This document shows positions 1 through 64,000 of a stretch of 64,000 bases of DNA, one piece after another (positions within the stretch are counted from its first letter, which is position 1; each line of letters starts with the position of its first letter). A program made the translations under genes and the position numbers. Source of the DNA: an uncultured Hyphomicrobiales bacterium (lineage in GTDB: Bacteria > Pseudomonadota > Alphaproteobacteria > Rhizobiales > Xanthobacteraceae). The stretch spans positions 1 to 64,000 of the forward strand of contig CAIRGJ010000056.1 in NCBI GenBank assembly GCA_903878085.1. The letters are read 5' to 3'. A model generated the notes under the pieces. The model was not told where the DNA came from, searched no databases, and worked only from the letters and a program-made list of their open reading frames with translations.

Positions 1-175
1 GCGTGAGCGATGCGAACCGGGGTGGGGGGACTTTCTAATCGTCGCGCATCACCCCCCATCCATAGCCGATGCTTCGCATCGGCGTGCTTACGGTGAAGAA
101 TGGCGGCCGAAGGCCGCCTATGCCCTCCCCACCACTCGCAAGAGCTCGTGGGGGGAGGGGAGATGAGAAACTGCG
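1..175. repeat. GC-rich intergenic repeat before pyrE
   Basis: The first bases (GCGTGAGCGATGCGAACCGG) recur almost unchanged at 12719-12738. Both copies are followed by a G-run and, further on, by a C-rich hairpin of the form CTCCCCAC...ACTCGCAAG...GGGGGAGGGG. This is the pattern of a dispersed intergenic palindromic repeat. The rest of the stretch up to pyrE shows no gene I can support. Confidence 0.6.
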
Positions 176-243
176 GCATTCCGCAATGGATAACGGCACG
201 GCGGCGCTTGGTTTCGGCGGCGCACTGGATTATCGGTTAGCCC

Positions 244-936
244 ATGACCTCCACCTTCCTCGACAAAAAGACCATCGCCGAGCTGACCGCGCGGATGTAC
301 CTCGACACCGGCGCGGTGCGGTTCATGACCGACAAGCCGTTCATCTTCACGTCGGGCTGGGCCAGCCCCGTCTATAACGACTCGCGCTGGCTGATCTCGT
401 TTCCCGAGGTGCGCTCGACGCTGATGACCTTCATGGTGTCCGGCATCGAGCACGATATCGGCCGCGACAAACTCGACGCCGTGGCGGGCGGCGAGACCGC
501 GGGCATTCCCTTCGCCGCCTGGGTGGCCGACCGCCTCAATTTGCCGATGCAATATGTGCGCAAGAAGGCCAAAGGTTTCGGCCGCGGCTCGCAGATCGAA
601 GGCCAGTTGCTGCCGGGCCAGCGCGTGCTGCTGGTGGAAGACCTCGCCACCGACGGCCGCAGCAAGATCAACTTCGTCAACGCCATCCGCGACGCCGGCG
701 GCGCTTGCGACCACTGCTCGGTGTTGTTCTTCTACGACATCTATCCGGAGGGCCGGAAAATCCTCGCCGACATCGGCGTCACGATGCACTACCTGACGAC
801 GTGGCGAGATGTGCTGGCGGTGGCCAAGGCGAGCGACAAGTTCGAGCCGAAAATGCTGGCCGAGGTCGAGAAGTTCATCAACGATCCGGCCGGATGGTCG
901 AAGGCGCATGGCGGCGTGGCAACCGCGGCGGAGTAG
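244..936 (+). CDS. pyrE: Orotate phosphoribosyltransferase
   Basis: PyrE joins orotate to PRPP to give OMP in cytosolic pyrimidine synthesis. The protein has 230 residues, normal for the family. The type I phosphoribosyltransferase PRPP loop (VLLVEDLATDGRSK) is at about residues 129-142, and the N-terminal half carries the substrate-side segment FIFTSGWASPVYNDSR. The start is the ATG shortly after the upstream repeat. It is a single gene that converges on the yaiI-like gene across a palindromic repeat, so it is probably monocistronic. Nothing is odd about it. The assignment is secure from the PRPP motif and the overall pattern. Confidence 0.93.
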   Translation: MTSTFLDKKTIAELTARMYLDTGAVRFMTDKPFIFTSGWASPVYNDSRWLISFPEVRSTLMTFMVSGIEHDIGRDKLDAVAGGETAGIPFAAWVADRLNLPMQYVRKKAKGFGRGSQIEGQLLPGQRVLLVEDLATDGRSKINFVNAIRDAGGACDHCSVLFFYDIYPEGRKILADIGVTMHYLTTWRDVLAVAKASDKFEPKMLAEVEKFINDPAGWSKAHGGVATAAE

Positions 937-941
937 TTTCT

Positions 942-1070
942 GCTTTCCCCGGACGCGGCGCAGCGCGGAGCGGTGCACCGCAGATCCGGGGCCTTTCCAA
1001 ATCCCGAATGCGTAACGGTCCCGGTTCTGCAGCGCACCGTTGCACGCTGCGCTGCGCCCGGGACAAGGGC
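942..1070. repeat. Palindromic intergenic repeat between convergent genes
   Basis: Two GC-rich inverted segments lie between the convergent pyrE and yaiI ends. The first reads CCCCGGACGCGGCGCAGCGC and closes with GATCCGGGGCC. The second runs from CGGTCCCGG to CCCGGGACAAGG and includes CTGCGCTGCGCC. They resemble the dispersed repeats of Bradyrhizobium relatives and could act as a bidirectional terminator. Confidence 0.55.
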
Positions 1071-1072
1071 CG

Positions 1073-1564
1073 CTATTTCCGCTTCAACCGCGTTACCGCC
1101 AGATCCATCGCCGATAAAAACCGCGAGATGTCCTGCCGCGACAGCGGCGGCGGCCCGCGCGTCACCGCGCCCGCCGAACGCAGATCGGTCATCAGATCGC
1201 GGGTCGCCAAGGCCATGCCCATGGAATTGTCGTCGAACGGCTTGCCGGTCGGCGAGATCACGGTCGCGCCATTGCGCACGCAGCGTCCGGCCAGCGGAAT
1301 GTCGGCGGTAATGACGATGTCAGTTGCCGCGGCACGTTCGGCGATCCAGTCATCGGCGATGTCCGGGCCGTCCGGCACGATGACGCGCTCGATCATGTCG
1401 CTGCGCGGCACGTTCATGAAGGAATTGGCGACGATGAATACCTTGAGGCCGTAGCGCTCGGCCACCCGGTAGACCTCGTTTTTGACTGGACAGGCGTCGG
1501 CATCGACAAAGATGCGAATCGTTGGCGTTTCCGGCTCTTCCATGGCTTCAGACATCGTGGTCAA
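1073..1564 (-). CDS. UPF0178/DUF188 (YaiI/YqxD) family protein
   Basis: A 163-residue protein of the YaiI/YqxD family (DUF188), a PIN-like fold of unknown physiological role. The family signature [16 protein letters not shown] is at about residues 16-31, followed by the conserved SFMNVP and [11 protein letters not shown] segments and the [10 protein letters not shown] loop. The acidic residues of DADACP resemble a metal site. A few extra N-terminal residues precede the family start, so an internal start near the second ATG is possible. It is divergent from the cupin gene with a gap of only 24 bases. Family membership is certain, function is not. Confidence 0.88.
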
Positions 1565-1588
1565 ATTAGAGAAACAGGGGAGGCATCA

Positions 1589-2089
1589 ATGGCCAAGGGG
1601 CGCAAGAAAGTCCAGGCGCGCAAGCCAGCCAGCCGCAAGGCGGCGACGCGCAAGACCAATGCGCGGCGCGCGGTGAAAGCGAAAACGCGGGCCAAGAAGC
1701 AGCCGAAACAGCGCTTCACCGTCAGCCACCTCAACGAGGCCGATTTCGACCAGGGGCTGCGCACTTACGCCAAATACCGCGATCTCGGCCTGGCGCCGGC
1801 GACCGGCGGCGTGGTGCAGGCCCACGTCATCCGCTTCATTCCGCCCTATCGCGCGGAGGAAGTCTCGACGCCGCATCTGCACGACGTCGACCTGCAGATG
1901 ATCTATGTGCTCAAGGGCTGGTACAAAACCGAATTCGAGGGCGAAGGCGTGCACACGTTTCAGGCCGGCAGCTGCTGGCTGCAACCGCCGCGCATCAAGC
2001 ACTCCGTACTCGGCTATTCCGACGATTGCGAATTGCTGGAGATCGTGCTGCCGGCGGAGTTCGAGACGGTGACGCTGGGGAAGCTCTAG
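1589..2089 (+). CDS. Cupin-domain protein with lysine/arginine-rich N-terminal tail
   Basis: A 166-residue protein in two parts. Residues 1-43 are almost entirely Lys, Arg and Ala with repeated (R)KA-type units, like a histone H1 or nucleoid-protein tail. Residues 50-166 form one cupin barrel with a first metal motif around TPHLHDVDLQM and a second around PPRIKHSVLGY. The stop overlaps the end of the convergent yeiH-like gene by four bases. The cupin part resembles small-molecule-binding cupins of unknown substrate. The tail could bind nucleic acid or anionic polymers, which is inference from charge only. It may or may not belong to the sulfonate locus beside it. Confidence 0.7.
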   Translation: MAKGRKKVQARKPASRKAATRKTNARRAVKAKTRAKKQPKQRFTVSHLNEADFDQGLRTYAKYRDLGLAPATGGVVQAHVIRFIPPYRAEEVSTPHLHDVDLQMIYVLKGWYKTEFEGEGVHTFQAGSCWLQPPRIKHSVLGYSDDCELLEIVLPAEFETVTLGKL

Positions 2090-3141
2090 GCGAGCCTCGC
2101 CAGCAACAGACAGCCGGTCACGATCACGAAAATCACCGCCGAGCTGGCGACGACGGTCGCGACGTGGCGCCAGCCGAGCGCGATGATGGTCGTAATCGAC
2201 GTGCCCAGACCCAGCGCGCCGATAGCGATCAAGAGGCCCCAGTTCGACAATTCGATCAGGATCGCCTTGAGCGGCGTGAACGCCGGCAGCAGTGGCGGCA
2301 TTAACGGCATGGCGCTGTTCAAGAGGCACAGCGCCAGGAACACCAGCGCAAACACCGGCACCGGCACGCGGGCCTCGCCGTGCTTGACGCCCTGTTTGGT
2401 GAAATACCAGCCGACGCCGAGCACCACCGGCAGCAGCAGGAACACGCGGAACAGCTTGACGATGACCGCGGTGTTGCCGGCGGTCTCGTTGACCGCATAA
2501 CCGGCGCCCACCACCTGCGCGACGTCGTGAATGGTGCCGCCCAGCATGACGCCGGTGGTCTGCGCGTCGAAGCCGAGCAGCACGCAGAGCGGCGGATAAA
2601 TCACCATCGCCAAAGTGGCGAGCGCATTGACCGCGACCACGACGAAGGCGATGTCGGCTTCCTTGCCGGGATAATCCGGCACCACGGTCGAGGTGGCGAG
2701 CGTCGCCGAGGCGCCGCACACCGCCGTGGCCGAGCCGACCAGCGCGCCGAAGCCGGCGCTGCGGCCGCTCATGCGCGCGAACAGAAAGCCGGACAGCAGC
2801 GTCAGGATCATCGACACCACGATAATGGCGCCGGTGGTCATGCCCAGCGCCGCGATGTCGGACAAAGCGACGCGCAGGCCCAACAGCGCCACCGCCCAGC
2901 GCAGCACCGTGCGCACGCAGAACGCCATGCCGGGTTTGAAGCGTGGCTGGCTCGCCAGCGGATTGAGCGCGATGCCGATCACCAGCGCCAGCACCATCGC
3001 CGGGATCGGCAGCGCCTTGGCGACGTAAGGCGCGGCGAGATAGGCGGCGAGCGCCACCGACGCCGACAGCAGAACGCCGGGCGCAAAGTCGATCACGGTT
3101 TCGGAAAAGGGACGGCTGACTTGCGGGGTCGGGAGGGCCAC
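2086..3141 (-). CDS. YeiH/UPF0324-family membrane protein, probable sulfite/sulfate exporter
   Basis: A hydrophobic protein of about 351 residues with roughly ten membrane segments, a member of the UPF0324 (YeiH, putative sulfate exporter) family. Conserved stretches include GSATAVCGASATLA and GGTIHDVAQVVGAGY. I chose the GTG at 3141 because AAGGA sits just upstream. The longer ATG start at 3225 would overlap the sauD-like gene by 71 bases. It is the last gene of the tct-iclR-xsc-sau unit, 13 bases after sauD. Members of this family occur beside sulfonate-degradation genes and are proposed to export sulfite or sulfate. In a pathway releasing sulfite from Xsc that role fits, but it is inferred from context. 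Confidence 0.75.
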   Translation of the reverse strand: MALPTPQVSRPFSETVIDFAPGVLLSASVALAAYLAAPYVAKALPIPAMVLALVIGIALNPLASQPRFKPGMAFCVRTVLRWAVALLGLRVALSDIAALGMTTGAIIVVSMILTLLSGFLFARMSGRSAGFGALVGSATAVCGASATLATSTVVPDYPGKEADIAFVVVAVNALATLAMVIYPPLCVLLGFDAQTTGVMLGGTIHDVAQVVGAGYAVNETAGNTAVIVKLFRVFLLLPVVLGVGWYFTKQGVKHGEARVPVPVFALVFLALCLLNSAMPLMPPLLPAFTPLKAILIELSNWGLLIAIGALGLGTSITTIIALGWRHVATVVASSAVIFVIVTGCLLLARLA

Positions 3142-3154
3142 GAGGAATTCCTTG

Positions 3155-4063
3155 TTAATGCCGACGGGCGGCGATGGGGCCGCCGGAACGTCCGGCACCG
3201 AGACCCGCGGCGACCGCCGCGGCAATTTGCGAAGGCGTATCGACGACGACTACGCCGGCACTTTCCAGAGCCATGCGTTTGCCGGCATAGCCGCCGGCAG
3301 TGCCGGTGACGATGGCGCCGGCGTGGCCCATCTTTTTGTTCGGCGGCGCCGCAGCGCCGGCGATGAAGGCCACCATCGGCTTGTTCATGGTCTTGGCGTA
3401 TTCCGCCGCCGCTTCTTCCATCGCACCGCCGATTTCGCCGACGATGACGATGGCGTCGGTGCCGGTATCCTTATCGAGCGCCTCGAGCGCGTCGCGCGTG
3501 GTGGTGCCGAGCATCGGATCACCGCCGATGCCGATGAAAGCCGACTGGCCGATGCCGGCGCGCGTCAGGTTCAGGCACACCAGCGTGCCGAGACTGCCCG
3601 AGCGCGAGATCACGCCGACGCGGCCGGGCGCGAACACGCTTCGAACGAAGGCCGGCATGATGCCGACGAAGGCTTCGCCGGGGGTGACGAGGCCGGCGGT
3701 GTTCGGGCCGACGATGCGGGTGCCGTGCTTCCCGGCGGCGGCGTGGATCGCCATCACGTCCTGCGCCGGGATATGCTCGGTCAGAACCACCAGCGTTTTG
3801 ACTTTTGCCTCGGCCGCCGACACCGCGGCCTCGCGCGCCATCGGCGGCGGAATGAACATGACGGCGACGTCGGCGCCGACGTGGGCCGCGGCTTCCGCGG
3901 TGGTGGCGAAAATGGGCACGCCGATGTGGCTTTCGCCGGCGCGCTTGGGATTGATGCCGGCGACCACGTTGGTGCCGTAGGCGATCATCTTCTCGGTCCA
4001 AAACGTGCCCTGCTTGCCGGTGATACCGAGCACGACGACGCGATCTTTTTTGCGGACGATCAT
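3155..4063 (-). CDS. sauD: ADP-forming acyl-CoA ligase, alpha subunit (SucD-like; probable sulfoacetate-CoA ligase)
   Basis: A 302-residue SucD-family subunit. The CoA-binding Rossmann fold is at the N-terminus (VVVLGITGKQGTFWTEKM), and the phosphohistidine is His247 in KKMGHAGAIV, as in succinyl-CoA synthetase alpha. The gene overlaps the beta subunit by four bases (ATGA-type coupling), so the two are made together. It is not the TCA-cycle sucCD: it lies directly downstream of an acylating aldehyde dehydrogenase and Xsc. That setting supports activation of sulfoacetate to sulfoacetyl-CoA (SauC/SauD type). Malate-CoA ligase-like activity is the main alternative. Family assignment is firm, substrate is inferred. 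Confidence 0.75.
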   Translation of the reverse strand: MIVRKKDRVVVLGITGKQGTFWTEKMIAYGTNVVAGINPKRAGESHIGVPIFATTAEAAAHVGADVAVMFIPPPMAREAAVSAAEAKVKTLVVLTEHIPAQDVMAIHAAAGKHGTRIVGPNTAGLVTPGEAFVGIMPAFVRSVFAPGRVGVISRSGSLGTLVCLNLTRAGIGQSAFIGIGGDPMLGTTTRDALEALDKDTGTDAIVIVGEIGGAMEEAAAEYAKTMNKPMVAFIAGAAAPPNKKMGHAGAIVTGTAGGYAGKRMALESAGVVVVDTPSQIAAAVAAGLGAGRSGGPIAARRH

Positions 4064-5187
4064 TGCGCCGCCTTTACCGCCGCCTGGACGGCATCTTCCA
4101 TGAAGTCGTAGGGCTCGATGCCAAGTTCGCGGCGCACCAGCGCCACCGCCTCGTCCTCGCCGGTGCCGTGGATCGAGAAGAACACCGGCACTTTGGGTTT
4201 GAGCTTAGCCCAAGCCTTCACCACGCCTTCCGCCATCACGTCGGTGCGGGCGAAGGCGCCGCAGAAATTGATCACCAGGCTTTTGACGCCGGGATTGGAC
4301 AGCACCAGGTCGAGTGCGATCTCGGACTTGGTATAGGCCTCGCCGCCGATCTCGAGGAAGTTGGCGGGCCTGCCGCCGTAATGGCTGATAACGTCCATCG
4401 TCGTCATCGTCAGCCCCGCGCCGTTGGCCAAGACGCCGACATTGCCGTCGAGCTGGATCAGCTTGAGGCCGGCGGCGGCGCCGCGCGCTTCCAGATCGGT
4501 CATGGCGTTGGCCGCGCCGCCGGCGGCGATGTCCGGTTGGCGATAGATCGCGGCATCGTCGAGCACGAACTTGCAGTCGAGCGCGACGACGCGGCCGTCG
4601 GCCAAGAGCGCCAGTGGGTTGATTTCGAGCAGTTCGGCGTCGCGCGAGCGGAACGCGGCATAGAGTTGATCGATGATCTGGGCGATCTGCGGTTGGGCTT
4701 CGCCCAGATCGAGACCCTTGAGCATGGCGGCAATATCGCGCGCGCGCGGTACATTATTGATGTCGACCAGCAGGCGGCGGATCGCGTCCGGCTTTTCCGC
4801 TGCGATTTCCTCGATGTCCATGCCGCCTTCGGTCGAGAACAGGATCAGCGGCTGGCGCGCCGCGGCGTCGAACAGCACGGCGGCGTAGAATTCGCGGGCG
4901 ATCTTGGCCTGCTCTTCGATCAGCAGGCGCTCGACTTTGTAATCACCGATCCGCATGCCGAGAATCTGCGACGCCACCTGCTCGGCCTCCGCCGGCGTAT
5001 TCGCCAGTTTGATGCCGCCCGCCTTGCCGCGTTTTCCCGTCGGCACCTGCGCCTTGACCACGCAAGGGCCGATCTGCGCCGCGGCCTCGGCGGCCTCCGC
5101 TGCGCTCGTCACCTGAATGCCGCGCGGAATGGGAATGCCGGCAGGCTGCAGCACCAGCGTTTTCGCGGCGTGTTCTTCGAAGTTCAT
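4060..5187 (-). CDS. sauC: ADP-forming acyl-CoA ligase, beta subunit (SucC-like; probable sulfoacetate-CoA ligase)
   Basis: A 375-residue SucC-family beta subunit with an N-terminal ATP-grasp domain (MNFEEHAAKTLVLQPAGIPIPRG at the start is the usual SucC opening) and a C-terminal CoA-ligase domain containing LANGAGLTMTTMDVI and LEIGGEAY. It partners the alpha subunit that starts inside its stop codon. A palindromic repeat separates it from the upstream aldehyde dehydrogenase gene, about 126 bases away, so differential expression or RNA processing within the operon is possible. The sulfoacetate substrate is inferred from xsc and sauS. The family also includes succinate and malate ligases. Confidence 0.75.
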   Translation of the reverse strand: MNFEEHAAKTLVLQPAGIPIPRGIQVTSAAEAAEAAAQIGPCVVKAQVPTGKRGKAGGIKLANTPAEAEQVASQILGMRIGDYKVERLLIEEQAKIAREFYAAVLFDAAARQPLILFSTEGGMDIEEIAAEKPDAIRRLLVDINNVPRARDIAAMLKGLDLGEAQPQIAQIIDQLYAAFRSRDAELLEINPLALLADGRVVALDCKFVLDDAAIYRQPDIAAGGAANAMTDLEARGAAAGLKLIQLDGNVGVLANGAGLTMTTMDVISHYGGRPANFLEIGGEAYTKSEIALDLVLSNPGVKSLVINFCGAFARTDVMAEGVVKAWAKLKPKVPVFFSIHGTGEDEAVALVRRELGIEPYDFMEDAVQAAVKAAQ

Positions 5188-5202
5188 ATAATCAGTCCGT
5201 CA

Positions 5203-5312
5203 TTCTCGTTGTCGTCCCCGCGAAAGCGGGGACCCATACTCCGTGACTTATCGATAGGCCGCGGAGTATGGGTCCCGGGCCTCACTTGCGCTCGCCCGGG
5301 ACGACAAACAAT
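5203..5312. repeat. Double palindromic repeat inside the sulfonate operon
   Basis: Between the sauC-like and sauS-like genes lies a compound inverted repeat. The arms GACCCATACTCCG (5231-5243) and CGGAGTATGGGTC (5262-5274) are perfect, with further pairing between GTCGTCCCCGCGAAAGCGGGG on the left and CCCGGGACGAC on the right. It is a REP-like element and could form a stable intercistronic hairpin. Confidence 0.65.
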
Positions 5313-5313
5313 T

Positions 5314-6744
5314 TCATTTGCCGTATTTCGCCCAATAGGAGCCGAACAGATCTTCTTCGCTCGGTTTGTCTTCGGGGATGGTGGTGACGAGGTGGGTGAT
5401 GTTGAGGAAGTTCATGTAGTTCAGGTTTTCGGTGATGGAATTGCCGCCCCAGGTGCCGCAGCCCATGCTGAGCGTGAAGTTCAGCCCGCTGTCGAAGCCG
5501 CCGCCATTGGCAAACGTATGCGCCTGGTTGATTAGCACGCGCACCACGTCGGAGCGCTCGGCCAGTTGCCGGGCGCGGCCCATGTTCTTGGTATGCAGGC
5601 CGAGCGAGTGGCCACGGCCCTGATGGTCGAGAATGTCGTGGGCCTGCGTCATCGCCGCCTCGAAATCCTCGGCGCGGTAGACGGTCAGCACCAGCGCCAG
5701 CTTCTCGCCGGAAAACGGAAAATCGCGGCCGACACCGGTTTCCTCGACCATGAAGAACTTCTTGGCTTCGGCCTCCTTCGGCAGGCCGAAGCCGCGCGCC
5801 AGCACGTCGGCGTCGCGCGCGATCAAAGTGCGCGACAGCTTGCCGTCCGGCCACAGCGCGCTCTGGATGCGCGCCTTGTCCGCCGGCTTGGTCATATAGC
5901 CGCCGGCGCGCTCCAGCGCGGCGATGGCCCGGTCGTAGACGGCGTCGACGATGACGACCGAATTTTCCGACGAGCATGAGGTCGCATTGTCGAAGATCTT
6001 CGAGGCGCAAATCTTGCGCGCCGCGTCGTCGAGGTCGGCGGTCTCGTCGATGATCACCGGCACGTTGCCGGTACCGACGCCGATGGCCGGTGTGCCTGAG
6101 GAATAAGCGCGGCGCACGTTGTCCTGCGAGCCGGTGGCGACGATCAGGTCGGCCGCCTGCATCAACGCCTGGGTCATGTCCTTGGACGCCGGCGGCGGCA
6201 GGATCTGCACCAGATCTTCCGGCGCGCCGACCTTGCGCAATTCGGCGCGCATCAGCTCGACCGTGCGCATCGTGGTCTTCAGGCCGGCCGGCGACGACGC
6301 GATGATGATGGCGTTGCGGCCCTTGATCGCCATCATCGCCTTGTTGACCGGCGTGGCGCCCGGATTGGTCGACGGCGTGATGGCGCAGACGAGGCCGACC
6401 GGCTTGGCGTATTTCGTGAGGCCGCGCTTTTTGTCTTCTTCGATGATGCCGACTGACTTCACCCGCAGCAGGTCGCGCAAGGTACCAAACGTCTTGCGCT
6501 GCTTCTTGACGATCTTGTCGGGTACGTTGCCGAGCTTGGTGTCGGCGACCGCCAGTTCGGCCAGTTCCTTGGCGTGCGCCGGATTATACAACGACCACGC
6601 CAGCGCGGTGACGGCTTCGTCGGTGTGGGCCTGATCGGCCTGGCCGAAGATCGCCTGCGCGGCGCGGCCGCGCTTCACCAGCGCGTCGACAACTGCAAGC
6701 GCTGCCGGGTCCCCCGGGGTTTTGACTGCGACGGTCATGCTCAC
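5314..6744 (-). CDS. sauS: CoA-acylating aldehyde dehydrogenase (probable sulfoacetaldehyde dehydrogenase)
   Basis: A 476-residue CoA-acylating aldehyde dehydrogenase of the EutE/AdhE-N/SauS class. The catalytic Cys is at residue 257 in NATSCSSENSVV, preceded by a glycine-rich segment GVGTGNVPVIID. Here it would reduce sulfoacetyl-CoA to sulfoacetaldehyde with NAD(P)H, linking the CoA ligase to Xsc. It starts three bases after the end of xsc, so the two are one transcript. No targeting peptide of the microcompartment type is visible, which argues against a shell-enclosed pathway. Generic acetaldehyde dehydrogenase activity cannot be excluded. The neighbours make sulfoacetaldehyde the best guess. 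Confidence 0.8.
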   Translation of the reverse strand: MSMTVAVKTPGDPAALAVVDALVKRGRAAQAIFGQADQAHTDEAVTALAWSLYNPAHAKELAELAVADTKLGNVPDKIVKKQRKTFGTLRDLLRVKSVGIIEEDKKRGLTKYAKPVGLVCAITPSTNPGATPVNKAMMAIKGRNAIIIASSPAGLKTTMRTVELMRAELRKVGAPEDLVQILPPPASKDMTQALMQAADLIVATGSQDNVRRAYSSGTPAIGVGTGNVPVIIDETADLDDAARKICASKIFDNATSCSSENSVVIVDAVYDRAIAALERAGGYMTKPADKARIQSALWPDGKLSRTLIARDADVLARGFGLPKEAEAKKFFMVEETGVGRDFPFSGEKLALVLTVYRAEDFEAAMTQAHDILDHQGRGHSLGLHTKNMGRARQLAERSDVVRVLINQAHTFANGGGFDSGLNFTLSMGCGTWGGNSITENLNYMNFLNITHLVTTIPEDKPSEEDLFGSYWAKYGK

Positions 6745-6747
6745 TCC

Positions 6748-8523
6748 TTAGGAAACGACCTGCGGGCGCATGTCTTCGCGCTTGATGCCCGCGACCACCA
6801 CCGGCTTCTTCATGGCGTCGCGGCGGAACGGCTCACCCAGTTCCTGGTTCAGCACCACCTCGATGAACGTGGTGATGCGCTTCTTCTGGTCTTCGCAGGA
6901 CTGCCGCAGCGCCTCGGTGAGTTCGGCTTGCGTCTTCACCATGACGCCCTTGAGGCCGCAGCCTTGCGCGACCTTGGCGTAGCTGAGATGCGGATCGAGC
7001 TCGGTGCCGACGAAGTTGTCGGCGTACCACAGGATCGAATTGCGCTTCTCGGCGCCCCACTGGTAGTTGCGGAAGACCACCATGGTGATGCCCGGCCACT
7101 CCTCGCGGCCGATCGAGCTCATCTCGCTCATGGAGATGCCGAAGGCGCCGTCGCCGGCGAAGCCGACGCAAGGCGTATCCGGATTGCCGATCTTGGCGCC
7201 GATGATCGCCGGAAAGCCGTAGCCACAGGGACCGAACAGGCCGGGCGCCAGATATTTCCGGCCCTTCTCGAAGGTCGGATAGGCGTTGCCGATGGCGCAG
7301 TTGTTGCCGATGTCGCTGGAGATGATGGCGTCCTTCGGCAGCCCGGCCTGGATCGCACGCCAGGCCTGGCGCGGCGACATGCGGTCGGCGTCACGCTTGC
7401 GGGCATCGGCGTTCCAGCTGGTGCCCGGATCGTCATCCTCGTGATCCATGCTCGACAGCGTCTGCAGCCAGCGCGACTTGGTGGTGTGAATCAGCGCCTT
7501 GCGCTCGTCGCGGCCGTCATTGCCGGCCGACGGCGCCAGCTGCTTGAGGATTTGCTGCGCCACCAATTTGGCGTCGCCGCAAATGCCGACGGCGACCGGC
7601 TTGGTCAGGCCGATGCGATCCGGGTTGATATCGACCTGAATGATTTTGGCGGTCTTCGGCCAGTAGTCGATGCCGTAGCCCGGCAGCGTCGAGAACGGAT
7701 TGAGCCGCGTTCCCAGGCACAAGACCACGTCGGCTTTGGCGACCAGTTCCATCGCCGCCTTCGAGCCGTTATAGCCGAGCGGGCCAACGGCGAGCGGATG
7801 GCTGCCGGGGAATGAGTCATTGTGCTGGTAGTTGTTGCACACCGGCGCATCGAGCTTTTCCGCCAGCGCGGCGCAATCCGGGATGGCATTGGCGAGCACC
7901 ACGCCGGCGCCCGACAGGATGACCGGGAATTTCGCGGACGACAGCAGCTTCGCCGCTTCCGTCACGGCATTGGCGCCGCCGGCCGGACGCTCGAACTCGA
8001 CGATCGCCGGCATGACGATGTCGATGACCTGGGTCCAGTAGTCGCGCGGGATGTTGATCTGCGCCGGCGCCGACAGCCGCTTGGCCTTCAGGATGACGCG
8101 GTTCAAGACTTCGGCGACGCGCGACGGATCGCGGACTTCTTCCTGGTAGCAGACCATGTCGCGGAACAGCGCCATCTGCTCGACTTCCTGGAAGCCGCCC
8201 TGCCCGATGGTCTTGTTCGCCGCCTGCGGCGTGACCAGCAGCATCGGCGTGTGGTTCCAGTAGGCCGTCTTCATGCAGGTGACGAAATTGGTGATGCCGG
8301 GGCCGTTCTGCGCGATCGCCATCGCCATCTTGCCGGTGGTGCGCGTGTAGCCGTCGCAAATGAGACCGCCATTGGTCTCGTGCGCGACGTCCCAGAAGGT
8401 AATGCCGGCTGCCGGGAACAAGTCTGAGATCGGCATGAAGGCCGAGCCGATGATGCCAAAAGCATGCTCGATGCCATGCATCTGCAATACTTTCACGAAA
8501 GCTTCTTCCGTCGTCATTTTCAT
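6748..8523 (-). CDS. xsc: Sulfoacetaldehyde acetyltransferase
   Basis: A 591-residue ThDP-dependent enzyme that cleaves sulfoacetaldehyde with phosphate into acetyl phosphate and sulfite. The N-terminal pattern HGIEHAFGIIGSAFMPISD is characteristic of Xsc. The cofactor-activating Glu is at residue 49 (DVAHET), and the GDG-N ThDP/Mg motif begins at residue 457 (GDGAFGISMSEM). Upstream is the IclR regulator, downstream the acylating dehydrogenase, and pta lies 6 kb away to consume acetyl phosphate. This is the diagnostic gene of the locus, since Xsc is the shared desulfonation step for taurine, isethionate, sulfoacetate and sulfolactate breakdown. Confidence 0.92.
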   Translation of the reverse strand: MKMTTEEAFVKVLQMHGIEHAFGIIGSAFMPISDLFPAAGITFWDVAHETNGGLICDGYTRTTGKMAMAIAQNGPGITNFVTCMKTAYWNHTPMLLVTPQAANKTIGQGGFQEVEQMALFRDMVCYQEEVRDPSRVAEVLNRVILKAKRLSAPAQINIPRDYWTQVIDIVMPAIVEFERPAGGANAVTEAAKLLSSAKFPVILSGAGVVLANAIPDCAALAEKLDAPVCNNYQHNDSFPGSHPLAVGPLGYNGSKAAMELVAKADVVLCLGTRLNPFSTLPGYGIDYWPKTAKIIQVDINPDRIGLTKPVAVGICGDAKLVAQQILKQLAPSAGNDGRDERKALIHTTKSRWLQTLSSMDHEDDDPGTSWNADARKRDADRMSPRQAWRAIQAGLPKDAIISSDIGNNCAIGNAYPTFEKGRKYLAPGLFGPCGYGFPAIIGAKIGNPDTPCVGFAGDGAFGISMSEMSSIGREEWPGITMVVFRNYQWGAEKRNSILWYADNFVGTELDPHLSYAKVAQGCGLKGVMVKTQAELTEALRQSCEDQKKRITTFIEVVLNQELGEPFRRDAMKKPVVVAGIKREDMRPQVVS

Positions 8524-8558
8524 CGCTCAGCGTCCTTCTTCGATCTCGTTATTGAATT

Positions 8559-9422
8559 TCAGGATTTGGCCTGAAAGATTTCGGCCAGGTCGTCGGCGGC
8601 CCGCCGCAGCAACGGCAGATGTTTGCGGGCGGCCTGCTCGTTCATGCGCGCCTGCGGCGCCTGGATGGCGAGCGCGGCCAGTATTTCGCCGTTCTTACCG
8701 AGAACGGGGACCGCGATGCAAATCACGCCGGCCAGATATTCCTCGCGATCGAAGGACACCTGCTCCTTGCGGATCTGGCGCAGTTCGGCGTCGAGCTTGG
8801 ACCCTTCGGTAATGGTGCGTTCGGTGAAGCGGCGCAGATCCAGACTCTGCAGCAGGCGTTTGCGGCGTGGGCTTGGCGCCAGCGCCAGATAGAGCTTGCC
8901 GATGGCGCTGCAATGCAGCGGCACGCGCGAGCCCGAGGTGTAATGCAGCCGCAGCGGCCAGTCCTCGGCTTCGACGCGATCGAGATAGACCACCTCGCCG
9001 TTGAGCAGCGTGCCGATGTTGCAGGTCTCGTTCAGCATGCGCACCAGCCGTTGCAGCACGACGTGCGGGGCGTCGTTGCGCATCGACGATGACAGCGCAC
9101 CAAACGCAAGGTTGGTGAGCTTGGGGCCGACGATCAGCCGCCGGCGGCCCGGTTCGCGCGACAGGTAGCCTTGGCCGACGAACCAGTCGACCAGCCGGTA
9201 GGCGGTCGCCTTCGGCAGCTTCAGCGAGGCGATGATATCGAGCACGTCGACCGGGTTATGCGAATTGGCGACGTGTTCGAGGATCGCAAAGGAGCGCGCG
9301 GTGGCGCCGAGCTTCTGTTCGCGGGCGGCCTTAGCCGGATGCGGCGCGGCTTTGGCGGCGGCGCGGCGGCCTGTTGCGGGCGCGCCGCCAGACCTTGCAT
9401 CAAGAGCTATTTGACTAGCCAT
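8559..9422 (-). CDS. IclR-family transcriptional regulator
   Basis: A 287-residue IclR-type regulator. A basic Ala-rich N-terminal extension (about residues 1-40) precedes the winged helix (about 42-100, with LDIIASLKLPKATAYRLVDWF), followed by the effector domain with the signature VPLHCSAIGKLYLAL. The gene sits between tctA and xsc in the same operon, with gaps of 3 and 35 bases, and so probably controls its own unit. A candidate operator, TCTCA-N5-TGAGA, is found upstream of tctC and upstream of citrate synthase/pta. The effector is unknown, with a sulfonate or its aldehyde as the likely choice. Confidence 0.88.
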   Translation of the reverse strand: MASQIALDARSGGAPATGRRAAAKAAPHPAKAAREQKLGATARSFAILEHVANSHNPVDVLDIIASLKLPKATAYRLVDWFVGQGYLSREPGRRRLIVGPKLTNLAFGALSSSMRNDAPHVVLQRLVRMLNETCNIGTLLNGEVVYLDRVEAEDWPLRLHYTSGSRVPLHCSAIGKLYLALAPSPRRKRLLQSLDLRRFTERTITEGSKLDAELRQIRKEQVSFDREEYLAGVICIAVPVLGKNGEILAALAIQAPQARMNEQAARKHLPLLRRAADDLAEIFQAKS

Positions 9423-9425
9423 GGA

Positions 9426-10943
9426 TCACCTGGCGGCGGTTGGAGCGGGCGAAGCGAAATGCCGGAGATAGAGACGCTGGATCGACGGCAGCAGCAGAAC
9501 GATTGTGGTGAAGGCGACGATGGTGCCGGAGATCGGCCGGGTGAAGAACACCGTCCAGTCGTTGGAGAAGCTGATCATGGTGTTCATGAACGCCTCTTCC
9601 GCGATCGGACCGAGGATCACGCCGAGCACCAAAGGCGCCACCGGAAACTTCATGCGTTCGAAGCCGTAGCCGAGCACGCCGAAGCCGATGATCAGCCACA
9701 GATCGGTGACGTTGTTGCGGATCGACAGCGCGCCGATGAAGCACAGGATCAGCACATAGGCCGACACCACGGCTTCGGGGAAATCGAGGATCTTCACTAA
9801 CGGCCGGATGGCGAAATAGCCGATCGCGCACATCAACACCAGGCCGAGGAACAGCGACGCGAAGATGGTGTAGACCATGCCGGACGAACTGATCAGCACC
9901 TGCGGGCCGGGCTGGATACCGTGCAGCATGAAGGCGCCGAGGATGACCGCGGTGGCGCCTGAGCCCGGAATGCCGAGCGCCAGGAGATGCACCAGCGCGC
10001 CGCCGACCGAGGCGGTCGCCGCCGCCTGCGGCGCGATGATGCCCTCGGCAATGCCGGTGCCCATCTCGGCCTTGCGCTTGCCGAACTTGGCTTCGATGCC
10101 ATAGGCGACGAACGACGCGATGGTCGCGCCGGCGCCCGGCAAGAGGCCGATCAGATCGCCGACCACGGCCGAGCGGAAGAACATGCCTTTGACCTCGCCC
10201 ATTTCCTTCCAGGTCGGAAGTTCTGTATGGGCATCGGAAATCTTGGCAATCGGCTTGGTGGCGAAACCGGTTTCCAGCCGCGCCAGCACCTCGCCGACGC
10301 CATAGGCGCCGACCATCACCACCAGAAACTCGATGCCGTCGGCGAGCAGCGGCGAGCCGAGCGTAAAGCGGAATGCGCCGTAGATCGGATCGGTGCCGAC
10401 CGACGAGATCAGAATACCGACGCTCATGCTGATGAAGGCGTTGGCGAGCGAGCCTTTGCCGATCGCCACTACGCTCAACAGGCCGAATAAAACGATGACG
10501 AAATATTCCGGCGAGGAAAACCGCAGCGCGAATTTCGCCAGCGGCTCGGTCAGCGCCACCATTACTACTGCCGACAGCAGGCCGCCGCCGAGCGCGGAGA
10601 CCAGCGTCCAGCCCAGCGCTTTGGCCGGCTGGCCTTTGCGGCCCATGGTGTAACCGTCCCACAGCATCGGCACGTCGATCGGTTCGCCCGGTATCCTGAA
10701 CAAAATCGCGGTGAAGGCGCCGCCATAGGTGCCGGACACATACATCGCCGTCAGCAGCACGATCGAGGCGGTGACGTCCATTTTGTAGGTGAAGGGCAGC
10801 GCCAGGGCGACGCCCATTACCAGCGTGAGACCAGGCAAGACGCCGATCAGAAGTCCGACGACGATGCCGACGACCAGCATCGCCATGTTGATCGGCGTCA
10901 TGCAACTGACGAAACCGTGGGCAAGTTGGATGATGATATCCAT
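9426..10943 (-). CDS. tctA: Tripartite tricarboxylate transporter, large membrane subunit
   Basis: A 505-residue TctA-family protein with about twelve membrane helices. Family motifs include GVLPGLTLVMGVALALPFTY near the start, the GGAFTAILFRIPGEP loop, and a second copy of the half-repeat containing GLLPGAGATIASFVAYG at about residues 265-285. It forms the channel of a proton- or sodium-driven importer with TctB and the periplasmic TctC protein just upstream. The stop lies three bases from the iclR start. In this operon the substrate is plausibly sulfoacetate rather than a tricarboxylate, which is inference from operon partners. Confidence 0.9.
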   Translation of the reverse strand: MDIIIQLAHGFVSCMTPINMAMLVVGIVVGLLIGVLPGLTLVMGVALALPFTYKMDVTASIVLLTAMYVSGTYGGAFTAILFRIPGEPIDVPMLWDGYTMGRKGQPAKALGWTLVSALGGGLLSAVVMVALTEPLAKFALRFSSPEYFVIVLFGLLSVVAIGKGSLANAFISMSVGILISSVGTDPIYGAFRFTLGSPLLADGIEFLVVMVGAYGVGEVLARLETGFATKPIAKISDAHTELPTWKEMGEVKGMFFRSAVVGDLIGLLPGAGATIASFVAYGIEAKFGKRKAEMGTGIAEGIIAPQAAATASVGGALVHLLALGIPGSGATAVILGAFMLHGIQPGPQVLISSSGMVYTIFASLFLGLVLMCAIGYFAIRPLVKILDFPEAVVSAYVLILCFIGALSIRNNVTDLWLIIGFGVLGYGFERMKFPVAPLVLGVILGPIAEEAFMNTMISFSNDWTVFFTRPISGTIVAFTTIVLLLPSIQRLYLRHFASPAPTAAR

Positions 10944-10949
10944 GCTGCC

Positions 10950-11492
10950 CTAGAGCCCCGGTATGGCGAAAAAGATGTCGGTGATCTTGTCGAACGGCGC
11001 GATGCCGCGCGGCAGCGACACATAGGCGATGCGCAGGAACAACACGCCGCAGACGATCGTCACCGCGGCGCTGGCGCCCCAGATCACGGCATGATCGCGA
11101 TAGCGGCCGACATACATGAAAGCGGCGAGGAACAGGAACGTGCCGAGGATGAAGCCGAGATAGGGCACGGCGACGGCGTAGACGCCCATCAACACGACGC
11201 CGCCGATCAACAGGCTGAGATAGACCGGCTCGGCCTGCTCGTCGGTGTGCGGCTCGCGATCGAACACCTCGATGAAGCCGGTGGCGTCGCGGTTGCCGGC
11301 GATGATGCGTCGGCCCAGTTCGTACAGGCAGGCCGCTCCCATCAGCAGAATGGCGAGACGCGGCCATGCGCCGGGGCCGAGCAAGTCGCCCCGCGGCGTG
11401 TATTCGAACTGGCCAGCGTTAATGTAGAGGGTTATGGCGATGACCAAACCGACGACATAAGGCAACAGCGAACGGACCAAATGGTTTTGCAT
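10950..11492 (-). CDS. tctB: Tripartite tricarboxylate transporter, small membrane subunit
   Basis: A 180-residue protein with four predicted membrane helices arranged as in TctB: one at residues 10-26, then three clustered in the second half with PYLGFILGTFLFLAAFMYVG as the most typical stretch. A short acidic/polar loop separates helices one and two. It lies six bases from tctA and four from tctC, in the standard tctC-tctB-tctA order. TctB is poorly conserved in general, so the assignment leans on topology and position. Confidence 0.85.
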   Translation of the reverse strand: MQNHLVRSLLPYVVGLVIAITLYINAGQFEYTPRGDLLGPGAWPRLAILLMGAACLYELGRRIIAGNRDATGFIEVFDREPHTDEQAEPVYLSLLIGGVVLMGVYAVAVPYLGFILGTFLFLAAFMYVGRYRDHAVIWGASAAVTIVCGVLFLRIAYVSLPRGIAPFDKITDIFFAIPGL

Positions 11493-11496
11493 TTGC

Positions 11497-12462
11497 CTAA
11501 TTCGTCGCCATCGTTTTCTTCATGTCTTCGAGCTGTTCGTCGATGAACGGCGTCGCCTTGGCCGCATCGACGAAGCTGTCGGCGGCGCCGTACTGATCGA
11601 CCAGGAACTTCTGGTATTCCGGCATCGCCGCCACCGCGGCCAGCGTGTCCGACAGCTTTTTGACGATCTCGGGCGGCGTGCCCGAGCGCACCACGATGGC
11701 GCGGAACTGCGGCAGCGCGACGTTGAAGCCTAGTTCATAGGACGACGGGATGTCTTTGAACGCCGGCAGGCGTTCCTTGCCGAAAATCAGCAGCGGCCGC
11801 ATCTGCTTGTTGTCGAGGAACGATGCGACGTCGCCGGCCTGCTCATAGAGCGCGTCGGCGTGGCCGCCGAGGATCGAGACATAGCGCTCGCTCGGCTTGG
11901 AGAACGGCACCTGGACGAACTTCAAGCCTTTCCGCGCGATGACGCTGAGCGAGAAATCGTCGACGCTGCCGAAGCCGAGCGTCGCGATCTTCAGTTTGCC
12001 GGGTTCGTCGCGCAGCGCCTTCTCAAAATCGGCCCAGGTTTTGTACGGGCTGTCGTGCTTCACGAAGATGAAGGACGGGCCTTTGATCATCACCGCCACC
12101 GGCGTGATGTCGGCCATGGTCCAGCGCGGCGATTTGCCGGCGAGCAGCGCGTGGCTGTCGGCGATGTAGACTGCAGCGGAATAACCGTCGGCCGGCGCCG
12201 ACAATAATTTCGCCATGCCGGTGCCGCCGGTGCCGCCCGGCACGTTGACGACCGGCAGGCCCTGGCCGAGCAAGGGCTCGGCAAGCTTGCTGATCAGGCG
12301 CGCCAGTTGGTCGGCGCCGCCGCCTGGGCCCCACGGCACGATCAATTCGATCGGCCGTTCCGGATAGCCGGCCGCCATGGCCGGGGCGCCGTACAGCACC
12401 GCGCTCGTGGCAGCCAACGCAAACGCAAAGCTTCGCGTGATCGAACGTGTCGTCCAATGCAT
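11497..12462 (-). CDS. tctC: Tripartite tricarboxylate transporter substrate-binding protein (Bug/TctC)
   Basis: A periplasmic Bug-family binding protein of 321 residues from the ATG at 12462, which has GGGAGG upstream and opens a clean Sec signal peptide (residues 1-30, cleavage after AMA). A longer reading frame reaches 12558 but its N-terminus is not signal-like. The mature start AGYPERPIELIVPWGPGGGADQLAR is typical of the family. It is the first gene of the sulfonate operon. Residues that would bind a carboxylate are present, but the sequence alone does not tell sulfoacetate from other acids. Confidence 0.85.
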   Translation of the reverse strand: MHWTTRSITRSFAFALAATSAVLYGAPAMAAGYPERPIELIVPWGPGGGADQLARLISKLAEPLLGQGLPVVNVPGGTGGTGMAKLLSAPADGYSAAVYIADSHALLAGKSPRWTMADITPVAVMIKGPSFIFVKHDSPYKTWADFEKALRDEPGKLKIATLGFGSVDDFSLSVIARKGLKFVQVPFSKPSERYVSILGGHADALYEQAGDVASFLDNKQMRPLLIFGKERLPAFKDIPSSYELGFNVALPQFRAIVVRSGTPPEIVKKLSDTLAAVAAMPEYQKFLVDQYGAADSFVDAAKATPFIDEQLEDMKKTMATN

Positions 12463-12525
12463 GGCCGAAACCTCCCTGAATGCCGCTGCTTTGGCGGCCG
12501 GCTGACGGCGGGTTGGCCCGCTCGT

Positions 12526-12550
12526 CATAGTCTCATTATTTGAGACTGCC
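12526..12550 (-). promoter_or_regulatory. Candidate IclR operator upstream of tctC
   Basis: A perfect inverted repeat AGTCTCA-TTATT-TGAGACT occupies 12529-12547, 67-85 bases before the tctC start. Its core TCTCA-N5-TGAGA with the same spacer recurs at 14026-14040 between citrate synthase and pta. The position fits a promoter operator of the operon-encoded IclR protein. No experimental site is known to me for this sequence. Confidence 0.5.
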
Positions 12551-12659
12551 ATTCTCAATACGATAACAGAGGGTCTGGACCCTGCAATGGGGAAACTGAG
12601 GCGTAGCGTCTCGCAGAATGGGATTATGTAGGCGAAAAAGACCGCAGCGGCGGCGTTTT

Positions 12660-12835
12660 CTCAGCGCGCGGGAATTGCCGTTCCCTCCCCGCGCAGCGTG
12701 GGGAGGGTGGTGAGTATCGCGTCAGCGATGCGAACCGGGTGGGGGCGTCCGGAGGACTCGATTGCATAAAGCCCCCACCCCTGACCCCTCCCCACACTCG
12801 CAAGCGCTCGCGGGGGAGGGGAAACGAGAGGCCGT
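12660..12835. repeat. Compound GC-rich palindromic repeat between tctC and citrate synthase
   Basis: The stretch from 12560 to 12854 contains no supportable gene. It holds a hairpin CCCTCCCCGC...GTGGGGAGGG (12683-12707), the sequence GCGTCAGCGATGCGAACCGG (12719-12738) shared with positions 1-20 of the window, and a second hairpin CTCCCCAC...GGGGGAGGGG (12788-12821). It may stop transcription from the citrate synthase gene before tctC. Confidence 0.6.
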
Positions 12836-12854
12836 CCGGAAATGACGACGCTAG

Positions 12855-13997
12855 CTACCGCTTCTCCACCGATACATAGGTGCGCGCGTCGGGGCCATTG
12901 TAGAGCGTGAGCGGCCTGATCAGGATGTTGTTCTCGAACTGCTCGAGCACCTGCACCACCCAGCCCGGCACCCGGCCGATGGCGAAGATCGGCACGAACA
13001 GATCGCGCTTAACGCCGAGCAGGTGGTAGACGACGCCGGAATAGAAATCGACATTCACATTGACGCCGTGGCGGGCGTAAGGCGCCATCGCCGCCACCAC
13101 CGCCTGCAAAATCTCGAACCACTTCGGCTGGCCCATTTCCTTGGATAGTCGCTCGACGCCGGCCCGCATATGGCGCGCGCGCGGGTCCTCGGCGCGATAG
13201 ACGCGATGGCCGAAGCCGGTGATGGCGACGCCGGCTTTGCGCTTGTCCTTGACGTAATCGGCGGCGCGGGCCGGATCGCCAATCTCCTCGGCCATTTTCA
13301 TGACGTCCTCGGCGGCGCCGCCATGCGCCGGCCCCGACAGCGCGGCAATCGCCGCGACGATCGCGGCATGCAGATTGGCCTGGGTGCCGACGACGACACG
13401 CGCGGCGAAGGACGAGGCGTTGGAGCCATGCTCGGCGTGCAGAATGAGATCACGGTCGATCAGCTGCGCCGCGTCGACGCTGGGCCGTTTGCCGGTGAGC
13501 ATCCACAGCAGATTGGCGGCGTGGCTGAGCGAGCTGTCTGCCGGCACCGGCTCAAGACCGTCGCGGATGCGCGAATGGACAGCAACGATCATCGGCACCT
13601 GCGAGGTCAGCCGCACGGCCTTGCGCAGCGTCGCCTCGCGCGAATTTTCGCCGGTTTCCGGATCGAACACCGCCAGCGCCGACGCCGCCGTGCGCAGCAC
13701 GTCCATCGGGTGGCCGGATCTGATCGAACGGATGATGTCCAGCACCGGCGCCGGCAATTGCCGCGCGGCTTTGAGTTCGGCATCGAGGCTTGCCAATTGC
13801 GGCGCGGTCGGCAGATCGCCATGCATCAGCAGCCACGCGGTCTCTTCGAAGCTGGAATGCTCGGCAAGATCGTGGATCGAATAACCGCGGTAGCGCAGCT
13901 CGCCGGCCTTGCCGTCGATGAAGGTGCAGGGCGAACGGTCGAAATAGACACCCGTGAGGCCGCGATGAATCTTGATCGGTTCGTTGGTTTCGGTCAT
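12855..13997 (-). CDS. Citrate synthase family protein (possibly 2-methylcitrate synthase type)
   Basis: A 380-residue citrate synthase of the short, type II-lacking form. Visible catalytic elements are the HAEHGSNAS segment, His264 in GFGHRVYRAEDPRA and the Asp of NVNVDFYSG. It joins acetyl-CoA (or propionyl-CoA) to oxaloacetate. The gene is divergent from pta with only 46 bases between starts, and the palindrome shared with the tctC promoter lies in that gap. I therefore read it as a dedicated enzyme that drains acetyl-CoA made by Xsc and Pta, not as the housekeeping gltA. Methylcitrate synthase is the main alternative since short forms often accept propionyl-CoA. Confidence 0.85.
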   Translation of the reverse strand: MTETNEPIKIHRGLTGVYFDRSPCTFIDGKAGELRYRGYSIHDLAEHSSFEETAWLLMHGDLPTAPQLASLDAELKAARQLPAPVLDIIRSIRSGHPMDVLRTAASALAVFDPETGENSREATLRKAVRLTSQVPMIVAVHSRIRDGLEPVPADSSLSHAANLLWMLTGKRPSVDAAQLIDRDLILHAEHGSNASSFAARVVVGTQANLHAAIVAAIAALSGPAHGGAAEDVMKMAEEIGDPARAADYVKDKRKAGVAITGFGHRVYRAEDPRARHMRAGVERLSKEMGQPKWFEILQAVVAAMAPYARHGVNVNVDFYSGVVYHLLGVKRDLFVPIFAIGRVPGWVVQVLEQFENNILIRPLTLYNGPDARTYVSVEKR

Positions 13998-14025
13998 TGA
14001 TTTTCTCCGGCCTGCTTAATCAGAT

Positions 14026-14040
14026 TCTCACGCGGTGAGA
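14026..14040. promoter_or_regulatory. Candidate IclR operator between citrate synthase and pta
   Basis: The inverted repeat TCTCACGCGGTGAGA has the same arms and the same five-base spacer as the palindrome upstream of tctC. It lies 29-43 bases before the citrate synthase start and ends three bases before the pta ATG. It could control both divergent genes, and its closeness to pta would suit repression. Confidence 0.5.
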
Positions 14041-14043
14041 TGC

Positions 14044-15030
14044 ATGGATTTGCTCGATCGCTTGTTTGATATCGCACGCACGCGGTATCGCAAAATTGTT
14101 TTGCCGGAAGGCGACGACGCGCGCATCGTCGCCGCCGCCGCGCATCTCAAAAGCGAGAAAATCGCGCAGCCGATCTTGCTCGGCGCTGCGGACGCCATCG
14201 CGACCGTCGCGGCGCAAGCCGGAATCTCACTCGATGGGATAACGACGATCGATCCGCACAACGACGCGCGGCTGTCGTCATACGGCGCGGCATTGGCCGG
14301 CGTGCGCGACAGCATGACGCCAGCGATGGCAACAAGGCTCGCCAGCAAGCCGCTATATTTCGGCGGCATGATGGTGCGCCAAGGCGACGCCGACGCGATG
14401 GTGGCAGGCTGCGCCAATCCGACGCGGCGCGTGATCGAAGCCGGATTGATGACGGTGGGTCTGACGGCCGGTATCGCGCTGCCGTCGAGCTATTTTCTGA
14501 TCGTGGTGCCGGATTTTCTTGGGGCAGGTCCGCGGCCCTTCGTGTTCGCCGATTGTGCGGTCAATGCCGACCCCACGGCGCACGAACTCGCCGACATCGC
14601 TATCGCCTCGGCGCGCAGCGCGCAGGCTTTGCTCGGCGAGACGCCGCGCGTGGCGATGCTGTCGTTCTCGACCAAAGGCAGCGCGCAGCACGCCCACGTC
14701 GACAAAGTGCGCAAGGCGCTCGAACTGGTGCGGCAGCGCGAGCCGTCGCTCGCCATCGACGGCGAGTTTCAGGCCGACGCCGCGCTGGTGCCGGCGGTGG
14801 CGCAGAAGAAAGTCAAAGACCCCAGCGACGTCGCCGGCCAGGCCAATGTGCTGATCTTCCCGGATCTGGATTCCGGCAATATTGGCTACAAGCTGACGCA
14901 ATGGCTGGGCGGCGCGCGGGCGGTCGGTCCGTTCCTGCAGGGCTTTGCGCGGCCGATCAGCGACCTGTCGCGCGCGGCAAGCGTCGAGGACATCGTCACC
15001 ACCTGCGCGGTGGTGGCGGCGACCGCTTAA
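14044..15030 (+). CDS. pta: Phosphate acetyltransferase
   Basis: A 328-residue Pta of the short, catalytic-domain-only type. It converts acetyl phosphate and CoA to acetyl-CoA and phosphate. Family motifs visible include [16 protein letters not shown] near the start, [29 protein letters not shown] and the C-terminal [17 protein letters not shown]. No N-terminal DRTGG-like regulatory domain is present. The ATG at 14044 has no clear ribosome site, and a GTG nine bases upstream is in frame. Because Xsc produces acetyl phosphate, Pta is the expected next step, and it is common beside xsc. The gene ends tail-to-tail with ccoS, overlapping by two bases. Confidence 0.9.
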
Positions 15031-15182
15031 GTCGTTTTCTCGATATCGTCATCCGACAGCACGCGCAGCGCAGCGCCGTCGACGTCGCTGTACTGGCCGC
15101 TGCGCAACGCCCACAGGAACGCGAACAGGCCGGTAAGGCCGAGGCCGAGCGCGATCGGCACCATGTAGATCAGGACATTCAT
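15027..15182 (-). CDS. ccoS: Cbb3-type cytochrome oxidase assembly protein CcoS
   Basis: A 51-residue protein beginning [20 protein letters not shown], one membrane helix (about residues 3-24) with a short acidic tail ([11 protein letters not shown]). The pattern is that of CcoS, needed for cofactor insertion into the cbb3 oxidase. Its ATG overlaps the ccoI stop by four bases, so it is translationally coupled as the last gene of ccoGHIS. Its stop overlaps the end of the convergent pta gene. Confidence 0.88.
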
Positions 15183-17347
15183 GATTTGCCTTTATACGCT
15201 CTCAAGGCATTGAGCGTCACCAGCAAAGATGAGCCCGACATCGCCAGCGCCGCGATCAGCGGCGTCACCATGCCGGCAATCGCCACGGGCACGGCGATGG
15301 CATTGTAGATCACCGCGAGCCAGAGGTTTTCCGTCATCAGCCGCCGGGCGCGGCGGGAAATGACAATGGCGTCCAGCACCGGCGTCAGATTTTCGCCGAG
15401 GAACACCGCGTCGGCCTGCGCTTGCGTCACGTCGGCGGCATCGATAGGCGACAGCGAGACATGCGCGGCCGCCAGCGCCGGAGCATCGTTGAGGCCGTCG
15501 CCGACCATCAGCACGCGGCGGCCCTGCGCTTTGAGCGCTTCGATCATCTCGATTTTTTCGGCCGGCTTTAATTCGCCGAGCCAATCGCGGATGCCGAGCG
15601 CCTCGGCCACCGGTCGCACCGCGTCGCTGCGGTCGCCGGACAGAATGCGCAGATCGAGCCCGAGCACCTTGAGCGATTGCACGGCAGCGGCGGCATCGGG
15701 CCGCAGCCATTGGCTGATGGCGAAAGTCGCGTTATGCCCCTCGTGGGCAAAGTAGATTTGCGACATCCCCGGCTCGGGCGCGGCAGACTCCGTGACACCG
15801 CAGAACGACGCACTGCCGAGCCGCGCTTCGACGCCGTCGATCATGACACGCACGCCCTGCCCCGGTTCTTCGGTGGCGCCATCGAACGGCGTGCGCAGCG
15901 CCGCTTCGCGCGACAGCGCCACCGCCAGCGGATGGTGGCTCGACAGCGCCAGCCGCGCCGCCTGTTGCAGTAGTGCCGGATCGATCGACGCGGCATTGAC
16001 GACGCGCGGCTCCGGCAGCGTCAGCGTGCCGGTCTTGTCGAAGATCACGGTGTCGGCTTCCGCCAGCCGCTCGATGGCGTCGCCCGAATTGAGGATGAGC
16101 CGGGCGCGGAACAGCGCACCCGACGCCACCACCTGCACCGCGGGAATCGCCAGCGCCAGCGCGCAGGGGCAGGTGATGATCAGCACCGCGATCGCCGTCA
16201 CCACGGCGTCGTGAACGCTGGCGCCCGCGATCAGCCAGCCGGCGCAAGTCAACGCCGCGGTCAGATGCACGACCGGCGCATAGACCCGCGCGGCGCGGTC
16301 GGCGAGCCGCATGGCGTGCGACTTGGCACTCGCCGCTTTTTCCAGCAGCTTCTCGATCTCGTCGACCAGCGTGGCCGCGCCACCCGCCGTCACCCGCATC
16401 GTCAGCGTGCCGGCATCGTTCATACTGCCGGCATAGATCGTGGCGCCGGCGGCCACCTTGCGGCGCGCGGTCTCGCCGGTGATCAGGCTTTCGTCGATCT
16501 CGGAATTTCCGGTCAGCACCGTGCCGTCGGACGGCACGCGTTCGCCGGCCTTCACCAGCAGACGGTCGCCTGTTTTGACCGCCGCCACCGGCACGCGCAC
16601 CAGTTCGTCGCCATCGAAGCGGTGCGCGGTCTCGCCCTTCAACGCCGCCAGATTGCCGGCAACGGCCCGCGTCTTGCGACGCATCTCGTGATCGAGCGTC
16701 CGCCCGCAGAGCAGGAAGAACAGCAGCATCAGCGCAGAATCGTAATAGGCGTGGGTGGCGTGGTGCGCGGTCTCGACCACCGACATGCCGAGCGCCAAAA
16801 TGACGCCGAGCGAGATCGGCACGTTCATGTTGAGATTGCGCGTGCGGATGCCGCGCCAGGCGCTCTCGAAGAATGGCCGGCCAGCATAGGCCGCCGCCGG
16901 CAGCGCGATCAGCGCCGAGGCCCAGTGGAAAAAGTCGCGCGTCTCCGGCGTGATGTCGGTGGCGTTGCCCGACCACACCGACACCGACAGCAGCATCACG
17001 TTCATGGCGGCAAAGCCCGCGACCGCCAGGCAGCGCGTCAGGCGCCGCGCCTCGGCGGCTTCCTCCTGCTCGGCGCGCAACGGCACGAAGGGGTGGCCGC
17101 TATAGCCGATGCGTTCGAGCGTGGTGAGGATTTGCGATGGCCTGAATACGCCATCCAACCAGGCGACGTGCAGGCGGCGGTTGGTGAAATTGAGCCGCGC
17201 CTCGGTCACGCCCGGCAACTGCTTCACCGCGCCTTCGATCTTTGCAATGCAGGCGCCGCAAGCGATGCCGTCGACCGCCAGCTCCATGCCGAACGTGCCG
17301 TTCCCTTCCGGCTTGGCATAGAGACTTAGATCGAGGGCTTCGGTCAT
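15179..17347 (-). CDS. ccoI: Cation (copper)-translocating P-type ATPase CcoI
   Basis: A 722-residue P1B-type ATPase that supplies copper for cbb3 oxidase assembly. The N-terminal metal-binding domain carries CxxC in GIACGACIAKIEG. The membrane CPC motif is in ITCPCALALAIPAVQV, the phosphorylation site is DKTGTLTLPEP, and the hinge is MVGDGLNDAPALAAAHVSL. I use the ATG at 17347, which has GGAG upstream. A reading frame extending to 17401 runs into a palindromic repeat and is not credible. It lies between ccoH and ccoS and belongs to the ccoGHIS unit. Confidence 0.92.
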   Translation of the reverse strand: MTEALDLSLYAKPEGNGTFGMELAVDGIACGACIAKIEGAVKQLPGVTEARLNFTNRRLHVAWLDGVFRPSQILTTLERIGYSGHPFVPLRAEQEEAAEARRLTRCLAVAGFAAMNVMLLSVSVWSGNATDITPETRDFFHWASALIALPAAAYAGRPFFESAWRGIRTRNLNMNVPISLGVILALGMSVVETAHHATHAYYDSALMLLFFLLCGRTLDHEMRRKTRAVAGNLAALKGETAHRFDGDELVRVPVAAVKTGDRLLVKAGERVPSDGTVLTGNSEIDESLITGETARRKVAAGATIYAGSMNDAGTLTMRVTAGGAATLVDEIEKLLEKAASAKSHAMRLADRAARVYAPVVHLTAALTCAGWLIAGASVHDAVVTAIAVLIITCPCALALAIPAVQVVASGALFRARLILNSGDAIERLAEADTVIFDKTGTLTLPEPRVVNAASIDPALLQQAARLALSSHHPLAVALSREAALRTPFDGATEEPGQGVRVMIDGVEARLGSASFCGVTESAAPEPGMSQIYFAHEGHNATFAISQWLRPDAAAAVQSLKVLGLDLRILSGDRSDAVRPVAEALGIRDWLGELKPAEKIEMIEALKAQGRRVLMVGDGLNDAPALAAAHVSLSPIDAADVTQAQADAVFLGENLTPVLDAIVISRRARRLMTENLWLAVIYNAIAVPVAIAGMVTPLIAALAMSGSSLLVTLNALRAYKGKS

Positions 17348-17361
17348 GACATTATCTCCGC

Positions 17362-17395
17362 TCATTCCCGCGCAAGCGGGAATCCAGAGCCACAA
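17362..17395. repeat. Short palindromic repeat upstream of ccoI
   Basis: CATTCCCGC and GCGGGAATC flank GCAA, a common dispersed intergenic palindrome of alphaproteobacteria. It lies in the 123-base gap between ccoH and ccoI. The remaining gap has another partial GC palindrome around 17420-17445 and no gene. Confidence 0.5.
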
Positions 17396-17470
17396 CCTCA
17401 ATATCTGTTATCTGCAGCCCTGGGCTTTCGCGGGGGCGAGCGGATGTGGGGCTGCCCGCACCCATGATCG

Positions 17471-17974
17471 CTACCGCAACGTCACGCGGCTGCGCGAGCG
17501 GAACTGCCGGTCGCCGCCGCGGAACAGATCGACGATCAACTCCCACTGGCCGGCGGGCGCCTGCGTCTCCCCGTAAAATTCGCCGGGACCGGTGCTTTGC
17601 AACGTGACGGTCTGGTCGAGCCGCGCGTCGGCCGGGTGGGCGAAATGCGCGACAGCGGTCAGGCCGGCAAGTGCGGCGCCCTTGGCGTCGCGCGCGCTGA
17701 GCTCGATCACCGCTTCGCCGGCGCGGTCGCGCTTAAGTTTGCCGTCGATCTGCCAATGCAGCGCATCCTGACGCTCGGCCGATTCGATATCCGCCTTGAA
17801 CAGCAGACCGGCCTTGTAGGAACTGCCGGTCTCCATGCCGCGGAACGTCGAAGTGGCGGCCTGCACCAGCACGCCGTTGACCGCGAACACCACGCCGAAA
17901 AATCCGACCAGCCAGAGCAGCACGGCGCGGCCGGTCAATTCACCTTTTTTGCGAGGCGTATTCATGGCCGTCAT
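17471..17974 (-). CDS. ccoH: FixH/CcoH family cbb3 assembly protein
   Basis: A 167-residue protein of the FixH family. It has a short cytoplasmic N-terminus, one membrane helix at about residues 18-40 (LLWLVGFFGVVFAVNGVLV) and a periplasmic beta-rich domain ending in the typical W-E-L-x-V-D segment (QWELIVDLFRGGDRQFRSR). It aids assembly or stability of the cbb3 oxidase. It starts three bases after ccoG and is part of the same transcript. Conserved features match the family and nothing is unusual. Confidence 0.88.
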   Translation of the reverse strand: MTAMNTPRKKGELTGRAVLLWLVGFFGVVFAVNGVLVQAATSTFRGMETGSSYKAGLLFKADIESAERQDALHWQIDGKLKRDRAGEAVIELSARDAKGAALAGLTAVAHFAHPADARLDQTVTLQSTGPGEFYGETQAPAGQWELIVDLFRGGDRQFRSRSRVTLR

Positions 17975-17977
17975 CCT

Positions 17978-19489
17978 TTATGGTCCGAAGAAGTGGTCGC
18001 GCATTTCCGCGACCTCACCGGAATCGACGTCGATCAGTCTAAACAGAATCGTGGTCGAGGGCGCCGGTGGCATCGAGCTGTAGTCGGTCACCACGACGCG
18101 CACTTCGCGGGTCTGGTCGGGGCCGACGGTCACCAGCTGGCGGCTGTCGCTGCGCGGCGGCAGGCCGACGTAATCGACCAGCGTCGACGGCAGGCCGTCC
18201 ACGGCGACGATGAAATCGCGATATTTAAGGCGCTTGTTGACGATGCGGATGACGTAGCCATTGCGCAGCGCGCCGTCGGACAGCCGCACGAACATCGGAT
18301 TGCGGTCATGGATGACGCTGATGCCTTCGCTGTCGCGGGTCGCCAGCGTGAAAATCATGATGCCGCCGGCAACCGCCATCACGGCGGCGTAGAGCAACGT
18401 GCGCATTCGCAGCAATTTGAAGAACGGCTTCTTGCCCTCGATCCGCTGCTTGATATTGAGGTCGGTGTCGTAGGCGATCAGCCCCGTGGCGCGGCCGAGC
18501 TTGCTCATCACATTGTCGCAGGCGTCGATGCACAGGCCGCACTGGATGCAGCCCAGATTGGCGCCGCCGCGGATATCGACGCCGGTTGGGCAGACGTGGA
18601 CGCATTGCAGGCAGTCGACGCAATCGCCGGCCGGCTGGCCCAATGCGCGCAGTTGTTCGGCTTTCTTGGCCGAGCAGCGCGGCTCACCGCGGTCATAGCG
18701 ATAGGTGACGTTGAGCGCGTATTCGTCGGTCAGCGCCGCCTGAATGCGCGGCCATGGACACATATACAGGCAGACCTGCTCGCGCATGTGACCGGCGAGC
18801 GTATAGGTCGTCGCCGTCAGGATGCCAATCCACAGATAGGCCACAAACGGCGCGGTGCCGGTCGCCAGGTCTTTGACCAGCGTCGGCGCGTCGGCGAAGT
18901 ACAGCACCCAGGCGCCACCGGTCCACCACGCCACCAGCAGCCAGGTGGCATGCTTGCCGGCCTTTCGGGCTAACTTCTCCGCCGTCATTGGCTGCGTGTC
19001 GCGGCGCATATGCTCGCGGCGGTCACCTTCGAAGAGGCGCTCGATGGCGAAATACAGATCGGTCCACACCGTTTGCGGGCAGAGATAGCCGCACCACACC
19101 CGGCCGGCGAGCGCGTTCATCAGGAACAGCCCGATCGCCGCCAGAATCAGCAGGCCGGTGAGGTAATAAACCTCTTGCGGCCAGAGCTCGATGAAGAAGA
19201 AATAGAAGCGGCGGCTGGGAAAATCGATCAGCACCGCCTGGCCGGGCGCGTTCGGGCCGCGATCCCAGCGCACGAAAGGCAGCAGGTAGTAGATGCCGAG
19301 CGTGACGACGAGCACCGCCCATCTGATCCGCCGGAACCTGCCCTGCACGCTTTGCGGATAAATCTTGCGCCGCGGCGCATAGAGCGGGATGTCGTCGTCC
19401 GACTCAGGGGGAAGCGGCGCCTCAGCACCCGCCGGCGCCTTGGCCGGCTGGACTTCCGATTGTTTCACGAGTTCTTCGAGCGCCGTCAT
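17978..19489 (-). CDS. ccoG: Cbb3 oxidase accessory protein CcoG (FixG family, 4Fe-4S)
   Basis: A 503-residue membrane ferredoxin-like protein. Four to five membrane helices (about residues 45-260) include the CysPro-containing VWCGYLCPQTVW. A double 4Fe-4S cluster domain follows (CVDCLQCVHVCPTGVD and LGCIQCGLCIDAC, about residues 290-335), then a periplasmic immunoglobulin-like C-terminal domain. CcoG/FixG acts in copper handling (reduction) for cbb3 oxidase assembly. It is first of ccoGHIS and has its own TTGA-N6-TCAA box 61 bases upstream, separate from that of ccoN. Confidence 0.93.
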   Translation of the reverse strand: MTALEELVKQSEVQPAKAPAGAEAPLPPESDDDIPLYAPRRKIYPQSVQGRFRRIRWAVLVVTLGIYYLLPFVRWDRGPNAPGQAVLIDFPSRRFYFFFIELWPQEVYYLTGLLILAAIGLFLMNALAGRVWCGYLCPQTVWTDLYFAIERLFEGDRREHMRRDTQPMTAEKLARKAGKHATWLLVAWWTGGAWVLYFADAPTLVKDLATGTAPFVAYLWIGILTATTYTLAGHMREQVCLYMCPWPRIQAALTDEYALNVTYRYDRGEPRCSAKKAEQLRALGQPAGDCVDCLQCVHVCPTGVDIRGGANLGCIQCGLCIDACDNVMSKLGRATGLIAYDTDLNIKQRIEGKKPFFKLLRMRTLLYAAVMAVAGGIMIFTLATRDSEGISVIHDRNPMFVRLSDGALRNGYVIRIVNKRLKYRDFIVAVDGLPSTLVDYVGLPPRSDSRQLVTVGPDQTREVRVVVTDYSSMPPAPSTTILFRLIDVDSGEVAEMRDHFFGP

Positions 19490-19549
19490 TGCCTGTTTCG
19501 TCTTCGCACAGATGAGCCGAAAACCCTAGGCCAAGACCGCAATAGCTCA

Positions 19550-19563
19550 TTGATCTGTCTCAA
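19550..19563 (-). promoter_or_regulatory. FixK/FNR-type box upstream of ccoG
   Basis: TTGATCTGTCTCAA matches the FixK consensus TTGA-N6-TCAA exactly. It lies in the ccoP-ccoG gap, 61 bases before the ccoG start, and suits a class II activator site for ccoGHIS under low oxygen. Confidence 0.75.
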
Positions 19564-19605
19564 GAGACAGCACCGAGGATTGGCCGTAGCCCCCTGAAAG
19601 TTCCC

Positions 19606-20499
19606 TTACTTTTCGCCGCCGCCGAAGCTGTAGACGTAGACGGTCAGCGCCTTGATGGTGGGCTCGCTGAGGCGGCCTTGCCAGGCCGGCATCACGCCGC
19701 CACGGCCGTTCTGCACGCCTTGCATGATGGTTGCCTTGTCCGAGCCGTAGAGCCAAATCTTGTCAGTGAGGTTAGGAGCGCCAAGCTCACGATTGCCCTT
19801 GCCTTCCGGGCCGTGGCACAGCGCGCAATTATCGGCGAACACTTTCTTGCCGAGCGCAAGATCCTCGCCCTTCTCCGTGGCAAGACCGGACAGCGAGCGC
19901 ACGTGGTCGGCCACCGCCGAGATCTCTTTGGCCTTCAGGATGCCGTCACGGCCGAACGCCGGCATATTACCTTCGTGATCGTCTTTATCGCCCGACCGCG
20001 CGCCATGGCGGATCGTCTGCTCGATCGCGTCCAACTTTCCGCCCCACAGCCAATCGTCGTCGTTGAGGTTCGGGTAGCCTTTGCCGCCACCGCCGCCGGC
20101 GCCATGACAGGGCGCACAGTTGTCACCGAAGGCAGGACGGCCCACCGCGCGGGCGAAATCGGCGAGCTGCGGATCGGCGACGATTTCGGCGACCGACGCG
20201 CTCGACAGCTTGGCCATCATCGGCCCGCGCTGAACTTTAAGCTCCTCGAGGTCCGCGACGACCGCGCTGCGGGCATGCCAGGCGGTCAAACCTTGCGTCG
20301 AATTGGTCAGCAGCGGCCAGGCCGGATAGACGACCCAGTAGCCGACTGCCCAGACGATGCAGGCATAAAAGGTCCAGAGCCACCAGCGCGGCAATGGCGT
20401 GTTGAGCTCGCGAATGCCGTCCCAGTCGTGGCCGGTGGTCGCGGTGCCGGTGACGGCGTCGATTTCTTTGTGGTCTTGATGGTCTTGCTCTTGGGACAC
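19606..20499 (-). CDS. ccoP: Cbb3-type cytochrome c oxidase subunit III (dihaem)
   Basis: A 297-residue membrane-anchored cytochrome. One or two membrane segments lie at about residues 35-60, followed by two cytochrome c domains with haem motifs CAPCHG (about residue 131) and CALCHG (about residue 228), the arrangement of CcoP. It passes electrons from cytochrome bc1/c to the catalytic subunit. The gene lies three bases after ccoQ, in the canonical ccoNOQP order. Confidence 0.93.
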   Translation of the reverse strand: MSQEQDHQDHKEIDAVTGTATTGHDWDGIRELNTPLPRWWLWTFYACIVWAVGYWVVYPAWPLLTNSTQGLTAWHARSAVVADLEELKVQRGPMMAKLSSASVAEIVADPQLADFARAVGRPAFGDNCAPCHGAGGGGGKGYPNLNDDDWLWGGKLDAIEQTIRHGARSGDKDDHEGNMPAFGRDGILKAKEISAVADHVRSLSGLATEKGEDLALGKKVFADNCALCHGPEGKGNRELGAPNLTDKIWLYGSDKATIMQGVQNGRGGVMPAWQGRLSEPTIKALTVYVYSFGGGEK

Positions 20500-20502
20500 C
20501 GC

Positions 20503-20658
20503 TCAGTCCTCCCGCAGCGGCATGCGCGCCGCTTCATCGAATTGCTTCTGGCGCGACGGCCACAGCGCGTAAGCCAGCGCCGCGGCGAAGATCACGACGA
20601 AATAGGCCAGCCCCCAGGTCTGGGCGAACTCGGCCAAGGCTCGATAGGTTGGGTCCAT
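20503..20658 (-). CDS. ccoQ: Cbb3-type cytochrome c oxidase subunit CcoQ
   Basis: A 51-residue protein beginning MDPTYRALAEFAQTWGLAYF. A single membrane helix (residues 11-33) is followed by a polar tail with WPSRQKQFDEAARMPL, typical of CcoQ, which stabilises the core complex. It lies between ccoO (19 bases) and ccoP (3 bases). Confidence 0.88.
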   Translation of the reverse strand: MDPTYRALAEFAQTWGLAYFVVIFAAALAYALWPSRQKQFDEAARMPLRED

Positions 20659-20677
20659 TACTTGAGGTCCTTGGCGG

Positions 20678-21412
20678 TCACCGGATGTTGGCTTTGTCGT
20701 CGTAGAGTTTGAAATCCACCTGCGTGCCCAAAAGCTGCAGATAGGCGATCAGCGCGTCGGCCTCGCTAATCCGGTCCGGATTGCCGTCGAAGTCGCGCGC
20801 CAGCACTTTCGGATAGCGCTTGGCGAGATCGGCGGCGTCGGCACTGTCGACGGTGGCCTGGGTCACGACATCCTTGGTCGCGTTTTCGATCATCGCCGGC
20901 GAGTAAGGCACGCCGAGCAGCGCCTGGACTTTCAGATCCGCGGCGATGTGCTGGTAGTCAAGATCGGTATTCTCCAGGAACGAATAATTCGGCATGACCG
21001 AGCCCGGCACCACCGAGCGCGGATCGCGCAGATGGTCGCGGTGCCAGCTGTCGGAATATTTGCCGCCGACGCGGGCAAGATCCGGTCCGGTGCGCTTTGA
21101 GCCCCACTGGAACGGGCGATCGTACATGCTCTCGACCGCGAGCGAGTAGTGCCCGTAGCGTTCGACCTCGTCGCGCAGCGGCCGGATCATCTGCGAATGG
21201 CACAGATAGCAACCTTCGCGAACGTAGATGTTGCGGCCGGCGAGCTCGAGCGGCGAATAAGGCCGCACGCCGTCGACCTTCTCGATCGTGTTTTTGAGAT
21301 AAAACAGCGGCACGATTTCGACCAGGCCGCCGATCGCGATCACGACCAGGATGCCGATGATCAAGACGATCGAGTTTTTCTCGAAAATCGCGTGTCTTTG
21401 CCAGAATGACAT
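20678..21412 (-). CDS. ccoO: Cbb3-type cytochrome c oxidase subunit II (monohaem)
   Basis: A 244-residue membrane-anchored monohaem cytochrome c. The N-terminal helix (about residues 15-38, [21 protein letters not shown]) is followed by the haem motif [11 protein letters not shown] at about residue 68 and the downstream Met-containing segment [12 protein letters not shown]. It relays electrons to CcoN. It is 12 bases from ccoN in the ccoNOQP operon. The family match is clear. Confidence 0.94.
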
Positions 21413-21424
21413 TATCGTCTCCGC

Positions 21425-23074
21425 CTATTCCGCCGGCGCCAGCGCAAGGCCGGCAGGCGCGGCGGATTCCGCCGTGTTCACGGTTTTCCAAAGATTCCAA
21501 GCCATCAGCAAAGCGCCGGACAGGAACAGCAAGCCGCCGAGTGCGCGGATGATGTAGAAGGGATGCATCGCCTCGACGGTCTCGACGAAGGAATATTCGA
21601 GGAAGCCGAGATCGGTGTAGGCGCGCCACATCAGGCCTTGCAGAATTCCCGACACCCACATCGCGGTGATGTAGAACACGATGCCGATGGTCGAGAGCCA
21701 GAAGTGCCAGTTCACCAGCTTGAGCGAATAGAGCGGCTTGTTCCACAGCCACGGCACCAGGCAGTAGATGGCGCCGAAGGAAATGTAGCCGACCCAGCCC
21801 AACGCACCGGAATGCACGTGGCCGATGGTCCAGTCGGTGTAGTGCGAGAGCGAGTTGACGATCTTCACCGACATCATCGGACCTTCGAAGGTCGACATGC
21901 CGTAGAACGCCACCGACACCACCATCATGCGCAGCACCGGATCGGTGCGCAATTTGTCCCAGGCGCCGGACAGCGTCATGATGCCGTTGATCATGCCGCC
22001 CCAGGACGGCATCCACAGCATGATGGAGAACGTCATGCCCAGCGTCTGCGCCCAATCCGGCAACGCCGTGTAATGCAGGTGATGCGGGCCGGCCCAGATG
22101 TAGAGAAAGATCAGCGACCAGAAGTGGATGATCGACAGCCGATAGGAATAGACCGGCCGGTCGGCCCGCTTCGGGATGAAGTAATACATGATGGCGAGGA
22201 AGCCGGCGGTGAGGAAGAAGCCGACCGCGTTATGGCCGTACCACCACTGCACCATGGCATCCTGCACGCCGGACCAGACGATGTAGGACTTCGGCGAGAA
22301 AATAGACACCGGCACCGCCGCGTTATTGCCGAGATGCAGCACCGCAATGGTGACGATAAAGGCGAGATAGAACCAGTTGGCGACGTAAATGTGCGGCTCG
22401 GTGCGCCGCCACAGGGTGGCGAGGAACACCAGCAGGTAGGTCACCCACACAATCGTCAACCAGAGATCAGAATACCATTCCGGCTCGGCGTATTCCTTGC
22501 CTTGGGTGATGCCGAGCAAATAACCGGTGCCGGCAATCAGAATAAAGAAATTATAACCGAGCACGACGAACCACGGCGCCAGGTCGCCGGCAAGCCGCGC
22601 GCGGCTGGTGCGCTGCACCACATAAAACGACGTCGCGATCAGCACGTTGCCGCCGAAGGCGAAGATCACCGCCGAGGTATGCAGCGGACGCATGCGCCCG
22701 AAACTGGTCCAGGGCAGATCGAGATTGAGTGCCGGAAAGGCAAGCTGGAGCGCGATGATGAGGCCGACGGTGAAGCCGGCGATGCCCCAGATCATGGCGG
22801 CGACGGTCGAAAACTTGACCGGACCCATATTATAGTTCGGCTTGCCGTCGATGAAGAGCGGTGGCTTCTCCGCCGGACGGCTGTAATAGCGGTTGATGAT
22901 GGCAAACACCGCGGCAATGCTGGCCGCACTGAATAGATAGGCGTGGAATGCGTATTCCGACGTATAGGCCTTGGCCGCGATGACGATCGTCAGTAGCGCA
23001 AGCCCTCCCATCGTCAGGGCCAAACCGCCTTCGCCGAGGGTCATGGTTTTTTGTGGAGCGGGCGCGTTCGCCAT
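21425..23074 (-). CDS. ccoN: Cbb3-type cytochrome c oxidase subunit I
   Basis: A 549-residue haem-copper oxidase catalytic subunit with about fourteen membrane helices. Histidine ligands for haem b and the b3-CuB centre are visible: His in [38 protein letters not shown] and [14 protein letters not shown]. It reduces oxygen with high affinity in the inner membrane. First gene of ccoNOQP, it has a perfect FixK box 83 bases upstream. It is the key target of the FixLJ-FixK circuit 10 kb away. Confidence 0.96.
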
Positions 23075-23156
23075 GAAGGTGTTCCGTTGTCTGGCTGGCC
23101 TGGGAAATAGCTAAGGCCCTGGCAGAGAAATATCCGTCATGGACCCACCGCAAACC

Positions 23157-23170
23157 TTGATTCAGGTCAA
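23157..23170 (-). promoter_or_regulatory. FixK/FNR-type box upstream of ccoN
   Basis: TTGATTCAGGTCAA is a perfect TTGA-N6-TCAA palindrome 83 bases before the ccoN start. The same 14 bases occur upstream of the CBS-domain gene at 28764. Confidence 0.85.
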
Positions 23171-23182
23171 GGGCGCAACGCT

Positions 23183-23695
23183 TTATCCACGCCAGCCCCG
23201 CCAGCCCCAGTGGCGCGGGCCACCGGAATTGATGCGCGCCTTCTGCTCGTCGTTGAGCGTGGCGTAAAACGCGTCGAAGGCCGGACGCACAGTTTTCATT
23301 GCCGCGAGCATAGTCTCGAGGCGTTTTTCCATCATTTCCATCCGCGCCGAAGCGCTGGCCGGGAACTCGCGCGGACACGCGGCCGAGATCGTTTCGGCCG
23401 CCTTGGTCGACGCCGTGCGCAGTTCGTTGAGCGCCGCGCGCTGCGCGTCAGTCGGCTTGACCAGGCGCTCGATGCGTTCCATCCGCCATTCGGCCATGCC
23501 AGCGGCGCGCGGATCGCATAGTCCGGTCATGCCGCCGGCGCCGCGCCAGCCCATCATACCGGGGCCCATCATCATGCCCGGCCCCCAGCCGGGGCCGCGA
23601 TCGGGATAGCCCGGCCCAGGCTGAGCCATCACGGGCGCGGTAAGGATCATGCCGGCAACGGCGAGCGCGGCGGCGGAAGCAAGAAGTCTTTTCAT
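23183..23695 (-). CDS. Spy/CpxP-like (LTXXQ) periplasmic protein
   Basis: A 170-residue secreted protein. A Sec signal peptide (residues 1-24, ending VMAQ) is followed by a Gly/Pro/Met-rich stretch (about 25-55, with several GMM and GPG units) and then a helical domain with two LTxxQ-like motifs (PTDAQRAAL and LNDEQKARI). This is the Spy/CpxP fold, linked to envelope stress and metal sensing. The Met-rich stretch could bind copper, which is inference. It lies between ccoN and korB on the same strand and has its own FixK box 65 bases upstream, so it appears to be an oxygen-regulated companion of the cbb3 oxidase. Confidence 0.75.
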   Translation of the reverse strand: MKRLLASAAALAVAGMILTAPVMAQPGPGYPDRGPGWGPGMMMGPGMMGWRGAGGMTGLCDPRAAGMAEWRMERIERLVKPTDAQRAALNELRTASTKAAETISAACPREFPASASARMEMMEKRLETMLAAMKTVRPAFDAFYATLNDEQKARINSGGPRHWGWRGWRG

Positions 23696-23759
23696 GACGC
23701 AACTCCTGCCACGGATGAATTCTCAGGATTCACCCTGCGGCGCGGCCCGGTTGCAGTCG

Positions 23760-23773
23760 TTGACGCAGGTCAA
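23760..23773 (-). promoter_or_regulatory. FixK/FNR-type box upstream of the Spy-like gene
   Basis: TTGACGCAGGTCAA matches TTGA-N6-TCAA and lies 65 bases before the Spy-like start. It overlaps the end of the original korB frame. Confidence 0.7.
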
Positions 23774-24626
23774 CCGATCACGAATTCGCGTTCGATATCG
23801 GCAACCGAGATTTCCGGCTGCAATGCCGGCGCGGCCGCCGCGCGGTCGCCACGGTACAAGACACCCATGCTGAAGCCGTCGTCGCCGAGCACCAAGCGGT
23901 CGCCGCAGCGCGGTCCTGCTCGATCGTGAGGCTCGTTGGCCGCACGACCTTTTTCCACTCGCTCTGCTCGGGCCTGAAGGTGATGCAGGGGCTCAGTACT
24001 TCGATGAAGGCAAAACCAGGCCAGCGGATGCCGTCGACGATCAGATTTGCGAGCCCATCCGGATCGCCGGAAAATCCGCGTGCGACATAGTTCGCGCCGG
24101 AGGCAATCGCTATCGCCAGCGGATTGAATGGCCGCAGGCCAATACCGCCGGGTGCGATGTCACTGTCCCAGTCCGGCTCGGTGGTCGGCGACGGCTGGCC
24201 TTTGGTCATGCCGTAGACGCGGTTGTCCATCACCACATAGAGGATGTCGGCATTGCGGCGGCAGGCATGGATGAAATGATTGCCGCCAATCGAATAGCCA
24301 TCGCCGTCGCCGCCGACGGCGATCACCTCCAACTCCGGACGCACCAGCTTGATACCGGTGGCGACCGGCAGCGCGCGGCCGTGCACGCCGTGGAAGCCAT
24401 AAGTGCTCATGTAGCCGGGCAGACGCGACGAACAGCCGATGCCGGATACCAGCACGACTTCATGCGGCGGCTTGCCGAGTGTGGCCAGCGCGCGTTCGAG
24501 CCCCGCGAGCACGCCGTAGTCGCCGCAGCCGGGACACCAGACCGGATGCGCGCCGGAAGCAAAATCCTTGGCCGCGAATACGCATAGCGCCTGATCGTGG
24601 ACGGGTTTGGTCGCTGCGTCGCTCAT
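23770..24626 (-). pseudogene. korB: 2-oxoacid:ferredoxin oxidoreductase, beta subunit, with C-terminal frameshift
   Basis: The beta (ThDP-binding) subunit of a KorAB-type 2-oxoacid:ferredoxin oxidoreductase. The Cys-rich opening HPVWCPGCGDYGVL, GIGCSSRLPGY and the GGDGDGYSIGGNHFIHACRRN ThDP motif are intact. After about residue 239 the open frame turns into a low-complexity Ala/Thr/Arg tail and ends at 23778. The expected ending, DDGFSMGVLYRGDRAAA, is present in another frame and stops at 23770. One base lost near 23900-23908 explains this. Either the gene is damaged at its last 45 residues or the base is an assembly error. The 2-oxoglutarate substrate is a family-level guess. Confidence 0.8.
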
Positions 24627-24638
24627 GTTTGTTGTCCG

Positions 24639-26357
24639 TTAGACGACATATGAGGCAATCTCAGACGGCCGGTACGGCAGCGGCCCGGGCCGTGCCACGC
24701 TTTCCGCGCTCGGCGGGATCGCCTTCTGGCCAATCAGATGATGATAAAGCTGCGCGCCGTGGTTCTGCTCGACCACGATGATGCGGTGCACACCGTCGAG
24801 CGCCCGAGCGAGTGCAGCCATTGGCAGCGGCGACAGCACGCGCAACGCGATGACCCGGATCGGATGACCGGCAGCGGCGAGCCGGCGCGCCGCCGCGCGA
24901 GCAGGACCGATGGTCGAGCCGAAGGCCAGCACCGCAATGTCGCCCTCACCCCAGCTCTCGCCCCAGTATTTGCCGGGATCGAAACGCTGCACCTTCTTGG
25001 CGCGCTTGTTGATCTGGGCGACGTGGACGCCGGCGCCACTCGCCGGCAACCCGGCTTCGCTGTGGGTCAGGCCCTCGGCCACCCATTCGCGGCCGGGAGT
25101 GCCGGGCAGCGGCATTGGCGTGATCGGATCGGGGCCGATGGCGTAGCGCTTGAACGGCTTGTCGGCCGCGACGCCATTGGTGCGCCGCTTCAGCGGTTTC
25201 GGCCGCTCGCTGCTCGGATCGATTACGGTGGTGGCCTGGCCAAGCGATTGATCGGACAGCACGATGACCGGAAGCTGCAGAGATTCGGCGACATAGACCG
25301 CATATTCGGCGGTGTTGATGCAGTCAGCCACTGAGATCGGCGCCAGCACGACACGCGGCGCATCGCCGTGTGCGCCGTAGATCGCGAGGTTGACGTCGCT
25401 CTGCTCGGTCTTGGAAGCAATGCCGGTTGAAGGTCCGGCGCGCATGACGTCGATCAGCACCATCGGGATCTCGGCCGCGACCGCAAGCCCCAAGGTTTCG
25501 ACCATCAGCGAAAAGCCCGGCCCCGAGGTGACCGTCATCGCCGGTGTCCCGGCATAGGACGCGCCAAGCGCCAGGTTGATCGCGGCGAGTTCGTCCTCGC
25601 CCAGCACCAGCCGCCCGCCGAGTTTCTTTAGATGCGGCGCAAGCCACTCCACCAGATCGGTGGCCGGCGTGATCGGATAGCAGCCGACAAAGCGCACGCC
25701 GGCCCGCAAGGCGCCGAGCGCCAGCGCCTGATTGCCACTGATCAGCCAGCGCGCCGCAAGCGTGGCCTGGTCGAGACGGAAATTCAGCGTCAGCCCGGGG
25801 GCCGCCGCTGCACCCGCTACCGCGCCTTTGACATTGGCGGCGATCAGCTCGGCGCCTTTGCCTTCGAAAATATTCTCGATTGCCGCCTGCACGTGCTTCG
25901 CGTCGACACCAATAAGCGCGCAGACCGCACCGGCGGCGAACATGTTGACGCGCTTGCCGTACAGGCCCCGTTCCAGCCGGATTGCATCCGGATCGCTCAT
26001 CTTCAATGAAACGACGCGGCCCTTCGATTTTGCGATGCCGGCCGGCACCGCGCCGGCTTCGGGATCGGCAACGATCACCGAGGCCTCGTCGAGTGGGATT
26101 TCGGCGGCGAATTGCTCGACCTTGTCCCAGTCCAGCGCGACGAACAAATCATAGCGGTCGGGCTGGGCTTCGATCGGCTCGGTCGAAACCTGCACGAGCG
26201 CGGCGGACTCGCCGCCACGCACTTGCGCGCCGAACAATTGCGTCATCATGCCGTAATAGCCGGCATTGGCCGCGGCACGCAGGAACACGGCGCCGGCGGT
26301 CATCGCCCCGGCGCCGCCGCTTCCAGCGAACACAACGGCTATCGACCTGCGGGCCAC
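24639..26357 (-). CDS. korA: 2-oxoacid:ferredoxin oxidoreductase, fused gamma-alpha subunit
   Basis: A 572-residue KorA-type subunit. The gamma domain is at residues 1-180 (VVFAGSGGAGAMTAGAVFLRAA), fused to the alpha pyruvate-ferredoxin-oxidoreductase N-terminal domain (GALRAGVRFVGCYPITPATDLVEWL, about residue 215) and a C-terminal transketolase-like domain ending YRPSEIASYVV. With KorB it oxidises a 2-oxoacid to acyl-CoA, reducing ferredoxin. It lies 14 bases after the DASS transporter gene and 12 before korB, so it probably shares the FixK-controlled promoter of that unit. No ferredoxin gene is adjacent. Confidence 0.88.
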   Translation of the reverse strand: MARRSIAVVFAGSGGAGAMTAGAVFLRAAANAGYYGMMTQLFGAQVRGGESAALVQVSTEPIEAQPDRYDLFVALDWDKVEQFAAEIPLDEASVIVADPEAGAVPAGIAKSKGRVVSLKMSDPDAIRLERGLYGKRVNMFAAGAVCALIGVDAKHVQAAIENIFEGKGAELIAANVKGAVAGAAAAPGLTLNFRLDQATLAARWLISGNQALALGALRAGVRFVGCYPITPATDLVEWLAPHLKKLGGRLVLGEDELAAINLALGASYAGTPAMTVTSGPGFSLMVETLGLAVAAEIPMVLIDVMRAGPSTGIASKTEQSDVNLAIYGAHGDAPRVVLAPISVADCINTAEYAVYVAESLQLPVIVLSDQSLGQATTVIDPSSERPKPLKRRTNGVAADKPFKRYAIGPDPITPMPLPGTPGREWVAEGLTHSEAGLPASGAGVHVAQINKRAKKVQRFDPGKYWGESWGEGDIAVLAFGSTIGPARAAARRLAAAGHPIRVIALRVLSPLPMAALARALDGVHRIIVVEQNHGAQLYHHLIGQKAIPPSAESVARPGPLPYRPSEIASYVV

Positions 26358-26371
26358 GGCTTTTGCCCCGG

Positions 26372-27889
26372 TCAGGCGTAGCCGAGCCAGTGCCAGTAGG
26401 TGGCGCCGAGCAACATGACCAGGGCCAATGCGATGATCGTCAGCACGAAGCCAGTGCGGACGAAGTCACGGGCCGTAAAGGTCTCGGTGCCGTAGGCGAC
26501 CATGTTCTGCGGCGCATTCACCACCAGGATGAAACCGAAGCTGACCACGAACTGCAACAGCATGGTCATGCCGATGATGTTGATGCCCGGCGTCGCCACG
26601 CTCTTGAGCACCGCGATCACGATCGGGATCATCGCGGACGCGAGCGCAGTGGCGCTGGCAAAGCCGAGATGGATGACCACCAGGAACAGGCTCATGACGC
26701 CGAGGATGAAGAGCACAGTGGCGTTCTTCAGACCGAACTCGGCGACCACGATATTGGCGAGCCAGGTGGCCGCGTTGGTTTGCAGCAGCGCGGTGCCGAG
26801 GCTGATACCGACGCCGAACAGCACAACGGTGCCCCACGGAATCCGTGGCTGAGCCTCTTTCCAGGTGAGAATGCCGAAGCCGGGCATGAACATCAGCGCG
26901 ACGGCGGTGATCGTGGTCGTGCTGGTGTCGAATTTGTGCAGGATGCCTTCGGTCGCCCAGAATGCGATCAAGGTCAACGACAACACCAGCAGCTTCCACT
27001 CGGCGGCTTTGGTCGGCCCGAGCGCTGCCAGCGATTTGCGGATGCCGTCACGGCCGCCGGGAACTTCGGCCACTTCGGGCGGCATCATGATCGTCATGAC
27101 GAAGTAAAGCGCGATGCACATCAGAATCGCGAATGGGCCGGCGGCAATCAGCCAGTCCAGCCAGGTGATCGTCTTGTTGAAGGCCTTTTCGATGAAGCCG
27201 ACGGCAACCATATTCTGCGCCGCGGCGGTCTTGATGCCGACGTTCCAGATGCTGGCAGTCTGCACCGTGGTGATCATCAGCATGCTGGCGAAGGCGCTGC
27301 GCTTGTTGACGCCGAAGGCGGCGATGATGCCGAGCGTAATCGGCACCAGACAAGCGACACGCGCGGTGGTCGACGGCACCATGAGCGCGATCACGAAGCC
27401 GACGACGATTGTGCCAATGACGACATGGTTGGTCTTGGTGCCGACGCGCGAAAGAATTGTGAGCGCGATGCGCTTGTCGAGGCCGGTCACGGTCATTGCC
27501 GCCGCCAGGAAAAGCGCCGCAGCAACCAGAACCAAGGCCGTATTGGCGAAGCCGCCGAAGGCCAGCGTCAGGGCCGCGCTGGTTCCGAGCAAGACCTTCG
27601 GATTGGCGACACTCGGCGCCAGACCGAGCAGGAATGCCATCAAGACCGCGATTACGATGGCGGAAACCGCATAGTCGATCGCTTCGGTCATCCAGATGAT
27701 GACGGCGAAGGCGAGAATGGCCAGCATACGATGGCCGGCGACCGGCAGCCCCTCCGGCGTCGGCAGCAGCAATATTGCAATCAGCGCGGCGATGGCGGCC
27801 AACAGGCCCCAATTCGATGCAAACCAGCCTTTTTCCGCTTCAACTGCTTGCGGGACAACACGCGCCGCAGGTTGGGTGGCTGTGGACAT
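26372..27889 (-). CDS. DASS (SLC13) family anion/dicarboxylate transporter
   Basis: A 505-residue membrane protein with eleven to twelve helices of the divalent anion:sodium symporter family. Family features include the first hairpin segment (VPSTTARVACLVPITLGII), where Ser-Thr-Thr resembles the SNT sodium/substrate motif, and the second one around ASATALASAMIPIVIAVL. It would import a dicarboxylate such as succinate, malate or 2-oxoglutarate. It is first gene of a unit with korA and korB and has a FixK box 64 bases upstream. A role in feeding 2-oxoacids to KorAB under low oxygen is plausible but unproven. Confidence 0.82.
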   Translation of the reverse strand: MSTATQPAARVVPQAVEAEKGWFASNWGLLAAIAALIAILLLPTPEGLPVAGHRMLAILAFAVIIWMTEAIDYAVSAIVIAVLMAFLLGLAPSVANPKVLLGTSAALTLAFGGFANTALVLVAAALFLAAAMTVTGLDKRIALTILSRVGTKTNHVVIGTIVVGFVIALMVPSTTARVACLVPITLGIIAAFGVNKRSAFASMLMITTVQTASIWNVGIKTAAAQNMVAVGFIEKAFNKTITWLDWLIAAGPFAILMCIALYFVMTIMMPPEVAEVPGGRDGIRKSLAALGPTKAAEWKLLVLSLTLIAFWATEGILHKFDTSTTTITAVALMFMPGFGILTWKEAQPRIPWGTVVLFGVGISLGTALLQTNAATWLANIVVAEFGLKNATVLFILGVMSLFLVVIHLGFASATALASAMIPIVIAVLKSVATPGINIIGMTMLLQFVVSFGFILVVNAPQNMVAYGTETFTARDFVRTGFVLTIIALALVMLLGATYWHWLGYA

Positions 27890-27952
27890 GGCTCCCTCCA
27901 GGACAAAATTTCTTTAAGAAGAGGGATCATCGGCGGCCTTGCAACCGGCCTA

Positions 27953-27966
27953 TTGAGCAAGATCAA
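27953..27966 (-). promoter_or_regulatory. FixK/FNR-type box upstream of the DASS-korAB unit
   Basis: TTGAGCAAGATCAA matches TTGA-N6-TCAA and lies 64 bases before the transporter start, in the gap after the CBS gene. Confidence 0.75.
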
Positions 27967-27986
27967 AACTACGTAGTTTTTGTCGG

Positions 27987-28709
27987 CTAACTCGCCAGCT
28001 TCTCATCGTTCGGCTCGATCGCCATGCCGGACATCGGCTCGACCCAGACCAGGTGATCCTTCACCGCCTTGACGCCCGGAATATTTTCGGCCGCGACCTT
28101 GAGCGCTTCGCGTTGACGTTCGTCGATAATGACGCCCCAAAGTTCGACGATGCCGTCGCGCACGACGACATCGACGGTCGCAGCCGGGGCCCATTCCGCT
28201 TGTTTCATCTCCGCCAGCAGGCGCTGGCGGATCGCAGCGTCATCGGTCGTCGCTGCCGGCGCAACACGCGACACGCTGACCATGGCGCGCAGCAGATTGG
28301 AACGGGTGACGATACCGACAATTTTTTCGCCGCGCAGCACCGGCACGCGTTTGATGCGATAGCGCTCCATCATCTCGACGATGTCTTCGAGCGGCGTGGT
28401 TTCCTCGGCGGTGTGAAGTTCGGCGGTCATCACCTCGGAGACTTTGCTGCCGTGCGAATGGGTATACTCGGCAGCAATGCGGCCGGGGCCCATCAGAAAT
28501 TCGAGCCAGCGCGAACGCCGCCGTGTGGTGTCGGTCTCGCGGCGGCGCAGGAAGTCGCCTTCCGAGATGATGCCGACCAGTTTGCCGGATTGGTCGATCA
28601 CCGGCAGACCGCTGATACGATGCTGCAGCATCAGCCGCGCCGCCTGCAGCACGGTCGCGTCAGGTGCGATCGCAATCACGTCGGCGGTCATCATGTCCTT
28701 GGCTTGCAT
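27987..28709 (-). CDS. Two CBS domains plus BON domain protein
   Basis: A 240-residue protein from the ATG at 28709, which has GGAGGA upstream; a longer frame to 28745 is less likely. Two CBS domains (about residues 1-60, MTADVIAIAPDATVLQAARL, and 90-145, ELHTAEETTPLEDIVEMM) form an adenine-nucleotide-binding Bateman module. The C-terminal BON domain (about 170-225) contains VVRDGIVELWGVI. Its target is unknown. A FixK box 55 bases upstream, identical to that of ccoN, puts it in the low-oxygen regulon. CBS-domain proteins are common members of FNR/FixK regulons in related bacteria. Confidence 0.85.
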   Translation of the reverse strand: MQAKDMMTADVIAIAPDATVLQAARLMLQHRISGLPVIDQSGKLVGIISEGDFLRRRETDTTRRRSRWLEFLMGPGRIAAEYTHSHGSKVSEVMTAELHTAEETTPLEDIVEMMERYRIKRVPVLRGEKIVGIVTRSNLLRAMVSVSRVAPAATTDDAAIRQRLLAEMKQAEWAPAATVDVVVRDGIVELWGVIIDERQREALKVAAENIPGVKAVKDHLVWVEPMSGMAIEPNDEKLAS

Positions 28710-28763
28710 GGCATGCTCCTCCACAAGATCGAGCAATGACACCACGCAGCGCGAAAGATGGCC

Positions 28764-28777
28764 TTGATTCAGGTCAA
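28764..28777 (-). promoter_or_regulatory. FixK/FNR-type box upstream of the CBS-BON gene
   Basis: TTGATTCAGGTCAA is identical to the ccoN box. It lies 55 bases before the ATG at 28709 and only four bases from the end of the oxidoreductase gene behind it. Confidence 0.8.
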
Positions 28778-28781
28778 GCGA

Positions 28782-30371
28782 CTAATGCGCCCATTCAGGC
28801 GGCGGAACCGGCGTCCAGCTGCGCTGGAGCTTGAGATCGTCGGCAATCGCGTTGGCGGCAATATAACCGGGGGCGCCATTGACGCCGCCGCCATTGCCCG
28901 ATGACGAACCGCACAGATAAAGCCCTTCCACCGGCGTACGCGAACCGGGCATCAGCGCGTGCGGCCGATTGATGCCGAGTTGGTTGGGAACATAGGCGCC
29001 CATGCGCACCGCACCCTGCCGCATATTGGCGTTCAGCCGTTCGACATCGAGCGGCGTGAACAGATAGCTGCCGAGTAGATTGTCGCCTTCGAGATTAGAA
29101 GCATAGACGCGCCAGTATTCGAGGATGCGCTGGGTGTAATCGGCGCGGTTCTTGTCCCAATTCTCCGGGCCGCCATCGACCGAATATGGCGCAAACGGCC
29201 ACCAGAACGCGGTGTGCTTGCCTTGCGGGGCGTAGCTCGGGTCGAACTCGCTGTTGCAGGCACCGTTGCCCATCAGAATTTTGGGAAATTTCTTAGCGGC
29301 GCAATCGTCGAAACAACTCGCGACCTGATCGATGTCGTCCATGCCGAAGAAGATGTTGTAGGCCTGCTTCATCGCCGGATCGAAGCTCTCGGCGCGATAG
29401 GCCGGCGGATTTTTCAAAGCGAGATGCAACGTGACCAGACTGTGATTGCCCCAATGCCAGGCTTTCGCCTTCTCGCGCACCGGCTCGGGGAACAGTTCCT
29501 CACCGGCCATCTCGACCGTGCGCGGAAAGTCGATGGCGCTGGCAACAAACCGCTTGGCGCCGATAAACGTCCCGTCCGACAGCGTCACGCCGGTGGCCCG
29601 GCCGCTTTCGACTTTGATGTCGCGGACCGCCTTGCCAGTAAAGACAATGCCGCCGCAGTCCTCGACGACGCGCTTGAGCGCCAAAGGCAGCGCCACCGCG
29701 CCGCCGACCGGCAGGGTGAAACTGGCGATATTGGCGAAGATCGCCGGGAACACGATGCCCGCGCCCATCACGTTCTCGGTGGTGATGACGTGCATATAAG
29801 ATGTGAACAGCGTGCGGATGCGCTCGTCGACGAAATGCTTGCGTACTACACTGAACAGATCGTGCTGGGCGTGCGACAGCAGTTCCTTCGCCTTCAGGCC
29901 GCTGAGGCGGTCGAGGATTTGATCGAGCGGCATCGGCGCGCTGTACATCAGCGACACCAGCAACGGCCGCATCTCGAGACAATAGGTATGCCACAGCTCG
30001 CGGAAGGTCGCGGCATCTTGTTTGGAAAAGCGCGCCAGTGACTCGCAGGTCTTGTCGAGGTCCTTGTGCACTGTGATGCAGGTGCCGTCGCGGAATACGG
30101 CAGCTTGTTGCACTGGCGGCTCGATGTAGGAGAATCCGTAACGCGCCAGATCGAGGTCCTTGAGCAGCGGGCAATGCGACAGGCCCATGTAGAAATTGGC
30201 GTGCAGATTAAGCTTGTGGCCCGGCGCGATGCGCTCCTCGGTGCTGCAGCCGCCGCCGATGCGCGCGTTGGCTTCGATCACCGCGATTTTGAGGCCGGCG
30301 CGCCCAAGGTAGGCGGCCGTGGTCAGACCATTGTGACCGGCACCGATCACCACGCCGTCATAGTTTGTCAT
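28782..30371 (-). CDS. Phytoene-desaturase-like FAD-dependent oxidoreductase
   Basis: A 529-residue flavoprotein of the NAD(P)/FAD-dependent oxidoreductase (COG1233, phytoene dehydrogenase-like) family. The FAD-binding beta-alpha-beta motif VVIGAGHNGLTTAAYLGRAGLKIAVIE is at the N-terminus, followed by GGGCSTEE. The C-terminus has the second FAD contact in GLYLCGSSSGNGGGVNGAPGYIAAN. No carotenoid genes are nearby, so a carotenoid role is not supported; mammalian PYROXD2-like members share this architecture. The 190-base region upstream has no FixK box. Substrate unknown. Confidence 0.78.
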   Translation of the reverse strand: MTNYDGVVIGAGHNGLTTAAYLGRAGLKIAVIEANARIGGGCSTEERIAPGHKLNLHANFYMGLSHCPLLKDLDLARYGFSYIEPPVQQAAVFRDGTCITVHKDLDKTCESLARFSKQDAATFRELWHTYCLEMRPLLVSLMYSAPMPLDQILDRLSGLKAKELLSHAQHDLFSVVRKHFVDERIRTLFTSYMHVITTENVMGAGIVFPAIFANIASFTLPVGGAVALPLALKRVVEDCGGIVFTGKAVRDIKVESGRATGVTLSDGTFIGAKRFVASAIDFPRTVEMAGEELFPEPVREKAKAWHWGNHSLVTLHLALKNPPAYRAESFDPAMKQAYNIFFGMDDIDQVASCFDDCAAKKFPKILMGNGACNSEFDPSYAPQGKHTAFWWPFAPYSVDGGPENWDKNRADYTQRILEYWRVYASNLEGDNLLGSYLFTPLDVERLNANMRQGAVRMGAYVPNQLGINRPHALMPGSRTPVEGLYLCGSSSGNGGGVNGAPGYIAANAIADDLKLQRSWTPVPPPEWAH

Positions 30372-30561
30372 GTTGCCCCCGGGCCAGCGGTCTAAGCGCC
30401 GCGTTCAAAAATTGTAGTGATTGTCTGGGTGGGCAGCAATGTTGGGCCGGCCCGCGCAATTGATTTTTCGATTTGCAGGGCGCTAGCTTTCAGCCGAAGG
30501 ACGGTACCATTTCACGCCTTCGAAAACCCGCGAGCAATGCGGGAACTTTGGGAGAAAGACG

Positions 30562-31998
30562 ATGGACAAAGACGGCATTAATCGCCGCACGATTCTCACT
30601 GCGACCACGGCGCTTGGTGCGGCGCTTGGCACGAGCGGCCTGCTGCCGCGCGGCGCTTCGGCACAGGGTGCCGCGCCCTCGACGCCCGCTTCGCTGCCGG
30701 CGCGCGGTGAATTCGTTATTCGCGGCGCGCATGTGCTGTCGATGGACGACGCCATCGGCGATCTGCCAAGCGGCGATGTCCATGTGCGCGACGGCGCCAT
30801 TGTCGCGGTCGCGGCCAGCGTCGCGGCGCCCGGCGCGCAGGTCATCGACGGCAAGGGCATGATCTGCATGCCTGGTTTCGTCGATACGCATTTACATCAC
30901 TGGACCAGCGTGCTGCGGCCGCTGATGCAGGCCGACGATCCAAAGCTGACCTATTTTCCGGTCACCGCCGCCTGCGGCCTCGTCTATACGCCGCAAGACA
31001 GCTACCGCAGCGTGATGCTCAGCGTCGCCCAATCGCTAACCTCCGGCATCACCACCACGCAGAACTGGGCGCACAATGTGCGCAGCCCGGCGCACGCCGA
31101 CGCCGAAATGGGCGCAATGCGCGACAGCGGCATTCGCGGCCGCTTTGCCTACGGCAATCCGGCGCTGCATCCGAACGACAAGACCATCGATCTCGCCGAT
31201 TTACCACGCGCCAAGCGCGACTGGGTCGGCAGAGACGGCATGCTGACGCTCGCCATCAATTCGCGCGGTGTCGACAATTTCAATGCAGGCCGCATCGGCA
31301 TCAATACGGACATGGCGAAGAAGGAGTGGGGCGCGGCGCGCGATCTCGGCCTGCCGATCACCATGCACACCTCCGGAGTCGGCGGGATCAAGACCCTCAA
31401 CGACGCCGGCCTGCTCGGACCCGACGTGCAACTGGTGCACCCGCTCGGCACCACCGCCGAGGACCGCGAAGCGCTGGCCAAGCACGGCGTCACCTACTCG
31501 ACCTCGCCGGTCGGCGAAGCCGGCCGCACGGGCGACATCCAGTTCGTCGAGATGCTGGATGCTGGCGTCAAGATGAGCCTCTCGATCGACCACACCACGA
31601 CCTATGACTGCAATTGCTTCCACTGCATGCGCACGCTGCATACCGTCAATCTTCATCGCTTCGGACCTAAGAATAAAGTGACGATGAAGCGGCTGGTCCA
31701 GCTCGCCACCATCGACGGCGCCCGCGACCTCGGCTTTGGCGATAAGACCGGCTCGCTGACGCCCGGCAAGCGCGCCGATCTGATCCTGGTCCGCACCACC
31801 GACGGCAATCTGGCGCCGATCGGTAATCCCTACGACGCACTGGTGATGCTGGCGCAGCCGTCGAATGTCGATACGGTGGTGGTTGACGGCCGCATCCTGC
31901 GCCGCAACGGCCAGTTCACCGCGCTCGACCAGGACAAGGTCGTGCGTGAGGCCGCGGACGCCGCCGCCGGTCTCAAGGCCCGCGCCAAATGGACATGA
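30562..31998 (+). CDS. Exported amidohydrolase (ATZ/TRZ, cytosine-deaminase-like)
   Basis: A 478-residue metal-dependent amidohydrolase with a twin-arginine signal (NRRTILTATTALGAALG, residues 8-24, and ASAQ cleavage near 37). The metal-binding HxH is in GFVDTHLHHWTSV. Further ligands are probably in ITMHTSGVGG and the Asp of LSIDHTTTYD. The composite beta-sandwich flanks the barrel (FVIRGAHVLSMD at the start, GKRADLILVRTTDG at the end). It resembles deaminases and chlorohydrolases of the TrzA/AtzA group. A periplasmic location is unusual for them. It stands alone, followed by a hairpin at 32011. Confidence 0.8.
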   Translation: MDKDGINRRTILTATTALGAALGTSGLLPRGASAQGAAPSTPASLPARGEFVIRGAHVLSMDDAIGDLPSGDVHVRDGAIVAVAASVAAPGAQVIDGKGMICMPGFVDTHLHHWTSVLRPLMQADDPKLTYFPVTAACGLVYTPQDSYRSVMLSVAQSLTSGITTTQNWAHNVRSPAHADAEMGAMRDSGIRGRFAYGNPALHPNDKTIDLADLPRAKRDWVGRDGMLTLAINSRGVDNFNAGRIGINTDMAKKEWGAARDLGLPITMHTSGVGGIKTLNDAGLLGPDVQLVHPLGTTAEDREALAKHGVTYSTSPVGEAGRTGDIQFVEMLDAGVKMSLSIDHTTTYDCNCFHCMRTLHTVNLHRFGPKNKVTMKRLVQLATIDGARDLGFGDKTGSLTPGKRADLILVRTTDGNLAPIGNPYDALVMLAQPSNVDTVVVDGRILRRNGQFTALDQDKVVREAADAAAGLKARAKWT

Positions 31999-32004
31999 CG
32001 GCAT

Positions 32005-32036
32005 AAAAAATGCCCCGGCATTGTTATGCCGGGGCA
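32005..32036 (-). terminator. Rho-independent terminator for fixK
   Basis: A perfect 11-bp stem TGCCCCGGCAT/ATGCCGGGGCA with a TGTT loop (32011-32036) is followed on the minus strand by a run of six T (32010-32005). It lies 47 bases past the fixK stop. The stem may also serve the convergent amidohydrolase gene, though no T-run follows on the plus strand. Confidence 0.85.
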
Positions 32037-32082
32037 GTGAAGCCGAACCTACGTCGGGGAGGACAACGTTCGGCGTCGATCG

Positions 32083-32775
32083 CTAAGCGTTCATACGGGT
32101 CAGCGCGGCGCGATTGCGCAGCACGATGCGGCGCGAGGTCGGCACCGCGATCGCCGCGGAATTCTCAAGCTGGGTCAGCGTGCGGGAAACGGTCTCGATG
32201 GTCAGGCCGAGATAATCGGCGATGTCCTGGCGCGACATCGGCAGTTCGATCTCGGTCGCGCCGGGCGAGCGTGCAGCCATCTCCAGCAGGAAGCCGGCGA
32301 CGCGCTCCTGTGCGGTCTTGATCAGCAGCATGATGTGATCCTGCACCCGGCGCAGTTCGGTCGCGGTCATTTCCCAGAGCTGGCGGGCGACGTCGGATTC
32401 GCGGGCAGCCAAGGCGATGACGTTGCTGCGCCTGATGACCAGCACCTTGCAGTCTGCGATCGCTTCGGCCGAAAAACTGTGTCTGGCGCCGACTTCGAGA
32501 CCGAATACATCGCCCGGCAGATAGAAGAAGCCGATCTGACGGCGGCCGTCGTTGAGCACCTTGTAGGTGCGCACCGTGCCGCTGATGACTTTGTAGAGAT
32601 ATTCGGCCGGCTCGTTCTCGCCGTAGATTTCGGCGTTGCGGGCGAATGGCATCGGCGCGCCCATTAATTCAATCGCGCTCAAGCCCGACTGCGACGCTAA
32701 CGCCGGCACCGAGCGTGTGAAACGAGCCGTGGGCTGGCGCATCGAAACGGGATTGACCATCGTCTGGTGAAGCAT
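32083..32775 (-). CDS. fixK: Crp/Fnr family regulator, FixK type
   Basis: A regulator of about 230 residues from the ATG at 32775 (GAGGA upstream); a longer frame starts at 32823. A cyclic-nucleotide-like domain (LYKVISGTVRTYKVLNDGRRQIGFFYLPGDVFGLE) is followed by a Crp-type helix-turn-helix (MSRQDIADYLGLTIETVSRTLTQLE). The FNR-type cysteine cluster at the N-terminus is absent, so it does not sense oxygen itself and matches FixK. The recognition helix with ETVSR fits the TTGA half site. It is divergent from fixL-fixJ, which probably activate it, and five matching boxes lie in this window. Confidence 0.88.
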   Translation of the reverse strand: MLHQTMVNPVSMRQPTARFTRSVPALASQSGLSAIELMGAPMPFARNAEIYGENEPAEYLYKVISGTVRTYKVLNDGRRQIGFFYLPGDVFGLEVGARHSFSAEAIADCKVLVIRRSNVIALAARESDVARQLWEMTATELRRVQDHIMLLIKTAQERVAGFLLEMAARSPGATEIELPMSRQDIADYLGLTIETVSRTLTQLENSAAIAVPTSRRIVLRNRAALTRMNA

Positions 32776-32909
32776 GGCGGTGTCCTCGCTAAATTCGATG
32801 ATCATGGATACCGTCGCGGCCACGCGGTCGAAATTCAGATAATCTCCCTAAGGGGTTTCCCGGAGGTATTTAGGGGGCAGGCTGAACAAACAGACGGGAA
32901 AATCGTTTG

Positions 32910-34412
32910 ATGGTGCAAGGGCTTATAAAGATGAGGCCTTATCCGGTGGAGCCTGGCCGGATTTGGCAATATGGCGTCGCACCCTTCCTGGTTGCGCTGA
33001 CGCTGGCCGCACGCGTTCTGCTCGAGCCGGTGCTGCATAGCGAAGCGGCCTATCTTGCCTTCATGCCGGCCTTGCTGATTACCGCCGGTATCGGCGGCTT
33101 CGGGCCCGGCGTGCTGGCGACCGCGCTCAGCATCGTCGCAAGGTACCTCGTCCTGGCCGACGCACCGCCGCTCTTCAGTATCGGGATCGTCAACAGCATT
33201 GCCTTCGCCGTCATCGGCCTCGGCATATCCTGGGGCGGCGAGTTGCTTCACGCCAGCCGCCGGCGCGCCAACGTGATGACGCGCGACGCTTTGGCACGCG
33301 AGGCGCACCTTCAATCGATTCTCGACACCGTTCCGGAGGCGATGATCGTCATCGATGAAAAGGGCATCATGCAGTCCTTCAGTAGCGCGGCCGAGCGGCT
33401 GTTCGGCCGCCCCGCGTCGGAGACGGTCGGCCAAAACGTCAAGATCCTGATGCCGTCGCCGTACCGCGAGGGCCATGACAGCTTTATGCAGCGATACCGA
33501 AACACCGGCGAGCGCCGCATCATCGGCATCGGCCGCGTCGTCGTCGGCCAACGCAAAGACGGCTCGACCTTCCCCATAGAACTCGCCGTCGGCGAAATGA
33601 AATCGGGCGATCAGCGGTTTTTCACCGGCTTCATTCGAGATTTGACCGAGCGCCAGCAGACCGAGGTGCGTTTGCAGGAATTGCAGTCCGAACTGGTGCA
33701 TATCTCCCGCCTCACCGCCATGGGCGAGATGGCATCGACGCTGGCGCATGAACTCAATCAGCCGCTATCGGCGATTTCGAATTACCTCGAAGGCTTGCGG
33801 CGCATGCTGGCAGAAGCCACCGACGAGCGGTCGGTGACGCTGCGCAACGCCTTGGACAGCGCTGCCGATCAGGCGATCCGCGCCGGTCAGATCATCCGCC
33901 GGCTGCGCGACTTCGTCGCGCGCGGCGAAAGCGAGCGGCGAGTGGAAAGCGTCACCAAGCTGGTCGAGGAAGCGAGTGCGCTGTCACTGGTTGGCGTCAA
34001 GGACCGCGGCATCCGCGTGCAATTCCGGTTCGATCCCGCGGTCGATTTGGTGATGGCCGACCGGGTGCAGGTCCAGCAGGTCCTGCTCAACCTGATTCGT
34101 AACTCGATGGACGCAATGGAAACATCGCCGACGCGCGAACTCGTCATCTCGATCGCGCCGATCGATGGCAATCAGGTCAGGATCAGCGTCGCCGACAGCG
34201 GCGAAGGGATAGCGAAGGAAATCACCGAGCAGTTATTCCAGCCATTCGTCACCACCAAGCGACAGGGCATGGGCGTTGGGCTGTCGATATCGCGCACCAT
34301 CATCGAGGCCCACGGCGGCCGTATTTGGGCCGAACCAAATCCCGGCGGCGGGACAATCTTCAATTTCACGCTGGAAGTCGTAAGCGCAGGGGATGTCGAC
34401 GATGCAGCCTGA
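32910..34412 (+). CDS. fixL: Oxygen-sensing haem PAS histidine kinase FixL
   Basis: A sensor kinase of about 500 residues. N-terminal membrane helices (about 15-110, DUF4118-like) precede a PAS domain with the haem-binding His at about residue 189 ([12 protein letters not shown]) and the oxygen-responsive Arg in [17 protein letters not shown], both as in FixL. The kinase core has phospho-accepting His280 in [14 protein letters not shown] and the ATP lid in [19 protein letters not shown] take the ATG at 32910 after an in-frame TTG; one at 32931 is also possible. It overlaps fixJ by 20 bases. FixL phosphorylates FixJ at low oxygen. Confidence 0.93.
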
Positions 34413-35037
34413 TCCGATCATCTATATCATCGACGATGACGATGCCGTCCGGCTATCGCTGCAATTCATGCTGAAAGCGGCCGGCATCACGGCGCGCACC
34501 TTCGAGTCGGCCAAGGCTTTCATGGAAGTGCTGCCGCAGATCGATTCCGGCTGTGTCGTGACCGACGTACGCATGCCGGAGATCACTGGCATCGAGCTGC
34601 TGCGTCACATCGTGAAAACCAGCCCCGACCTACCGGTGATCGTCATCACCGGGCATGGCGACATTTCACTGGCGGTGGAGGCGATGAAGATCGGCGCCGT
34701 CGATTTTCTGGAAAAGCCATTCGACGGCCAGCAACTGCTGACCGCGGTGCGCTCGGCTCTCAGCCGGGAAGCCGACACCGGCAAGCGCAAGGCCGATTTG
34801 GTGGAGATTCAAGACAAGCTTGCCGCGCTGTCGAACCGCGAGCGGCAGGTGCTCGAAGGCCTGGTGGCCGGCAGCGCCAACAAGAACATCGCCTTCGATC
34901 TCGGCATCAGCCCGCGCACGGTTGAAATCTATCGCGCCAATCTGATGACCAAGATGGCGGCCAACAGCCTGTCCGACCTGGTGCGCATGGCAATGCTGGC
35001 CGGCATCATGGCGGACAGCGGCAAGACCGGACGATAA
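34393..35037 (+). CDS. fixJ: Two-component response regulator FixJ
   Basis: A 214-residue NarL/LuxR-type response regulator. The receiver has the acidic pocket IIDDDD and phospho-Asp58 ([13 protein letters not shown]), and the Lys of FLEKPFDG. A LuxR-type DNA-binding domain follows ([43 protein letters not shown]). This is the FixJ pattern throughout. It overlaps fixL, and an internal ATG at 34402 has a better-placed ribosome site (AGGGG). Its natural target is the divergent fixK promoter. Confidence 0.94.
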
Positions 35038-35046
35038 GCAGCAAAC

Positions 35047-35715
35047 CTATTTCTTCACCCCGAGCCCGCGCATGAAGCGCTCGCGGATTTGAACCGGGTC
35101 GCGCTCGGTGGCGCCGACGCCCGGCTTGTTGTCGATGCGCGCCGCGATCAGGGTCGGTGCGCCGGCCTTGATGGCCGCGGCGAACAGCCGATCGAAGTCA
35201 TCTTCGTCGGCGGCCCAGTTGCTGTTCGAGAGCCCCGAGCCGCGCGCGATCGCCACCAGGTCGGCGGTGGCGGCACTCGCCGTCGGCTGATTGCCGGTGA
35301 TCTGGTAGGCGCCGTTGTCCCAGACCACCATGGTGAGATTTTTCGGCGCCAGCATCGCCACGGTCGCAAGGCAGCCGAGCTGCATCAGCAGCGAGCCGTC
35401 GCCTTCGAGCGCGATCACGTGACGCTCAGGCTGCGCAATGGCGACCCCCAAGGCGATCGGGATCGTCAGCCCCATGCTGCCTAGCATGTAGAAATTCTGC
35501 GGCCGCTGGCCGCTCGCCCATAAATCGAAATTGGCGTTGCCGATACCGCCGATCACCGCCTCGTCGTGCTTGAGCGTGGCGACCAGCCGCTTGGTCAATT
35601 CGAAACGGTTCATAACCTTAGCGTTATGGGCGGCTCCGTCGCCGGGGGCGTTATGGGCGGCTCCGCCACCGGGAGCGTTTTGGGCGCTGACTGCGCCGCT
35701 TGGACCTTGATTCAT
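35047..35715 (-). CDS. ThDP-binding beta subunit, sulfopyruvate decarboxylase-like (ComE type)
   Basis: A protein of about 222 residues carrying the ThDP-binding half of a two-subunit decarboxylase. The motif ALEGDGSLLMQLG...WDNGAYQ is the GDG-N signature. The N-terminus (residues 1-34) is a low-complexity segment of repeated NAPGxGAAH units coded by 27-base tandem repeats. The conserved domain opens at MNRFELTKRLVATL, 34 residues in, which is an alternative start at 35613. It lies 8 bases after the alpha subunit. ComDE converts sulfopyruvate to sulfoacetaldehyde and CO2; phosphonopyruvate decarboxylase is the alternative. A reading frame further upstream on this strand is a shadow of the alpha gene. 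Confidence 0.75.
   Translation of the reverse strand: MNQGPSGAVSAQNAPGGGAAHNAPGDGAAHNAKVMNRFELTKRLVATLKHDEAVIGGIGNANFDLWASGQRPQNFYMLGSMGLTIPIALGVAIAQPERHVIALEGDGSLLMQLGCLATVAMLAPKNLTMVVWDNGAYQITGNQPTASAATADLVAIARGSGLSNSNWAADEDDFDRLFAAAIKAGAPTLIAARIDNKPGVGATERDPVQIRERFMRGLGVKK
35621..35701. repeat. 27-base tandem repeat coding an N-terminal linker
   Basis: Three consecutive 27-base units begin GCGTTATGGGCGGCTCCG at 35621 and 35648, and a diverged one GCGTTTTGGGCGCTGACTG at 35675. On the minus strand they code NAPGDGAAH-like nonapeptides at the N-terminus of the ComE-like subunit. The unit length keeps the reading frame, so copy number could vary between strains. Confidence 0.8.
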
Positions 35716-35723
35716 GACGGTGT

Positions 35724-36290
35724 TCACTTCTCGAAAACTTTGCCGCCGGTCAGCAACGGCGAGAGGATGAAGGTGACAGGGGCCTGCGTCGCGACCGCCT
35801 GCTTGATCGAGCGGTCGATGATGAACGCGAGTTCGTCCTGCCGCGTGATGGTGTGGGTCTCCATGCCGAGCGAGTCGAGCACCGGCCGCATGGTTTTGCA
35901 CACCATGGCCTGGCCGAGATTGAACTCGCCGAGCGTGCCGCGCTCCGACACAAAGATCAGCGCCGGAATTTGGCTCGGCACCACCAGCGAGGCCAGCGCG
36001 TTGGGGATGGTTGCAAAGCCTGAGGTCTGCATCAGCACCGCACTGCGCATGCCGCCCATCCAGGCGCCGCTGACAATGCCGATGGCTTCTTCCTCGCGCG
36101 TGGCGGCGAAGGTGATGAAATACGGGTCGTCGTGGATCGCCTTGATCAGCGGCGTGAACACGCGGTCCGGCACGTAAACGACCAATTTGACGTCGTTGGC
36201 CTTCAGGCGCTCCAGCACGACGTCGCGCCAATTCTTTTCGTGTGCTGAAACTTGGCGCGAAGCCGCCGTTTGCGTTGGGTTATCGGTCAT
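35724..36290 (-). CDS. Pyrimidine-binding alpha subunit, sulfopyruvate decarboxylase-like (ComD type)
   Basis: A 188-residue protein corresponding to the N-terminal (PYR) half of a ThDP-dependent decarboxylase. The segment VVYVPDRVFTPLIKAIHDD is followed by TFAATREEEAIGIVSGAWMGGMRSAVLMQTSGFATIPNAL, whose Glu (REEE) is the cofactor-activating residue. Its partner with the diphosphate-binding half follows immediately. Split PYR/PP subunits of this size are the ComD/ComE arrangement of sulfopyruvate decarboxylase. Product sulfoacetaldehyde would be a substrate of Xsc coded 27 kb away. Confidence 0.75.
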   Translation of the reverse strand: MTDNPTQTAASRQVSAHEKNWRDVVLERLKANDVKLVVYVPDRVFTPLIKAIHDDPYFITFAATREEEAIGIVSGAWMGGMRSAVLMQTSGFATIPNALASLVVPSQIPALIFVSERGTLGEFNLGQAMVCKTMRPVLDSLGMETHTITRQDELAFIIDRSIKQAVATQAPVTFILSPLLTGGKVFEK

Positions 36291-36470
36291 GGATGGGGCA
36301 ACCCTCAGCGCCGTCTAATGATGATTGTGGATTGGATGATTGGCCGAGCCGGCAGGCAGCCATTGAACCGGCGCATCTAACGCCGTTGCTCCAATGATCG
36401 CAATAGCTTACCTTTCCGTCCGTCGCGCAGACAATAAAAACAAAATGCGTTCAAAACGAAGGGGAGGACA

Positions 36471-37475
36471 ATGACGAAATTCAATCCAATCTCGCGGCGT
36501 CACGTCATCAAAGGCGCCGGCGCACTTGCGGCGGGCGTCGCCGCACCCGTGTTCGGCCTTCGTTCGGCTTACGCCGCCTACCCTGATCGTCCGGTCAAAA
36601 TCGTGGTAGCCAACACACCGGGCGGTCCTTCCGACATCGTCGCGCGCATGGTCGCGGCGGCAATCCAGGAAGCGACCGGCAAGACCGTCATCATCGAAAA
36701 TCGTGGTGGCGCCGGCAGCAATATCGGCATGGGTTATGTCGCGCGCGGCGAGGCCGACGGCTACACTTTCCTGCTGGCGACCAACGCCTTCTCGATCAAT
36801 CCGACGCTGTACATCAGCATCCCGTACGATCCGGTGAAGGATTACGTCGCGGTCTCAGAACTCGCCAGTTCGCCCAACACCTTCGTGGTGCGCTCCGAAC
36901 TGCCGGTGAAGACGATGAAGGAATTCGTCGAACTCGCGCGGAGAAGCCCCGACAAGTTCAACATCTCGACGCCGCCGATCGGAACGTCGCCGCAGCTTCA
37001 GGCCGCGGTGCTTAAATCGGTTGAGAAATTGACGACACTCGAAGAAGTGGTGTTCAAGGGCGGCGGCGAGGCGTTGCAGGCGCTGCTCAGCAACACCGTG
37101 CAGATGAGTTCGGGCTCGCTGGCGCCGGCGGCGCCGCACATCAAGTCCGGCACGTTGAAATGTCTTGCGGTGTCGGCGCCGAGCCGCTGGCCGGATCTGC
37201 CGGATGTGCCGACCATGGAAGAGGCCGGCTACAAGGGCTTCGTATTCCCGACCGATTGCTGCCTGCTGGCGCCGGCCAAGACTCCGCCCGAAGCCATCAA
37301 ATGGCTGGAAACCGAATCGCTCAAAGCGCTAAACAGCCCAGGCATGAAAGAAAAGCTGTATCAGGCCGGTTTTCTGGCCGTGCCGAAAGGCGCCGACGCC
37401 TGCTGGGCGCGCGTGAACAAGGAAATCACCATGTTCCGCGACATCATCAATCAGGCCGGCATCCAAAAACTCTAA
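36471..37475 (+). CDS. Bug/TctC-family periplasmic binding protein
   Basis: A 334-residue tripartite tricarboxylate transporter binding protein. It has a twin-arginine-like signal (SRRHVIKGAGALAAGVAAP, residues 8-27), cleavage near SAYA, and a mature start AYPDRPVKIVVANTPGGPSD. The conserved GYTFLLATNAFSINP and SAPSRWPDLPDVPTM segments are present. No tctA/tctB lie beside it, so it is an orphan binding protein like many Bug proteins. It is followed by an enolase-superfamily gene on the same strand, 79 bases on, and is divergent from the ComD-like gene, 180 bases away. Ligand unknown. Confidence 0.85.
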   Translation: MTKFNPISRRHVIKGAGALAAGVAAPVFGLRSAYAAYPDRPVKIVVANTPGGPSDIVARMVAAAIQEATGKTVIIENRGGAGSNIGMGYVARGEADGYTFLLATNAFSINPTLYISIPYDPVKDYVAVSELASSPNTFVVRSELPVKTMKEFVELARRSPDKFNISTPPIGTSPQLQAAVLKSVEKLTTLEEVVFKGGGEALQALLSNTVQMSSGSLAPAAPHIKSGTLKCLAVSAPSRWPDLPDVPTMEEAGYKGFVFPTDCCLLAPAKTPPEAIKWLETESLKALNSPGMKEKLYQAGFLAVPKGADACWARVNKEITMFRDIINQAGIQKL

Positions 37476-37492
37476 CGCTGGCCGCAGCAAGA

Positions 37493-37531
37493 CGCACCCG
37501 CCGCCATCGATCATGACGGCGGGCGTATTTG
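37493..37531 (+). terminator. Possible terminator after the Bug gene
   Basis: A stem CCCGCCG (37497-37503)/CGGCGGG (37517-37523) with a 13-base loop is followed by CGTATTTGTC. The stem is moderate and the T-run short, so this is a weak or attenuating terminator between the Bug and enolase-superfamily genes. Confidence 0.4.
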
Positions 37532-37554
37532 TCAGATTATCGGAGTGAGCGGCT

Positions 37555-38679
37555 GTGAAGATAAAGTCCATCGAGCCGATCGCCATCAGCCTGCCGATGC
37601 TCAAGCCGGTGATTATGGCGACCGAGACGGTGCACCGCGCCGACAATGTGCTGGTCCGTATTGAGGCCGACAACGGCCTGGTCAGCTGGGGCGAAGCCGC
37701 TTCAGCGCCCGGCATGACCGGCGACACGCTCGAGAGCATCGTCGCGGCGGTGAATTTTCTCGAACCCGCGTTGCGCGGCCGCGATCCCGCCGACATCGAC
37801 GGCGCGCTCATAGCGATGGACCGCCGCATGTACGGCAATGGCGGCGCCAAGGCCGCCATCGAAATTGCTTTGTTCGATCTCAGCGGCCGCGCGGCCGGCA
37901 AGCCGGTGCATGCGCTGCTCGGCAACAAAATCCGCAACCGCATGCCATTGCTGGGCGTGATCGCCGGCGGCAGTTTCGACGGCGATTTAGAAGACGCCAA
38001 GAAGAAGAAGGCCGCGGGCTTTGTCGCCTACAAGATCAAGGTCGGCGTCGATACCGCGGCCAAGGACGCCGAGCGCACCCGCGCCATCTGCCAAGTGCTG
38101 GGCGGCGGCCTGCTGATTTCCGCTGACGCCAACCAGGGCTTCAGCACCGAGCAGGCCATTGAATACGTCCGCGCCATCAAGGGCGCCGGCGTCGATTTCC
38201 TCGAGCAGCCGGTAATGGCCGACGATCTCGGCGAGATGGCGAAAGTGGCGGCCGTCGATGCCGCCATTGCGATCGGCGCCGACGAGGGCATCCATTCGCT
38301 CGCCGACATCCAGCGCCATCATGACCGAAGGGCAGCTCGTGGAGTGAGCTTAAAAGCCATTAAGCTGGGGGGCATTCGCGCCGTGACCGAAGCCGGCCGC
38401 CTGTGCGGCAGACTCGGCATGAGCGTCAATATTTCCTGCAAGACCGGCGAGTCGAGCATCGCCTGCGCCGCGGCGCTGCACGTCGCGTCGGTCATTCCCA
38501 ACATCGATTGGGGACTGACGCTGACGCACACATCTCTCGGCGAGGATATAACCGCGCAACCAATCCCAACAGCGCGCGGCCATGTCGACATGACCGAAGG
38601 TCATGGTCTCGGCGTCGATGTCGATGAAGACCGCGTGCGCCGTCATCGGGTGCAGATCGCCTGCCGGAATGTGGTCTGA
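37555..38679 (+). CDS. Enolase-superfamily enzyme (mandelate racemase/muconate lactonizing type)
   Basis: A 374-residue enolase-superfamily protein starting at a GTG. The catalytic KxK is at residues 160-162 (YKIKVGVD). The metal ligands are Asp at about 191 (SADANQGF), Glu in FLEQPVM and Asp in GADEGI. A second Lys in LKAIKLGGIRAV completes the muconate-lactonizing (MLE) subgroup layout. That subgroup includes cycloisomerases, dipeptide epimerases and N-succinylamino acid racemases. Its neighbour is an orphan Bug protein, so a carboxylic acid substrate is likely. The precise reaction cannot be read from the sequence. Confidence 0.82.
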   Translation: MKIKSIEPIAISLPMLKPVIMATETVHRADNVLVRIEADNGLVSWGEAASAPGMTGDTLESIVAAVNFLEPALRGRDPADIDGALIAMDRRMYGNGGAKAAIEIALFDLSGRAAGKPVHALLGNKIRNRMPLLGVIAGGSFDGDLEDAKKKKAAGFVAYKIKVGVDTAAKDAERTRAICQVLGGGLLISADANQGFSTEQAIEYVRAIKGAGVDFLEQPVMADDLGEMAKVAAVDAAIAIGADEGIHSLADIQRHHDRRAARGVSLKAIKLGGIRAVTEAGRLCGRLGMSVNISCKTGESSIACAAALHVASVIPNIDWGLTLTHTSLGEDITAQPIPTARGHVDMTEGHGLGVDVDEDRVRRHRVQIACRNVV

Positions 38680-38857
38680 CGCGGGTTCGGCCGGGCGATG
38701 TAACGAAGGTATAAATTCTTAATGCCTAATTAATAGTCTAATTTGTTCTATTGTATGCAATTCAGAAGGCAGCCCTAGAGCGCCCAGGTTTCGATGTGAG
38801 GCGCACATTTTATAAATAAATCAGTCAGTTATAGGACTTCGGTTCCGCTACGGAATC

Positions 38858-38872
38858 TGGCACGGCCTTTGC
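38858..38872 (+). promoter_or_regulatory. Sigma-54 promoter upstream of the peptide ABC operon
   Basis: TGGCACGGCCTTTGC contains TGGCACR-N4-TTGC, the full -24/-12 consensus with correct spacing, 36 bases before the ATG of the binding protein. The upstream 150 bases (38700-38830) are unusually AT-rich for the window and could hold activator sites. Confidence 0.65.
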
Positions 38873-38908
38873 GGAAGCGTTCCTCAGGAACATCTTGGGG
38901 AGCTTGTC

Positions 38909-40525
38909 ATGAAGCGTCGCGATTTTCTGAAATCGGCATCCGCCGTCGCCGCCACCAGCGCGATTGCCGCGCCGGCGGTGTTCTCGCCGGCCAAAGCTCA
39001 ATCGCGAGCGGAGACGTTGCTCATCGTCTCGGAGAGCGGCCCCAACAATCTCGATATTCACGGCGTCGGCACCAACGTGCCCGGCTACGAGGTGTCGTGG
39101 AATTGCTACGACCGCCTGATCAGCCACGAGATGAAGACGGTCGACGGCAAGGCCTATTACGACAAGGACAAGTTCAAGCCCGAACTTGCCGAAGACATGA
39201 ACGTCGGCGACATGTCGGCGACCTTCAAGCTGAAAAAGAACGCCAAATTCCAGGACGGCACACCGGTCACCGCCAAGGACGTTAAATGGTCGCTCGACCG
39301 CGCCGTCACCGTCGGCGGCTTCCCGACCTTCCAGATGGCCGCCGGCTCGCTGACCAAGCCGGAACAATTCGTCGTCGTCGATGACAATACGTTCCGCGTC
39401 GACTTCGCCCGCAAGGACCGCCTGACCATCCCCGATCTCGCGGTGGTGGTGCCCTGTGTCATCAATTCCGAATTGGTGAAGAAGAACGCCACCGAAAAAG
39501 ACCCGTGGGGTCTCGAATACACCAAACAGAACACCGCCGGCAGCGGCGCCTACAAGGTCGCGAGCTGGGTGGCCGGCACCGAAGTGGTGCTGGAGCGCAA
39601 CGACGCCTGGGTCGGCGGCCCCCTGCCCAAGGTCAAGAAGATCATCTGGCGCATCGTGCCGTCATCCGGCAACCGGCGCGCGCTGCTGGAGCGCGGCGAC
39701 GCCGACATTTCTTACGACCTGCCGAACAAGGATTTCGTCGAGCTCAAGAGCGCCGGCAAGCTCAACATCATTTCGACGCCGTACTCGAACGGCATCCAGT
39801 ACATCGGCATGAACGTCAAGAACCCGCCGTTCGATAATCTTAAAGTTCGGCAGGCGGTGGCTTACGCGATTCCGTATCAGAAGATCATGGACGCGGTGCT
39901 GTTCGGTCTGGCCAAGCCGATGTTCGGCGCGCCGGCCGATGCGGCGACGCAAGTCGCCTGGCCGCAGCCGCACAAGTTCAATATCGACATCGCCAAGGCC
40001 AAGGCGCTGCTGGCGGAAGCCGGCTATCCCAACGGCTTCGAGACCACGATCTCGTTCGACCTTGGCTTTGCCGGCGTCAACGAACCGCTTTGCGTGCTGG
40101 TGCAAGAAAGCCTGGGCCAGATCGGCATCAAGTGCACCATCAACAAGATTCCCGGCGCCAACTGGCGCACCGAGTTGAACAAGAAAGTGCTGCCGCTCTA
40201 CACCAACGTGTTCTCGGGCTGGCTCGACTACCCGGAATACTTCTTCATCTGGTGTTACCACGGTAAAAATTCGATCTTCAACACCATGAGCTATCAGTCC
40301 AAGACGACAGACGGCTTCATCGATGGCGCCGTGACCGCGGCGGCGACCGGCGACAAGGCGAACTACGAAAAGGACGTGAAGGGTTTCGTCGACACCGCTT
40401 ATGCCGACATGCCGCGCATCCCGCTGTATCAGCCCTACGTCAACGTCGCGACGCAGAAGAACATCTCCGGCTATCAGTACTGGTTCCACCGCCGGCTCGA
40501 CTACCGCACGCTCGTGAAAGGCTAA
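38909..40525 (+). CDS. ABC transporter substrate-binding protein, family 5 (peptide/nickel type)
   Basis: A 538-residue periplasmic binding protein of the DppA/OppA family. A twin-arginine-type signal (KRRDFLKSASAVAATSAIAAP, residues 2-22) ends near AKAQ. The body has typical segments such as KFQDGTPVTAKDVKWSLDRA and GSGAYKVASWVAGTEVVLERND. GGGGAG precedes the ATG. It is first in an operon with two permeases and a double ATPase and sits behind a sigma-54 promoter. The family takes peptides, but also opines, nickel and other solutes, so the ligand is open. Confidence 0.9.
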   Translation: MKRRDFLKSASAVAATSAIAAPAVFSPAKAQSRAETLLIVSESGPNNLDIHGVGTNVPGYEVSWNCYDRLISHEMKTVDGKAYYDKDKFKPELAEDMNVGDMSATFKLKKNAKFQDGTPVTAKDVKWSLDRAVTVGGFPTFQMAAGSLTKPEQFVVVDDNTFRVDFARKDRLTIPDLAVVVPCVINSELVKKNATEKDPWGLEYTKQNTAGSGAYKVASWVAGTEVVLERNDAWVGGPLPKVKKIIWRIVPSSGNRRALLERGDADISYDLPNKDFVELKSAGKLNIISTPYSNGIQYIGMNVKNPPFDNLKVRQAVAYAIPYQKIMDAVLFGLAKPMFGAPADAATQVAWPQPHKFNIDIAKAKALLAEAGYPNGFETTISFDLGFAGVNEPLCVLVQESLGQIGIKCTINKIPGANWRTELNKKVLPLYTNVFSGWLDYPEYFFIWCYHGKNSIFNTMSYQSKTTDGFIDGAVTAAATGDKANYEKDVKGFVDTAYADMPRIPLYQPYVNVATQKNISGYQYWFHRRLDYRTLVKG

Positions 40526-40527
40526 TC

Positions 40528-40575
40528 GGACTCGTCATGGCCGGGCTCGTCCCGGCCATCCACGACTTCTCAAAA
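40528..40575. repeat. Palindromic repeat between binding protein and permease genes
   Basis: CGTCATGGCCGGGCTCGTCCCGGCCATCC is a compact palindrome (ATGGCCGGG/CCCGGCCAT) of the type dispersed through Bradyrhizobium-like genomes. In this position it may stabilise the upstream mRNA so that binding protein is made in excess. Confidence 0.6.
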
Positions 40576-40597
40576 GGCGTGGTGGTGGAGAGTTTTC

Positions 40598-41611
40598 ATG
40601 CTGCGTATGATCGCCAAACGTATGGTCCTCATCATCCCGAATTTGATCGGGGTGGTGATCGTGACGTTCCTGCTGACGCGCGCTTTGCCTGGCGATCCCG
40701 CGGCCTATTTCGCCGGACCCGCCGCCGACAAGCAGGCGATCGAGCAGATCCGCGTCAAGCTCGGCCTCGACAAGCCGCTGATCGTACAGTTCGGCCGCTA
40801 TGTGAACGATCTGGTGCACGGCGACCTCGGCAATTCGCTCTCCACCGGTCAGCCGGTGGTCACCGAGATCAAGAACCGCCTGCCCGCCTCCGCCGAGCTC
40901 ACACTGTTCGGTCTGATCCTGTCGATGGTGATCGCGGTGCCGCTCGGCATTCTCGCCGCGGTCAAGCAGGGCTCCTGGATCGATCATACCTGCCGGGTGG
41001 TGGCGACCGCCGGCGTCTCGCTGCCGGTGTTCTTCACCGGCCTGCTGCTGGTTTACGTGTTCTATTTCGAACTCGGCTGGTCGCCGGCGCCGCTCGGCCG
41101 GCTTGACGCCTTCGCCACCGCGCCGGCCCAGATCACCGGCTTCTATCTGATCGACAGCGTGCTGACCGGCAAACTGGAAACATTCCGCGCATCGCTGAGC
41201 CAGTTGCTGCTGCCGGGCTTCACCCTCGGCATCTTCTCGCTGGCGCCGATCGCGCGCATGACGCGCGCCTCGATGCTGGCGGTGCTGGCCTCCGAATTCG
41301 TGCGTACCGCGCGCGCCTCAGGCCTCGACAACCGTACCGTCATTATCACGTACGCCTTCCGCAATGCCATGCTGCCGGTGATCACCACGCTCGGCATGGT
41401 GTTCTCGTTCCTGCTCGGCGCCAACGTGCTGGTCGAGAAAGTGTTCGCCTGGCCCGGCATCGGCTCTTACGCCGTCGAAGCACTGATCACCTCCGACTTC
41501 GCGCCGGTACAGGGCTTCGTGCTGACCATGGCCGTGCTCTACGTCGTGCTCAATCTGATCATCGACATTCTCTACGGTGTCATCGATCCGCGCGTGAGGT
41601 TGGACGGATGA
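40598..41611 (+). CDS. Peptide-type ABC transporter permease (DppB family)
   Basis: A 337-residue inner-membrane permease with six helices. The family N-terminus (RMIAKRMVLIIPNLIGVVIVTFLLTRALPGDP) and the EAA-type ATPase contact loop (EFVRTARASGLDNRTVIITYAFRNAMLPVIT, about residues 225-255) are clear. It pairs with the permease that overlaps its last four bases. Standard DppB/OppB size. Confidence 0.92.
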   Translation: MLRMIAKRMVLIIPNLIGVVIVTFLLTRALPGDPAAYFAGPAADKQAIEQIRVKLGLDKPLIVQFGRYVNDLVHGDLGNSLSTGQPVVTEIKNRLPASAELTLFGLILSMVIAVPLGILAAVKQGSWIDHTCRVVATAGVSLPVFFTGLLLVYVFYFELGWSPAPLGRLDAFATAPAQITGFYLIDSVLTGKLETFRASLSQLLLPGFTLGIFSLAPIARMTRASMLAVLASEFVRTARASGLDNRTVIITYAFRNAMLPVITTLGMVFSFLLGANVLVEKVFAWPGIGSYAVEALITSDFAPVQGFVLTMAVLYVVLNLIIDILYGVIDPRVRLDG

Positions 41612-42507
41612 ACGAAAACATCTCCACAACCCCGGTGGCCGCCGCAGCGCCGAAGCCTGAGAATAACTCGATCTTCCGCCACGCGCGCTATGTGGTCGCT
41701 GAAAATCCGGTGACCGGGCTGGCCTTCGGCCTGTTCATCTTGATCGCGCTCTGCGCCTTGATCGGCCCCTATATCGTGCCGCACGACCCGCTGGCGAGCG
41801 ACACCACGGCGACGCTGCACGCGCCGTCGCTCAAGCATTGGTTCGGCACCGACCAGCTCGGCCGCGACATCTTCAGCCGCGTCGTCGTGGCGACCCGGCT
41901 CGATTTCATCATTGCCATCGCTTCGGTGGCGCTGGTGTTCGCGCTCGGCGGCTTCGCCGGCATCGCCTCTGGCTTTTTCGGCGGCTGGACCGACCGCATC
42001 GTCGGCCGCATCTCCGACACCATCATGGCATTTCCGCTGTTCGTCTTGGCGATGGGCATCGTCGCGGCGCTGGGCAACACCGTCACCAACATCGTGATCG
42101 CCACCGCGGTCGTCAACTTTCCGCTCTATGTCCGCGTCGCCCGCGCCGAAGCCAACATCCGGCGCGAGGCGGGCTTCGTGCAGGCAGCACGGCTGTCCGG
42201 CAACGGCGATATGCGCATTCTGCTGGCGCATATCCTGCCGAATATCATGCCGATCATGATGGTGCAGATCTCACTGACCATGGGCTACGCCATTCTCAAC
42301 GCCGCCGGACTGTCATTCATCGGGCTCGGCGTGCGGCCGCCGACGCCGGAGTGGGGCATCATGGTGGCGGAAGGCGCTGCCAACATCATCTCCGGCGAGT
42401 GGTGGATCGCGCTGTTTCCAGGCGCTGCGCTGATGATTGCGGTGTTCTGCTTCAACCTGCTGGGCGACGGCTTGCGCGACCTGGTCGACCCGCAAAGGCG
42501 GACGTGA
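41608..42507 (+). CDS. Peptide-type ABC transporter permease (DppC family)
   Basis: A 299-residue permease of the DppC/OppC type. The conserved entry LKHWFGTDQLGRDIFSRVV is at about residues 72-90, and the EAA loop reads RRAEANIRREAGFVQAARLSGN in approximate form. Six membrane helices are expected, with the N-terminal one preceded by a 30-residue polar segment. It overlaps the upstream permease by four bases and the ATPase by one base, so the set is translationally coupled. Confidence 0.92.
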   Translation: MNENISTTPVAAAAPKPENNSIFRHARYVVAENPVTGLAFGLFILIALCALIGPYIVPHDPLASDTTATLHAPSLKHWFGTDQLGRDIFSRVVVATRLDFIIAIASVALVFALGGFAGIASGFFGGWTDRIVGRISDTIMAFPLFVLAMGIVAALGNTVTNIVIATAVVNFPLYVRVARAEANIRREAGFVQAARLSGNGDMRILLAHILPNIMPIMMVQISLTMGYAILNAAGLSFIGLGVRPPTPEWGIMVAEGAANIISGEWWIALFPGAALMIAVFCFNLLGDGLRDLVDPQRRT

Positions 42508-44273
42508 TGGCCAAGAAAGCTCAAAAGCCGAGCAAGCTGGATCGCAACCGGCCGACCTCGATGCCGCTGCTGGACGTTCGCGATCTCACCGTGGAGTTCG
42601 CGACGCGGCGCGGCACGGTGACCGCGGTCAAAAATATCAATCTGACGCTGGCCAAAGGCGAGACGCTCGGCATCGTCGGCGAATCCGGCTCCGGCAAGTC
42701 GGTAACTTCTTACGCTGTGATGCGGATTCTCGACCGCGCCGGCAGCATCGCCGAAGGCTCGGTGGTGTTCAGCGGGCTCGACCTGCGCACCGCGCCGGAA
42801 AGCGACATGCGCGATTTGCGCGGCCGTGAAATGTCGATGATCTTCCAGAGCCCGCGGCTGGCGCTCAACCCGATCCGCAAGGTCGGCCATCAGATCGAAG
42901 ATGTGCTGCTGCAGCACGCCCAGGTCGACAGCGATGCCGTCAGCGAGCGGGCGATCGAAGTGTTGGAGCAGGTGCGCATCGCCCGGCCGCGCGAGCGCTA
43001 TCATGCCTACCCATTCGAACTATCCGGCGGCATGTGCCAGCGTGTGGTGATCGCGCTGGCGCTCGCCTGCCGGCCGCAACTGCTGATCGCCGACGAGCCG
43101 ACCACGGGCCTCGACGTCACCACGCAAAAGGCGGTGATGGACCTGGTGGTTGAGTTGACCCGCGAGCGCGGCATGTCGACCATTCTGATCACCCACGATC
43201 TCGGGCTCGCCGCCGCTTATTGCGACCGCGTCGTGGTGATGGAGAAAGGCCACATCGTCGAGACCGCGCAATCGTCCGCGATCTTCAAAAAGCCGGAGCA
43301 CGCCTACACCCGCAAGTTGATGCGGGCGACGCCGCGGCCGGGCGTCACGTTGCGTGACCTGCTGCCGGAAGGTGAATCGGCGCGGCCTAAGGCTGTGGCC
43401 AAGACCGCCGAAGCCAAGGCGCCGGCGAAAAAGGTCAAGGGTGTCGAAACGCCGCTGCTGGTGATCGAGAAACTGGTGAAGGAATATCCGCGCCAGGGCG
43501 GCGCCGCGTCGCTGGCCAAGATCTTCGCGCCTAAACCGGCGGTGCAGCCCGATATGTTCCGCGCCGTCGATGGCATCAGTTTCACCATCGCGCGCGGCGA
43601 GAGCGTCGGCCTGGTCGGCGAATCCGGCTGCGGCAAGTCGACCACCTCGATGATGGTGATGCGGCTGATCGACAAGAGCGACGGCCTGATCATGTTCGAC
43701 GGCGAGGACATTGGTGCGATTCCGGCGCGCAGCTTCGCGCGATTGCCGCTGCGCAAGCGCATCCAAATGGTCTTTCAGGACCCAACCGACAGTCTCAACC
43801 CGCGCTTCACCGCGGCGCGCGCCATCGCCGATCCGCTGCTGCAACTCGGGGGCATCCCGCGCGACGAGGTGCGCGGGCGCTGCGAGGCGCTGGCGACGCA
43901 GGTCGGCTTGCCGCTCAATCTTCTCGACCGCTTTCCGCACCAGATGTCCGGCGGCCAGAAGGCGCGCGTCGGCATCGCCCGCGCCATTGCGCTCAACCCC
44001 GACCTTATTATCCTCGATGAGCCAACCGCCGCGCTCGACGTCTCGGTCCAGGCCGTTGTGCTTAATCTGTTGCAGGACCTTAAAGATTCGCTTGGCATGA
44101 GCTATCTTTTCGTATCGCATGATCTCAACGTGGTGAGCATGTTATGCGACCGGGTTATTGTGATGCAAACCGGCAAGATCGTCGAACAAGGCCCGACCGA
44201 ACAGGTTATGGTCGCGCCGCAGGCGAGCTATACCCGCGATCTGCTGGCGGCGATCCCGCATCCACCGCTTTGA
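42507..44273 (+). CDS. Peptide-type ABC transporter, fused double ATP-binding protein
   Basis: A 588-residue protein joining DppD- and DppF-like ATPases. The first Walker A is GESGSGKS (about residue 59) with signature LSGGMCQRV, and the second is GESGCGKS (about residue 374) with signature MSGGQKARV. Both have Walker B (LLIADEPTTGLD and LIILDEPTAALD). A linker of about 30 Lys/Ala/Glu-rich residues (SARPKAVAKTAEAKAPAKKV) separates the halves. It starts at the ATG that overlaps the permease stop. Longer open frames reading upstream through the permease are shadows. Confidence 0.92.
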   Translation: MAKKAQKPSKLDRNRPTSMPLLDVRDLTVEFATRRGTVTAVKNINLTLAKGETLGIVGESGSGKSVTSYAVMRILDRAGSIAEGSVVFSGLDLRTAPESDMRDLRGREMSMIFQSPRLALNPIRKVGHQIEDVLLQHAQVDSDAVSERAIEVLEQVRIARPRERYHAYPFELSGGMCQRVVIALALACRPQLLIADEPTTGLDVTTQKAVMDLVVELTRERGMSTILITHDLGLAAAYCDRVVVMEKGHIVETAQSSAIFKKPEHAYTRKLMRATPRPGVTLRDLLPEGESARPKAVAKTAEAKAPAKKVKGVETPLLVIEKLVKEYPRQGGAASLAKIFAPKPAVQPDMFRAVDGISFTIARGESVGLVGESGCGKSTTSMMVMRLIDKSDGLIMFDGEDIGAIPARSFARLPLRKRIQMVFQDPTDSLNPRFTAARAIADPLLQLGGIPRDEVRGRCEALATQVGLPLNLLDRFPHQMSGGQKARVGIARAIALNPDLIILDEPTAALDVSVQAVVLNLLQDLKDSLGMSYLFVSHDLNVVSMLCDRVIVMQTGKIVEQGPTEQVMVAPQASYTRDLLAAIPHPPL

Positions 44274-44298
44274 GTCCGGCGCGCGCAAAGGTCTTCAC

Positions 44299-44985
44299 AT
44301 GAGCATGCTGGCCCCCGGTCAGAACACGCAAGCGATCGTCTTGCCGCGCAAGACGCTAGCCGAGGAACTGCGGCTGCAGATTGCCGACGAAATCGTCAGC
44401 GGCGCCTTGGCGCCGGGCGCCGCGCTCGACGAAACGAGGCTGGCAAAGCGCTTCGAGGTGTCGCGCACGCCAGTGCGCGAAGCGATCCGGCTGCTGGTGG
44501 CGAGCGGCCTGGTCGAAGTGCGCGCGCATCGCGCCGCCGTGGTGGCGCAGCCGAGCGCCGAACAACTCGCCGGCATGTTCGAGGTGATGGCGGAACTGGA
44601 GGCGCTATGCGCCGGCTTTGCCGCCGAGCGCATGACCAGCGCCGAGCGGCGCGTGATGGAGGATTTCCACGAAGAGCTGCGGGTGATGATTCAGAGCGGC
44701 GATCCGCAGCACTATCACGAGGTCAACGAGTCGTTTCACAACAGCATCTATACCGGCGCGCACAATACCTATCTCGCCGAGATCACGCTGGCGACGCGGT
44801 CACGGGTGCAGCCGTTCCGCCGCGCCCAATTCCGCAATCTCGGCCGCCTGGCGAAATCGCATATCGAGCATGATCGCGTGGTGGAGGCTATTTTGCGTGG
44901 CGAGCAGGGCATCGCCTCGTCGGCGATGTTCGCGCACATCATCACCGTGCGCGAAGAGTACGAGCACTATACCGAGACGTTGTAG
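44299..44985 (+). CDS. GntR-family (FadR/FCD) transcriptional regulator
   Basis: A 228-residue regulator. The GntR winged helix is at residues 20-80 (LRLQIADEIVSGALAPGAALDETRLAKRFEVSRTPVREAIRLL), followed by an FCD effector domain (about 90-220) with the metal-binding Asp/His pattern (VNESFHNSIYTGAHN and KSHIEHDRVVEAI). It lies 25 bases after the ATPase gene and probably belongs to the same transcript, so it is a candidate local regulator of the transporter and the convergent amidase gene. Confidence 0.88.
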   Translation: MSMLAPGQNTQAIVLPRKTLAEELRLQIADEIVSGALAPGAALDETRLAKRFEVSRTPVREAIRLLVASGLVEVRAHRAAVVAQPSAEQLAGMFEVMAELEALCAGFAAERMTSAERRVMEDFHEELRVMIQSGDPQHYHEVNESFHNSIYTGAHNTYLAEITLATRSRVQPFRRAQFRNLGRLAKSHIEHDRVVEAILRGEQGIASSAMFAHIITVREEYEHYTETL

Positions 44986-44990
44986 CTACG

Positions 44991-45014
44991 CTCCCCCCGC
45001 GAAGCGGTGGGGAG
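44991..45014. terminator. Hairpin between convergent genes
   Basis: CTCCCCCCGC pairs with GCGGTGGGGAG (one bulged T) around a GAA loop, exactly between the ends of the GntR gene and the convergent amidase gene. It belongs to the same C-rich hairpin family seen at 125-160 and 12788-12821. There is no strong T-run. Confidence 0.5.
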
Positions 45015-45020
45015 GGGAAA

Positions 45021-46853
45021 TCAAGCCTTCTCGCTCGCCAAAAACGCGCGCCAGCCGCCGAAGCTGGAAATATCGCGCGCATCATCGATGGCGGCGGCTT
45101 CGAGCAGAAAGCCCTTCACGCCGCGGCCGTCGGACAAACTGAGCGTGCCGATCGACAGCGGCGAGGGAATGCCGTCGACGAAACGGCCGAAGGCTTCCAC
45201 CGGCAGCGCCCAGACTTCAACCTCGATCGCCGCGCCCTTGCCGCTGCCGACCCGCAGCAGGCCGGGCTTGGGCGGCACCGTGCCGTTGAGCGCGTAGAGT
45301 TTGTAATCCGGCGCGGTCTTTGTCGCTTCGAGCAGACGGCCGCCGAGCGCGTGCAATTCGCCATTGAGCGGCAGGCCGGACAAATGCGCGCCGACCACGG
45401 CGACCGCGACTTCGCCTGAGGCCGGCGTGTTCGCGGCGCCCGCCAACGGCGGCTGCGGCAGCTTGAGCGCGCCCATCGGCAGACCGGTATCGGCGTGAAA
45501 TACGCGGCCGATCTCGGCCAATCGCGCGTCATTGCCACCCGGCGCCAGCAGCGTGATGCCGAACGGAACATGCCCTTCGGTCATGAAGGCCGGCAGCGCC
45601 AAGCCGCACAGATCGAGCAAATTGACGAAATTGGTGTAGGTGCCGAGCCGGCTGTTGAGCTGGATCGGATCGGCGAGCACTTGGCGGACGGTATAGGTGG
45701 TCGGCGCGGTCGGCAGCGCCAGCACGTCGACCTGATGCGCGAAGATGTAATCGGCGACGCGGCGCAGCCGCTCCAGCTTGTAGAACGCGGCGAAGGCGTC
45801 GATCGCGGTCGGCCGCAGGCCGCTGAGGATGATTTCCTTGGTCACCGGATGGATCGCATCGGGCGCGGAGGCCAGCAGCGAACGCGCGGTGATGGTGCGC
45901 TCCGCGACCCAGGGGCCGTCATAAAGCAGCCGCGCAGTTTCATAGAACGGCTCGATATCGACATCAACGATCTCGCAGCCGAGTTTCGCCAGCCGTTCCA
46001 GCGCGGCATTGTAGCCGGCTTCATATTGCTTATCGCCGAAGAACAGCCGCTGGCCGGCGAGCGGCACGCCGAGCGTGACATGCGCCGGCATCGAGCCGGG
46101 CGTGCCGACCGGGCGATGGCGCGAATAGCTGTCGGCGGCATCCGGGCCGGCCATTGCCCCGAGCGCGGCCCAGGCATCGTCGACGGTCAGGGCAAATATC
46201 GAGATGCAGTCGAGTGTACGGCAGGCCGGCACCACACCATGGGTCGAGATCAGACCGAGGCTGGGCTTGAGGCCGACAATGTTGTTGATCCCGGCCGGTA
46301 CGCGGCCTGAGCCGGCGGTGTCGGTGCCGAGCGCCAAAGGCACCAGGCCCGCGCCGACTGCGACGCCCGAGCCCGAGCTCGAGCCGCCCGGAATGAGTTC
46401 GGGATTGAACAGGTTCTTCGGCACGCCGTAGGGCGAGCGCACGCCGACCAGGCCAGTCGCGAACTGATCGAGATTAGTTTTGCCGATGATAATCGCGCCG
46501 GCCGCGCGCAGCTTCGCCACGGCCGTCGCGTCATTTGTCGCATTGTATTTGAACGCCGGACAGGCCGCCGTGGTCGGCAGCCCGGCGACGTCGATATTGT
46601 CCTTTACCGCGACCGGAATGCCGTACAGCGGCAGGCTTTTGTCGGTCAGCGCGCGGGCCTCGGCCACGGCCTCGGCTTCGGGCCGCAGCGTGATGAAGAT
46701 GGCGTCATCGCCATGGGCACGGATGCGGGCATAACTGCGCGCCACGGTCTCGGCCGGCGTCAGAGTGCCGGCCCGGTGGGCAGCCAGGATCGCAGCGACG
46801 GTTTCAGCCAAGACGGCCCCCAACGACAACAAAAAATGGCGCCGCCCCGGCAA
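45021..46853 (-). CDS. Allophanate hydrolase-like amidase (AtzF family)
   Basis: A protein of about 610 residues with two parts. An amidase-signature domain (about 15-450) carries the Ser-cisSer-Lys triad: Lys in GIPVAVKDNIDVAG and the Ser residues of PGGSSSGSGVAV. A C-terminal AtzF-type domain (about 480-600) contains GAHLSGLPLNGEL and a terminal GWRAFLASE segment. Allophanate hydrolase splits allophanate into ammonia and CO2. No urea carboxylase gene is adjacent. The first 14 residues are atypical and the true start may be a TTG or later codon. The nearby sigma-54-controlled importer suggests a nitrogen-scavenging role, by inference. Confidence 0.8.
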   Translation of the reverse strand: MPGRRHFLLSLGAVLAETVAAILAAHRAGTLTPAETVARSYARIRAHGDDAIFITLRPEAEAVAEARALTDKSLPLYGIPVAVKDNIDVAGLPTTAACPAFKYNATNDATAVAKLRAAGAIIIGKTNLDQFATGLVGVRSPYGVPKNLFNPELIPGGSSSGSGVAVGAGLVPLALGTDTAGSGRVPAGINNIVGLKPSLGLISTHGVVPACRTLDCISIFALTVDDAWAALGAMAGPDAADSYSRHRPVGTPGSMPAHVTLGVPLAGQRLFFGDKQYEAGYNAALERLAKLGCEIVDVDIEPFYETARLLYDGPWVAERTITARSLLASAPDAIHPVTKEIILSGLRPTAIDAFAAFYKLERLRRVADYIFAHQVDVLALPTAPTTYTVRQVLADPIQLNSRLGTYTNFVNLLDLCGLALPAFMTEGHVPFGITLLAPGGNDARLAEIGRVFHADTGLPMGALKLPQPPLAGAANTPASGEVAVAVVGAHLSGLPLNGELHALGGRLLEATKTAPDYKLYALNGTVPPKPGLLRVGSGKGAAIEVEVWALPVEAFGRFVDGIPSPLSIGTLSLSDGRGVKGFLLEAAAIDDARDISSFGGWRAFLASEKA

Positions 46854-46903
46854 AGGCGCGCCCTATCTTGTGCGAAAATTCGCGAAACTGCGCAACAGGA
46901 TGG

Positions 46904-46993
46904 TGGCGGAGGGAGTGGGATTCGAACCCACGTTACGGTTTCCCGTAAACACGCTTTCCAAGCGTGCGCCTTCAGCCACTCGGCCACCCCTCC
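46904..46993 (-). tRNA. tRNA-Ser (anticodon GGA)
   Basis: The minus strand folds as a type II tRNA with a long variable arm. The acceptor GGAGGGG pairs with TCCCTCC, the anticodon loop is CTTGGAAAG (GGA), the T arm is GTGGGTTCGAATCCCAC, the discriminator is G, and CCA is encoded (46904-46906). It reads UCC/UCU serine codons. Confidence 0.95.
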
Positions 46994-47049
46994 TAACACT
47001 CACTCAAAGGCGCACGCCTTTTTACCTAAGACGCGCGCGAAGCGCGCTG

Positions 47050-47082
47050 GTGCGCCTTCAGCCACTCGACCACCCCTCCTAA
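47050..47082 (-). repeat. Partial duplicate of the tRNA-Ser 5' half
   Basis: The 33 bases here repeat 46964-46996 with one mismatch (position 47069 against 46983). They cover the first about 30 bases of the tRNA (acceptor 5' strand, D arm) and three flanking bases. The anticodon and 3' half are missing, so this is not a functional tRNA. It looks like a remnant of recombination at the tRNA gene or a local duplication. Confidence 0.85.
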
Positions 47083-47248
47083 GCTCGCAACTTGCGTCGC
47101 AGCTCATCTTGCGTCGCTAGCTCATGGCGACCGACGCGGGCTTTGGCAAGCCAAGATACGGGCCGGACGCGGACTTTCGTGATTTGCCGCAACGGGTCCC
47201 GACCAGGGAAAAGCGGGCGTCAATAGTGTATGTTTTATTATGTTCTAA

Positions 47249-47272
47249 TTACAAAGATTGACCACTTTGTAA
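47249..47272. promoter_or_regulatory. Palindrome in the AT-rich promoter region of the tungstate operon
   Basis: Perfect 8-base arms TTACAAAG and CTTTGTAA flank an 8-base spacer, 75-98 bases before tupB. The surroundings (47228-47285) are AT-rich, unlike the rest of the window, and fit a promoter with an operator. The remaining gap from 47083 to 47346 shows no gene. Confidence 0.5.
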
Positions 47273-47346
47273 ATTGGCGCGCAATATAGGCAAGAGAGCT
47301 GTTTGGGCCTGAAACGGCGGTAAACGGCAGTTTTTAGGAATTCGCG

Positions 47347-48039
47347 ATGCCCGGTGACACGTCTGCGCTGCAATTGGTGCTGACCGGCGACCCGGCGCTA
47401 TTCGCCATCGTCTGGCTGTCGCTGGCGGTCAGTCTGAGCGCGGTACTGCTGGCGGCGCTGATCGGCGTGCCATTCGGCGCATTGCTGGCACTGACCCGCT
47501 TTCCCGGCCGCGAGGGCGCCATTGTGGTGCTCAACGCGCTGATGGGACTGCCGCCGGTCGTGGTCGGGCTGGCCGTCTTCCTGTTGCTGTCGCGCTCGGG
47601 TCCGCTCGGGACATGGGGTCTGCTTTTTACACCACAGGCCATGGTGATCGCACAAACCATTCTGGTCGCTCCGATCATCGCGGCGCTGAGCCGGCAGACC
47701 ATCGAGGATCTGTGGGTCGAGTATCGCGACGAGCTGGCCGCCATGAATGTCGGGCCGGCCGGCCGGGTCGCGACGCTGATCTGGGACGCCCGATTTTCCC
47801 TTGTGACGGCGCTGCTGGCGGGCTTCGGCCGGGCGGCCGCGGAAGTCGGCGCCATCATGATCGTCGGCGGCAATATTGACGGCTTCACCCGCACCATGAC
47901 CACCGCGATTGCGCTGGAAACCTCCAAAGGCGACCTACCGCTGGCGATCGGGCTCGGCATCGTGTTGATCGTTATCGTGATTGCGATCAACGCGTTGGCC
48001 TGGGGTGCGCGCCACGCCGGCGAACGCGTGGCGGGATGA
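47347..48039 (+). CDS. tupB: Tungstate-type ABC transporter permease
   Basis: A 230-residue inner-membrane permease with five to six helices. The ATPase-contact loop is YRDELAAMNVGPAGRVATLIWDARFSLVTALLAGFGRAAAEVGAIM, where GRAAAEVGA is the conserved permease signature. Sequence features (GLPPVVVGLAVFLLLSRSGPLG) match TupB of tungstate importers better than ModB. It is first in the operon, overlapping tupC by four bases, and has a palindrome in its promoter region. Tungstate against molybdate specificity cannot be settled from the permease alone. Confidence 0.85.
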   Translation: MPGDTSALQLVLTGDPALFAIVWLSLAVSLSAVLLAALIGVPFGALLALTRFPGREGAIVVLNALMGLPPVVVGLAVFLLLSRSGPLGTWGLLFTPQAMVIAQTILVAPIIAALSRQTIEDLWVEYRDELAAMNVGPAGRVATLIWDARFSLVTALLAGFGRAAAEVGAIMIVGGNIDGFTRTMTTAIALETSKGDLPLAIGLGIVLIVIVIAINALAWGARHAGERVAG

Positions 48040-48766
48040 CGACCATGCGCGGACCTGTCTCGGACCTGCCCATTTTCCTTGAGAATGTCACAATCTCTAC
48101 CGGGGAAACCCGACTCCTAGACGACGTTTCCGTCTCACTGGCGGGGGGTAATACCACTTGTTTGGTAGGCCCCAACGGCGCGGGAAAGACGACCCTGCTG
48201 CGCGCGGCCATGGGACTTATGCCCGCGACGCACGGCCGCATCACCTGGGGCGGCCGCGAAGCGGCGGCGCCAGACAAACGCGCCATCATGTTCCAGCGGC
48301 CGGTGATGCTGCGGCGCAGCGTCATCGAAAATCTTTTTTACGCGCTGCAAGCGGCCAATGCGCCGCGCGCGACACGGCAGGACCGCGCCACGATCTGCTG
48401 ACGCTGGTCGGGCTGCTGGGACTGGAAAATCGTCCGGCACGGCGACTGTCCGGCGGCGAGCAGCAGCGGCTGGCGCTGGCGCGCGCACTGGCACGCGCGC
48501 CGACCGTGCTGTTTCTCGACGAGCCGACCGCTTCGCTCGATCCCTACGCCACCGGCGCCATCGAGGACACTGTGCGCTCGATCACCCGGCTCGGCGTCAA
48601 GGTGGTGATGTCGACCCACGATCTCGGCCAGGCCAAACGTCTCGCCGGCGACATCGTGCTGCTGCATCGCGGACGGCTGATTGAGCACACACCGGCCGAC
48701 GAATTTTTCGCGATGCCGCGCACGTCCGAGGCGCGCAAGTTCATCGCGGGGGAGTTGCTGGTGTGA
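48036..48766 (+). pseudogene. tupC: Tungstate-type ABC transporter ATP-binding protein, frameshifted
   Basis: An ATPase of about 242 residues split by a frameshift. The first 121 residues hold Walker A (GPNGAGKTT) and the Q-loop (IMFQRPVML), then stop at 48401. The second part, in another frame, continues with LLTLVGLLGLENRP, the signature LSGGEQQRLALARAL, Walker B VLFLDEPTASLD and the H-loop STHDLGQA, ending at 48766. One missing base near 48382-48388 would restore a normal protein. Either uptake is disabled, or the base is a sequencing error. The rest of the operon looks intact. Confidence 0.85.
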
Positions 48767-48776
48767 GTTGAGACTT

Positions 48777-48865
48777 GTCATCACCGGGCTTGCCCCGGTG
48801 ATCCCACTTAGGGAAGCACCGTGCCCACCTAAGCGAGATGGCCGGGTCAAACCCGGCCATGACAG
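48777..48865. repeat. Two palindromic repeats between tupC and tupA
   Basis: Two REP-like palindromes occur in tandem: CATCACCGGGCTTGCCCCGGTGATC (48780-48804) and ATGGCCGGG...CCCGGCCAT (48838-48860). They fill the tupC-tupA gap and could form stable mRNA hairpins ahead of the binding-protein gene. Confidence 0.65.
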
Positions 48866-48893
48866 AAGCACAAGAACCAAGGTGGAGGATCTC

Positions 48894-49727
48894 ATGTTCA
48901 ATCGTCGCACATTACTGGCCGCCGCTGCGCTCGGCGCATTCGCGTTCACCGCGCCCGCCATCGCGCAGGACAAGTCGATTGTCGTCTCGTCAACGACTTC
49001 GACCCAGGATTCCGGACTGTTCGGTCACATCCTGCCGCTGTTCAAAGCCAAGACCGGCATCGAGGTGAAAGTGGTGTCACAAGGCACCGGCCAGGCGCTC
49101 GACACCGGACGGCGCGGCGATGCCGACGTGGTGTTTGTGCATGCCAAATCGGCGGAACTGAAATTCCTCGACGAAGGCTTTAGCCTGAAGCGCTATCCGG
49201 TGATGTACAACGATTTCGTGCTGATCGGGCCGAAGAGCGATCCGGCCGGCATCAAAGGCAGCAAGGATATCGTCGCGGCGCTGAAAGCCATCAAAGGCAA
49301 GGGCGCGCCGTTCATCTCGCGCGGCGATAAATCCGGCACCCATGTCGCCGAGCTGGCGCTGTGGAAGGTGGCCGGCATCGGCATCGAGAAGGACAACGGG
49401 CCTTGGTATAAATCGATCGGCCAGGGCATGGGCGCAGCGCTCAACACCGCCAGCGCCGCCAACTCCTATGTGCTCACGGATCGCGGCACCTGGCTCTCGT
49501 TCAAGAATCGCGGCGACCTCGTGATCGCCGTCGAAGGCGATAAGCGGCTGTTCAACCAATACGGCGTCATGCTGGTGAACCCGGCGAAGCATCCGAACGT
49601 CAAGAAGGAGCTCGGCCAGCAGTTCATCGACTGGCTGGTGTCGCCGGAAGGCCAGAAGGCCATCGCCGATTACAAGATCGGCGGCGAGCAACTGTTCTAT
49701 CCGAATGCCAGCGACGCGGGCGCGTGA
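48894..49727 (+). CDS. tupA: Tungstate-type ABC transporter substrate-binding protein
   Basis: A 277-residue periplasmic protein with a signal peptide (MFNRRTLLAAAALGAFAFTA, cleavage after AIAQ). The mature start contains SSTTSTQDSGLFGH, the oxyanion-binding TTSTxDSGL motif of TupA, and the RRGDADVVFVHAKSAE and FISRGDKSGTH segments. The ATG at 48894 has GGAGG upstream; reading frames further back are within repeats. It supports tungstate as the ligand for this ABC system. Its stop overlaps the next binding protein start by one base. Confidence 0.88.
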   Translation: MFNRRTLLAAAALGAFAFTAPAIAQDKSIVVSSTTSTQDSGLFGHILPLFKAKTGIEVKVVSQGTGQALDTGRRGDADVVFVHAKSAELKFLDEGFSLKRYPVMYNDFVLIGPKSDPAGIKGSKDIVAALKAIKGKGAPFISRGDKSGTHVAELALWKVAGIGIEKDNGPWYKSIGQGMGAALNTASAANSYVLTDRGTWLSFKNRGDLVIAVEGDKRLFNQYGVMLVNPAKHPNVKKELGQQFIDWLVSPEGQKAIADYKIGGEQLFYPNASDAGA

Positions 49728-50515
49728 TGCGCATCCCGGCAATCGCACTGGCGATGCTCGCTATGACAGCGCCTGCAATGTCAGAGACCGTCCAACTCTA
49801 CGCCGCCGGCAGCCTGAAGGGCGCTTTGACCGATGTCGCCAAGGCCTATGAGGCGGCGAGCGGCAAGAAGGTCGAGAGCAAATGGGGCGCCTCCGGTCTG
49901 CTGAAGAACGAGATCGCCGGCGGCGCCAAGACCGACCTGTTTGCCTCCGCCAACATGGAGCATCCGCAGGCGCTGCACGACGCCGGCAAAAGCGGACCGG
50001 TCATCTTGTTCGCGCGCAACCGGCTGTGCGCGCTGGTCAAGCCGGGGCTCAAGGTCGACAGCGCCAACCTGCTCGAGCAAATGCTCGATCCGAATGTGAA
50101 GCTCGGATCGTCGACGCCCAAAGCCGATCCATCGGGCGATTATGCCTTCGAGGTGTTTCGCAAGGCCGAAGCGCTGAAGCCGGGCGCGCAAGCGGCGCTG
50201 GAAAAGAAGGCGCTGCTGCTGGTCGGCGCCGCCGACAGCGCCGTGCCGCCCGCGGGGCGCACCGTGTATGGCTGGCATATCGCGGAAGGCCGCATCGACG
50301 TCTTCCTGACCTACTGCACCAATGCGATGGCAGCGAGACAAGAAAATCCGGGCCAGCAGATCGTGGCCCTGCCGGAAAAGCTGGGTGTCGGCGCCGACTA
50401 CGGACTGACGGTGATGAACGGCGCGCCAGCGGCGGCGCAGGCATTCGCGCAATTCAGCGTATCGCCGGCGGGACAAAAGATTTTGGTGAGCCACGGGTTT
50501 GCTGCGGGGAAGTGA
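49727..50515 (+). CDS. Second oxyanion-type substrate-binding protein (ModA-like)
   Basis: A 262-residue exported protein of the ModA-like extracellular solute-binding family. It has a short signal (residues 1-20, TAPAMSE) and opens with VQLYAAGSLKGALTDVAKAYEAASGKKVE, whose AAGSL is the oxyanion-site motif of ModA/WtpA-type proteins. The C-terminal half contains SPAGQKILVSHGF, also typical. It starts at the last base of tupA. A second binding protein in a tup operon is unusual, and may give the permease a second ligand such as molybdate. Confidence 0.78.
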   Translation: MRIPAIALAMLAMTAPAMSETVQLYAAGSLKGALTDVAKAYEAASGKKVESKWGASGLLKNEIAGGAKTDLFASANMEHPQALHDAGKSGPVILFARNRLCALVKPGLKVDSANLLEQMLDPNVKLGSSTPKADPSGDYAFEVFRKAEALKPGAQAALEKKALLLVGAADSAVPPAGRTVYGWHIAEGRIDVFLTYCTNAMAARQENPGQQIVALPEKLGVGADYGLTVMNGAPAAAQAFAQFSVSPAGQKILVSHGFAAGK

Positions 50516-51024
50516 TGAGAAACTCGCACATCGTCTTCGGCATCCTTGCGCTCAGCGCCCTGCTCTCTCCCGCTTTGGCCGACGACGGCTGCGATAAATT
50601 CGCCTGGCCGCTGGCGCGCGAGCAGGCCCAGTTTGCCGCCGCGGACAAGCCGGCGGTGAAAGCCGGGACGACGCTGGCGGCGGTTCCAAAGACAGCCGTC
50701 ACGCTGCAGCTACAGCCGGGGACGGAGGCCACCTTCGTCATGCCGCCCGAACGCAAGCCCAAGACGGAGCGCTGGTTCGGCGGCGCGATCCGCCTGCCGG
50801 CGCTGGATAAGCCGGGCATCTATCAGGTGACCCTGTCCGAGGAAGCCTGGCTCGATGTGGTGCAGGACGGCCGCTATGCGCGCTCGGTCGGCAGCACCGG
50901 CCGCGGCGATTGCCCCGGCTTGCGCAAAAGCGTGCGGCTCGATCTCACGGCGGCGCCTTTGGTGCTGCAAGTCAGCGGCGTCGCATCGGACAAGATCTTG
51001 GTGGCAATCAGCCCCGGCAACTAG
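50515..51024 (+). CDS. Conserved hypothetical secreted protein
   Basis: A 169-residue protein I do not recognise. A signal peptide (residues 1-22, ending SPALADDG) is followed by a helical stretch (KFAWPLAREQAQFAAADK) and a beta-rich C-terminal part with PGTEATFVMPPERKPK and GIYQVTLSEEAWLDVV. Two Cys (DDGCDKF and GDCPGLRK) could form a disulfide. The start codon shares a base with the previous stop, so it is coupled to the two binding proteins and probably works with them in the periplasm. Confidence 0.7.
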   Translation: MRNSHIVFGILALSALLSPALADDGCDKFAWPLAREQAQFAAADKPAVKAGTTLAAVPKTAVTLQLQPGTEATFVMPPERKPKTERWFGGAIRLPALDKPGIYQVTLSEEAWLDVVQDGRYARSVGSTGRGDCPGLRKSVRLDLTAAPLVLQVSGVASDKILVAISPGN

Positions 51025-51148
51025 CGCGCTGTGTTGCAGTGCGATGGCAGCACCGACACCCCTAGCGACGCCACGCCTTGCCAACTATTATCGGCGCCAA
51101 GCGGTCGATCATAGAAACGAAGATACCGCAAAATCTGGGGGGCTAGCC

Positions 51149-52807
51149 ATGCGTCACCGTGCGATTGCTGCGGGCGTCGGTTTTGTTTTTTTCATCGCGT
51201 TGCTGACGGGCGCTGCAATGGCGCAAACGCCGGCGCTGACCGGCAAAGTCACCGCCGAGCAAGGCGCGCTCGAAGGCGTTCTGGTCAGCGCCAAGAAAGA
51301 CGGCGGCAACGTCACCATCACGGTGGTGAGCGACAAAGACGGCCGCTACAGCTTCCCGGCATCCAAGCTCGAACCCGGTCAATATGCGCTGCGCATCCGC
51401 GCGGTCGGCTATGACCTCGACAATGCAAAGCCGGTCGCAGTTTCGGCCGGAACGAGCGCGACGGCCAATCTGACCCTGCGCAAGACCGAGGATCTGGCGT
51501 CGCAACTGTCGAACGCCGAATGGATGGCGAGCATCCCCGGCACCGATGCGCAGAAGGGCCAGTTGCTGAATTGCGTCGGCTGCCACTCGCTCGCTCGGCC
51601 GCTGAATTCGAATCACACCGCCGACGACTACATGACGATCACGCTGCCGCGCATGCAGGGCTACGTGAACCAGAGCATTCCGCAGCATCCGCAACTGCGC
51701 AAGGCCGAACGTCTGATGGAGGAACGCGGCGATTCGCGCGTCCAGATCTATCGCGCCACCGCCGAGTTTCTCGCCAGCATCAACCTCAGCAAACAGCCGC
51801 GGTGGAATTTCGAGCTCAAGACCCAGCCGCGGCCGAGCGGCGCGGCGACCCGCGTGATCTATACCGAATACGATCTGCCGCGCGAGACGATCTCGCCGCA
51901 TGACGTGGTCGTCGATAAAGACGGCATCGCCTGGTATTCCAGCTTCGGCGAGCAGAACCTCGGCAGGCTCGACCCCAAGACCGGCAAGGTCACCGAATTT
52001 CCGATCGTCGAGCATAAGCCGGGCTTCCCGACCGGTGGCTTGGGTCTGCGCATCGATCGCGGCGGCGACCTGTGGCTTGGCAATATGTACCAAGCCACCA
52101 TCATGAAATTCGACCGCAAGAAGGAAGCGTTCCAGTTCTGGCCGCTGCAAGGTGCGCAGAACATCGACGCCGCGCAGATTAACATGGTCAGCCCGCAAAG
52201 CGCGCAGGTCGATGGCAAGGTCTGGGCGCAGAACAACGGCTTTGCCGGCATCCACCGGCTCGACATCGCCACCGGCAGAATCGAAACCTTCGAGCCGTTC
52301 AAGAACGCGCCGGAGCCGCACAACATCTATGACGTGATCCCGGACTCCAAGAACAACGCCTACTTCACCGACTTCCGCCAGCGCCATATCGGGCGGGTCG
52401 ACGCCAAAAGCGGCGAGATCAAGCTGTTTACGATCCCGACGCCGGCGTCGGCGCCGCGGCGCGGTTCGATGGACGCGCAGGACCGGCTCTGGTTCGGCGA
52501 ATTCCGCGGCGACCGCATCGGCATGTTCGACACCAAGACCGAGCAATTCAAGGAATGGCCGGTTTCGCCGCGATGGTCGGCGCCTTACGACGTCGTCATC
52601 GACAAGAACGAAGAGGCCTGGACCGGCTCGATGACCAGCGACCAGGTGACGCGGCTCAACACCAAGACGGGCGAGGCCGTCAATTACCTGCTGCCGCGCA
52701 GTACCAATATTCGGCGGGTGTTTGTCGACAACTCAACGAGCCCGGTGACGTTCTGGGTTGGCAGCAACCACGGCGCGTCGATCATCAAGCTGGAGCCGCT
52801 GGACTAA
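51149..52807 (+). CDS. Secreted cytochrome c with carboxypeptidase-regulatory and Vgb beta-propeller domains
   Basis: A 552-residue exported protein. After a signal (residues 1-26) comes a carboxypeptidase regulatory-like domain (about 27-110, GVLVSAKKDGGNVTITVVSDKDGRYSF). Then follow a cytochrome c segment with one haem motif CVGCH at residue 142 and a C-terminal propeller (about 230-550) with repeats such as SPHDVVVDKDGIAWYSSFGEQNLGRLDPKTGKV, like virginiamycin B lyase. It is not a typical lyase. It may be a periplasmic haem protein with substrate-binding propeller. The tungstate operon lies upstream and fdhD downstream. Function unknown. Confidence 0.75.
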   Translation: MRHRAIAAGVGFVFFIALLTGAAMAQTPALTGKVTAEQGALEGVLVSAKKDGGNVTITVVSDKDGRYSFPASKLEPGQYALRIRAVGYDLDNAKPVAVSAGTSATANLTLRKTEDLASQLSNAEWMASIPGTDAQKGQLLNCVGCHSLARPLNSNHTADDYMTITLPRMQGYVNQSIPQHPQLRKAERLMEERGDSRVQIYRATAEFLASINLSKQPRWNFELKTQPRPSGAATRVIYTEYDLPRETISPHDVVVDKDGIAWYSSFGEQNLGRLDPKTGKVTEFPIVEHKPGFPTGGLGLRIDRGGDLWLGNMYQATIMKFDRKKEAFQFWPLQGAQNIDAAQINMVSPQSAQVDGKVWAQNNGFAGIHRLDIATGRIETFEPFKNAPEPHNIYDVIPDSKNNAYFTDFRQRHIGRVDAKSGEIKLFTIPTPASAPRRGSMDAQDRLWFGEFRGDRIGMFDTKTEQFKEWPVSPRWSAPYDVVIDKNEEAWTGSMTSDQVTRLNTKTGEAVNYLLPRSTNIRRVFVDNSTSPVTFWVGSNHGASIIKLEPLD

Positions 52808-52812
52808 AACAG

Positions 52813-53016
52813 TCAAAACGTAGCGGTGGACGTCTGCTGCCCGGCGACACGGTGTTCCTGGGCGCTTTGCAACTGCTGCAATGCGGTAGCCGCCTGAGTA
52901 TGGAGGCTGGCGAAGTCGATCGGATCGGGTGCGGCCTGTATGTCGGCAGACGGCTTATATATCAAGTTGGCAAAGGCGATGGTCGCAACCAATATTGTAA
53001 ATAATTGGACTTTCAT
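52813..53016 (-). CDS. Small secreted or membrane-anchored protein, unknown
   Basis: A 67-residue protein beginning MKVQLFTILVATIAFANLIY, a hydrophobic signal or anchor, followed by a polar helix with Gln-rich LHTQAATALQQLQSAQEH. GAGGG precedes the ATG at 53016. A longer frame to 53094 has no signal-like start. It lies convergent to the cytochrome gene (5 bases apart) and divergent from fdhD, sharing the 150-base promoter gap. I recognise no family. Codon position bias looks plausible but the call is uncertain. Confidence 0.45.
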   Translation of the reverse strand: MKVQLFTILVATIAFANLIYKPSADIQAAPDPIDFASLHTQAATALQQLQSAQEHRVAGQQTSTATF

Positions 53017-53166
53017 AGTCGGCCCTCGGGCGCTTTCTGCGCCATCGCACGATAGACGGACCCTATTTAAATGCGGCGAAACTAAATCGAACATCTGCGG
53101 CGATTTTCTTCAGCCGCCGTTAACCGTGCCGATGCGGAACGGCCCGCTCTACTATATATTGCCGCC

Positions 53167-54051
53167 ATGGCAGACGATTCCGACAGCTACATCATCCGGC
53201 CCAACCCGCACGATCCGCGGCTGACCGAGCGCGTCAGCGGCATCGACCAGACCGGCGCCCGGATCGACACCTCGGTCACGGTCGAGCGCGCGCTGACGAT
53301 CTTCCTCAACGGCCAGGAAATCGTCACCGCCATGACCATCGGCGATTATCCGGACTATCTGGCGGTCGGCTATCTGCTCAACCAGAACATGCTGCTGCCG
53401 GACGACATCGTGACCGGCATCGATTACGACGAGGAACTGGCGGTCGTCGTGGTGCGCACCAAGCGCAAGACCAATTACGAGAAGAAGCTGAAGAAGAAAG
53501 TGCAGACCTCCGGCTGCGCCCAGGGCACCGTGTTCGGCGACCTGATGGAAGCGCTGGAGGGCGTGTCGCTGCCGAAGACCGAGCTGCGCACGTCGTGGCT
53601 TTATGCGCTGACGCACAAGATCAACACCACGCCGTCGCTGTATCTGGAAGCCGGCGCGATTCATGGCTGCGTGCTGGCGCACGAAGACCAGCCGCTGGTC
53701 TATATGGAAGACGTCGGCCGCCACAACGCGGTCGACAAGATTGCCGGTTGGATGTTCAAGGAGAAGGTGCCGCCCTCCGACAAGATCTTCTACACCACCG
53801 GGCGATTGACGTCGGAGATGGTGATCAAGACCGTGCGCATGGGGATTCCGATTCTGATCTCGCGCTCCGGCTTTACCGCCTGGGGCGTCGAGTTGGCGCG
53901 CAAGGCCAATCTGACGCTGATCGGGCGCGCGCGCGGCAAGCGCTTTGTTGCGCTGGCCGGCGAGGACCGCATCGTGTTCGACCAGGATCTAGCGACGGTT
54001 CAGGAGGAAAGCTCCAAGCACCGGCGCAAGGCCGCGGTGGGCGATGAGTGA
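53167..54051 (+). CDS. fdhD: Formate dehydrogenase accessory sulfurtransferase FdhD
   Basis: A 294-residue FdhD protein that passes sulfur from a cysteine desulfurase to the molybdenum/tungsten cofactor of formate dehydrogenase. Recognisable are YLAVGYLLNQNML, MEDVGRHNAVDKIAGW (the conserved GRHNA motif) and YTTGRLTSEMVIKTVRMGIPILISRSG. At the catalytic loop the sequence is TSGCAQG with a single Cys (residue 117) in place of the CxxC of E. coli FdhD. It overlaps mobA by eight bases. No formate dehydrogenase genes occur in the window. Confidence 0.9.
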   Translation: MADDSDSYIIRPNPHDPRLTERVSGIDQTGARIDTSVTVERALTIFLNGQEIVTAMTIGDYPDYLAVGYLLNQNMLLPDDIVTGIDYDEELAVVVVRTKRKTNYEKKLKKKVQTSGCAQGTVFGDLMEALEGVSLPKTELRTSWLYALTHKINTTPSLYLEAGAIHGCVLAHEDQPLVYMEDVGRHNAVDKIAGWMFKEKVPPSDKIFYTTGRLTSEMVIKTVRMGIPILISRSGFTAWGVELARKANLTLIGRARGKRFVALAGEDRIVFDQDLATVQEESSKHRRKAAVGDE

Positions 54052-54700
54052 ATTTGCGACCCGGGAAAAGCAACTAGGCATGGACACTCCCCCTCCCCCC
54101 ACCTACGGCCTCGTGCTCGCCGGCGGCCTCGCCCGCCGCATGGGCGGCGGCGACAAAGTGCGCATCAAGATCGGCCGCTCGACGATTCTCGACCGCGTGC
54201 TGGCGACGCTGTCCGGGCAATGCGTCGATATCGTCATCAATGCCAATGGCGACCCCGAACGCTTCGCCGACACCGGCTGCACGGTGGTGCCCGACAGTGT
54301 GCCGGGCTTTGCCGGGCCGCTGGCCGGCATTCTCGCCGGGCTGGACTGGCTGGCGGCGCAGAACAACGGCGTCGAATGGCTGGTGAGCGTGCCGGGCGAT
54401 TGCCCGTTTTTGCCGGACGATCTGGTCGAACGGCTGCATGAGGCGCGGCGCAAGATGGGCGTGCCGCTGGCCTGCGCCCGCTCCGGCGATTGGCGCCACC
54501 CGGTCGTCGGCCTGTGGCCGCTGGCGCTGCGCGCCGACTTGCGCAAAGCGCTGGTCGACGAGGACCTGCGCAAGATCGAGGTGTGGACGGCGCGGCATGG
54601 CATCGCCATCGCCGAATGGCCGGATCAGCCGATCGATCCGTTCTTCAACGTCAATACGCCGGAAGACGCCGCGCGCGCCGAGAAGGTCGCGGCGGGTTAG
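54044..54700 (+). CDS. mobA: Molybdenum cofactor guanylyltransferase
   Basis: A 218-residue MobA that adds GMP to molybdopterin. The nucleotidyltransferase opening GLVLAGGLARRMGGGDK is at about residues 24-40, and the metal site is in WLVSVPGDCPFLPDDL. The C-terminal FFNVNTPEDAARAE is typical. It overlaps fdhD, so both are coupled and serve the same formate dehydrogenase-type enzyme. An internal ATG at 54080 would shorten the N-terminus by 12 residues. It converges on moeA with a four-base overlap. Confidence 0.9.
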   Translation: MSEFATREKQLGMDTPPPPTYGLVLAGGLARRMGGGDKVRIKIGRSTILDRVLATLSGQCVDIVINANGDPERFADTGCTVVPDSVPGFAGPLAGILAGLDWLAAQNNGVEWLVSVPGDCPFLPDDLVERLHEARRKMGVPLACARSGDWRHPVVGLWPLALRADLRKALVDEDLRKIEVWTARHGIAIAEWPDQPIDPFFNVNTPEDAARAEKVAAG

Positions 54701-55998
54701 CCGACCAGCGCCGCATACGACAGAAACCCGACGCGGTCGCCAGCCACGATCGACGTCACGTCCTCGGGAAATTCCAGCAGCCCGTCGGTTTCTGTCAACG
54801 ACGTCAGAATGCCGGCGCCGTCCTGCGGGTGCTTGACCGCCTCGACCTCGCCATCGGCGCCGCGCCGCAGCGCGACGCGGACATATTCGCGGCGGTCTTT
54901 CTTTTTCTTGTAGGCAAAGGCCGCGCGCACCGGCAGCGCCATCAAAGTTTGCGGCCGCGCGCCGGACAGCCGCAGCAGCAGCGGCTTCACCACGCGCACG
55001 AACGTGACGAACACCGCCACCGGATTGCCCGGCAGCCCGACGAAGGCGGCGCCGCTGTTGGCTTCGTAAGCCTTGCGCGGCGCGGCGCGAATCACGCCCA
55101 TCGCCACCGGCCGGCCCGGCTTGATGGCGACGCGCCAGAACACCAGACTGCCGATGCGCTCGACCGCGCTGCGCACGTGATCGGCTTCACCGGCGGAGAC
55201 GCCGCCCGAGGTAATGACCAGATCGTGCCAGACCGCGGCCTTGGCCAGCGCCGCCGACAGCGCGTCGGGATCGTCGCCGAGAATGCCGAGATCGGTGACC
55301 ACGGCGCCAAGCCGCTCCAGCAGTGCGCTCAAGAGATAACGGTTGGCGTCGTAGATCGCGGCGGCGCCGCGCGCGGCGCCCGGCTCGACGACTTCGTCGC
55401 CGGTGGAGAAAATCGCGACCGTCAGCCGCCGCCGGACTTCCAACTCGGTGATGCCGAGCGCGGCGGCGAGCGCAATGTGCTGCGCCTCCAGCACGGTACC
55501 GGCCGGCAACACGACATTGCCCGCCGGGACGTCCTCCCCGGCCAGCCGCCGATTGGCGCCGAGCTTCAGCCCGCTCGGCGCGGTGATGCTGTCGCCAGTC
55601 TCAGTACTTTGCACCGTGACGTCTTCCTGCATGAACACGGTGTCGGCGCCCGCCGGCATCGCCGCGCCGGTAAAGATGCGAACGGCCTGGCCAGGCTGGA
55701 CAGCGGCATCGGGCCGGCGTCCGGCGGTCAGGCGGCCGACGACCGCAAAGCGCGTGTCGCCGCTGGTTTTGAGATCGGCATGGCGGATCGCGTAACCATC
55801 GACCGCGGAATTATCGAACGGCGGCAGATCGACCGGCGCCTTCAGGTCGGCGGCGGTGACGCGGCCGCGCGCGCTGCGCAGCGGCACGCGCTCGGTCTGC
55901 GCCACCGGCACGATGCGCTCGGCGATCAGCCGCTCCATCTCGGCGAGCGGCAGCAGCGGGCCGGAAAAAGCGAAACAGTCGTCGGTGAGTTGCGCCAT
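54697..55998 (-). CDS. moeA: Molybdopterin molybdenumtransferase
   Basis: A 433-residue MoeA. The N-terminal part holds LPPFDNSAVDGYAIRHADL (the catalytic PPFDNSAMDGYA motif) and AGTVLEAQHIAL, followed by the MPT-binding domain with TGDEVVEPGAARGAAAIYDANRYLL and SGGVSAGEADHV. The C-terminal domain carries PGNPVAVFVTFVRVV. It inserts molybdenum (or tungsten) into adenylylated molybdopterin. It lies 5 bases from mobB on the same strand and converges on mobA. Confidence 0.93.
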   Translation of the reverse strand: MAQLTDDCFAFSGPLLPLAEMERLIAERIVPVAQTERVPLRSARGRVTAADLKAPVDLPPFDNSAVDGYAIRHADLKTSGDTRFAVVGRLTAGRRPDAAVQPGQAVRIFTGAAMPAGADTVFMQEDVTVQSTETGDSITAPSGLKLGANRRLAGEDVPAGNVVLPAGTVLEAQHIALAAALGITELEVRRRLTVAIFSTGDEVVEPGAARGAAAIYDANRYLLSALLERLGAVVTDLGILGDDPDALSAALAKAAVWHDLVITSGGVSAGEADHVRSAVERIGSLVFWRVAIKPGRPVAMGVIRAAPRKAYEANSGAAFVGLPGNPVAVFVTFVRVVKPLLLRLSGARPQTLMALPVRAAFAYKKKKDRREYVRVALRRGADGEVEAVKHPQDGAGILTSLTETDGLLEFPEDVTSIVAGDRVGFLSYAALVG

Positions 55999-56003
55999 CG
56001 GGT

Positions 56004-56507
56004 CTATCCGGAAATTTTCACGGCGTGGGCAAGCAGCAAATCGGCGACCGCATCGATGTCATTGAGATCGATCACCGGCACCTTGGCCTGCGGCAGCGGC
56101 GTGTCGCAGGCGACCGCGACAATATAGGGATCGTCGGGATGCAGCAGCGGCTTGTCGTTCTCGGCGCGGTGAATTTCAAGCTTCGGGAAAGAATCCCGTT
56201 TGAAGCCTTCGACCAGCACCAGATCGACCGGCGACATCTTGGCGACCAGGTCGGCCATGTTCCATTCTTCCTCGTCGCGCAGTTCGTGCAGGATCGCCCA
56301 GCGCTTGGCCGAGGAGATGATCACCTCGGTGGCGCCGGCGACGCGGTGCATGAACGAATCCTTGCCGGGCTTATCGAGGTCGAAGCCGTGATGGGCATGC
56401 TTGAGCGTGGACACGCGCAAGCCGCGCGCCGAAAGGCGCGGGATGAGCTTGGTGATCAGGGTGGTTTTGCCGGAACCGCTCCAGCCGGCGAGACCGATGA
56501 TGCGCAT
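56004..56507 (-). CDS. mobB: Molybdopterin-guanine dinucleotide biosynthesis adaptor protein MobB
   Basis: A 167-residue P-loop GTPase starting at the ATG at 56507, which has AAGGAG just upstream; the ATG at 56525 is less well placed. Walker A is IGLAGWSGSGKTTLI at residues 3-17, followed by LKHAHHGFDLDKPGKDSF, the typical MobB segment, and VLVEGFKRDSFPKLEIHR. It assists MobA. Six bases upstream of moeA, it is the first of a mobB-moeA pair, with a C-rich hairpin behind it. Confidence 0.92.
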   Translation of the reverse strand: MRIIGLAGWSGSGKTTLITKLIPRLSARGLRVSTLKHAHHGFDLDKPGKDSFMHRVAGATEVIISSAKRWAILHELRDEEEWNMADLVAKMSPVDLVLVEGFKRDSFPKLEIHRAENDKPLLHPDDPYIVAVACDTPLPQAKVPVIDLNDIDAVADLLLAHAVKISG

Positions 56508-56559
56508 GGGCTCCTTATAGCGCATGTGAGATTTTTGGGGACTAGCGGCTCGCTACGGT

Positions 56560-56645
56560 CTGTTCCCCTCCCCCTTGTGGGGAGGGGTTAGGGATGGGGG
56601 TCGTAAGGTGATCGCACAAATTGCGACGACCCCCTCCCCGAGGTT
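56560..56645. repeat. C-rich hairpin repeat between mobB and the second moeA-like gene
   Basis: CCCCTCCCCCTTGTGGGGAGGGG is a compact hairpin at 56567-56589. A larger stem GGGGGTCG (56597-56604)/CGACCCCC (56627-56634) follows. The family resembles the hairpins near 150 and 12800. It may end the moeA-like transcript or insulate the two genes. Confidence 0.55.
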
Positions 56646-57773
56646 TCACGGCCACGGCTTTACCTGAACCGCCGAGCCTTCGGAATATCCTTCGCTGTCG
56701 GCCGGCACCAGAAACCAGCCGTCGGAACGCGCCAGTGACGACAACGGCAGATATTTCATCGCCAGCGGCTCGGCCTGTTCGCCATTGCGCCGCACCGGCA
56801 CGACCTCGGCCAGCCCGACGGTCGAGGTAACCTTGCGCGCCAACGTCAAGGTCTCGACCGGATCGCGGTCGCGATGATGCAGCGTGGCGGCCAGCCGCTC
56901 GAGGATGCGCCGGCCGACCAGCAGCCAGACGCTCAGCGCCGCATCGAGCCGGCCCGGTAGCACCAGCACCGGCCGCGGCCCGGCAAAGCCGAGCGCGGCG
57001 GTCTCGCCCGGCGTCAGCGCCATGCCATACACCGCCAGCCGTGTCTCGCGCGCCAGGATCTGCACGCTGTTGTCGTTGCGGCCGTTGCCGGTGCCGCCGA
57101 TGACGATGATGAAATCGGCGCTCTCCGCGCCCAGCACGGCGCCGAGATCGCGGCCGGCGTCGTCCAGCCGCGCCGAACCGCCGCGGCGCTCGATGTCGGC
57201 TGCGAGCAGGCGCGCCGCGGCGTTGACGATGCCACTGCCGCGCAGCGGCAGCACGCGGACGCGCGGCTCGCGCACGGTGACACGGGCAATCCCGGCGGCG
57301 TCAAAGGCCGCGATGTCGGTCAGCGACAACGGCTCACCGGCGCGCCGCATCGGGATCGCGGGATCGCAATCGCCGCCCGCCGGCAACACGCCGTCGCCGG
57401 GATTGATGGTCATCAACGCCTCGGCGTGGCCATTGGTGATTTTGACCGCGTCGAACGGCGCCACGCTGTCGGTATCGGGCGGCATCGGCTGGCCGACCTC
57501 GACGCGTTGCGGCGGCACAAGCAGCAAAGCCGGCGTGTAGCCGCCGGCGCCCAGAGTGGCGTCCGCGGCGAGCGCCCAGCCATCGAGCATGGCGATCGCA
57601 ACGTTCGGGCGCGCCCGCGCCATCGCATCGACCGCGAGCGTGCGGCCGGACGCCTTGCTCGTTTCGACCGTGCGCGGCGTGACCGGCTTCACGTCGAGAT
57701 CGACCATCGCCAGCACATCGGCGAGCGGCGTCAGCCGTGCAATCGTCTGTATTGTGTCGGACGGCGCCGCCAT
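56646..57773 (-). CDS. Second MoeA-like molybdopterin-binding protein
   Basis: A 375-residue protein with partial MoeA architecture. An N-terminal part with PNVAIAMLDGWALAAD resembles the MoeA catalytic motif with changed residues (MLDGWA for NSAMDGYA). A MoCF/MoeA-type MPT-binding domain follows at about 175-300, with VLPLRGSGIVNAAARLLAADIERRG and FIIVIGGTGNGRND. The C-terminus is divergent. It may be a specialised cofactor-insertion protein or a regulator for a xanthine- or formate-type enzyme. It is divergent from the metE-like gene. Confidence 0.75.
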   Translation of the reverse strand: MAAPSDTIQTIARLTPLADVLAMVDLDVKPVTPRTVETSKASGRTLAVDAMARARPNVAIAMLDGWALAADATLGAGGYTPALLLVPPQRVEVGQPMPPDTDSVAPFDAVKITNGHAEALMTINPGDGVLPAGGDCDPAIPMRRAGEPLSLTDIAAFDAAGIARVTVREPRVRVLPLRGSGIVNAAARLLAADIERRGGSARLDDAGRDLGAVLGAESADFIIVIGGTGNGRNDNSVQILARETRLAVYGMALTPGETAALGFAGPRPVLVLPGRLDAALSVWLLVGRRILERLAATLHHRDRDPVETLTLARKVTSTVGLAEVVPVRRNGEQAEPLAMKYLPLSSLARSDGWFLVPADSEGYSEGSAVQVKPWP

Positions 57774-57871
57774 GGGGACGTGCTTGACCTTGAGAGCTTC
57801 GCAGACTTCAGTCTACCTCAACAGCGCGTGAGATAACGAGGTTTTCAGGCGGCGAAAGCGGGGAGCGCAGC

Positions 57872-59047
57872 GTGTTTACAGCGACCAAGGACAAGGCCCT
57901 TCTTACCACCACCACCGGGGCGCTGCCCCGCCCCAGTTGGTATACCGAAAACCTGCGCGGCAAGCCGTTGTCGCGAGGCTTTTCCGAACTGGCCTATCGC
58001 GAACAGCATTTCGACTGCCTGGCCTGCCACGTCGCCTCGCAGCATCGCGCCGGCATCGACATCATGGTCGATGGCGATACCAGACTCGACGATGACGTCG
58101 CCGGCCGCGGCTGGGTGAGCTACGCCACCGAGCGGATCGAAGGCATTGGCCAGCCCCGCGTCGAAGTTCCGCCAGCCGGCTTTATGGCCGACAAAGGTCC
58201 CGGCGACTTGATGTGGGAAGTCATCGAGACCCGCATGACGCCGCCGGTCGTGGGCAAGATCGGTGCGACTTCGCTGCAGCTCGACCGCGCCTACAAGGCC
58301 ATGGCGCCGATGACCGACAAGCCAGTCAAGGTCGGTTCGATCTCGGCGCAGCTGCTGGCGCTGATGCTGACTAACGAACACTACAAGGACCGGCTCGAGC
58401 TGCTGATGGACATGTCGGTGGCGCTCAACCGCGAATACCACGCGCTGGCCGATGCCGGCGCGCCGCTGGTGCAGATTGAGGAGCCGGCGATCCATCAGGT
58501 GATCGCCGACCCCAACCAGAAGGTCAAACCGGCGCAATGGGTCGAGGCCTTCAACGTCGAGGTCAAGGGCCTGCGCGACAAATGCGAAGTGTGGTGCCAC
58601 ACCTGCTGGGGTTCGCCCGCGGCGCAGCGCGTCGCCAACAAGGACCAGTCGTACAAGGCGGCGCTGCCTTATCTCGACCAGCTCGATTGCGACGTGCTTA
58701 CGGTCGAAGGCGCATTCAACAAGGGCATGGACCTCGAACACTTCGGCACCATGATCTCCAAGAACAAGAAGGTCGCGCTCGGCGTCATCAGCCATCGCAC
58801 GCTGCAGGTCGAGCGGCCGGAGGAGATCGCCGATCTGATCCGCCGCGCGCTCAAACATATCGAGCCGGAACGGTTGATCCTGACCAGCGACTGCGGCTTC
58901 GGCCGCCAGGGCATGAGCCGCATGCACGCCTTCTACAAAATGGTGGCGCTGACCCGCGGCACCAATATCGTGCGCAAGGAACTCGGGCTGCCGGAAGCCG
59001 ACATCCCGGCGACCGATCCGAAGCTGTCGATGGTGCCGATTTCATAG
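57872..59047 (+). CDS. Cobalamin-independent methionine synthase (MetE) core-domain protein
   Basis: A 391-residue protein matching only the C-terminal catalytic half of MetE (full MetE is about 750 residues). It starts at GTG. Zinc ligands in the family order are visible: His243 and Cys245 in CHTCWG, Glu279 in DVLTVEGAF and Cys341 in TSDCGFG. Such core-MetE proteins act as methyltransferases with methyl donors other than folate, or with other thiol acceptors. Downstream, 59 bases away across a repeat, lies a TusA-like gene. Substrate unknown, but a thiol methyl transfer is likely. Confidence 0.8.
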   Translation: MFTATKDKALLTTTTGALPRPSWYTENLRGKPLSRGFSELAYREQHFDCLACHVASQHRAGIDIMVDGDTRLDDDVAGRGWVSYATERIEGIGQPRVEVPPAGFMADKGPGDLMWEVIETRMTPPVVGKIGATSLQLDRAYKAMAPMTDKPVKVGSISAQLLALMLTNEHYKDRLELLMDMSVALNREYHALADAGAPLVQIEEPAIHQVIADPNQKVKPAQWVEAFNVEVKGLRDKCEVWCHTCWGSPAAQRVANKDQSYKAALPYLDQLDCDVLTVEGAFNKGMDLEHFGTMISKNKKVALGVISHRTLQVERPEEIADLIRRALKHIEPERLILTSDCGFGRQGMSRMHAFYKMVALTRGTNIVRKELGLPEADIPATDPKLSMVPIS

Positions 59048-59097
59048 CGCATGATCCCGAAAAGTGGGCACCGGTTTTCGGATAAGATCATGCGCCT
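59046..59097. repeat. Bradyrhizobium-type intergenic palindrome
   Basis: GCGCATGATCCCGAAAAGTG opens and AAGATCATGCGCC closes this 50-base element, with GGGCACCGGTTTTCGGAT between. The outer arms GCGCATGATC/GATCATGCGC pair perfectly and CCGAAAAGTG with CGGTTTTCGG partly. It is a familiar dispersed repeat of Rhizobiales. Confidence 0.75.
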
Positions 59098-59106
59098 GGA
59101 AAAATC

Positions 59107-59331
59107 ATGACCGAAACGACCATGAACCTGCGCGGCCTGAAATGCCCGCTGCCGACGCTGCGGGTGAAGAAGAAGCTCTCGAGCCTTAAGCCCGGCGACC
59201 TGATCGTGGCGGAATGCACCGACCCGCTGGCCGCGATCGATATTCCGAATTTATTGCGCCAGACCGGCGATACGCTGGAAGGCAAAACCGACACCGACGG
59301 GGTCCAGACGTTCCGGATCAGGAAGAAATGA
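59107..59331 (+). CDS. TusA-family sulfurtransferase-like protein
   Basis: A 74-residue TusA/SirA-fold protein. The persulfide-forming Cys is Cys13 in the CPxP motif (LRGLKCPLPTLRVKKKL). The rest follows the family: GDLIVAECTDPLAAIDIPNLLRQTG. TusA proteins relay sulfur for tRNA thiolation, molybdenum cofactor assembly or sulfur oxidation. The neighbours (metE-core, moeA, fdhD) favour a cofactor or sulfur-relay role. It lies 59 bases after the MetE-like gene and its position suggests co-transcription. Confidence 0.88.
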   Translation: MTETTMNLRGLKCPLPTLRVKKKLSSLKPGDLIVAECTDPLAAIDIPNLLRQTGDTLEGKTDTDGVQTFRIRKK

Positions 59332-59356
59332 GCGCGGCTTCCTTTCACGCTACGGG

Positions 59357-60370
59357 TTAGCTTCCCGACAGGCCTTGCACTTCGGGGAAAAACATATCCT
59401 GCCAGGTGGCGGGCGCTACCTTGATGATGCCCTGCTTGGCCATAAACTTGGCGAAGGTCAACACATTGCTCGGCGCCATGTCGAAGGACGACCCTTTATC
59501 CTTGAGAATGGCGATAGTCTCGTCGAGAGTGACGTTGTCCTTGGAATGATCGAGATAGATTTGTGCCGCCTCTGTGGGGTTCTGTTTGACCATTTCCTGC
59601 GCCTCTTTCAGGGCGCCGACAAAGGCTTGATACGTTTTCGGGTTGTCGCGCCGGAACCGCTCCGTTGTATATGCGACCATGTAAGTCGCCGGCGCGCCGA
59701 GGATGTCTTGCGCCGACGAGATGCGCCGGACGCCGGCCTGCTTCATCTCAATGTTCTGGAACGGCGGCGCCGAGAAGTGGTTGTTGATTTCGCCGGCCCT
59801 GGAAATCATGGCGGCGGCGGCGTCGCCGTGCGGTATCTGCACGACCAGCCGGTCAAGGCGTCCACCATTGCCCGCGCCCCAGATTTTTTCTGCCGCCATC
59901 TGTAGCAGGATCGCGTGCACCGAGACCTTGAGCGTTGTCACCGCGACCCGGTCCTTATCGCCAAGATCTTCGATCTTTTTAACGTCGGGATCACGCGTCA
60001 GCAGATAAAGCGGCAGCGTGGACACTCCGCCGATGCCACGTACCGCGGCCGGCGATCCGGCGGCCTTAGCCCATAGCGTCACGAATACGGTTGTCCCTGC
60101 GCTGACGATATCGAGGCTGCCCGACAACAGACCGTCATTCATCGGACCGCCGCCGGGGAACTGGCGCCAAGTCACCTTGGTGCCGGCGATGCCTGCCGCG
60201 GCGAGGTGCTTCTCGATCAACTGCTTCTGCTGAACGATCACCATCGGCAGCGTGCCGATGCCGTATTGCGTCGCCATCCGCAGTTCGGAAACCTCGGCGC
60301 TGGCGAGCGTCATCAGTGGCGACAGCAGCACGGCAGTCGCTAGAACCGCGCCTTGGAACGTGGCCTTCAT
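59357..60370 (-). CDS. ABC transporter substrate-binding protein, SsuA/TauA (nitrate/sulfonate) type
   Basis: A 337-residue periplasmic protein with a signal peptide (MKATFQGAVLATAVLLSPLM, ending ASAE) and the NMT1/SsuA-like fold. Typical segments are RMATQYGIGTLPMVIVQQKQLIEKHL, SGSLDIVSAGTTVFVTLWAKA and KIEDLGDKDRVAVTTLKVS. The family includes taurine, alkanesulfonate, nitrate and thiamine-precursor binders. No ATPase or permease gene is adjacent, so it is an orphan here. It follows the PrpD-like gene on the same strand by 68 bases. A sulfonate ligand would fit the window but is not shown. Confidence 0.8.
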   Translation of the reverse strand: MKATFQGAVLATAVLLSPLMTLASAEVSELRMATQYGIGTLPMVIVQQKQLIEKHLAAAGIAGTKVTWRQFPGGGPMNDGLLSGSLDIVSAGTTVFVTLWAKAAGSPAAVRGIGGVSTLPLYLLTRDPDVKKIEDLGDKDRVAVTTLKVSVHAILLQMAAEKIWGAGNGGRLDRLVVQIPHGDAAAAMISRAGEINNHFSAPPFQNIEMKQAGVRRISSAQDILGAPATYMVAYTTERFRRDNPKTYQAFVGALKEAQEMVKQNPTEAAQIYLDHSKDNVTLDETIAILKDKGSSFDMAPSNVLTFAKFMAKQGIIKVAPATWQDMFFPEVQGLSGS

Positions 60371-60438
60371 CGCATCCTCCTGTTTTGTTGCGGAGGCTTT
60401 GCGCCTCTTCTCGTCTGATTATCGAACGATCGTCGTTA

Positions 60439-61809
60439 TCAGGCCGCGGCGGCGCGCTGGTCCTGCCGCAGCATCTGCATCAATTCGCGCGCCGAGCCGA
60501 GATTCTCCAGGTTCGCCACAGTCGCAATGATGCGATCCGCGGCCGACGAAGAAATCCTGCCCTTGGCGTAGGTCCGCAGCTTGGTCTCGATCTGCGCCCG
60601 CGTCAGCCGGTTTTCGAACGAGCCACGCGGGAACTCGCAACGCTTGGCGATCTTGGCGCCATCGGCCAGCTCGATCTCGACCGTCGCCTGCACATCCTTG
60701 AGGCTTTCATCGGCCTGGATGTCGATCAATTCCGCGGCAGCCTTGCGGATCGCAGGATCGTCGTAGCGCTCGGGCGTGAACTGATCGAGCGTGAGCACAT
60801 GATCCTCGATGATGATCGCCGCGGTGTAATGCGCGGAAATCAGTGCGTCGAATTTCGCCTTGTACTTCGACAGCTTGCCGTGAAGATTGAATACGGTCGG
60901 CGCCAGCCGGATCTTGGCGCTCTTGATGTCTTTCAGCTTGAACGGCTTTTCTTCGAGCGCATCGAACAGCGCGGTGTTCATGCCCTGAATCGACGAAGCC
61001 GAGGGCCAGAGCCGCAGCGCGATCTGGTCGAGCTCCCAGCGCTTGCCGAGATCCTTGGTGACCTCCTCCGGCTTGCCGCCGTTGGAGAAGGTATTGAACA
61101 GACCGCCGTCTTTGTGGGTCAGGAATTCGCGGGTGGCGAGGAAATCCTGCTCGGCCAGCAGCGCCGCCATCAAGCCTGACAGCGCGCCGCGGCACTGATG
61201 GAATTTCACCGTCGGCGTGCCCCAGGCGGCAAAGGTGCCGCCGGCCTGGCTGCCGGCAAGCCCGAAGGCCCGCGCCATGGCTTCGGGTGACAAACCGATG
61301 AGACGGCCAGTCGAAGCTGCGCCGCCGAAGGCGCCGAATACGCCCGGGCCGTGATAGCCGCGAGCACGGAACGCCGGATAATCTGAGGCTACGCCAACAC
61401 GTGTGGTGACTTCAAATCCGGCCGCCAGAGCGACCAGCAGGTCGCGGCCCGAGGCGTTGTCGCGCTCGCCGATCAGAAGCGCCGGCGGCACCACTTCCGG
61501 CGTCACATGCGTGAGCGTCGAGCGATGAATATCGCACATGGTCACCGCGGTGATGAGGTAGCCGTTGAGCAAAGTCGCGCCCGCCAGCGACAGGCTGCCG
61601 CCGCCGATCACCGTGCTCTCGGACGACATCGCGAGGCTTTGGGCAAAGCGCGACACCTGGCCGGTTTCTTCGCCGGCATGGCCGGCCAGCGCACAAGCGA
61701 GCGTATCGAGCAATACGTCCTTGACCTGTTCGCGCACCGGCGGCGGGATGTCGTCGTAGCCCAGCGTCGCCGCAAAACGCGCGAGTTGTTCGGTTGAAGA
61801 TTCGCTCAT
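60439..61809 (-). CDS. MmgE/PrpD family protein
   Basis: A 456-residue MmgE/PrpD-family protein. The family start (LARFAATLGYDDIPPPVREQVKDVLLDTLACALAG) and NGYLITAVTMCDIHRSTLTHVTPEVVPPALLIGE, with conserved Asp/His, are present, as is the helical C-terminal domain (KGRISSSAADRIIATVANLE). GGAGG precedes the ATG. The family holds 2-methylcitrate dehydratase, cis-aconitate decarboxylase and many proteins of unknown activity beside binding proteins of the Bug type. Here its neighbours are an SsuA-type and a divergent Bug protein. The reaction cannot be specified. Confidence 0.85.
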   Translation of the reverse strand: MSESSTEQLARFAATLGYDDIPPPVREQVKDVLLDTLACALAGHAGEETGQVSRFAQSLAMSSESTVIGGGSLSLAGATLLNGYLITAVTMCDIHRSTLTHVTPEVVPPALLIGERDNASGRDLLVALAAGFEVTTRVGVASDYPAFRARGYHGPGVFGAFGGAASTGRLIGLSPEAMARAFGLAGSQAGGTFAAWGTPTVKFHQCRGALSGLMAALLAEQDFLATREFLTHKDGGLFNTFSNGGKPEEVTKDLGKRWELDQIALRLWPSASSIQGMNTALFDALEEKPFKLKDIKSAKIRLAPTVFNLHGKLSKYKAKFDALISAHYTAAIIIEDHVLTLDQFTPERYDDPAIRKAAAELIDIQADESLKDVQATVEIELADGAKIAKRCEFPRGSFENRLTRAQIETKLRTYAKGRISSSAADRIIATVANLENLGSARELMQMLRQDQRAAAA

Positions 61810-62022
61810 CGTTTCCTCCGCACTCTGGCTTGTTGCCGGGCCGTCCTTGATCGGAGGCCGCCGTTTGTCGCATGACGATCAAGATAACGCATCGTCCGCG
61901 CCGCCGTTTTCTTCTCACACTATTATGTGCCGTTTTACATTGTGGCAATATCAAAATAGAACTAGCCACCATACGCAGAACGAACCAGCCACGGTTCGGG
62001 CATTTCAGGTGAGGAAACCAGC

Positions 62023-63006
62023 ATGCGCCGATTGTTGCCGCTCTTGTTCGCCGGCGCCGTTCTCTGTGGGCCGCTCGCATCGGCTGTGCAGGCCGCCGAC
62101 GACTACCCGTCGCGGCCGATCCGGCTGGCGGTCGGTTTTGCGCCGGGCGGAGCCACCGACGTCGTCGCCCGTCTTATTACCGGCGCGCTCAGCCAGGAGC
62201 TTGGGCAGACGATCTTTGTCGAGAATATTGCCGGCGCCAGCGGCCTGCTCGCCTGGCGCAACATCGCGGCCGCTAATCCCGATGGTTACAGCCTGCTGAT
62301 GGCGGAGAATGCGATCGCAATCCGCCCCGGCTTCAAGGACATGACGCCGACCTTCGATCCGGTCACGCAACTTGAACCGATCGCGACGGTGGCCCACTCG
62401 CCGCTGGCGCTGTGCGTCGCCGGCAACGTACCGGCCAACAACGTCAACGAACTGATCGCACTGTCCCGCTCAACCGAAAAGAAGTTGAACTATGCGTCGG
62501 CCGGTACCGGCTCGGTCGCGCAACTGGTCTGGGAAGTCGTCAAGGACGGCGCCAAAATCGACGCCGTCGACGTGCCCTATCGCGGCGGTGGACCGGCGAT
62601 GGCGGCGATCATTGCCGGTCAGGTCGACTTGATCATGGCGTCGACCCAGGTGGCCAAGCCCCTGGTCGAAGGCAAGCAGATCAAGGCCTTCGCCGTCACC
62701 GGCAAGACCCGCTCGCCGGCGCTGCCGGATGTCCCGACTTTGGCGGAAGCCGGTATCAAGACTGCCGACGTCGATCTGCAGTTCTGGTTTGCCGTGTTTG
62801 CGCCCAAAGGCTTGCCGGAAACGGTGCGAGCGAAGCTGGAGGGCGCCATCGAACGCACCATGAAAAATCCCGTCATTCGCGAACGGCTGGCTGCGCTCGA
62901 TATCACCCCGGATTTCGGGCTGGGCTCGGTGCTGAAAACCCAGTTGCAAAACGAGATCAAAAACTGGAAGACCTTTATCGAAGCCAAGGATATCAAGGCT
63001 CAATAA
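62023..63006 (+). CDS. Bug/TctC-family periplasmic binding protein
   Basis: A 327-residue tripartite tricarboxylate-type binding protein. A Sec signal (MRRLLPLLFAGAVLCGPLAS, cleavage near VQA) precedes ADDYPSRPIRLAVGFAPGGATDVVARL, the family opening. Conserved segments YVPYRGGGPAMAAIIAGQVDL (approximate) and TRSPALPDVPTLAEAG follow. It is divergent from the PrpD-like gene across 213 bases that hold an AT-rich promoter region (61900-61990), with no other gene. It is followed by an alpha/beta hydrolase gene, 65 bases on. No tctAB are adjacent. Confidence 0.87.
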   Translation: MRRLLPLLFAGAVLCGPLASAVQAADDYPSRPIRLAVGFAPGGATDVVARLITGALSQELGQTIFVENIAGASGLLAWRNIAAANPDGYSLLMAENAIAIRPGFKDMTPTFDPVTQLEPIATVAHSPLALCVAGNVPANNVNELIALSRSTEKKLNYASAGTGSVAQLVWEVVKDGAKIDAVDVPYRGGGPAMAAIIAGQVDLIMASTQVAKPLVEGKQIKAFAVTGKTRSPALPDVPTLAEAGIKTADVDLQFWFAVFAPKGLPETVRAKLEGAIERTMKNPVIRERLAALDITPDFGLGSVLKTQLQNEIKNWKTFIEAKDIKAQ

Positions 63007-63071
63007 CGTCTTTCGCGCCGCCTCGCGGCAAACCCGCCACAACAATCGACCTCTTTACGAAGGCATCCCTC

Positions 63072-64000
63072 ATGAGCCGCGGCCCCTGGATCAATCATTT
63101 CGGCGATAATTTCCTCTGGTCGAACGCGGTCCTGATCCTCAAAGGCATGGCGCCCTACGGCGTCGTCGCGCTCGAGGAAATGGACCGCGCCTGCGAGAGA
63201 CTTCGGCCGCGCTGGAGCGAGGCCGATCGCGGCAAGGCCTGGTTCGAGGAATGGCGCGCGCTCGGCGACGAGATCGAGAAGCGCGGTGATGACGCGCTGG
63301 CCAAGAACCACAAGATCACCGCCGGCGACTATTACCTGCGCGCCGGCATCTATCACTACAACGCCGAGCGCTTCATCGTGCCGGGTCCGGAGAAGAAAGC
63401 GCAGTGCGCGCACGCCTATAAGGTCTGGCATCAAGGCATTCGGCTGCGTCAGCCGAATGTGGAATTCATCGAGGTACCCTACGAAGGCACGACGCTGCCG
63501 GCGCTGTTCATGAAGGCGCCCGGTGAAGGACCAAAGCCGACGGTCGTCGTGGTCAACGGCATGGATAATGCCAAGGAGATGAGTATTTTCTTCTGCGGCC
63601 TGGAATTCGCCCGCCGCGGCTACAACACGCTATGTCTGGACGGTCCCGGCATGGGCGAAATGCGCCGCATGCGCGACATGCCAAGCCGGTTCGATTACGA
63701 AGTGCCGGGCACGGCGGCTTTCGACTATCTCGCCGCGCGACCGGACGTCGACGCCAAGCGCATCGCCATCATGGGTTACAGCTTCGGCGGCTACTATTCG
63801 TCGCGCATCGCCGCCTTCGAGAAACGCTACGCCGCCTGCATCGCGCTGTCGGCGCTGCATTGGGATCTCGCCGCTTGGCAGCAGAAAATCAAGGATGCCA
63901 ACCGTAACGCGCCGGGCTCGGTGGCGCAGTCGAACTTCCAGTGGCGCTGGGTGGCCGGCGCGCAGGACGAGGACGAAGGCATCGAGATCGCCAAGAAATT
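63072..64000 (+). CDS. Alpha/beta hydrolase (FrsA/2,6-dihydropseudooxynicotine hydrolase-like), cut by window end
   Basis: The first 309 residues of an alpha/beta hydrolase, running off the window. A helical N-terminal cap (about 1-130) precedes the hydrolase fold. The nucleophile elbow is GYSFGGY at about residue 237, and the oxyanion-side segment is VVVNGMDNAKE. This layout matches the family of 2,6-dihydropseudooxynicotine hydrolase and FrsA. The Asp and His of the triad lie beyond or near the end and cannot be checked. It follows a Bug gene on the same strand and may be co-transcribed with it. Substrate unknown. Confidence 0.78.
   Translation, partial: MSRGPWINHFGDNFLWSNAVLILKGMAPYGVVALEEMDRACERLRPRWSEADRGKAWFEEWRALGDEIEKRGDDALAKNHKITAGDYYLRAGIYHYNAERFIVPGPEKKAQCAHAYKVWHQGIRLRQPNVEFIEVPYEGTTLPALFMKAPGEGPKPTVVVVNGMDNAKEMSIFFCGLEFARRGYNTLCLDGPGMGEMRRMRDMPSRFDYEVPGTAAFDYLAARPDVDAKRIAIMGYSFGGYYSSRIAAFEKRYAACIALSALHWDLAAWQQKIKDANRNAPGSVAQSNFQWRWVAGAQDEDEGIEIAKK

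Follow-up and report, generated by a model that had tools for sequence, protein, structure and literature searches.

Known sulfonate systems and the genes of the locus

The SauR-SauSTU system of Cupriavidus necator H16 is a sulfoacetate pathway that uses SauS and Xsc and has a regulator of the IclR type. Sulfoacetate is converted to its CoA ester, which SauS reduces to sulfoacetaldehyde; Xsc then splits sulfoacetaldehyde into sulfite and acetyl phosphate, which Pta converts to acetyl-CoA. Gene clusters of xsc and pta, whose products act in that order, are known for C2 sulfonates. The inducer of the Cupriavidus SauR system is given as sulfonatoacetate in the accessible part of one report (PMC7057948). 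According to the accessible part of Suvorova and Gelfand (2021, PMC8222616), the main group-1 operator of the IclR family is GKTYCRY-W3-4-RYGRAMC, alternating three-box sites have been reported for 32 orthologous groups of IclR, and the centres of the sites lie mostly 20-80 nt before the gene start. Table 1 of that paper gives the IphR operator of Comamonas as GTCTCATCAGAC plus a downstream half-site (PMC8222616).

In this study, we analysed a stretch of 64,000 nucleotides, referred to as the window, from an uncultured Hyphomicrobiales bacterium (genome G000) in which a sulfonate locus carries two copies of one palindrome (Table 1). The initial annotation had assigned an IclR regulator to the operon, and the Pfam models agree with this assignment: PF09339 (N-terminal winged helix) scores 35 bits and PF01614 (C-terminal effector domain) 138 bits, both over their cut-offs, and none of the NCBIfam regulator models reaches its cut-off. 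Both xsc and sauS score over the curated cut-offs, which places the operon in the Xsc desulfonation pathway. The TctABC transporter probably carries the sulfonate, a substrate deduced rather than observed, and the sucD/sucC-like pair is, from its context, a probable sulfoacetate-CoA ligase. As in the SauR-SauSTU system, a regulator of the IclR type stands alongside a SauS/Xsc pathway, and the likeness to SauR derives from this gene context. Unlike that system, the transporter is TctABC, the ligase is SucCD-like, and the proposed regulon extends to pta and a second citrate synthase. The consecutive steps of Xsc and Pta are shared with the xsc-pta clusters, whereas the pairing of Pta with citrate synthase across a shared palindrome is not.

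The genome has two PF00285 genes, and the other full-length citrate synthase lies on contig C26. Two genomes of the same genus that lack the IclR gene (G016 and G027) have one full-length citrate synthase each and weaker partial matches. Therefore, the enzyme of the locus is an extra copy beside the sulfonate genes. The initial annotation regarded citrate synthase and pta as transcripts separate from the operon. This holds for pta, which is divergent, but citrate synthase is oriented like the tct operon, and its transcription could continue into the operon. A copper-type P-type ATPase gene (15179-17401) adjoins pta, likewise in G009, G023 and G039; further on, up to 26357, lie a 2-oxoacid:acceptor oxidoreductase pair and a gene cluster for a cbb3 oxidase (ccoG, P, O, N).

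Table 1. Features of the sulfonate locus, in positions of the window.
Feature	Position	Strand	Sequence or basis
sucD/sucC-like pair	3155-5187	-	Below succinate-CoA ligase cut-offs
sauS, acylating sulfoacetaldehyde dehydrogenase	5314-6744	-	NF047625, 787 bits (cut-off 600)
xsc, sulfoacetaldehyde acetyltransferase	6748-8523	-	TIGR03457, 957 bits (cut-off 676)
IclR-family regulator, SauR-like by context, proposed palindrome binder	8559-9422	-	Pfam HTH_IclR and IclR_C over cut-off
tctA, tctB, tctC, tripartite tricarboxylate-type transporter	9426-12462	-	Pfam TctA, TctB, TctC
Putative operator site 1, upstream of tctC	12531-12545	.	TCTCATTATTTGAGA
Third box (half-site); forms an everted repeat with the right arm of site 1, giving an alternating three-box site	12553-12557	+	TCTCA
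Inferred promoter of the tct-iclR-xsc operon	12560-12587	-	-35 TTGCAG (12587-12582), 16 nt, -10 TATCGT (12565-12560)
Candidate weak auxiliary operator, 78 bp from site 1	12609-12623	.	TCTCGCAGAATGGGA, 8/10
Candidate weak auxiliary operator, 128 bp from site 1	12659-12673	.	TCTCAGCGCGCGGGA, 8/10
Second citrate synthase (type II)	12855-13997	-	TIGR01800 over cut-off
Putative operator site 2, between divergent citrate synthase and pta	14026-14040	.	TCTCACGCGGTGAGA
pta, phosphate acetyltransferase	14044-15030	+	NF007233, 339 bits (cut-off 310), scored from the GTG start at 14035

Sequence, rarity and conservation of the palindromes

The palindrome had been described as two 5-base arms, TCTCA and TGAGA, around an identical 5-base spacer in two intergenic regions. 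The arms and the 5-base gap are exact in both copies, but only the length of the spacer is shared, its sequence being TTATT at site 1 and CGCGG at site 2. Moreover, site 2 is not wholly intergenic: its right arm is included in the ribosome-binding region of pta (GGTGA, 5 nt, ATG at 14044), and the GTG start given by the ORF caller at 14035 falls inside that arm. With its flanks, site 1 reads AGTCTCA-N5-TGAGACT (12529-12547) and has arms of 7 bp; at site 2 the arms (TCTCAC/GTGAGA) are 6 bp long, with 3 bases between them. The centres of the sites are at -76 relative to tctC, -36 relative to citrate synthase and -11 relative to pta.

These properties can be compared with the IclR operators in the accessible part of Suvorova and Gelfand (2021, PMC8222616). 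Like the group-1 operators, the palindrome is an inverted repeat with an 11-nt core, YCRY-N3-RYGR, its centres lie in or near the published range, and site 1 has the three-box alternation. All of the perfect sites contain TCAN-N3-NTGA, although the inner R/Y and W positions of YCRY-W3-4-RYGR are not always kept (a T at the inner R in site 1 of G000, and G/C spacers at site 2). In contrast to the main subgroups of group 1, whose outer triplets are TGT, GTT, WTT or NGT, the outer triplet here is GTC/GAC, and we treat the palindrome as a variant. GTC is present on at least one side in all ten perfect copies of site 1 and on both sides in five of them; the left outer triplet of site 2 is TTC in 10 of 11 loci. 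The IphR operator as tabulated there shares the GTCTCA left half and an extra half-site but differs in its shorter spacing and in its regulon, which concerns isophthalate rather than a sulfonate (PMC8222616).

When one mismatch is allowed, the window contains three matches where 0.94 would be expected, and a count of three is reached in 6 of 100 shuffles. Taken alone, this count is weak evidence against chance. A genome-wide scan found five perfect copies in G000 (4.4 Mb). The search of the genus covered 43 genomes, comprising seven carriers of the IclR gene and 36 without a match at E<=1e-40. The 36 genomes contain 24 perfect copies in total, or 0.67 per genome, so the motif is not frequent at random positions, the shared-operator idea survives this check, and two copies within 1.5 kb are unusual. 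In the seven carriers there are 18 perfect copies, of which 11 are at the operon start or the citrate synthase/pta junction.

The wider comparison covered 391 genomes of the family; the IclR search (E<=1e-80) and the pta search (E<=1e-100) each drew 391 family genomes, which we took as one set. At these cut-offs, the IclR gene was found in 13 genomes, including G000, and pta in 12, all of them among the 13; none of the other 378 genomes has pta. The thirteenth carrier, G041, is 72% complete, and its contig terminates within tctA. The locus combines sucCD-like genes, sauS, xsc, iclR and tctABC with the divergent pair of citrate synthase and pta; it is found again within this genus and in two others. 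Eight of the relatives are metagenome-assembled genomes, and several are incomplete.

At the junction, the palindrome is perfect in 9 of the 12 genomes with the pair (G000, G018, G023, G036, G039, G133, G209, G223 and G237), and shows one mismatch (9/10) in G009 and G222; only G273 lacks it. Of the copies at the operon start, 10 of 12 are perfect (G000, G009, G018, G023, G036, G039, G133, G209, G222 and G273), and the sites of G223 and G237 reach only 8-9 of 10. The six same-genus loci that cover both places have 11 of 12 possible copies perfect; the junctions of the six loci from the two other genera comprise four perfect copies, one at 9/10 and one absence, with those of G209, G223 and G237 nearly identical and not independent. 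Across the 11 loci with the junction site (G273 left out), columns of the arms have a mean identity of 0.98 versus 0.58 for the 15 upstream bases, and in the loci compared the arms are constant whereas the spacers and flanks vary. In three genera the sites are kept both upstream of the orthologous operons and at the orthologous junctions, as the initial annotation would predict, the junction of G273 being the exception. In that genome (contig C236; iclR at 61600-62352, tctC near 65400, pta and citrate synthase at 73544-75642), the citrate synthase/pta pair is apart from the operon, about 11 kb from iclR and about 8 kb from tctC, and the only perfect copy genome-wide is upstream of tctC. The only perfect copy in G223 is at the citrate synthase/pta junction.

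The region upstream of the operon contains additional candidate signals. The third box is present in all six same-genus loci and in G209 and G237; in G209 it yields a perfect everted repeat, TGAGACTGTCAGTCTCA. The box of G222 departs from TCTCA at one base, and no clear box was seen in G133, G223 or G273. A pair of hexamers, TTGC(A/G)G and a TATCGT-like (TA-type) sequence 16-18 nt apart, precedes the palindrome on the coding strand in 10 of 12 genomes under an expression that was drawn up after the pattern was seen and carries no background control; the pair is looser in G273 (TTGTCG), and none was found in G223. A scan of 12400-14200 with the E. coli consensus found no promoter, including for the operon, citrate synthase and pta. 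If transcription started about 7 nt past the -10 hexamer, the start would coincide with the third box, and the palindrome would follow shortly after it. The initial annotation did not list the weaker copies further upstream. A site of at least 8/10 is located 77-80 bp upstream in 7 of 12 genomes (G000, G009, G018, G036, G039, G209 and G237), and one at 128 bp in 4 of 12 (8/10 in G000, G023 and G039, and 10/10 in G133). Their placing suggests a repressor with auxiliary sites, although the auxiliary sites of group 1 are usually 18-22 bp away in the accessible part of the published survey (PMC8222616).

Two side features of the region were recorded. A one-mismatch copy inside pta (14225-14239, TCTCACTCGATGGGA) is present in four of six same-genus genomes, all of which use the TCA codon there; TCA is rare in this gene, accounting for 12 of the 207 Ser codons in 12 pta genes. 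This copy could act as an operator within the gene, or it could be coding sequence kept by descent. Between citrate synthase and tctC, the stretch 12680-12830 is G+C-rich and contains the inverted repeats CCCTCCCC/GGGGAGGG; by eye, a similar stretch occurs in G023 and G036 and not in G009 or G018.

Two of the three other perfect copies in G000 are within long open frames and are probably coding sequence. The third (contig C2, 57538-57552) precedes a gene for a SorA-like sulfite dehydrogenase, with about 150 bp between the palindrome and the likely gene start; the gene scores 432 bits with NF052245, short of the cut-off of 600. Xsc releases sulfite as its by-product, and a sulfite dehydrogenase would be a functionally apt member of the regulon. 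The upstream DNA examined for the closest homologues in G018, G223 and G237 has no site of at least 8/10, the match in G041 is only partial, and G133 has the same 15-mer with no sorA homologue in the surrounding 3 kb. We therefore treat a fourth regulon member as a lead only. The G018 homologue (contig C132) matches in several pieces and in different frames and may be broken or misassembled. No consistent further target emerged from the other perfect sites in the carriers G009, G023, G039, G041, G133, G209 and G222, for which the open frames were inspected at eight sites and the nearest frames were searched in Pfam at five.

Alternative explanations for the palindromes

Site 2 might act in RNA rather than in DNA, as a 6-bp hairpin (TCTCAC-NNN-GTGAGA) that sequesters the ribosome-binding site of pta and is unrelated to site 1. 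Such a hairpin would account for the identity of the right arm with the ribosome-binding sequence and for the closing C-G pair of the 6-bp stem, which is present in all 11 loci that have the site. However, the 10 distinct sequences contain no compensatory change at any of the six pairs, and the two departures (G009 and G222) each break a pair. The stem is also outside the minimum-energy fold of 14010-14070 (z 0.42), and the same sequence is kept upstream of the operon, at a distance from the start codon. Lacking covariation and a place in the best fold, the hairpin was rejected, and we judge it very unlikely. The ribosome-binding sequence still bears on the operator reading, since half of site 2 doubles as that sequence and the conservation of the right arm is partly explained in another way. 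Coincidence, combined with similarity due to coding, ribosome binding and inheritance and with no shared operator, would fit the only mildly high count in the window, but it is extremely improbable given that both arms are conserved at both places in three genera amid variable spacers and flanks, and that the background in the 36 genomes is low. Because it is conserved in relatives, the pair of palindromes is well beyond chance.

A different regulator could own the palindromes while the local IclR binds elsewhere, and one candidate is a paralogous IclR encoded on contig C26 of G000. The two proteins are 44% identical and have the same recognition helix, LPKAT. A related palindrome, GTCYCR-N5-YGRGAY, is located upstream of the paralogue in four of the five genomes looked at (G000, G009, G018 and G039), reading GTCCCGCAGCATGGGAC in G000 upstream of position 7796 of the contig; none was seen in the paralogue locus of G041. 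A sister palindrome of this kind is as expected if IclR proteins with an LPKAT helix read GTCYCR half-sites, and the paralogue could bind the same sites, with cross-talk. The paralogue was found in five of the seven same-genus genomes with the local IclR, and the site at 12609 resembles its own site. Against its ownership, each of the 11 palindrome-bearing junctions examined comes from a genome that has the local IclR. G209 lacks tctABC next to the operon and has a perfect palindrome upstream of iclR itself; G237 is arranged likewise, with a site of 8-9 of 10. Moreover, G023 and G036 (the latter 69% complete) have both palindromes and no match to the paralogue at E<=1e-40. Because these two genomes carry the sites without such a match, the paralogue may own them but is the less likely owner, and we consider this reading improbable.

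The proposed sulfonate regulon

We believe it highly likely that both palindromes are operators of the local SauR-like regulator of the IclR family and together define one sulfonate regulon, and that this single regulator very probably controls the transporter, the desulfonation enzymes, Pta and the second citrate synthase. The proposal of the initial annotation, that a shared operator would place citrate synthase and pta in the sulfonate regulon, gains support from the comparative footprinting, the rarity of the motif, its co-occurrence with the IclR gene and its IclR group-1 core. We infer IclR binding, repression, the ligand, looping and the position of the promoter from the DNA sequence. 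Site 1 and the third box would be just downstream of the promoter of the tctCBA-iclR-xsc-sauS-sucCD operon, around the transcription start, and site 2 would cover the citrate synthase leader together with the region in which pta starts. When no sulfonate is available, a dimer or tetramer of IclR would occupy both sites and block transcription, and the weaker sites, which lie upstream of the operon promoter at fixed spacings, may permit bridging or looping. The ligand, probably sulfoacetate or a product of it, would lift the block, and the transporter, the enzymes of activation and desulfonation, Pta and the second citrate synthase would rise together. The acetyl phosphate from Xsc would then pass through acetyl-CoA to citrate, and the second citrate synthase is the logical next step after Pta in the pathway.

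A more elaborate version of the shared-operator reading appears doubtful to us, although conceivable. It would make the palindrome of site 2 a two-way switch by which entry into the TCA cycle depends on the presence of a single sulfonate, place the operon promoter in a repression loop formed by the three-box operator and the auxiliaries at 78 and 128 bp, and have the regulon of this strain capture the sulfite dehydrogenase gene of contig C2 as well.

The literature searched contains no report of a SauR operator or of a citrate synthase in a sulfonate regulon, with the supplementary tables of PMC8222616, which may list the regulon, lying outside the search. As far as these searches show, the regulon would be newly described, whereas regulons of this kind are already known. 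For an uncharacterised sulfonate regulator of soil bacteria, the analysis predicts both an operator and a regulon, and the GTC-11-GAC variant of the IclR operator would be usable for finding the same regulon elsewhere. A testable prediction is that growth on sulfoacetate induces the second, locus-bound citrate synthase. If the proposal is true, desulfonation would be linked to the TCA cycle through one transcription factor.
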